This document shows positions 1-25,044 of a DNA stretch of 25,044 nucleotides, piece by piece. The stretch lies in the NCBI GenBank assembly GCA_002393195.1, contig DGIK01000059.1, positions 1 to 25,044 on the forward strand, written 5' to 3'. Source of the DNA: Bacteroidales bacterium UBA3824. Lineage in GTDB: Bacteria; Bacteroidota; Bacteroidia; Bacteroidales; UBA3824. A program made the position numbers and the translations under genes. The notes beneath the pieces were generated by a model. The model was not told where the DNA came from. It did no database searches and saw only the letters and a list, made by a program, of their open reading frames with translations. How positions within the stretch are numbered: position 1 is the first letter of the stretch; each line of letters opens with the position of its first letter.

Positions 1-205
1 CGTTGCCGTTACCTTGGTTTTCGTTTTCGTTGCCCTGGTTTTCGTTGCCATTGCCCTGGTTTTCTTTACCATTGCCGCCGTTGTTTGGCGTAGGTTCGGG
101 TTCGGGTTCGTCGCTGCCGCCGCTGCTGCCTTTGCCGCATGATACCGCCAATAGGCCGCAGAGTACAAGCATGAAGCCCAATTTAAGAAGTGAAATCTTT
201 CTCAT
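1..205 (-). CDS. Repeat-rich lipoprotein, N-terminal part only (cut by window edge)
   Basis: The reading frame starts at the ATG at 205 and stays open to the window edge, so only 68 codons are seen and the C-terminal part lies outside. Residues 1-23 form a lipoprotein signal peptide ending in LLAVSC, so Cys23 is the likely lipidated residue. The next residues, GKGSSGGSDEPEPEPTP, are a Gly/Ser then acidic Pro linker as seen in surface-exposed Bacteroidota lipoproteins. From about residue 41 the protein becomes an Asn/Gly/Gln/Glu low-complexity repeat (NENQGN-type units) encoded by degenerate 15-21 nt repeats. No functional domain is visible. The function is unknown; a cell-envelope protein with a flexible stalk is the inference. 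An open frame on the opposite strand here is a by-product of the repeat. Confidence 0.75.
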   Translation of the reverse strand, partial: MRKISLLKLGFMLVLCGLLAVSCGKGSSGGSDEPEPEPTPNNGGNGKENQGNGNENQGNENENQGNGN

Positions 206-345
206 TTTCAAGAGTTTATATTAGTTAATAATTTTTCCAATTATTCTTGGCAAATTTTAGTTCAAAAATTGTAATTTTTTTAGAGAAAACAATTATTTTT
301 TATGTTAATAATTGTTAAATAGGAAAAATAATAGATATGTTAAAT

Positions 346-384
346 AAAAACGGTGCAAATTACGAAGGAATTTGCACCGTTTTT
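346..384 (-). terminator. Rho-independent terminator of the toxin-antitoxin operon
   Basis: A perfect 15-bp inverted repeat (346-360 with 370-384, loop of 9 nt) ends in a run of T on the minus strand. It begins 2 nt beyond the antitoxin stop codon. Because A-runs flank the left arm, it could also stop transcripts from the other side. Confidence 0.85.
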
Positions 385-385
385 A

Positions 386-718
386 TTAGTAATTAGGTTG
401 AGGCTTGATAGGTGTCAGTTCCACAGACATGCCCATTGCGGATGCAAGTCTATAGAGCGTTGCAACAGTTGGAATTATCAAACCACGTTCAATGCGTGAG
501 ATGTAACTCTTGTTGACGTTCATCTTCTTAGCAAGGGCTTCCTGAGTCATTTTTGCGTTTTTCCTCGCTTCATAGAGGATTTGCGCATTGTATTCCTCCC
601 ATGCGTGTTCAATTGCCTTCTGACGTTTCTCAGAGCCAATCTCACCGTATTTTTCGGCAAGTCGCTTACTGATGTCATAAATGTTACTGTTTTCTGTCAT
701 TGTTTCGTTTGTCTTCAT
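386..718 (-). CDS. higA: HigA-type antitoxin, XRE/HTH_3 DNA-binding protein
   Basis: 110 residues. The C-terminal half (about 47-102) is a Cro/C1-type helix-turn-helix: TQEALAKKMNVNKSYISRIERG is the classic helix-turn-helix core, followed by the P-T-V-A-T-L helix. The N-terminal 45 residues are charged and helical and would be the toxin-contacting part. It is the second gene of a toxin-first operon, and its start overlaps the end of the toxin gene by 35 nt, the usual HigBA arrangement that couples translation. In this family the antitoxin neutralises the toxin and represses the operon; a palindrome in the promoter (1112-1137) is the likely operator. The start could instead be the internal Met at residue 7. 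The family call is firm; activity is not shown by sequence. Confidence 0.85.
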   Translation of the reverse strand: MKTNETMTENSNIYDISKRLAEKYGEIGSEKRQKAIEHAWEEYNAQILYEARKNAKMTQEALAKKMNVNKSYISRIERGLIIPTVATLYRLASAMGMSVELTPIKPQPNY

Positions 719-1082
719 AGTATTCTTTCTTTAATCTTATTGCTTTTTCAATTTCGTTTTGTGGTGTTTTTTGCGTTTTTTTCTTAAAACTGTTGAACAA
801 TACCACAATTTGTTCGCCGTCGTATATAAATAGTATTCTGAATTCATTGTTTTTATATGTTACTCTGAACTCATAGATGCCATCTTTTATGTATTTGATA
901 TAATGACGTGGTATTTTGTCCTCAGTTTCAAGGAGCAATAAACAATCTTCTATTTTATCTTGTTCATCCACAGACAGTTTATCCATAAAATCATCAAAGT
1001 ATGTTTTGTACGCAATAATTGTTTTGCGTTTTGGCTTTTTTATGTCTTGAGGTATTGTAGCGTTTCTCATTGTTAATTCCAT
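684..1082 (-). CDS. higB: HigB-type toxin (RelE/ParE superfamily, Gp49-like DUF891)
   Basis: 132 residues. Residues 58-124 carry the Gp49/HigB pattern: a basic segment, then GIYEFRV, an FRILFIY strand, IVVLFNSFKKKTQKTP and a final Lys/Arg-rich helix. These correspond to the RelE-like sheet and the basic surface that, in characterised HigB toxins, cleaves mRNA on the ribosome. Toxin-before-antitoxin order, the 35-nt overlap with higA and a shared terminator support a two-gene module. An N-terminal extension of about 20 residues precedes the core; initiation at Met5 (1070) is an alternative start. Rated a probable active toxin from family membership only. Confidence 0.85.
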   Translation of the reverse strand: MELTMRNATIPQDIKKPKRKTIIAYKTYFDDFMDKLSVDEQDKIEDCLLLLETEDKIPRHYIKYIKDGIYEFRVTYKNNEFRILFIYDGEQIVVLFNSFKKKTQKTPQNEIEKAIRLKKEYYEDKRNNDRKQ

Positions 1083-1103
1083 TTTACTATTTTTTGTTGT
1101 GCA

Positions 1104-1137
1104 ATTATAGTAAAAGTTGTAATAGTATGCAACTTTT
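1104..1137 (-). promoter_or_regulatory. higBA promoter with palindromic operator
   Basis: On the minus strand TTGCAT (1127-1132) and TATAAT (1104-1109) are separated by exactly 17 nt, a sigma-70-like layout that also partly fits the Bacteroides -7 box (TATAATTG). An 8-bp inverted repeat, AAAAGTTG at 1112-1119 with CAACTTTT at 1130-1137, covers the -35 and spacer, where an antitoxin repressor would be expected to bind. The inferred transcript start lies about 15 nt before the toxin ATG. Confidence 0.6.
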
Positions 1138-1154
1138 TTAACGAATTTTAATAA

Positions 1155-1191
1155 AAAATCGGAAACTCAGTTTTCCTGAATTTCCGATTTT
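1155..1191 (-). terminator. Terminator of the redox operon
   Basis: An 11-bp stem (1155-1165 with 1181-1191) continues inward, after one mismatch, as a TCAG/CTGA stem with a 5-nt loop. On the minus strand it is followed by a T-rich tract. It lies 17 nt past the stop of the aldo/keto reductase gene. Confidence 0.85.
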
Positions 1192-1207
1192 ATTGATTAT
1201 TAAAGTT

Positions 1208-2608
1208 TTATAGCGTCTCTTGTTTCAATTTCTCCATGTATTCGTTGATGTCGCGGAGTTTGTCGGGGATGCGGATGTTCTGCGGGCAGTGGGACACGCA
1301 GGTGCCGCAGCCGATGCAGTGGGCGGCTTGGCGTTTGGGTTCAACGACGCGGTCGTAGCCGATGAGGAAACGGCGGCGGGCTTTCGCAAAGTTCTCATCT
1401 TGAGTGGAGACTGCGATGTAGCCTTCGTTCACACACTTGTTATAATGCGTGAAGGACGTCGGGATGTCAACGCCATACGGACACGGCATACAATACTGAC
1501 ACGCTGTGCAGGGTATGAGCGGGAACTGTATGAACTCGTCGGCGACGTGTTCAAGGAATTTGTTGTCCTCCTCGGTGCAAGGGTCGAGGGGGCAGAGCGT
1601 CGAAAGGTTGTCTTGAAGATGCTCCATGTAGGTCATGCCCGAAAGTATCGTAAGGATGTTTGGGTGCGACGCTATCCAACGGAACGACCACGAGGCGATG
1701 CTGTTTTCAGGGCGACGCTCGCGCAAAATGTCCTGCACGTGAGTTGGCAGTTTTGCAAGTCGTCCGCCGAGGATGGGCTCCATCACAAAAACGGGGATAT
1801 GCTTTTCGTCAAGACGGTTGTAGAGGTATTCTGCGTCGGTGTTTGAAGGGTTCACCTGCTTTGCGTGGCGCCAATCCACATAGTTCATCTGAATCATCAC
1901 AAAATCCCATTTGTAGGTTTCGTGATTGTCCACCAGATAGTCAAACACCTTGATGTCGCCGTGATACGAGAAACCGAGGTTCTTGATTCTGCCAGCCTCG
2001 CGCTCTTTCATGAGGTAATCGAGCATTCCATTGTCCATGTAACGCTGCTTAAATGTTTCCATGCCACCGTTGCCGACTGCGTGGAGGTGCAGGTAGTCGA
2101 TGTAATCCACTTGAAGCTCTTTGAGCGACTTTTGGTAGATTGCCTTTGATTCTTCAAATGCCCACTGCTGCGGCGCAAAATTCGACAACTTGGTGGAAAC
2201 AAAATACTTGTCTCTCGGGTAGCGGCTCAACGCGATGCCCATGGAGTGTTCAGACATTCCACGGCAGTACGCAGGCGACGTGTCAAAAAGATTGACGCCG
2301 TGTTCGATGGCGTAGTCAACGAGTTTGTTGACTGTTTCCTGGTCGATTTCGTCGCCGCTCTCACGTGCGCTTTGGTTGCTTATGGTGGGGAGCCTCATCA
2401 TTCCGTAGCCAAGAATGGAAATCTTGTCGCCGGTTTTGGGGTTTGTGCGGTATGTCATCTTGTCGGTAGGGATGTTCTTTGATACCGACGTTGTTGTATC
2501 GGCTATTTTGCCAGTATTTACGGCGTCCCCACAGCTTGCTGCTACGGCTGTAACCGCCGCCGCTGTACCGGCAATTTTGAGGAAGTCGCGCCTGTTGATG
2601 TTGTCCAT
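1208..2608 (-). CDS. Tat-exported aldo/keto reductase with C-terminal 4Fe-4S domain
   Basis: 466 residues. The N-terminus has a twin-arginine motif (NRRDFLK, residues 5-11), a hydrophobic Ala-rich stretch and AASC with Cys26 as a possible lipidation site, so the folded enzyme is probably exported by Tat and perhaps membrane-anchored. Residues 58-340 form an aldo/keto reductase barrel with the usual catalytic set visible: Asp109 and Tyr114 in FDTSPAY, Lys140, and His174 or His176 in YLHLH. The C-terminal part has two cysteine clusters, Cys367/370/373/376 (CTACQYCMPC) and Cys431/434/437/441 (CIGCGTCVSHC), expected to bind 4Fe-4S. The gene just upstream encodes a membrane polyferredoxin, which suggests that electrons come from the quinone pool and not from NADPH. 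The substrate is unknown. Confidence 0.85.
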   Translation of the reverse strand: MDNINRRDFLKIAGTAAAVTAVAASCGDAVNTGKIADTTTSVSKNIPTDKMTYRTNPKTGDKISILGYGMMRLPTISNQSARESGDEIDQETVNKLVDYAIEHGVNLFDTSPAYCRGMSEHSMGIALSRYPRDKYFVSTKLSNFAPQQWAFEESKAIYQKSLKELQVDYIDYLHLHAVGNGGMETFKQRYMDNGMLDYLMKEREAGRIKNLGFSYHGDIKVFDYLVDNHETYKWDFVMIQMNYVDWRHAKQVNPSNTDAEYLYNRLDEKHIPVFVMEPILGGRLAKLPTHVQDILRERRPENSIASWSFRWIASHPNILTILSGMTYMEHLQDNLSTLCPLDPCTEEDNKFLEHVADEFIQFPLIPCTACQYCMPCPYGVDIPTSFTHYNKCVNEGYIAVSTQDENFAKARRRFLIGYDRVVEPKRQAAHCIGCGTCVSHCPQNIRIPDKLRDINEYMEKLKQETL

Positions 2609-2615
2609 GTTTTTT

Positions 2616-2648
2616 AATTAAAAATTGAAAATTAAAAATTGAAAATTA
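2616..2648. repeat. AT-rich tandem repeat between the redox genes
   Basis: The motif AATTAAAAATTGAAA is repeated in tandem (about two units plus a partial copy). It lies directly upstream of the aldo/keto reductase start and may separate the two cistrons or affect initiation. Confidence 0.7.
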
Positions 2649-2665
2649 GCATCCGCCGGATGGCA

Positions 2666-2693
2666 ATTATGCATTATGCATTATGCATTATGC
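2666..2693. repeat. Heptanucleotide microsatellite, four copies of ATTATGC
   Basis: Four perfect head-to-tail copies of ATTATGC, plus a partial fifth that runs into the stop codon of the polyferredoxin gene. A small CATCC/GGATG hairpin (2650-2662) lies between this and the AT-rich repeat. The copy number may vary between strains. Confidence 0.85.
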
Positions 2694-2698
2694 ATTAA

Positions 2699-4174
2699 TT
2701 ACATGTCTCCATGCACGAGGTTGCCTTCTACGTAGATTGCGGAGAATGGGCGGACGGGGCAGAGGTGTTCACATGCGCCGCAACCGATGCACCGTTCAAT
2801 GTCGATGGACGGTATTTGCACTTTTGGGTCGTCGGGCTTGGGTACCATTGTGATTGCGCCTGAAGGACAGTGTTTTGCACAGTTTCCACACGCCACGCCG
2901 TCTTTTTGTGGGAGACAGTTGTCCTTTATCCAAACTGCGTGTCCGGCGCGGATTGAGGTTTTCTGCTCGCGTGTGATGGGGTTGATGGCGCCGGCGGGGC
3001 AAACTTCGCCGCATTTTGTACATTCGGGGCGGCAGTAGCCGTGTTCAAATCCCATTTCAGGCTGCATGAAGGTCGAGAGTTTGGTGGAAGGCCTCAGGAC
3101 TCCATTCGGGCAGGCTGCAACGCACAACTGGCAGCCGGTGCATTTTTTGGAGAATGAGCTGACACTCAATGAACCAGCGGGTTTTACGGGAATTTCGCGT
3201 TCAGGGATTTTCTTGTCTTCAATCACTGCAAGTCCGCCGTCTGTGGTCTTGTCTTGGGCGTGGAGTGCCGACGTAGCCGCCAATGTAGCCGTTGCTGTGA
3301 GCATTGCGCGGAGTGATGCGTTGGGCTTGTCTTCCTTGGCGGAAGTGGGCTGCGATTTTGGCGCGAGGGCGTATTGGATTGCATCTTTTTTGCATTTGCC
3401 GATGCAGTTCATGCAGGATACGCAGCGGGTATAGTCCACGGTGTGATTTTCGATGTCGATGCATGATGCTTTGCAGTTTTTCTCGCAGAGCTTGCAGTTG
3501 ATGCACTTGGAGGCGTCGATGCGGATTTTGTAGAGGGAGAATTTTGACAAGTAGCCGAGCACGGTTCCGACGGGGCAGATGTTGTTGCACCATGTGCGGC
3601 CGCCGCGCCATGCGAGGACGGTGAATGTTATCAACGTAACGATGGCTACTATGAACACCGGCATCGACTTAATCCATACTTCCTTCTCATAGAAGGCGTA
3701 GGAGTCATAATGCTCGGCGGCTTTGGCGAGGAGGTTGTTGACACCTATATAAATAGGTTGAAAGAGGTTTTGCACCATGCGTCCGTATGCGCTGTAGGGC
3801 GCGATGAGGATCGCAAGTCCGTTGAGACCTACCAAAAGCAGGATTACAAATACGCCTAACACAGAAAACCTTAGGATTTTGTTTTCGGGGAGGAAGACAA
3901 AACGGTTTTTCTTGCGCTTGGCGGCGATGTGCGACACTGCATCTTGGAATGTGCCCGCCGGACATATCACCGAGCAGTAGATGCGTCCAAATAGTAGTGT
4001 AATGGCGAGGACAATGGCGATGGCGGCGAGGTTGAGCCCCAAGACGGCGGGCAGGAATTGCAGGTCTGCCATCCACGACAGCCAGCAGTGCAGCGTGCCA
4101 GTAAAGTCGAGGAACATCGCCGTGATGCACACGAGGAATATTACCCCAAGGATTTTACGTATTGTTTTTAGCAT
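2699..4174 (-). CDS. Membrane polyferredoxin, NapH-like half fused to NapG-like half
   Basis: 491 residues. The N-terminal half is NapH/CcoG-like: membrane segments at about 7-24, 42-62, 102-125 and 172-189, two cytoplasmic C-x3-CP motifs (Cys67/71 and Cys196/200), then two ferredoxin motifs (Cys224/227/230/234 and Cys251/254/257/261). A second hydrophobic segment at about 288-306, ending in LHAQD, resembles an uncleaved signal peptide. It is followed by a polyferredoxin with four further clusters beginning at Cys345, Cys381, Cys429 (with Cys420 nearby) and Cys462. This equals NapH plus NapG in one chain. The family moves electrons from quinol to extracytoplasmic reductases; here the next gene is a Tat-targeted Fe-S aldo/keto reductase, the likely acceptor. 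The two genes are 90 nt apart. Confidence 0.8.
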   Translation of the reverse strand: MLKTIRKILGVIFLVCITAMFLDFTGTLHCWLSWMADLQFLPAVLGLNLAAIAIVLAITLLFGRIYCSVICPAGTFQDAVSHIAAKRKKNRFVFLPENKILRFSVLGVFVILLLVGLNGLAILIAPYSAYGRMVQNLFQPIYIGVNNLLAKAAEHYDSYAFYEKEVWIKSMPVFIVAIVTLITFTVLAWRGGRTWCNNICPVGTVLGYLSKFSLYKIRIDASKCINCKLCEKNCKASCIDIENHTVDYTRCVSCMNCIGKCKKDAIQYALAPKSQPTSAKEDKPNASLRAMLTATATLAATSALHAQDKTTDGGLAVIEDKKIPEREIPVKPAGSLSVSSFSKKCTGCQLCVAACPNGVLRPSTKLSTFMQPEMGFEHGYCRPECTKCGEVCPAGAINPITREQKTSIRAGHAVWIKDNCLPQKDGVACGNCAKHCPSGAITMVPKPDDPKVQIPSIDIERCIGCGACEHLCPVRPFSAIYVEGNLVHGDM

Positions 4175-4205
4175 GATTGTTTGTTTGATGTTTGTTTGAT
4201 GCTTG

Positions 4206-4213
4206 CAAAATTA
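4206..4213 (-). promoter_or_regulatory. Bacteroides-type -7 box of the redox operon
   Basis: TAATTTTG on the minus strand is an exact TAnnTTTG match about 30 nt before the polyferredoxin ATG. No TTTG -33 element is seen at the right distance, so the assignment is tentative. A tandem 11-12 nt repeat of GTTTGTTTGAT lies in the short 5' leader. Confidence 0.45.
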
Positions 4214-4220
4214 TAAAAAA

Positions 4221-4252
4221 AATGGATTTGAAAACCATGTTTCAAATCCATT
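4221..4252 (-). terminator. Terminator of the TIR-lipocalin operon
   Basis: A perfect 13-bp stem (4221-4233 with 4240-4252, 6-nt loop) is followed on the minus strand by a run of eight T. It lies 24 nt after the last stop codon of the three-gene operon. Confidence 0.9.
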
Positions 4253-4275
4253 AGACTTAATAATTGTGAAAAAGT

Positions 4276-4845
4276 TTAGTTTTTGCCAAATTTCATTACC
4301 AAATCCACAAGCCTGTCGCCTGGCGATGGTATAAAGAGTGTGAGATTTTTGGATGTAATGTCTTTTACAATCATTATTTCGGCGGGTTGGTTGTCAAATA
4401 GCGTGATTATCGTGTCGCCTGTAACCCTCCATGTGCCATATTGTACGTCAACGCCCGGTACGTGTATCTGTATTTGTTTTTTGTCGTTGAAGTTGATGTT
4501 GAACGCATTAATCTGCTTCTTGCAGAGAGCTTGGTATTCTTCTTTGACTTTGTCGGGGGTGCAGTTGTCGAGGTCTGCCTTGAGCTGTTTTTCTTGTTCG
4601 AGGAGTTCCTTCTGCTTGTCGGCAGATTTGGTGGAGTCGAGCTGATGGTGCAGCAGCTCGATTGCCTTGTTGGTGGATTCCACGTCTTCTGCCGCCGTTG
4701 CTGCGCATACCGAGTCGAGTTTGGGTATTTCACATTCCTGAAGCGTCCACGAGCCCATGAGTTGTGTTTCGAGCGGGTTGGAACACGACGCCAGCATTAT
4801 CGCCGCTGCAGCAGTTGTTATTATTTTGACAATCTTCGTTTGCAT
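4276..4845 (-). CDS. Lipocalin-like lipoprotein with coiled-coil insert
   Basis: 189 residues. The signal peptide ends in MLASC, making Cys21 the lipidated residue. GSWTLQECEI (31-40) is a lipocalin-like opening strand, and YGTWRVTGDTIITL (136-149) is the matching later strand pattern. Residues 55-112 form a charged, probably coiled-coil insert with four cysteines in and near it (38, 47, 95, 108). It is the last gene of a three-gene operon, 9 nt after the TIR-like gene and followed by a strong terminator. The ligand and function are unknown; the shared fold with its two upstream neighbours suggests a joint role in the envelope. Confidence 0.7.
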   Translation of the reverse strand: MQTKIVKIITTAAAAIMLASCSNPLETQLMGSWTLQECEIPKLDSVCAATAAEDVESTNKAIELLHHQLDSTKSADKQKELLEQEKQLKADLDNCTPDKVKEEYQALCKKQINAFNINFNDKKQIQIHVPGVDVQYGTWRVTGDTIITLFDNQPAEIMIVKDITSKNLTLFIPSPGDRLVDLVMKFGKN

Positions 4846-4854
4846 GTCGCTGTC

Positions 4855-5874
4855 TTAGTTTACTTTGGTGAATATCAGTTTTGTGATTATTGAATTGTTG
4901 TCCACTTTTTCAGTTACTACGATGATGAGTTGTGTAGGCGTTATTTCCTGAATCTGCACGATGTCGTATTGATTGACATTTGCGGGTTTTAGCTTCAGGT
5001 ATTTTGACTGCGGGTCGTATTCCCAGCTGCCTTGTTCGGGCGTGTCGGTGTAGCCTGTGCGCGAGAAAGTCTTGTCGGCATTGAAGGTGAGGCTCACTCT
5101 GCTTATGAGCGATGTAATCATCTCCTGAAGTCTCAGGCTGTCTTCGTGTGTGGCGCGGAATTGGTTGTCGGAGTAGTCGGTCATTTGCCAGTGTCCCACG
5201 AGCGCGCTTTCGCTTTTCTTGAGGTCTTGGCTGAGCTCTATCTTGATGTTGGAATTGCCGAGCGAGTTTTGGTAATTAGCCTGCTGATTGAGGGCTTCGC
5301 GGTTTTCCTGCTTGGTGCCGCCGCTTACGAGTATGAACAATATCACCGCAATCACCGCAAGGCTCACGAAGAATAGGTTTCTGTATAGTTTTTCTTTTTC
5401 GGAAGGTTGCTGCGCCTTATTGTCGGCTTTTTGGGACGAAGGCTTGGTCTGCGCGGTCTTTTTTTTGCCGTATTCGTCTTTTTTCTTTGTGGCAGGTTTC
5501 GACAGCTCTTTGTAGTTGCGCTTGAATAGGTCGCTGATGTCGGTGAGGGCTGTATTGAACGGCTGCGACGCCCCGTCTATCCACACGTGTTCGTCGAGGA
5601 AGAAGTTGGTGAGGAGGTTTTGGGGGAGGTTTTCAGCCACGAAAGGCACTACGGTGATGCATCTCTGCTCGCATTGGCGCAGGATGTCAGCCATTTCGGG
5701 GTCGTTGATGGAGTCGTTGGTAATTACGGCTATTACAGCTTCGGGTGTTTCGCCGTTTTCGTCTATCCATATTGCGCCCAACGTGCTTTTGAAACCTGCT
5801 TTGCGGAGAGTTTCGTAGATTTTGTTGGCGGCGTCTTTGCCGTCGTGTGAATATGTGATGAGTATCCGTTCCAA
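4855..5874 (-). CDS. TIR-like domain / transmembrane / lipocalin-like protein
   Basis: 339 residues. Residues 1-120 look like a bacterial TIR domain: box-1 RILITYSHDGKDAANKIYETL, a VIAVITNDS strand, an ITVVPF strand and the closing VWIDGASQPF region. In the alignment I can make by hand, the catalytic Glu expected in NADase TIRs falls near Ile64/Asp63, so catalysis is doubtful. A Lys/Gln/Pro-rich linker (125-162) leads to one membrane helix (167-184). The remainder is extracytoplasmic, with a lipocalin-like domain starting at LVGHWQMTDYS (225) and including QGSWEY (281-286). The layout implies a cytosolic TIR module linked across the inner membrane to a periplasmic beta-barrel sensor. It sits between two lipocalin-like lipoprotein genes with gaps of 11 and 9 nt. 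Confidence 0.7.
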   Translation of the reverse strand: MERILITYSHDGKDAANKIYETLRKAGFKSTLGAIWIDENGETPEAVIAVITNDSINDPEMADILRQCEQRCITVVPFVAENLPQNLLTNFFLDEHVWIDGASQPFNTALTDISDLFKRNYKELSKPATKKKDEYGKKKTAQTKPSSQKADNKAQQPSEKEKLYRNLFFVSLAVIAVILFILVSGGTKQENREALNQQANYQNSLGNSNIKIELSQDLKKSESALVGHWQMTDYSDNQFRATHEDSLRLQEMITSLISRVSLTFNADKTFSRTGYTDTPEQGSWEYDPQSKYLKLKPANVNQYDIVQIQEITPTQLIIVVTEKVDNNSIITKLIFTKVN

Positions 5875-5885
5875 TTTTTTGTTAT

Positions 5886-6320
5886 TTATTTTTTTGTGTA
5901 GGTGATTACCGTTTGTGATTGAGTGGCTTTGTCAGGCACAATGTATGTGAATCCGCTGGCGGTCAGCTCGCTGAGTTTCATATTGACGGTTGATTTGTCT
6001 TCCTTGACGAGCTTGAGCACCATCGATTCGCCGTCCTCGCCTTCTTCGCCGATTACTTCCCAGATACCTTTGGTGGTAACGCCGCTGATTGTTTCCTGCA
6101 TGGAGCCGTCGGCATTGAGGATGAGTACCGTGGATTTTTTGAGGTCTTCCATGGCTTGTTGCCAAATTTCTGTTTCAGAGGCGGGCATCTTGCGGTCGGT
6201 GGAGATTGACGATATTTTGAATTCGCCGGTGAGCATCTCCCGGGGTGTCTGATTGCACGAGATGAGCGACGTCATCGCCAGTATCAATGCCATTACTATA
6301 AGTGTTGTTTTAATTTTCAT
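5886..6320 (-). CDS. Lipocalin-like lipoprotein, first gene of the TIR operon
   Basis: 144 residues when started at the ATG at 6320. This Met is chosen because it begins a clean lipoprotein signal, MKIKTTLIVMALILAMTSLI followed by SC, whereas an in-frame start 42 nt upstream adds a Thr/Lys tail and sits at the promoter. MLTGEFKISSIS after the Cys resembles the first lipocalin strand, and TKGIWEVIGEEGE and LILNADGSM are the typical middle strands of lipocalin-like DUF families of Bacteroidota. Only 11 nt separate it from the TIR-like gene. No function is known. Confidence 0.75.
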   Translation of the reverse strand: MKIKTTLIVMALILAMTSLISCNQTPREMLTGEFKISSISTDRKMPASETEIWQQAMEDLKKSTVLILNADGSMQETISGVTTKGIWEVIGEEGEDGESMVLKLVKEDKSTVNMKLSELTASGFTYIVPDKATQSQTVITYTKK

Positions 6321-6350
6321 GGTCGTTTTTTTTGTTGTTGTAATATAGCG

Positions 6351-6358
6351 CAAATTTA
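6351..6358 (-). promoter_or_regulatory. Bacteroides-type -7 box of the TIR-lipocalin operon
   Basis: TAAATTTG on the minus strand matches TAnnTTTG exactly, about 30 nt before the ATG at 6320. It supports the downstream start choice for the first lipoprotein gene. No clear -33 TTTG is present. Confidence 0.5.
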
Positions 6359-6411
6359 GCAAAAAATCGTGATTGTAATTATGTTTGGTGAAAAAAATTT
6401 CGTTTTTGCGG

Positions 6412-8112
6412 TCATTTGGTGCTGTCGTCGGTGATGATCGACTTAGACAACGTGGCTGTTATCGACGACAATATAGACGTGATGCTTGCGAGCGTGTCTA
6501 TCAGTTGTGTGTGTACTTCGTGGGTGGCTGCCACGGATTCCTGGTCGTTCCAGAGTCGCTTGATGTGCGACATACGGAGCGATTCGGTGTTGTGCCGCGT
6601 GAGTTCTATCGCCTGAGCCACCGACGCTATTTGTTTGGCGTCGTGTTTTTCTATTGCGGTGAAGAGTTCGCGGAAGTGTTTGTTGAGAGCCCAGATAAAC
6701 ACTCTGATTTCCGATACGCCTTCGGTGGAGAAGGTCATGTCGAGCCGGCACAGCTTGTCGTACAACGGCACGAGCCTGCCCATTATGTTTTCTACGATTC
6801 GTTCCAATTGTTCGAGCACCGACATTATGCCGTATATCTGTTTGGAGGTGGATTGTTGTATGTCTTTGCGCCCCACGATGAAGAGGTATTTGCTCACTTC
6901 CTCCTGTACGTACTTGAATGTCTGCTGCTTGTCCACGAGCCTTTTGAGTGTCTTCTGGTTGAGCCGCTTGGCGTCGATGTTGTCGGGGTTGTAATCTTCG
7001 AAGACGCTGGTAGCCTTGTCGAATATCCTCGAACACAGTTTGATGAGCATTGCGGTTTCCGATATTGACGATTCTATTGCGGTCTGCGGTACGGAGATGA
7101 CGTTGAGGTCGATGTATTTGAGGTAGCCCGATGTTTTCACCTTGTCTTTGGAGGTGTTTTTGGTGGGCGTCACCCATTTTTCGATTAATTTTACAAATAC
7201 GTTGCAGAATGGCAGCAGCACGAATGCCTCGCCGATATTGAAGATGAGGTGTATGTTGGCTATTCTGCGCTCTGGCGAACAGCCTACCGCGTTGCACACC
7301 CATTCGATGAATGTTACCATCAATGGCATCAGCAGCATGAATATTGCCGCGCCGGCGCATTTGGTGAGCACGTGCGCCATCATTGTGCGTTTGCTCTGCG
7401 TGGTGCCGCCCACGGACGCAATGACGATGAGCAGGCATGTGCCGAGCGTGGAGCCGATTACAAGCGGGTATGCTTGCGAGATGTCGATGAGTCCTTCCTT
7501 GGCAAACACCATCAAAATGCCTGCAAACATACCTGTACTCTGCATTATGCATGTGCCGATGGTGCCTACGAGCAGTCCGAGTAGGGGATTGTCGGCGGAG
7601 GCTATCGCGTTGGTAAATTCGGGTATGTCTTTGAGTATGGACACCGACTTGCCGAGAAATTGCATTCCAAAAAATACGAGACCAAATCCAAAGATGGCGT
7701 TTCCTGTGTCGCGGAGACCGTCTTTCTTGCTCGATTTCATAAAGAAGCCCGCTATGACCGGCACGATGGCGTATCCTGCGACGTCGAAGGCTATAATCTG
7801 GCTTGTAACTGATGAGCCGATGCACGCTCCAAGTATTACTGGCACGGTCTCGGCAAATTTCATTATGTTGGCTTCCACGAAGCTCATAAGCATCACGGTA
7901 GTGGCGCCCGTCGATTGCGTGATTACCGTTACGAGTATTCCAGTGAACATCATCTTGAAGTTGCTGGAATTGAATTTGGTAATCAGCACCCTGATATAGT
8001 CGCCGAGGCCGCTCTTGAGCGCGTTGCTCATGAGCTCCATGCCGTATAGGAAGAATACGAGTCCGCCTAAGATGCCTGTAATGAGCGAAAACCACTCGAT
8101 AGAAGTTCCCAT
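6412..8112 (-). CDS. Na/Pi cotransporter family protein with PhoU-like tail
   Basis: 566 residues, the usual length for this family. Residues 1-310 contain about eight hydrophobic segments arranged as two inverted halves, each with the family's QS(S/T) signature: TVITQSTGATTVML (Gln66) and TCIMQSTGMFAGIL (Gln191). Residues 330-560 are a long helical PhoU-like region. Family members of this kind import phosphate or related anions with sodium, and the PhoU-like tail is thought to regulate transport. The gene lies 33 nt after a PAS-receiver protein gene and may be co-transcribed with it. A 91-nt gap with a promoter separates it from the TIR operon. Confidence 0.85.
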   Translation of the reverse strand: MGTSIEWFSLITGILGGLVFFLYGMELMSNALKSGLGDYIRVLITKFNSSNFKMMFTGILVTVITQSTGATTVMLMSFVEANIMKFAETVPVILGACIGSSVTSQIIAFDVAGYAIVPVIAGFFMKSSKKDGLRDTGNAIFGFGLVFFGMQFLGKSVSILKDIPEFTNAIASADNPLLGLLVGTIGTCIMQSTGMFAGILMVFAKEGLIDISQAYPLVIGSTLGTCLLIVIASVGGTTQSKRTMMAHVLTKCAGAAIFMLLMPLMVTFIEWVCNAVGCSPERRIANIHLIFNIGEAFVLLPFCNVFVKLIEKWVTPTKNTSKDKVKTSGYLKYIDLNVISVPQTAIESSISETAMLIKLCSRIFDKATSVFEDYNPDNIDAKRLNQKTLKRLVDKQQTFKYVQEEVSKYLFIVGRKDIQQSTSKQIYGIMSVLEQLERIVENIMGRLVPLYDKLCRLDMTFSTEGVSEIRVFIWALNKHFRELFTAIEKHDAKQIASVAQAIELTRHNTESLRMSHIKRLWNDQESVAATHEVHTQLIDTLASITSILSSITATLSKSIITDDSTK

Positions 8113-8145
8113 AATGTTTTTGTATAATTGTCAAAAATAGTTTTG

Positions 8146-9372
8146 CTATCTCGCGAGAGCCGACACCTTTTCGTAAAGCACCTTTTTGTCGATTGGCTTG
8201 AAGAGTATGTCAACGCATCCGATATTGAGGATTCTTGCACGTTCCTCCATAAATCCGAATGCTGTCTGCGCGATGATTGGCACCGCCGGGTCGATGGCGA
8301 GGATTTGCTCCACAGCCTTGTATCCGTCTATAATGGGCATCTGCATGTCCATTAGGATTATCGACACGTCTGGCTTTGCTTTGAAATATTCTACACATTC
8401 CGCGCCATTTTTTGCCCAGATGATTTCCGCGTTGGTTTTTTCGAGGAGTTTGCGCAGCAGGATGAAGTTGATTTCGGCGTCTTCGGCGATGAGGATGCTC
8501 TTGCCCGACATATCTGGCACCGACATTGTGCAGCGTGTGCCGCCTTCTGTGCTATATCTGGCGGGCTCCTGGCCTATCAGTTTGAACGACGCGCACACCT
8601 TCTGCCTTACGCCACGGAAAAAAATCGGGGTGAGTGTTACGGAAAATTTGAGCGTGTCGCCTTGCCGCGATGTCATCTTTATCTGTATGGTCCTTGCCAC
8701 GCGACCTGAGCCGTATCCCGCCTTGCAGTTTTGCAACGCCTGCACAAGCTCTACGTATGGGTCGATGCCGGGCAGGGTGTCAAAACGGCGTCCGATGTAT
8801 TCGGTGCGGCGGTAGCCGGTGATTTTGGTAAACTTGCGCCCGATGTTGGTGAGGATGTAAAATTCGTCCACCATCATGAGGAAGTCGTACTTCTTCTGGA
8901 ATACGTCGGCATATTCGTCGGCGTACCTGCGCCACAGGATGCTTATCGGGCGCGTGAGGTTGTTTCTGTAATTGGGCTCCACAACATCGTGAAGCGTAAC
9001 AAATACGGCGTCGCTTTCCTTGATTTTGATTCGTGAAAATCTGCACCTGAGCGTCTTGCGTTCTCCGTTGGGCAGATGGATGTCCATAAACAGCTCTTCG
9101 CGGTCGCTGAGGAAGTTTTGGACAGAGAGGTACGCCCTCAGCACTGGTACGCGGTGCTTTGGGGCTACGCTTTCTATCAGGTGCGATTCGATGTCCTTGT
9201 ATGTGCGTTGCGCGATGCGGCGCGTCTCATTGTTCACAAACAGGAGTTTGCGGTCGAATATGATGAGTATCCCGGTGTCGATAGACTGCACTATCTGATT
9301 GAGAATGTAGTAGTTCTCAATCATCTTTTCTTTTACGGATCGTGCCGTGTTGCTTATGATGGATGTGTACAT
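8146..9372 (-). CDS. PAS-PAS-receiver protein (atypical response regulator)
   Basis: 408 residues, with no signal peptide or membrane segment. Residues 20-132 look like a PAS domain (ILNQIVQSIDTGILIIFD opening). Residues 160-265 look like a second PAS (MMVDEFYILTNIGRKFTKIT opening). Residues 291-408 are a CheY-like receiver with the full active site: Glu297/Asp298, phospho-acceptor Asp342 in ILMDMQMP, Thr370 and Lys392 in FKP. There is no kinase, DNA-binding or cyclase domain, so the signal must pass by protein contact or be phosphate-sink-like. No partner kinase is in the window. It lies just upstream of the Na/Pi transporter gene, so a role in regulating transport is possible but only inferred. 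Confidence 0.85.
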   Translation of the reverse strand: MYTSIISNTARSVKEKMIENYYILNQIVQSIDTGILIIFDRKLLFVNNETRRIAQRTYKDIESHLIESVAPKHRVPVLRAYLSVQNFLSDREELFMDIHLPNGERKTLRCRFSRIKIKESDAVFVTLHDVVEPNYRNNLTRPISILWRRYADEYADVFQKKYDFLMMVDEFYILTNIGRKFTKITGYRRTEYIGRRFDTLPGIDPYVELVQALQNCKAGYGSGRVARTIQIKMTSRQGDTLKFSVTLTPIFFRGVRQKVCASFKLIGQEPARYSTEGGTRCTMSVPDMSGKSILIAEDAEINFILLRKLLEKTNAEIIWAKNGAECVEYFKAKPDVSIILMDMQMPIIDGYKAVEQILAIDPAVPIIAQTAFGFMEERARILNIGCVDILFKPIDKKVLYEKVSALAR

Positions 9373-9474
9373 GATGCAATTCTTCTTAGTTTTCGATTGT
9401 AAAATTAGTAAGAATTTTTCGATTTTTAGAATAGTTAACGTCGATTTTATAAATATTTTTTGTGAAATTTCCGT

Positions 9475-9482
9475 TATATTTG
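9475..9482 (+). promoter_or_regulatory. Bacteroides-type -7 box of the plus-strand barrel gene
   Basis: TATATTTG matches TAnnTTTG about 30 nt before the ATG at 9512, in a 139-nt AT-rich spacer between divergent genes. A TTTG is present at 9459-9462, but too close to be the standard -33 element. Confidence 0.5.
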
Positions 9483-9511
9483 CAGTCGTTAACTAAAAAA
9501 GCACTAAAAGA

Positions 9512-10114
9512 ATGACAAAAATTAGATTATTTGCGGCGTTGTGCGCCATAATGCTGGCGTCGTCGTTGGCTGTGGCACAGAGCAATATAAGCGTCGCATT
9601 CACTGGATTTGGGTTCGATTTTGGCAAGGGCGAGAATGTTGCGCTATACACCCACAAAATCTCCGACGGCAAGAGTCCAATATTTGAGCCGGGTCTGAGG
9701 ATTGGCGCGGAGGTGTATGCCTCGCCTGCCACAAGCATCAAGGCTGTACAGACGTTGCGTTGCGATGTGATGGATCGTATGTCGATGAGCACGCAGCTGA
9801 TGCTGAGGTTTAGGGTTTTCAAGGTCTATAAACATTCTGTGTCGCTCGGCGTGGGTCCGACGGCTTTTTACCGCAAGTCGTGGAGCAACATTGGCGGCTA
9901 TGTAGATGATGGCATTTATGAGGACGGCACGTATCAGCACAAGATAGCCTGGCTAAGCACCGAGTTGGAGTACAATTATATAATTGGCAGGTTTACAGAC
10001 ATCTCCTTTGCAATGACGCACATGACGCCCAAGGGAATGGGATTTGCCTTGGGCATCAAATATTGGTTTACAAGGAAGAGCAACAAATGCGGCACATGTC
10101 CGTCGTTCAAATAA
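9512..10114 (+). CDS. Small secreted outer-membrane beta-barrel-like protein
   Basis: 200 residues. The signal peptide is 1-22, with likely cleavage after AVA before Gln. The remainder alternates polar and hydrophobic or aromatic residues in about eight strand-like stretches with Gly turns, for example ISVAFTGFGFDFG, TQLMLRFRVFKVY, SVSLGVGPTAFY, LSTELEYNYIIG, GFALGIKYWF. This is the pattern of an 8-strand barrel. The final barrel strand ends KYWF, followed by a short cysteine-containing tail (NKCGTCPSFK). It is the only plus-strand gene recognised. The specific role is unknown. Confidence 0.7.
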   Translation: MTKIRLFAALCAIMLASSLAVAQSNISVAFTGFGFDFGKGENVALYTHKISDGKSPIFEPGLRIGAEVYASPATSIKAVQTLRCDVMDRMSMSTQLMLRFRVFKVYKHSVSLGVGPTAFYRKSWSNIGGYVDDGIYEDGTYQHKIAWLSTELEYNYIIGRFTDISFAMTHMTPKGMGFALGIKYWFTRKSNKCGTCPSFK

Positions 10115-10125
10115 ATTTCGGGATT

Positions 10126-10153
10126 GTAGGGACGTGGCGCGCCGCGTCCCTAC
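10126..10153. repeat. GC-rich 28-bp palindrome, convergent terminator or REP-like unit
   Basis: GTAGGGACG at 10126-10134 pairs with CGTCCCTAC at 10145-10153, and the centre GGCGCGCC is itself palindromic, giving a near-perfect 28-bp hairpin with one T/G pair. It sits between convergent genes, 12 nt after the plus-strand barrel gene, and its right arm contains the stop codon of the CorA-like gene. It lacks a T-run, so it may be a dispersed palindromic element and not a simple terminator. Confidence 0.75.
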
Positions 10154-11085
10154 GACAACCATCCGACCTTTCGTGAAATCCAAATGCCGAGCAGCGCAAA
10201 TGCAATTGATGAAACCACTACTACCGGCATGGCAAAGAGGTTTTCTTCCATGTAGTTAGGTACGTTCATGCCGAGGAAGCTCGCTATCAACGTGGGAATC
10301 ATCAGGATGATGGATGCGAGTGTCATCTGTTTCATCACTCGGTTGAGGTTGTTGGAGATTACGGAGGCAAATGTATCCATCATGCCGCTCTGGATGTTGG
10401 AGTATATCTGTGCCATCTCTATAGCCTGCTTGGTCTCGATGAAGGCGTCTTCTATCAAGTCCTCGTTCATTTCGCTGAACGTGGACTTTTTGCTGTTTTT
10501 GAATTTGGCGAGTACGAGTTCGTTGGATTTCAATGATGTCTGGAAGAATACGAGGCACTTCTCCAATTTGAGGAGTCGGGAGAGTTCCTTGTTTCTAATG
10601 GAGCGTTCAATTTCCTTTTCTATCAACGATGTATGCTGGTAAATCTGTCGCAGATAATACATGAAAGAATTTGCGCTACGGATGAATAGGTTGAGCGTGA
10701 AGTTCAATACGTCATACACCGGCTGACTTGCATTGCGATATACCGACGGCTGTGCCACGGGCAGTACGTTGTTTTGCACGTTGCAGATTGTTACTGTGTA
10801 ATCGTCGCACATAAACACGCCGAGCGGGTATGTACTATAAAGCATGCTGCTCTGTGGTGTCTCCACGGGGATGCGGAGGATTATCATGCTCCAATCGTCG
10901 TCCACCTCATAACGCGGTCTCTCGTCGTTATCGAGGATGTCTTGGATGACGTCCTGCGGCACTTTGTACTCCTCTTGAAGAATGTTGACTTCCTCGCTGT
11001 CGGGCTGGACACAGTGAATCCAGCATCCGCTTTCGATTTCCTGGATTTTTTCAGTACCCAGGAAGCTTCTGTACATCTGAATCAT
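10150..11085 (-). CDS. corA: CorA-family magnesium/divalent cation transporter
   Basis: 311 residues when started at the ATG at 11085, which has a GGAGG Shine-Dalgarno 9 nt upstream; longer frames rely on a TTG and lack such a site. Residues 1-240 form the cytosolic alpha/beta and long-helix region; 254-273 and 286-303 are the two C-terminal membrane helices. The first ends in the diagnostic GMN motif (272-274, FLGMNVPNYM). After TM2 comes a basic tail (SRKVGWLS), as in CorA. Members form pentameric Mg2+, or sometimes Co2+/Ni2+, channels. The loop after GMN lacks the common MPEL sequence, which is frequent among divergent CorA proteins, so the metal is not certain. The stop codon lies within a palindrome. 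A long leader precedes the gene. Confidence 0.85.
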   Translation of the reverse strand: MIQMYRSFLGTEKIQEIESGCWIHCVQPDSEEVNILQEEYKVPQDVIQDILDNDERPRYEVDDDWSMIILRIPVETPQSSMLYSTYPLGVFMCDDYTVTICNVQNNVLPVAQPSVYRNASQPVYDVLNFTLNLFIRSANSFMYYLRQIYQHTSLIEKEIERSIRNKELSRLLKLEKCLVFFQTSLKSNELVLAKFKNSKKSTFSEMNEDLIEDAFIETKQAIEMAQIYSNIQSGMMDTFASVISNNLNRVMKQMTLASIILMIPTLIASFLGMNVPNYMEENLFAMPVVVVSSIAFALLGIWISRKVGWLS

Positions 11086-11244
11086 TGTCTGATACCTCCA
11101 ATTGTTTAACGCCCGCCCACGTCTTTCGGAGCGGCACAATGGGGCATCTCTCCTTATTTACGGTGGGAAAGCAAAGTTAATGTGTTGGAATTATAAGGGT
11201 CTCCGTCCATATTAGATGAAAACTTAGTTAATATTTTGTTTTTA
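11086..11244 (-). promoter_or_regulatory. Long structured 5' leader of corA (candidate cis-regulatory RNA)
   Basis: The promoter at 11251-11282 predicts a leader of about 155-160 nt, long for this genome. The part at 11100-11170 is much richer in G+C than its surroundings. On the minus strand CCCAC (11162-11166) can pair with GTGGG (11116-11120), enclosing a GGAG/CTCC pair, and a GCCC further in could compete for the same GGGC. A second TAnnTTTG box (TAACTTTG, 11172-11179) could start a shorter leader. I recognise no known riboswitch class. Confidence 0.35.
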
Positions 11245-11250
11245 ACGATG

Positions 11251-11282
11251 CAAAGGTATGGATATTTTTTGAATGGTGCAAA
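11251..11282 (-). promoter_or_regulatory. Bacteroides-type promoter of corA
   Basis: TTTG (11279-11282) and TACCTTTG (11251-11258) on the minus strand are 20 nt apart, a full match to the Bacteroides vegetative promoter (TTTG, 19-21 nt, TAnnTTTG). Confidence 0.7.
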
Positions 11283-11311
11283 TTTATTTTTATAAAATCC
11301 TCGCATATAGA

Positions 11312-11354
11312 AACCCCGCACATCTTCGCAACAAGTTGCGAGATGTACGGGGTT
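11312..11354 (-). terminator. Hairpin after the barrel-protein gene
   Basis: A long imperfect inverted repeat runs from AACCCCG at 11312-11318 to CGGGGTT at 11348-11354. It has about 20 paired bases, one mismatch, one bulge and an AA loop. It starts 33 nt past the stop at 11387 and is followed on the minus strand by TTTCTATAT, a weak T-run. It likely ends the argF/barrel transcript and insulates the corA promoter. Confidence 0.6.
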
Positions 11355-11386
11355 ATGGAAATACCGTTTTCCAAACGGTTGGGTTG

Positions 11387-11998
11387 TTAGAAGTAATACT
11401 TCAAGCCGATATGGGGGCTGAGACCCAAATCGAAGGTGAAACCAGTGCTTTTGACATCAGCATCCTTTGCTTTGAGGTGTGCTATGTCGATGCCAAGCAG
11501 ACTTGCTGAGAATCCGAAGTGGTCGGTGGGGCGGAATTCCAGCATTACAGGCAGTATTTGCATGTTGAAGCCGTTGCCTTTGGATTCGTTGGTAATATTG
11601 CCGGTTTTGTCTTTGGATTTTGCATGGGCAAAGTAGAATCCGAGTTCTGGCGTGAGGTAGAACTTGTCAGCGATTTCAAAATAGTAGGCGAATGTCGGGC
11701 CTACAAGCAAGTAGTTGTCGCTGTTCTTGTTGTCGTTCTCATCTTTATGCCAGGAGGTTCTGAGACCCATTTGAAGACCAATGCGGAAATTGTCGGCTAC
11801 AAAGTAATGGAAGCCTGGGTCAATTTCCATAGTTACATACGGTTTGTCGGAAGTCTTGGTGTCACCGACTTTGGTTGACGACTTGCTGATGCCCATGCCG
11901 AGCAATGTACCTACGTACATGTCGCCTTTCGATTGTGCAAAAAGCACATTGATGCCGCTCATCATTACGAGCAGCATCAAGATTGTGATTTTTTTCAT
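11387..11998 (-). CDS. Outer-membrane beta-barrel protein
   Basis: 203 residues. The signal peptide is 1-21 (cleavage near LFAQ). The mature chain is a series of amphipathic strands with aromatic girdle residues (DPGFHYFVADNFRIGLQMGL, FAYYFEIADKFYLTPELGFYF, FGFSASLLGIDIAHL) and ends in GLKYYF. A C-terminal aromatic residue is the BAM recognition signal for outer-membrane porin-like proteins. It resembles the porin-family OmpW/OMP_b-brl group common in Bacteroidota. The gene begins 30 nt after the ornithine carbamoyltransferase gene without an evident separate promoter, so it may be co-transcribed, though no functional link is obvious. Confidence 0.75.
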   Translation of the reverse strand: MKKITILMLLVMMSGINVLFAQSKGDMYVGTLLGMGISKSSTKVGDTKTSDKPYVTMEIDPGFHYFVADNFRIGLQMGLRTSWHKDENDNKNSDNYLLVGPTFAYYFEIADKFYLTPELGFYFAHAKSKDKTGNITNESKGNGFNMQILPVMLEFRPTDHFGFSASLLGIDIAHLKAKDADVKSTGFTFDLGLSPHIGLKYYF

Positions 11999-12028
11999 TT
12001 TTTGTATATTAGACGTTTTTTTTTTGTG

Positions 12029-13030
12029 TTAATCTCCCAATGTGGCAACCATTACAGCCTTGATGGTGTGGAGGCGGTTTTCAGCTTCGTCGAAGACGAT
12101 TGACGCGGGGCTTTCAAACACTTCGTTGGTTACTTCCATGCAGTCGATGCCAAATTTTTCGGCGATTTCCTTGCCTTTGGTGGTCTTGGTGTCGTGGAAG
12201 GCGGGCAGGCAGTGCATAAACTTGACGTCGCGGTTGCCGGTGAGGGTCATCATGTTGGCGTCGATGCGGTAGGGCGTGAGGAGTTTGATGCGGTCTGCCC
12301 ATACCTCGTCGGGTTCGCCCATGGAGACCCATACGTCGGTGTAGAGAAAGTCGCAATCCTTTACTCCTACAGCCACGTCGTCGGTGATCGTGATGCGTGC
12401 GCCGGTGGTTTTGGCGATTGCTTGGCAACGCTCCACGAGTGCCTGACGCGGATTCAGCGACTTGGGGCCAACGAGCCTTACGTCCATGCCAAGTTTTGCG
12501 GCGATTACCATCAGCGAACTTGCCATGTTGCCGTGAATGTCGCCGAGGAACGCAAAGCGGATTTCATTGTCGGGCTTGCTGCTATGCTCGCGCATAGTGA
12601 GCAGGTCGGCGAGTGCCTGTGTGGGGTGATATTCGTTTGTGAGACCGTTCCAGACGGGCTTCTTGGAATATTCGGCGAGGATTTCCACGGTCTTTTGTGC
12701 AAAACCACGGTATTCTATCGCGTCAAACATCCTTCCAAACACACGTGCGGAATCTTCTGCCGATTCCTTGTGTCCTATCTGACTGCCCGACGGCGTGATA
12801 TATACCGTCCTTGCTCCCTGGTCTGCCGCCGCAACCTCAAAGGCGCAACGGGTGCGGGTGGATGTTTTTTCAAATATCAGGGCTATGTTTTTGCCAATAA
12901 GATGTTGTTTTTCAGAGCCTTGCTTTTTCTGCTCTTTGAGTTCAGCACTCAGTTGAAGCATGTAGTTGATTTCTTCGGGTGTGAAGTCGAGCAGCGTGAG
13001 CAGGCTCCTGTTTTTTAGATTGACCGTCAT
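12029..13030 (-). CDS. argF: Ornithine carbamoyltransferase, E. coli ArgI/ArcB type
   Basis: 333 residues, about the length of E. coli ArgF/ArgI (334). It transfers the carbamoyl group from carbamoyl phosphate to ornithine, giving citrulline in the cytosol. All signature motifs are present: [10 protein letters not shown] (carbamoyl-phosphate loop, Ser57-Arg61), HPTQ (135-138), DVWVSMGE with the ornithine-binding SMG loop (236-238) and HCLP (273-276). The overall sequence is very close to the enterobacterial enzyme and carries the SMG loop of true OTCases. That argues against the N-succinylornithine carbamoyltransferase many Bacteroidales use for arginine synthesis. Whether it is anabolic or catabolic (arcB) cannot be settled here, since no other arginine or arginine-deiminase gene is in the window. 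Confidence 0.93.
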
Positions 13031-13060
13031 GATTTTTTACAATTTTTTTGATTCTGACTG

Positions 13061-13068
13061 CAAAATTA
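13061..13068 (-). promoter_or_regulatory. Bacteroides-type -7 box of argF
   Basis: TAATTTTG on the minus strand is an exact TAnnTTTG match about 30 nt before the argF ATG. At 20-nt spacing the -33 position reads TATG, three of four matches to TTTG. Confidence 0.5.
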
Positions 13069-13085
13069 TAAAAAATTTCTGACTT

Positions 13086-14660
13086 TTACATATCCTCAGT
13101 GATTTTTTTGAGTTGGTAATTCTTGTCGTCGGTATATTCCGCATCGCCAAAAAAGTACTTGAAGGGCGACATAAACCACATTATACGGTCGTAGCGTCCG
13201 GGTGTTACCTTTCCAAACTGTTTTTTGGGGTCGGTGGCGTCCATCAAAATTAAGCGTTCCTCGTATGGCAGACAGGCGAGCACGGTGTTGAATTGTGCTG
13301 TGTTGGCGTATGCCGTGTCTATCTCGCCGAAGTCGGAGGTGCAGGTCATTGCCGAGATTCCGCTTACGCCGACGCGCCTCATCAGAGCCACGAGCGTCAT
13401 GTTGATTTCCGCGCTGTTGCCACGTTTGGATTGTATGATGTTTTCGATAGAGCGGGTGGTATGGTTGTCGAAGGTGGAATCCCAGGTGATATTGTTGATT
13501 ACGTAGTTGTAAACCTTTTCGGCGGCGGCGAGAGTGTCGAGCGGTTCGTCGGGGTCGGTGAGCGGCTTGAGCTCGTCGGGCAATGTTATGGACTTGACCA
13601 TCGCTTTCCAGAATTGAGGGTTTTTCCTCTGTTGCTTGAATAGACGGCTCCAGCTGTTGGAGGCTACGAGGACGTAGCCGGGGTTGTATGGCTTGTGCCA
13701 GGCTTCGGATTGCGATAGTTCGCGGTTGTCGGGGTCGGCGTATGAATATAAAAGGTGAGTAAGTTGCTGCCATGCCGTGTAATATATGCCTGAGTAGCCG
13801 ATGTTTTGTGTGAATTTGGCGGCGCGCATCCTTACAGCCGCAGTGCCGTAGAGCTGGCTTACTTGATGGTCTTCGTACATGTCGGTAGGCATTGTGCGGG
13901 CTACCGAGAATGTGTCGATACGTCCCATAAACTTATATACTATCGACGCCCTGCGCATTGGCCCCGTCATGTAGTACATAGAATTTGGATTGTCTTGCGG
14001 CGTGAAGTGGTATATCATGCTTATGAACTCGTCGCCGCTGCCGTGCTTGATGTCGTCGGCAAATGCGCCCTTGCAGTCGTACTTGTATTGCATAAATTCT
14101 GGAAAATTCGTAATGAGCCTTGACGCGGCGCACGGGTATTTGCAGTTGGATTTCCAGATGGGCGGCAGAATGAAGTCGAATGTTATAAGCGTGTATTCAA
14201 AGTCAATGATGTCGCCGGCATGTATTTCGGGCAGCGATACTGTCATCCGGCTCTCCATAGAATCCCGGTCGTAATACTTGAAATTTTTGTATTTCAACTT
14301 TTTGTGATTGATTTGGGAGCCGTGCTGGCTAAAGATCCAACATCTTGCCATGTGGACATATTCGTAATTGAAACGTCCTGAATATTTTACAGTGAAAATG
14401 TCGTCGTCCTTGAACCCGTCTTTCAATGCTTTAATGCGGATGTGGAATACGTTGTAGAGACGCAATTGTTCGTTGTAAATATCAAAGTACATCCTTTTTT
14501 CGTTTTGGAGAACAACTGCGTCATATCCGAGGTCGTCAAGGTAAGTGTGCTGGAAGTCGCTTTCTGACACTTTGCCAAATTCTCGGAACTCGGGGTCGGA
14601 TTTTTGCGCCGATGATGTCAGAGATAATAATATTACAATTAACAATAGTGTTATCCTCAT
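13086..14660 (-). CDS. Secreted DUF3857 protein with degenerate transglutaminase-like domain
   Basis: 524 residues with a signal peptide at 1-18. Residues 40-250 match the DUF3857 pattern, a beta-rich domain typical of Bacteroidota secreted proteins (YFDIYNEQLRLYNVFHIRIK, then PEIHAGDIIDFEY). Residues 375-480 correspond to the transglutaminase/protease-like core that normally follows DUF3857. The catalytic Cys position in KRGNSAEINMTLVAL is Ser415, and the His expected in FNHV-type motifs is Thr459 (FNTV), while Asp474 in LMDATDP is kept. The domain is therefore probably non-catalytic, used for binding or scaffolding. The gene lies 11 nt after the DUF4159 gene, so the two are probably an operon acting outside the cytoplasm. 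Confidence 0.75.
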   Translation of the reverse strand: MRITLLLIVILLSLTSSAQKSDPEFREFGKVSESDFQHTYLDDLGYDAVVLQNEKRMYFDIYNEQLRLYNVFHIRIKALKDGFKDDDIFTVKYSGRFNYEYVHMARCWIFSQHGSQINHKKLKYKNFKYYDRDSMESRMTVSLPEIHAGDIIDFEYTLITFDFILPPIWKSNCKYPCAASRLITNFPEFMQYKYDCKGAFADDIKHGSGDEFISMIYHFTPQDNPNSMYYMTGPMRRASIVYKFMGRIDTFSVARTMPTDMYEDHQVSQLYGTAAVRMRAAKFTQNIGYSGIYYTAWQQLTHLLYSYADPDNRELSQSEAWHKPYNPGYVLVASNSWSRLFKQQRKNPQFWKAMVKSITLPDELKPLTDPDEPLDTLAAAEKVYNYVINNITWDSTFDNHTTRSIENIIQSKRGNSAEINMTLVALMRRVGVSGISAMTCTSDFGEIDTAYANTAQFNTVLACLPYEERLILMDATDPKKQFGKVTPGRYDRIMWFMSPFKYFFGDAEYTDDKNYQLKKITEDM

Positions 14661-14671
14661 AAAACTTATAA

Positions 14672-15322
14672 TTAATTGTGATTAAAAACGTACTGTATGA
14701 TGTTGGCGCCCATCTTCAATGCTTTCAGGTGCGCCTCCTGCGTGTCGTTGTGCACTTGCGGGTCTTCCCAGCCGTCGCCGAGGTCGCACTCCCATGTGTA
14801 GAGGAATACGAGCCGCCCTTCGTGAAACATTGCGTATGCCACGGGCGCGTGGTTGTCGTGTTCGTGGATCTTGGGAAGTCCGTTTGGGAAGTCGTATTTC
14901 TGATGAAAAATCTCAAAACTCGTGGGCAATTCCACCATCTCCGCTTCGGGAAACACTTTTGCCATCTCCCTGAATACGAAGTCTTTGGTGCCGTAGTTGT
15001 CGTCAAAATGAAAAAAACCGCCCGACAGCAGGTAGCGTCTCAGATTGTCAACGTCTGACGGCGAAAAGATGACGTTGCCGTGCCCCGTGGCGTGGATGTA
15101 TGGATAATTGAAAATCTCCACGCTGCCCGGCTCCACGGTAGGGATGTCGTCGGAGATGTTGGTGTGGAGTTCCTGATTGCAAAATTTGACGAGGTTGGGC
15201 AGCGAGGTTGGGTTGGCATACCAATCGCCCCCGCCAGAATATTTCATAAGGGCGATTTTCAATTGCTGCGCTTGTGAGGTAAGCGATGCAAGCGTCAATA
15301 ATATGGCAAAAAGAAACTTCAT
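14672..15322 (-). CDS. Secreted DUF4159 family protein
   Basis: 216 residues with a signal peptide at 1-18 (SQAQ). The body matches DUF4159, a class-I glutamine-amidotransferase-like flavodoxin fold without obvious enzyme residues: ALMKYSGGGDWY near the start, NYPYIHATGHGNV, RRYLLSGGFFHFDDNYG and a HEHDNHAPVAYAMFHEGRLVFLYT-type core with several His, Asp and Glu residues. It leads an operon with the DUF3857 protein. DUF4159 genes often sit near membrane or export gene sets, but no such set is seen here. Function unknown. Confidence 0.8.
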   Translation of the reverse strand: MKFLFAILLTLASLTSQAQQLKIALMKYSGGGDWYANPTSLPNLVKFCNQELHTNISDDIPTVEPGSVEIFNYPYIHATGHGNVIFSPSDVDNLRRYLLSGGFFHFDDNYGTKDFVFREMAKVFPEAEMVELPTSFEIFHQKYDFPNGLPKIHEHDNHAPVAYAMFHEGRLVFLYTWECDLGDGWEDPQVHNDTQEAHLKALKMGANIIQYVFNHN

Positions 15323-15338
15323 TTTTGTTGCTTATATC

Positions 15339-15377
15339 GAAAACGGCGGATTTCGTCTGTCAGAACCCGCCGTTTTC
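15339..15377 (-). terminator. Probable terminator after purB
   Basis: An 11-bp stem (15339-15349 with 15367-15377) contains the T-run of its own 3' arm, with an inner TTC/GAA pair. It lies about 100 nt past the purB stop and just before the DUF4159 start. The A-tract on the other arm would make it bidirectional. Confidence 0.6.
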
Positions 15378-15436
15378 TATCAATTGTGTATTTTTAATTA
15401 CAAATTGTCCAATTTAGACTTTAAAATTCTACTCTA

Positions 15437-15484
15437 AACTTTCCTCTTTCCTCTATAAAACACTCCTCTCTCCTCTATATTCCC
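15437..15484. repeat. Polypurine/polypyrimidine repeat tract
   Basis: Reading the plus strand, units of TTTCCTC and CTCCTCTC alternate and TCCTCTATA occurs twice, giving a strand-asymmetric tract that overlaps the last purB codons. It seems to be degenerate intergenic filler; no coding or hairpin signal is seen. Confidence 0.5.
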
Positions 15485-16818
15485 GTATAGTTGAAAGGCG
15501 TAATCTTCCTCATCTCCTCTTTTACAGATTCGGCGACGTCGAGGGTGTCGATGAATCCGTGGATGTCTTCTTTGGTGATTTGGCGGTTGACGCGGGTGAG
15601 TTCTTTGAGTTTTTCGTAAGCGTTGGGTATTTCCTCGCGGCGCATGATGGTCTGGATAGCCTCCGCGCATACCGCCCAGTTGGCTTCGAGGTCGGCGTCG
15701 ATGGATTCCTTGTGGAGGATGAGTTTGTCAAGGCCTTTGAGCAACGATTTGATAGCCACCACGGTATGACCGAATGGCACGCCGATATTTCTCAATACGG
15801 TGCTATCGGTGAGGTCGCGTTGTAGGCGCGAAATCGGGAGTTTCTGTGCGAGGAATGTAAGCACGGCGTTTGCCATGCCGAGGTTGCCTTCCGCATTCTC
15901 AAAGTCGATTGGGTTTACCTTGTGCGGCATCGCCGAGGAGCCCACTTCGCCGGCTTTGAGTTTTTGCTTGAAGTAATTGAGGGATATGTACATCCAGATG
16001 TCGCGGCAGAGGTCGATGAGGATGGTGTTGATGCGCTTCATAGCGTCGCAGAACGCTGCAAAATTGTCGTAATGCTCTATCTGTGTGGTTACTTGCGAGC
16101 GGTCGAGGCTCAGCACGTGGTTTACAAACGAATTGGCAAATTTTGTCCAGTCGATGTCGGGGTATGCCACGGCGTGCGCGTTGAAATTGCCTGTTGCGCC
16201 GCCAAATTTAGCCGAATAAGGCACGAGTTTGAGGAGGCCTATCTGGTTGTTGAGCCTTTCGATATATACCTCAATCTCCTTGCCGAGCCTCGTGGGGCTT
16301 GCCGGCTGACCGTGTGTGCGTGCGAGCATCGGCACATCCGCCCATTCGCTTGCGCGGTTGGTGAGCGTGAACGTGAGTTTCTCCATCAGCGGGAGATAAA
16401 CGTTGTTTGTCGCCATCTGGAGAGAGTAGGGGATGGAGGTATTGTTGATGTCCTGAGATGTCAAGCCGAAGTGTATAAACGACTTGTACTGCGGGATGTT
16501 CAATGCGTCAAACTTCTCCCTCAGGAAATACTCCACCGCCTTCACGTCGTGGTTGGTGGTCTTCTCTATCTCCTTGATTCTGAGCGCGTCCGTTGTTGTA
16601 AATTTGCGGTATATCGCCCTCAACGGCTTCAATAGTTTGCGGTCAAAACCCTTGAGTTGCGGCAGGGGAATCTCGCACAAGGCGATGAAATATTCCACCT
16701 CCACAAGCACCCTATATTTAATAAGGCCAAATTCCGAAAAATACTCGGCGAGGTCGTCAGTCTTGCTCCTGTAACGACCGTCCACCGGCGAAATGGCTGT
16801 AAGTTCTGTTAATTCCAT
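15475..16818 (-). CDS. purB: Adenylosuccinate lyase
   Basis: 447 residues, the normal length for the short PurB form. It catalyses two steps of purine synthesis: SAICAR to AICAR plus fumarate, and adenylosuccinate to AMP plus fumarate, in the cytosol as a homotetramer. The fumarase/aspartase superfamily signature GSSAMPHKVNP is at 293-303. THGQ with the catalytic His169 and TTNHDVKAVE (His90) are also present, as is the typical start ELTAISPVDGRY. It is a housekeeping gene with its own promoter, and it marks the left border of the AT-rich accessory block. Confidence 0.97.
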   Translation of the reverse strand: MELTELTAISPVDGRYRSKTDDLAEYFSEFGLIKYRVLVEVEYFIALCEIPLPQLKGFDRKLLKPLRAIYRKFTTTDALRIKEIEKTTNHDVKAVEYFLREKFDALNIPQYKSFIHFGLTSQDINNTSIPYSLQMATNNVYLPLMEKLTFTLTNRASEWADVPMLARTHGQPASPTRLGKEIEVYIERLNNQIGLLKLVPYSAKFGGATGNFNAHAVAYPDIDWTKFANSFVNHVLSLDRSQVTTQIEHYDNFAAFCDAMKRINTILIDLCRDIWMYISLNYFKQKLKAGEVGSSAMPHKVNPIDFENAEGNLGMANAVLTFLAQKLPISRLQRDLTDSTVLRNIGVPFGHTVVAIKSLLKGLDKLILHKESIDADLEANWAVCAEAIQTIMRREEIPNAYEKLKELTRVNRQITKEDIHGFIDTLDVAESVKEEMRKITPFNYTGI

Positions 16819-16840
16819 GTTGTGTAAGTAATGTTCGCTG

Positions 16841-16872
16841 CAAAGTTATAATTAAATCGGGGAAAATTCAAA
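16841..16872 (-). promoter_or_regulatory. Bacteroides-type promoter of purB
   Basis: TTTG (16869-16872) and TAACTTTG (16841-16848) on the minus strand are 20 nt apart, a full consensus. An AT-rich 9-bp hairpin (16871-16879 with 16883-16891) overlaps the -33 side and may serve as a weak end for the secreted-protein operon arriving from the right. Confidence 0.7.
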
Positions 16873-16992
16873 CTTTTTTGGAAAAAAAGTTTTTGATGTG
16901 GTGGAAATTGGCAAAAATGTCCTTTTGTCTATGCCCGAAAGTGCTGCAAATTACTTTTTTGGAAAAAATTGAGGTGTATTAGTGAATATATT

Positions 16993-18903
16993 TTATTGCA
17001 AATCGAGAACTAAACGAAAACCATAGCTATTTCTTCGTATTCCCCCTAAATCAAAATATCGAGATGTAACACGAGCATATTTCGCATTTTCATTCCAACT
17101 GCCTCCGCGCAAAACACGGTTTTCTCCTGAAACATATTGAGAAGTATATGTACCATAGATGTCTTCACACCATTCCCATACATTTCCTGACATATCATAA
17201 ATGCCTAATGCATTACAATTTTTGGATTTTACATATTTTACACCAAGACCTAGTTTGTATGCGTTTTTATCATAAACTGCAACGTCATCAATGCTATCAC
17301 TGCCACTGAATTTTGCATTTGAATTTATGATGCCACCTTTTGCTGCATACTCCCATTCAGCTTCTGTTGGCAAGCGAAATTTTAATCCTGTTTTTTGATT
17401 CAGTTTGGAAATGAATCGGTTGCAGCCATGCCATGATACATCAATTTTGGGTAACATGGATTGGGGCGTTCCATCATCCATGATTGTGCTCCACAAACGC
17501 TGTGTTACTTCTGTTTCTCCGATGTAATAACTTTTTAATTCAACCAAATGAACAGGTTGTTCATCGTTGGATGCATCTGCATCATAATTCTTTTCATTAG
17601 GATTTGTGTTTTGTGCACCCATCCAAAAACGTCCTCCTTCAACTACAACCATTTTAAAACTATAACCATTGACTGTTATTAGTTTATATGTGAAATTTTC
17701 TGTATTTATCGTTGGTATATTTATTTCATTTTGGTTAAGTTCATATTCTGTCAATTTCAAATTCTGTTCAGTATTTGAACGAACAGCGCGAACTAATAAT
17801 CCGTAGTAACATGGGTAAGATGTAGGCATGTCGTAACTATACGCCAAAGCATTATTCGGTTTTTGAGTGCATAGAGAAGATGACCAGTATTTGCCATTTA
17901 AATTAGGCGCTAACAGTGAAGTTTTTTCACGCAATCCTCCATAAGGAAAGAAAATGAATTTGTCTGGATTGATTTTACTTCGTGCGATTCTGCCTGCATG
18001 ACCTGAACCTTCATAATTATCAGTCCATTCCCAATTGCAATTGTTATCCAATTCATACCATTCTGCTGATGTTGGCATTCGCCAGTCATTTCCCATGTTA
18101 ATGGTTGCTGCATCATCCTTCGGAGCTAAAATAGTAATCTCATTGTTTGAATACTTTTTAATAACTGTATCACTTCTTTGAAAAAATTTATATGATTTCC
18201 ATGTATAATTTTTTTTGGCTTTTGTTTCGCCCCATGCAAAATAATCACCATATTCCCATGGATTATTCGCTCCAACATTACATGTCGCCCAAAGTGTGCC
18301 TGAAGGAAGTCCGAGGTCAACGTATTCATATATAATTGTTGATTTATTAACAGAATCTATTTCAACAATTTCGTTTTCAGGTTCTTCGCGTTGAATATGA
18401 GGATTTTCCACTATATCATATTCCTGTCTGTCTTTTATAAAATCCGCAATAATACCGACTTTGTTCTCGTCAATAGAGCATATAAGATTTCCATCGAATC
18501 CGTATTTAGTTCTTAGTGTATCGCCACGGAAAAGCATTTTTGTGGATACAATAGGAAGATCATCCCCTTCAATTTCCTTAATTTCCAATATTTTAACCTT
18601 TAAACATTGATTACAAGCCTTGTTTTCATTTTGCAAAGTATTGAAATATGTAGCAAATGTTATTTCAGAAATTTTAAAATTGTTCTCTATTGCAATTCTT
18701 TTTGCAATTTTATCTTCAAAGTTGCAATATTTTGTCAATTTCATTTGTATTGAATCTCGATATTTGGCATCGTTTGTAGAGAAATACATATTAGTCAGAC
18801 GAATGTATTCCTTCACGACATCGATATGTTGCGTCTGTCCGTATGCGCTTGCCGCAAACAGAAGAAACATCAACAACAATATAAAGTGCTTTTTTGTCAT
18901 CAT
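16993..18903 (-). CDS. Secreted FISUMP plus SUMF1/FGE-like domain protein
   Basis: 636 residues with a signal peptide at 1-22. Residues 25-180 are a diverged copy of the N-terminal module found in the three preceding genes. Residues 194-376 are a FISUMP-type domain (EYVDLGLPSGTLWATCNVGA opening, then WRMPTSAEW, KYWSSS, LLVRAVR). Residues 405-636 are a SUMF1/FGE-type C-lectin-fold domain (GRFWMGA, ETEVTQ, RLPTEAEWEYAAKGG, GNVWEWCED, RVLRGGSW, GFRLV). The two adjacent cysteines of true formylglycine-generating enzymes are absent, so a sulfatase-maturation role is unlikely and ligand binding more so. The start overlaps the upstream stop as ATGA; Met2 (18900) is an equal alternative. It is the last gene of the cluster. 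Confidence 0.8.
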   Translation of the reverse strand: MMTKKHFILLLMFLLFAASAYGQTQHIDVVKEYIRLTNMYFSTNDAKYRDSIQMKLTKYCNFEDKIAKRIAIENNFKISEITFATYFNTLQNENKACNQCLKVKILEIKEIEGDDLPIVSTKMLFRGDTLRTKYGFDGNLICSIDENKVGIIADFIKDRQEYDIVENPHIQREEPENEIVEIDSVNKSTIIYEYVDLGLPSGTLWATCNVGANNPWEYGDYFAWGETKAKKNYTWKSYKFFQRSDTVIKKYSNNEITILAPKDDAATINMGNDWRMPTSAEWYELDNNCNWEWTDNYEGSGHAGRIARSKINPDKFIFFPYGGLREKTSLLAPNLNGKYWSSSLCTQKPNNALAYSYDMPTSYPCYYGLLVRAVRSNTEQNLKLTEYELNQNEINIPTINTENFTYKLITVNGYSFKMVVVEGGRFWMGAQNTNPNEKNYDADASNDEQPVHLVELKSYYIGETEVTQRLWSTIMDDGTPQSMLPKIDVSWHGCNRFISKLNQKTGLKFRLPTEAEWEYAAKGGIINSNAKFSGSDSIDDVAVYDKNAYKLGLGVKYVKSKNCNALGIYDMSGNVWEWCEDIYGTYTSQYVSGENRVLRGGSWNENAKYARVTSRYFDLGGIRRNSYGFRLVLDLQ

Positions 18904-20330
18904 TTTAGTTTAATAGCGGTGAATATTCCGAAATATCTACACATATAAATACGCAATGGTATGTTGAGTAGTTCTCTTACAAAATGTTGTCTATGCCAAT
19001 TGTTAATTATGCTCGTAGCGCGCTCCGCAAATTCACCCTCACATCCAGAATTTGGATGAAAAGAACATGATTGCGTGAATCCTGTTTCTTCAGCTTCTTT
19101 GAAATACTTTAATGCTGTTTCTTTGTCTTTTTGTTTGTAATAACAAATTCCCAAAAGACATTTGGCATCGGCAATGCAGCATGGTAATATTGTTGTTTCT
19201 GATTGACAAACTTTTTGAAACAAGCTCATGGCACGTTCTATATATCCATTGTTATAGTCTATAACCCCGAGTTTTATCATTGCGTCTTCATTTCCATACG
19301 ATGCCGCTTTTTCCAAAAGATTGACAACTACATTATGTGTGATGCCTATTTCTCGCAATTTTTCCGTATCTTCCTCGCTTAATTTGAATTTTTTTGCTTC
19401 TTTCCCATACGGTGGAATCTTGTAATAATAACAAATAGCCAATCCCAAATAAGCGAAACTAATTAAATAGTCATTATCAATTTCTTTGTGATAATAAGCA
19501 TTCCTTTGAGGATACTTGTGATAGTTTTCTATTGCTTTGAAAAAGGAAAGTTCAGGATTAACATATCGTGAGTTGTATAATTGATAAAAACCAAATTTCA
19601 ACGCAGCCAAAACACTGCCGCCTTTCCAAATAGCTTTTCGATAGTATTCTGACGCAAGGCTGTCATTGTGGTTTTGCCCAACATGGTTCCCGTATATCAC
19701 TTTGATAGCATATTTGTCTCCCTCAGTAATAGTCATTTCTGTTTCTTTTTCAGATAATTCAGGCAAGGTGATTGCATTTGAGATGTCCTCATTATCAGAT
19801 GCTTGTACAACAATTTTTTGCTCCGATTCAGTTCTTTTTACAGGTACAGACTCATTACTATTTTTCTTGCGTATTTTTGTTATTTCTCGTTCATTAGATA
19901 CAATTCCGGTAATTTTGTTGTCAACAATCCAAAAATCAGAGGCTGTTGTCAAAGATATTCCGCCAGAATACGCCAATACAGCAGTAATGATTGTTCCTTC
20001 ATTATCGGAATTGTTTTTTAGTTTGCCAACAATTTCAACTTTGATATGTTTTTTGCTTCCTTCATCATATAATATCCTCATATATTCATCAGGAATACAA
20101 TTACTTTTTCGTTCATAATATTTTTCTACAATTTCGTCTTTCATTCCGCAACCGTCTCCTGCCGTTTGAAACGATGCCAAAACTTTTTTCTGTTTATCTG
20201 TATTGTCGGGCGACCTCTGCCACTCGTTTAACAAGTTGACATAGTTTTCCACCACCTGTTCAGGCGATGTCTGCGCGTATAATGGGAGAGAGCAAATAAT
20301 TAATAATTTGAGTATCAATATTTTATTCAT
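18900..20330 (-). CDS. Secreted Sel1/TPR-like repeat protein with shared N-terminal module
   Basis: 476 residues with a signal peptide at 1-19. Residues 21-153 are the cluster's N-terminal module (QVVENYVNLLNEWQRSPDN, DGCGMKDEIV, SDFWIVDNKITGIVSN). In place of FISUMP, the C-terminal part (about 220-440) is helical with Sel1/TPR-like units, for example ASEYYRKAIWKGGSVLAALK, NLLEKAASYGNEDAMIKLG and CLLGICYYKQKDKETALKYF. Such repeats bind other proteins. Several cysteines cluster at 374-430. It begins 5 nt after the preceding gene and overlaps the next start, so translation is coupled. The N-terminal module may be an NTF2-like fold; I am not certain of this. Confidence 0.75.
   Translation of the reverse strand: MNKILILKLLIICSLPLYAQTSPEQVVENYVNLLNEWQRSPDNTDKQKKVLASFQTAGDGCGMKDEIVEKYYERKSNCIPDEYMRILYDEGSKKHIKVEIVGKLKNNSDNEGTIITAVLAYSGGISLTTASDFWIVDNKITGIVSNEREITKIRKKNSNESVPVKRTESEQKIVVQASDNEDISNAITLPELSEKETEMTITEGDKYAIKVIYGNHVGQNHNDSLASEYYRKAIWKGGSVLAALKFGFYQLYNSRYVNPELSFFKAIENYHKYPQRNAYYHKEIDNDYLISFAYLGLAICYYYKIPPYGKEAKKFKLSEEDTEKLREIGITHNVVVNLLEKAASYGNEDAMIKLGVIDYNNGYIERAMSLFQKVCQSETTILPCCIADAKCLLGICYYKQKDKETALKYFKEAEETGFTQSCSFHPNSGCEGEFAERATSIINNWHRQHFVRELLNIPLRIYMCRYFGIFTAIKLK
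20020..20160. repeat. 141-bp tract nearly identical to 21411-21551
   Basis: By eye this stretch differs from 21411-21551 at a single base, while flanking codons of the two paralogues are clearly less similar. It codes for the same part of the N-terminal module in two adjacent genes, as expected after recent gene conversion. Confidence 0.8.
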
Positions 20331-20335
20331 TTTTA

Positions 20336-21730
20336 TTATTTCCCTTTTAGAATTATTTTGTCAAAATTATATGTGATTTTTTCTGTTTTATAGCCCGGAC
20401 ATGAAACGACTATCACTGGCGATGCCTGTATACTTAATTCAAATTTACCATCTAAATCAGTAACTGTTCCATTTTTAGTTCCTTTTTCAACTATATAAAC
20501 GCCAGCTAATGGATTGTTAAATTTATCATAAATATAACCACGAATTCTTTTATTATCGTTGAGCACATTACCAAAATCCGCACTTCTATTTTGCCAAACG
20601 GCACGAATTAGCATTCCATAGTCTCGATAATAAGATGTTACTTCCCAAAAATTACAAGCAAACGCATAAAAATTTTTATCGAGAGTAGATGTCCAGTAAT
20701 AACCCACTAATTGGTTATCAGTCTCCTCGCCTGCTTTCAACCCACCACATGGGAAAAAAACAGATTGTTCAGGGTCCTTTTTACTGCTTGCAATCCTTCC
20801 TGCAATTCCAGAGTGTTTGTAATTATCAGTCCATTCCCAGTTGCAATTATTATACAATTCCAACCATTCTTCTTGTGTTGGCATACGCCAGTATGCACCC
20901 ATATTGGCAGTCGCAGCATCGTCTATTCGCTCTAAGATGGAAATGTTGTCGATAAATCCATGCCCAAACGAATAGTTGTCGCAATATTTTGTAAGGTAGT
21001 AATATTTTTTTGCGAAAAATTTGTATGAACTCCGCGTATAATTTTTTTTCGGTTTCGTTTCCCCCCACGCGAAATAATCGCCATATTCCCACGGATTATT
21101 AGCCCCAACATTACAAGTAGCCCATAGAGTGCCTGATGGAAGTCCGAGGTCAACGTATTTATATATAGTTGTTGATTGATTAACAGAATTTATTGCAACA
21201 ATTTCGTTTTTAGGCTCTTCGTGTTGAATAGGAGGATTGCTATATATAACTTTGTCAATATTCAATTTTGTTATCTCCCTTTCGTTAGATACAATTCCTG
21301 TTATTTTATTCCCCGAAATCCAAAAATCGGATACGGTTGTAAATGATATTCCGCCTGAATATCTAAGAACAGCAGTAATGATGGTGCCATATTTATCTGA
21401 ATTGTCGGTAAGTTTGCCAACAATTTCAACTTTGATATGTTTTTTGCTTCCTTCATCATATAATATCCTCATATATTCATCAGGAATACAATTACTTTTC
21501 CGTTCATAATATTTTTCTACAATTTCGTCTTTCATTCCGCAACCGTCTCCTTCCGTTTGAAACATTGCCAAAACCTTTTTTCTTTTTTCTGTATTGTCGG
21601 GCGACCTCTGCCACTCGTTTAACAAGTTGACATAGTTTTCCACCACCTGTTTAGGCGTAGTTTGCGCTTTCATGGATAAAGTGCAAATGGTTAGTAATAT
21701 GAATGATAATGCTTTTTCCATTTCCACCAT
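20336..21730 (-). CDS. Secreted FISUMP protein with C-terminal carboxypeptidase-regulatory-like domain
   Basis: 464 residues; signal peptide 1-23 counted from the Met at 21730 (Met4 at 21721 is an equal candidate). Residues 26-156 are the shared N-terminal module, 158-190 a linker almost identical to that of the FISUMP/SUMF1 gene, and 191-378 a FISUMP domain (VDLGLPSGTLWATCNVG, WRMPTQEEW, YYWTST, MLIRAV). Residues 395-464 are a carboxypeptidase-regulatory-like beta-sandwich (IRGYIYDKFNNPLAGVYI, GTKNGTVTDLDGKF, PGYKTEKI), the module usually found at the N-terminus of SusC-type transporters. The gene overlaps the previous one by 40 nt. No enzymatic motif is present; carbohydrate or surface binding is a guess. 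Confidence 0.8.
   Translation of the reverse strand: MVEMEKALSFILLTICTLSMKAQTTPKQVVENYVNLLNEWQRSPDNTEKRKKVLAMFQTEGDGCGMKDEIVEKYYERKSNCIPDEYMRILYDEGSKKHIKVEIVGKLTDNSDKYGTIITAVLRYSGGISFTTVSDFWISGNKITGIVSNEREITKLNIDKVIYSNPPIQHEEPKNEIVAINSVNQSTTIYKYVDLGLPSGTLWATCNVGANNPWEYGDYFAWGETKPKKNYTRSSYKFFAKKYYYLTKYCDNYSFGHGFIDNISILERIDDAATANMGAYWRMPTQEEWLELYNNCNWEWTDNYKHSGIAGRIASSKKDPEQSVFFPCGGLKAGEETDNQLVGYYWTSTLDKNFYAFACNFWEVTSYYRDYGMLIRAVWQNRSADFGNVLNDNKRIRGYIYDKFNNPLAGVYIVEKGTKNGTVTDLDGKFELSIQASPVIVVSCPGYKTEKITYNFDKIILKGK
21081..21158. repeat. 78-bp tract nearly identical to 22439-22516
   Basis: It codes for the invariant opening of the FISUMP domain. The two copies differ by one base; a third, more diverged copy lies at about 18246-18324 in the FISUMP/SUMF1 gene. 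Confidence 0.8.
21411..21551. repeat. Second copy of the 141-bp N-terminal-module tract
   Basis: Partner of 20020-20160, in the same orientation and about 1.39 kb away. It could mediate deletion or duplication of the intervening gene by homologous recombination. Confidence 0.8.
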
Positions 21731-23103
21731 TTTTTTATTAAAATTATTGGTTCGTAATTATATGTTACTTCTTGTGTTTTATAATCAGGATGTGAAATGA
21801 CAAGTATATGCGATGAATTTGTAAAAATTTCAAATCTACCATCAAAACCGGTCATTGTTCCATTTTTAGTTCCTTTTTCAACTATAACTACACCAGGTAA
21901 AGGATGTCTTTTTTTATCATAAATGCATCCTCTTATTGCCTCTTTTAAAAAGGTTTTGCCTCTTCTAACCATCACTGCTCTAACTGCTTGACCTAAATAT
22001 CGATAGTTGCCTCCTATGTTTTGTTTCGTGGAATCGAAGTTTAAGGACCATGCTTTATTCGGGTTATCAGTATTAAGCGAGGACGACCAATAATTGCCAA
22101 ACCTATTGTATCGTTCAGCAGGAAGAAATATTGTATTGTCATTTCTACCAGTGATAGAATAACCACTTTTGCCATTATGTTTTGTCCATTTCCATATACA
22201 TTCATTTTCCAGTTCTAGCCATTGAGTTCTCGTGGGCATGCACCAATCGCTATTCCATTGGGAATAACCCACATCATCGGATTGTTCGAGGATTGTCAAA
22301 CTATCAGAAAAGACATTGTTACCAAAAATCGACATATTACAATACTTTTTAAGAGAGTAAAGGTCTCCATTGGCAAATTTGTAATTAGCCCACGAATACT
22401 CTGTTTTCGGTTTCGTTTCCCCCCATGCAAAATAATCTCCATATTCCCACGGATTATTAGCCCCAACATTACAAGTAGCCCAAAGAGTGCCTGATGGAAG
22501 TCCGAGGTCAACGTATGAATGATTTGACGAATTGGTTGGTTTGTTGTCTGTTTTAGTTGAAACAATTTCTTTTTCAGGATCTTTGGGTTGAATATTATCA
22601 ACGCGTTTTGTGATATTTCCGCCTTTTTTGCGTATCTTGGTTATTTCCAGTTCATTGGAAACTATCCCTGAAATCTTACCACCAACAATCCAAAAGTCAG
22701 AGACCGTTGTTAATGATATTCCGCCTGAATATGACAAAACAGCGGTAACTATTGTTATGTCATCATCGGAATTCTTTTTGAGATTCCCAACAATTTCCAC
22801 TTTGATGTGGTTTCGATGTCCTTCATCGTAAAAAATAGTTAGATACTCATTGGGCAAACAATGCTTTGTGCCAGTATTGTAGTTTTGTACAATCTCGTCT
22901 TTCATTCCGCAGCCGTCTCCTTCTGTTTGCAACGATGCCAAAACTTTTTTCCTTTTTTCCGTATTGTCGGGCGACCTCTGCCACTCGTTTAACAAGTTGA
23001 CATAATTTTCCACCACCTGTTCAGGCGTAGTTTGCGCTTTAACAACAAACGTTAAAATGCATAAAACAAGCGTTAGCAAATATTTATTTTTGATTATATA
23101 CAT
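21691..23103 (-). CDS. Secreted FISUMP protein with carboxypeptidase-regulatory-like domain, sister gene
   Basis: 470 residues with a signal peptide at 1-24. The domain order is that of the next gene: N-terminal module (27-158), acidic linker, FISUMP domain (197-379, with VDLGLPSGTLWATCNVG, CMPTRTQWLELE, NYWSSS, GQAVRAV), then a carboxypeptidase-regulatory-like domain (388-455, GTKNGTMTGFDGRF, HPDYKTQEV). FISUMP bodies of the two sisters differ much more than their openings. The C-terminus after IIL runs into a Lys/Trp/Tyr-rich tail (KKWWKWKKHYHSYY) that exists only because the frame continues 40 nt into the next gene, past a run of seven A. It overlaps the upstream gene by 20 nt. Confidence 0.8.
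   Translation of the reverse strand: MYIIKNKYLLTLVLCILTFVVKAQTTPEQVVENYVNLLNEWQRSPDNTEKRKKVLASLQTEGDGCGMKDEIVQNYNTGTKHCLPNEYLTIFYDEGHRNHIKVEIVGNLKKNSDDDITIVTAVLSYSGGISLTTVSDFWIVGGKISGIVSNELEITKIRKKGGNITKRVDNIQPKDPEKEIVSTKTDNKPTNSSNHSYVDLGLPSGTLWATCNVGANNPWEYGDYFAWGETKPKTEYSWANYKFANGDLYSLKKYCNMSIFGNNVFSDSLTILEQSDDVGYSQWNSDWCMPTRTQWLELENECIWKWTKHNGKSGYSITGRNDNTIFLPAERYNRFGNYWSSSLNTDNPNKAWSLNFDSTKQNIGGNYRYLGQAVRAVMVRRGKTFLKEAIRGCIYDKKRHPLPGVVIVEKGTKNGTMTGFDGRFEIFTNSSHILVISHPDYKTQEVTYNYEPIILIKKWWKWKKHYHSYY
21730..21736 (-). other. A7 slippery heptamer at a gene overlap
   Basis: On the minus strand the upstream frame reads ATA AAA AAA TGG, so the A AAA AAA heptamer is in the phase used for -1 frameshifting. 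A -1 slip would enter the frame of the downstream gene exactly at its ATG. No downstream stimulatory structure is evident. Confidence 0.4.
22439..22516. repeat. Second copy of the 78-bp FISUMP-opening tract
   Basis: Partner of 21081-21158, in the same orientation, about 1.36 kb apart. Recombination between these copies would swap C-terminal parts between neighbouring genes. Confidence 0.8.
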
Positions 23104-23908
23104 TGTCTAAAAACTTTTTCTTGTCATTATCATTCATTCTTGCAAAAGACGTTATGAGCCAGCCAGCATTCTTTGTTTGACGGTCAAAGTCTTGGATTGT
23201 AAACGTCCATCCAGGCACTTGCAAAAACATAAACTGCAAATCTCTAACATATTCTATATCAAGCATACCATTATATACATACGTATAAAAAACCGCCGTT
23301 TCGTCCAATTCATATTGTTTTTGCGCATAGTTCAAAATCCAGTCGTCTTTTTGCGTGGTTATGTTGTTGAGTTCCATAAAATTGGTTTCGTGATCCAGCG
23401 GCGTTATCAAAAGTTCTTTGCTTGTAAAAGAGGGTTTTAGTTTAAAAACTTCACCTTGCGCCTTGGCAATAACCCACTTGTATGAAAGCGTATCGTATTT
23501 TTCGACGTTAAGAAACAATACGAAATCTACATCTTTCCCTTTCAATTGACCATGACAGGGTGCGATGGCGAGCCAAGTGGTATCTGCATAATTGAGTTTA
23601 GTATTTGATTCCAAAACATCGTTTGCAAAACTTTGAGCGGTTTTGTATAACGAGTCATTCACGTCTTTTGTGCCGAACAATAGACCGTCAAAAAGCGCGA
23701 GAATATTTTGAAGTTTGTAGTTGGCTTTTGTTGTGTCGATGGTATGCAGGATTTCCTTGCAATTAAATCTGCGCATAAAACCTTCTACCAGTTTTACACG
23801 TGATTTAAATAGTTCTTTTTCAAGTTCTGAATTGACAACCACCTGTGCGTTACACCAAATATTGCACATCATTATTGCCAATAAAGAGAAAAATAACTTT
23901 TTTGTCAT
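23084..23908 (-). CDS. Secreted protein of unknown function
   Basis: 274 residues with a signal peptide at 1-22 (cleavage near CNAQ). I recognise no family. The mature part starts with a helical segment (ELEKELFKSRVKLVEGFMRR). A mixed alpha/beta body follows, with strands such as DFVLFLNVEKYD, KWVIAKAQGEVFKL and FMFLQVPGWTFTIQDF, and one CHG near residue 118. There is no lipobox or membrane anchor beyond the signal. It follows the gene at 23968 after 59 nt and overlaps the first FISUMP gene by 20 nt, so it belongs to the same cluster and likely acts with those secreted proteins. Confidence 0.65.
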   Translation of the reverse strand: MTKKLFFSLLAIMMCNIWCNAQVVVNSELEKELFKSRVKLVEGFMRRFNCKEILHTIDTTKANYKLQNILALFDGLLFGTKDVNDSLYKTAQSFANDVLESNTKLNYADTTWLAIAPCHGQLKGKDVDFVLFLNVEKYDTLSYKWVIAKAQGEVFKLKPSFTSKELLITPLDHETNFMELNNITTQKDDWILNYAQKQYELDETAVFYTYVYNGMLDIEYVRDLQFMFLQVPGWTFTIQDFDRQTKNAGWLITSFARMNDNDKKKFLDNVYNQK

Positions 23909-23967
23909 ATTTCTTTTTTTTATATTAAGGCATTTGGCAATGTTAATTGTTAAAGCCTGATAAATAG

Positions 23968-24681
23968 TTATCTTCTTTGGGTTTCTTTTACAGAAATATC
24001 GCCAAGTCTCGGCACAATCTCATCGCCCCACGGAGATATTATTGGAACAAAGAAAACTTTAATCTGTTTTTTCGTCCAATCGGCGTATGATCTGAAATCA
24101 GGTCGTCTACCTATAAAATCCTGATAATAGGTAACAACGCATTCGTATTTGTCGCCTACGCGCTGTATGTTCGTAACGTCCATACTTTCAATGTCGCAAC
24201 TTGTAATTGTCAGTTCCGCGTAGTAAGGCGGATTGCCATATATCAAGTTGATTAGTCGAGTGAAATAGTCTTTTACAGGTTGGCGTTTGGTTGTGGTTCG
24301 GCCTTGATTAATTACGCTCGTTTCCATTTGCACCGGTTTCCCGACTGTACCATCAGGCAGAATAATGGGTTCTCCATCATTCAAAAACAGTTGCAGTGCT
24401 GCAAGGCGGCGATCTTCTCGGTCTTGTCGTGTAGGATGCATTTCCCCATCTTCGTCTCTTTCGGCCTTTTTTGTCATAGATGTAATGTATGAGTTCATTT
24501 GCTTAACACACTCCTTAGCACGCTGTTTTAGTAATTGTTGATCGGCCTCGTTTTGCAAATCAGGTAAACGAAGTATTCCAAGGACAATGTCATCGCCAAT
24601 GTCATCACCATTTTGTGCGGTCGATACATGCGGAAATCCGAAGATGCAAACCGCAATCAGAATAAACAAAAATTTGTTCAT
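23968..24681 (-). CDS. Secreted protein of unknown function, charged
   Basis: 237 residues with a signal peptide at 1-23 (STAQ). Residues 45-100 are highly charged and helical (KQRAKECVKQMNSYITSMTK, then EDGEMHPTRQDREDRR). Residues 145-235 look beta-rich (YYAELTITSCDIESMDV, YECVVTYYQDFIG, KQIKVFFVP). No known domain is recognised. A strong GGAGG site lies 6-7 nt before the ATG, inside the end of the upstream gene, and the upstream stop is only 2 nt away, so the two are translationally coupled. Such an SD is unusual in Bacteroidota and supports this start. Confidence 0.7.
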   Translation of the reverse strand: MNKFLFILIAVCIFGFPHVSTAQNGDDIGDDIVLGILRLPDLQNEADQQLLKQRAKECVKQMNSYITSMTKKAERDEDGEMHPTRQDREDRRLAALQLFLNDGEPIILPDGTVGKPVQMETSVINQGRTTTKRQPVKDYFTRLINLIYGNPPYYAELTITSCDIESMDVTNIQRVGDKYECVVTYYQDFIGRRPDFRSYADWTKKQIKVFFVPIISPWGDEIVPRLGDISVKETQRR

Positions 24682-24683
24682 AA

Positions 24684-25044
24684 CTACCTCCTTCCTTTAT
24701 AATATTCTCTTACATGAAGTTCCCTTATTTTTCCATTGTCAACATGAGTTGTAATTGGTACAACTTGCTGCAATTCGTCGCTTGTCCTGATACGCAGCAT
24801 GTAGGTGCTTATTGATACCCTGTCCAACTGTGTCATGCCGTCTTCTCCGAGAATCCTGACGATGCAATTTGCATCGAAGAATTGGTTTCTGTTTGGCATG
24901 TCTTTTTTATTGCAGACAATTATTTTCAATAAATACTCAATATCGTCCATGTTGTCAATGTCAACAAAGGACGGAATCTCAGGACAATTACGGCGTTGTG
25001 CCCGTGGAATGCTGTCTTGGTATTGTGCATTAGCCTGAAATGCA
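24684..25044 (-). CDS. Secreted protein, C-terminal part (5' end beyond window)
   Basis: The frame is open from the window edge to the stop at 24684, giving 119 residues; the Met at 24950 is internal and not the start. The first visible residues, AFQANAQYQDSIPRAQ, look like the end of a signal peptide with an A-x-A site, so the true start is probably only a few codons outside. The rest is short alpha/beta sequence (DDIEYLLKIIVCNKKD, CIVRILGEDG, VSISTYMLRIRTSDE, KIRELHVREYY) with three cysteines. I recognise no family. It is the first visible gene of the secreted-protein cluster. Confidence 0.65.
   Translation of the reverse strand, partial: AFQANAQYQDSIPRAQRRNCPEIPSFVDIDNMDDIEYLLKIIVCNKKDMPNRNQFFDANCIVRILGEDGMTQLDRVSISTYMLRIRTSDELQQVVPITTHVDNGKIRELHVREYYKGRR

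Follow-up and report, generated by a model that had tools for sequence, protein, structure and literature searches.

Results

Seven minus-strand genes at the end of the window

The window, that is, the whole 25,044-nucleotide stretch of DNA analysed here, is occupied from 16993 to 25043 by seven consecutive open reading frames (g1 to g7), all on the minus strand. An earlier note on this DNA had described the genes as overlapping or nearly touching, and this was borne out, with three overlaps of 4, 40 and 20 bases between neighbouring genes and gaps of 5, 59 and 2 bases between the remaining pairs. The genes and their features are listed below, with signal peptides and export signals read by eye.

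16993-18903, minus strand: g1, with signal peptide, diverged head, FISUMP-like domain and FGE-like tail
18409-18837, minus strand: diverged head of g1 (residues 23-165)
18298-18387, minus strand: g1 linker from head to FISUMP-like domain (residues 173-202), recent-exchange tract
17008-17655, minus strand: FGE-like (C-type-lectin-type) tail of g1 (residues 417-632)
18900-20330, minus strand: g2, with signal peptide, head and TPR/Sel1-like helical tail (TPR weak)
19851-20276, minus strand: predicted NTF2-like head of g2 (residues 19-160)
20336-21730, minus strand: g3, with signal peptide, head, FISUMP-like domain and CarboxypepD_reg-like (CPR) tail
21251-21667, minus strand: predicted NTF2-like head of g3 (residues 22-160), the sequence used for the model
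20363-20545, minus strand: CPR tail of g3 (residues 396-456; Pfam CarbopepD_reg_2, PF13715, 5.1e-13)
21691-23103, minus strand: g4, with signal peptide, head, FISUMP-like domain and CPR tail
22618-23037, minus strand: predicted NTF2-like head of g4 (residues 23-162)
21757-21936, minus strand: CPR tail of g4 (residues 390-449; CarbopepD_reg_2, PF13715, 3e-11)
23084-23908, minus strand: g5, member of the conserved core, in which the motifs RFN, HE..F and N.GWLI are invariant
23968-24681, minus strand: g6, conserved core protein, profile-related to class-wide heads
24684-25043, minus strand: last 119 residues of g7, the gene being cut by the contig end
16895-25044, minus strand: window part of an insertion of about 9.45 kb relative to congener G002, running on contig C231 to about position 1545

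The cluster runs past position 25044, because 239 of the last 240 bases of the window agree with the beginning of contig C231. Not all of its genes are of one head-and-tail build, as had been supposed, since g5 to g7 form a conserved core.

Shared heads on exchangeable tails

The heads common to g2, g3 and g4 are about 140 residues long and 72-84% identical (119/142 for g2/g3, 106/142 for g2/g4 and 102/142 for g3/g4), so that the shared N-terminal module proposed earlier stands, although 'almost identical' overstates the likeness. The fourth, diverged module was correctly recognized: the g1 head is 22-25% identical to the heads of g2 to g4 and matches a head profile at 2e-27, a value that is not independent because the g1 head is among the 22 rows of that profile. 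The predicted structure of the g3 head (pLDDT 89.1) is NTF2-like, and by this model the g3-type head belongs to the NTF2-like superfamily with its cone-like alpha+beta fold. In profile comparisons, heads found class-wide are related to LRR heads at 98.5% and to g6 at 96.5%, against less than 1% for controls. The relation of window-type heads to class-wide heads is weak by sequence, at 0.3% directly and 9.1% via intermediates, and reaches 42.5% to g6. A head profile, with 10 candidates scored per genome, matched 4 genomes, one of them the own genome, among 393 from across the order; the head occurs outside its own genome and on more than one tail.

The C-termini are as previously described, namely a FISUMP-like domain followed by a CPR tail twice, a weak TPR tail, and a FISUMP-like domain followed by an FGE-like tail. 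The g1 tail belongs to the FGE-sulfatase fold family in Pfam (PF03781, 6.5e-36) and its nearest PDB sequence is TvpA (2y3c), while the best TPR match of the g2 tail (1.3e-5) lies below the Pfam cut-off. The FISUMP-like domains of g1, g3 and g4 lie below the Pfam and NCBIfam cut-offs, with Lcl_C at 3.9e-4 to 2.2e-3 and, for g3, Fib_succ_major at 0.16 and TIGR02145 at 0.0094, both below their cut-offs; similar domains are found at more than 10 other places in the same genome. The catalytic cysteines of FGE sit in a GGS...R motif, and no cysteine is present in the g1 stretch GGSWNENAKYARVTSRYF, judged by eye to match this motif. A general scan at E<=0.1 gave no sorting-domain family among the NCBIfam matches of g1 to g4.

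That a constant head is carried by exchangeable tails holds both in the window and across relatives. The database relative P0005 joins the g1 tail (454/459 identical) to another head (16/73), while P0002 is a weak case of tail exchange, its CPR part matching g3 at 32/39 and g4 at 29/39. Within the window, 12 of 13 fourfold sites in the g1 linker are identical to those of g3, compared with 1 of 12 in the next segment, a pattern that marks the linker as a tract of recent exchange.

Base composition and insertion of the cluster

The block had been suspected, by eye, of being richer in A+T than the purB side and of having been acquired as a unit. The cluster has a GC3 of 0.32 compared with 0.65 in its flanks; g1 to g4 have a GC of 0.35-0.36 and a GC3 of 0.27-0.32, while seven purB-side genes have 0.48-0.53 and 0.63-0.69, respectively. 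Compared in this way, as GC3 against flanks, composition and codon use are unequal. An eighth purB-side stretch, a toxin-antitoxin-like pair at 386-1082, is likewise AT-rich (0.36).

The sequences flanking the insertion lie 16 bp apart in G002, and operon genes were found at this place in none of 16 congeners (G017, in which purB is split, was omitted from this survey). Against congener G008, purB is 95% identical and g5 51%. Together with the low GC3, these results support acquisition as a unit, although the congeners could instead have lost the operon. Among loci of relatives, the mean GC3 deficit was -0.19 for caspase-type loci (n=11) and +0.02 for LRR-type loci (n=30), loci with less than 1000 aa of flank being excluded.

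A conserved core operon and its caspase branch

Neither g5 nor g6 has a family above curated cut-offs in Pfam or NCBIfam, and g5 has no recognisable fold. Yet 37 of 147 sampled relatives have g5. A class-wide draw of 295 genomes, with 8 candidates scored in each, gave 21 with g5, a count that includes the own genome and three genomes in which the match is weak and partial (E 1e-6 to 1e-8). A common envelope operon thus seems to have remained undescribed. In 68 loci picked through the presence of g5, hence not a random sample (L105 was removed as a copy of L084), the order around g5 is conserved and a g6-profile gene lies upstream of it in 60. The window order g6-g5-g4 is the order of relatives, in which g6 and g5 are followed by a gene for an exported long protein; the window operon, carried by a gut bacterium, is the local form of a gene set spread across Bacteroidia, and the cluster makes up the 3' part of such an operon.

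The gene after g5 encodes an LRR protein in 38 of the 68 selected loci, with repeats resembling those of internalins (best 1.9e-36, L052). Other tails in the non-LRR loci include WG, TPR, Sel1 and FGE (by Pfam), PEGA and more; barrel-like tails were seen by eye in L034, L055, L082, L084 and L088, of which L055 and L084 gave no barrel family in Pfam. Rumen genomes are among the relatives.

In gut relatives the operon further contains a gene for an exported caspase-like protein, whose profile is found upstream in 20 of the 30 remaining loci and in none of the 38 LRR loci. Xylanibacter muris strain PMUR has such a caspase-type operon, which may allow genetic work in a named strain. The dyad residues are kept in these proteins: all 141 rows have the Cys and 139 have the His, two rows from L105 duplicating L084. 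The His is missing in two congeners, and on contig C187 of the own genome caspase and FISUMP-like domains are fused. The visible part of g7 corresponds to the C-terminal part of the relatives' caspase protein (profile match 1.8e-16; up to 61% identity to the C-termini of database caspase proteins) and is NTF2-like by eye. As reconstructed through the 239/240 overlap of contig ends, g7 starts on C231 with a signal peptide followed directly by the NTF2-like part, with no caspase domain. The caspase-type branch is defined by a caspase domain with its His-Cys dyad before g6, which the window copy lacks. Given that the protease is absent here and from every LRR locus, it cannot be essential to the operon.

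Discussion

We judge it about an even chance that the window carries a horizontally acquired and rearranged copy of a Bacteroidia-wide envelope operon that forms a docking platform displaying exchangeable recognition tails. The core proteins g5 and g6 and a membrane-linked partner would form this platform outside the cytoplasm, probably via NTF2-like domains, while the 3' genes would supply recognition proteins combining the same kind of head with interchangeable, putatively ligand-binding tails (LRR, WG, TPR/Sel1, C-type-lectin-like FISUMP/FGE and others). In gut lineages, the secreted caspase-like protein with its C-terminal NTF2-like part would be the probable proteolytic output. The four head-and-tail genes of the window may have arisen by duplication and recombination near the head-tail junction. 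Because the protease domain is gone and head-and-tail genes number four, the window copy most likely acts at the envelope as a multi-specific binder or sensor that has no protease of its own. The earlier interpretation survives in its exchangeable tails and its acquisition; it missed the g5/g6 core, the caspase protein that relatives encode at the place of g7, and the spread of the operon through the class.

The caspase branch raises the alternative of a caspase-centred conflict system, in which an invader, or damage to the envelope, is sensed by the tails and answered by the secreted caspase as effector, the window copy being degenerate through loss of that effector. Its frequency in non-LRR loci, the nearly invariant dyad, the C187 fusion and the published caspase-FGE and lectin-caspase systems (PMC3501461, PMC8195603, as far as their accessible text goes) all fit such a system, and the two congeners without the His and the window copy without the domain fit degeneration. 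However, the LRR loci lack the caspase profile altogether, the published systems are intracellular in those accessible parts while the proteins here look exported, none of 10 proteins matched a PADLOC model at E<=0.01, and absence of the caspase goes together with a multiplication of head-and-tail genes, a strange finding if the system were dead; we regard this explanation as rather unlikely. An ordinary adhesin locus, with tails binding host or plant-fibre surfaces, paralogues arising by plain duplication and a core aiding export or assembly, would agree with the internalin-like repeats, the many further FISUMP-like sites and the rumen origin of relatives. It leaves unexplained both the conserved core, with g6 related to heads, and the gut-lineage caspase. 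To our knowledge TPR and Sel1 tails are also not typical adhesin ends, and we consider this reading improbable.

Two further possibilities concern how the tails came to vary and what they deliver. Diversification by a diversity-generating retroelement in trans is brought to mind by TvpA as nearest neighbour of the g1 tail and by contig C92 of the own genome, which has RT, TR and VR beside a FISUMP-like gene and where 23 of 24 substitutions fall on adenines of the TR. By contrast, BLAST gave no match to the C92 TR in the window, the C92 VR sits in a 992-aa protein, and only 5 of 459 tail residues distinguish g1 from P0005, leaving this possibility very slight. The C92 TR, the only one covered, is refuted as a source of the tail variation. 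The own genome has three RVT_1 matches besides the C92 RT. A polymorphic toxin locus, in which a constant delivery head carries toxin tails, would account for the constant head and exchangeable C-termini, and caspase and NTF2 domains occur in published loci of this kind (PMC3482391, accessible part). Nevertheless, the tails consist of repeats or of lectin-like or CPR-type domains, Pfam and NCBIfam scans for known families gave no toxin or immunity family in g1 to g6, and no immunity-gene pattern follows each tail, making this scarcely credible. The label 'polymorphic adhesin or effector' applied earlier is unsupported by these scans and by the PADLOC result.

If the tails are receptors, head-tail exchange would be a means, open to testing, by which gut bacteria alter their binding, and the caspase branch would place caspase-like proteolysis outside the cytoplasm. 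In agreement with the earlier note, no described system of such make-up was found in the open-access literature, most subscription papers lying outside this scope. The operon is like internalin-type proteins in the LRR tails of its class-wide form and unlike them in its NTF2-like head, the g5/g6 operon and the window copy's lack of an LRR tail. Polymorphic toxin systems (PMC3482391, accessible part) likewise exchange C-termini on a constant N-terminus by recombination, without a counterpart here to their toxin and immunity families. Proteins that are diversified by retroelements and carry Fib_succ_major, DUF1566 or FGE domains are described in the accessible text of PMC4159848; these and TvpA share the kinds of C-terminal domain found here, the window differing in having no match to the C92 TR. 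The accessible part of PMC3501461 describes caspase homologues of prokaryotes that have TPR or FGE-sulfatase as partners, often together with a helix resembling a signal peptide; they resemble the present genes in operons that combine caspase with TPR or FGE domains, and differ in that the tails here belong to separate proteins with NTF2-like heads and that a caspase domain is missing from the window. The g5/g6 core is not mentioned for them in that part. In the lectin-fold (FGS, NPCBM) conflict systems of PMC8195603, C-type-lectin-type domains are proposed sensors tied to caspases and retroelements and, in the text accessible, are intracellular, unlike the apparently exported proteins with NTF2-like heads found here. 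It is a distinctly doubtful, broader proposal that the class-wide operon is an extracytoplasmic platform in which NTF2-like docking lets one core accept many recognition domains, coupled to a secreted caspase in gut Bacteroidales and with receptors exchanged between strains by recombination, and that it would be the extracytoplasmic counterpart of sensor-caspase immunity.

An operon of exported proteins with exchangeable tails

The window comprises one entire contig (C125); its assembly has 232 contigs (completeness 96.7%, contamination 6.4%). Because red deer, sheep, goat and yak, plus one further metagenome bin, are the known sources of congeners, its organism is likely a rumen bacterium. 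Export signals were read by eye for g1-g6 and likewise, on contig C231 of the same genome, for g7. The genes g1-g4 combine a head, an N-terminal domain of predicted NTF2-like fold, with different tails:

16993-25043, minus strand: ORFs g1 to g7 together
g1: tail FISUMP-like plus FGE-like
g2: tail TPR, a weak match
g3 and g4: tails FISUMP-like plus carboxypeptidase-regulatory-like (CPR)

The g2, g3 and g4 heads are mutually 72-84% identical, while the g1 head shares 22-25% with them. Searching the genome with g3 found head copies at the operon locus only, and FISUMP-like domains at more than 10 sites outside it. On contig C34 (1811-8091), three successive genes place such domains on lipoprotein-like proteins. 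On contig C92, a FISUMP-like gene (4811-5722) adjoins a diversity-generating retroelement (5913-7785; TR 5913-6062, RT 6066-7079, VR 7634-7785), whose VR lies 3'-terminally in a 992-aa gene and in which TR adenines account for 23/24 substitutions.

Within the PDB, the g1 tail comes closest to TvpA (1.9e-23), a protein diversified by a retroelement. Since the stretch of this tail that corresponds, by eye, to the cysteine motif of the FGE enzyme is without cysteine, the tail is likelier to be a binder than an enzyme.

Among 5.8 billion proteins, the g4 head had seven matches. Two were g2 and g3 of the window itself, a third was identical to g4 across the head, and four were others (P0005-P0008). 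A search of 147 genomes matched three, including the window's genome; the other two, the congeners G003 and G015, have heads with a PEGA-bearing tail, a tailless double head and a Sel1 tail. Other congeners and Prevotella-like genomes carry more diverged heads on WG-repeat (by Pfam in loci L049, L077 and L089), barrel-like (by eye) or short helical tails. Given that a head profile matched just 4/393 order-wide genomes, including the window's, heads are either fast-diverging or rare.

By profile comparison, window-type heads scored 42.5% against g6 and 0.3% against LRR heads (9.1% via intermediates). Class-wide non-LRR heads scored 98.5% against LRR heads and 96.5% against g6 (E 9e-10), with controls below 1%, and caspase C-termini scored 72.8% against g6. 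As the sequence matches of window-type heads are weak and no proof, their likely common origin with class-wide heads is argued from position and fold.

Conserved gene order around g5

The g5 gene is present in 37/147 relatives (8/18 within the genus) and in 21/295 genomes drawn class-wide, three of the latter 21 being weak partial matches; g6 as a single-sequence query found 14/147 relatives. Gene order around g5 is constant: first either a membrane protein or a small gene that is often lipoprotein-like, next, in some loci, a caspase protein, and then g6, g5 and an exported protein. In 68 loci selected by the presence of g5, a g6-profile gene lies 5' of it in 60.

Table. Gene after g5 in the 68 loci
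LRR protein: 38
Head plus WG: 6
Head plus barrel-like: 3
Other heads: 6
LRR-head-like with other tail: 1
Unassigned: 10
Opposite strand: 1
Past contig: 3

Among the 10 unassigned loci, L143 has an FGE tail (2.1e-64), L120, L121 and L123 have TPR arrays, and a tail search of L142 gave no family. L143, from another family of the order, has its FGE-type-tailed head (2988-4328) directly after caspase, g6 and g5, and is g1's nearest parallel at a distance.

The caspase protein and the missing caspase domain in the window

The caspase-protein profile was found upstream in 20/68 loci (0/38 LRR loci versus 20/30 others), a count in which the window enters via its NTF2-like end only and the L142 match is weak (2.4e-7). 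Four congeners (G005, G007, G008 and G016) have, just before g6, a gene for a secreted C14 family member, assigned by Pfam for the G007 protein of L046 (1.7e-5) and by profile for the others. Across 141 aligned rows, of which 120 were database hits and 21, including two duplicates, were taken from loci, the dyad His was present in 139/141 and the Cys in 141/141; the two His-less rows belong to G003 and G015, the congeners with the closest heads.

The window's g7 is truncated by the contig end, and over the window's final 240 bases 239/240 positions agree with the opening 240 of C231. Because the g7 signal peptide on C231 immediately precedes the NTF2-like part, the caspase domain is absent from this protein. 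Upstream of g7, C231 also encodes a membrane protein of 382 aa that shares 34% identity with the G003 protein in the same place (6e-39) and is also found in G015; its TerB/DjlA-like label comes from weak hits of the G003 counterpart only.

Elsewhere in the genome, contig C187 encodes one caspase (6.5e-8) and one caspase fused to a FISUMP-like domain, the caspase part of the fusion scoring 20.7 bits, slightly below the cut-off of 21.4; the two domain kinds are thus linked. Both lie in a small locus (547-3735) with an exported 306-aa protein. Contig C79 (3777-5303) holds another caspase protein (1.4e-11), which has a predicted membrane end and lies near a large gene that by eye resembles one for an Hsp70-type ATPase. 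The named strain Xylanibacter muris PMUR has a caspase-type operon (7613-14669) with a second caspase-profile gene downstream (13476-14669). Both caspase operons of G007 adjoin large AAA-type-ATPase-like genes, identified by eye (L046 3627-5087; L047 5731-7197), possibly linking them to mobility or selfish genes.

Insertion of the operon and exchange of tails

No operon gene was found near purB, from four ORFs upstream to two downstream, in any of the 16 congeners examined. The flanks of the window's operon, the far-side gene being Nudix-like by eye, are just 16 bp apart in G002, from which the insert is put at about 9,454 bp, and 112 bp apart in G008; no target-site duplication was seen at the insertion. 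Loss in the congeners, rather than gain by the window's lineage, would be a possible, if less simple, account. Between window and G008, purB is 95% and g5 51% identical, and the closest g5 relatives are in G003 and G015 (55%). The operon's GC3 lies 0.33 below that of its flank. The mean difference was -0.19 in 11 caspase-type loci (GC lower in 10/11, the exception being L046), +0.02 in 30 LRR-type loci, yet with GC slightly lower in 23/30, and -0.002 in seven others. This deficit in caspase-type but not LRR-type loci makes the former branch look foreign in its hosts and the latter native. A second AT-rich patch (386-1082, GC 0.36), at the contig's far end, holds a toxin-antitoxin-like pair, by eye RelE-type plus helix-turn-helix.

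Tails have moved between heads. P0005 carries the g1 tail (454/459) on a different head (16/73 to g1, residues 14-90), and between them lies a stretch 69/75 identical to g3. P0002 matches g4 at 373/375 through residue 375, and its CPR part, closer to g3 (32/39) than to g4 (29/39), is a weak sign of tail exchange. In the g1/g3 linker, 12/13 fourfold sites are identical, as against 1/12 in the adjoining FISUMP-like start, where 29/30 residues agree; this pattern is that of recent exchange near the head-tail junction, next to an old selected stretch.

A proposed function and its relation to known systems

What the sequences show directly is the anatomy, the conserved gene order, the exchange of tails, the insertion and the missing caspase domain; the head fold is shown by prediction. 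Most likely, the operon specifies a docking platform with exchangeable recognition tails, the window copy being without its protease. The conserved proteins would form the platform in the cell envelope, the tails would bind ligands, and the caspase-type protein would provide a protease output in relatives. A caspase-centred conflict system is a rival reading, and a plain adhesin locus is another.

Neither g5 nor g6 reached the cut-off of any Pfam or NCBIfam model, PADLOC families matched none of 10 proteins, and no description of the operon was found in open-access literature. Modular recognition proteins are a known kind, and the operon carrying them is apparently undescribed in the literature searched. 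Earlier work already describes caspase homologues accompanied by TPR or FGE domains (PMC3501461), conflict systems pairing lectin and caspase (PMC8195603), polymorphic toxins (PMC3482391) and, among the targets of retroelements, proteins bearing Fib_succ_major or FGE domains (PMC4159848).
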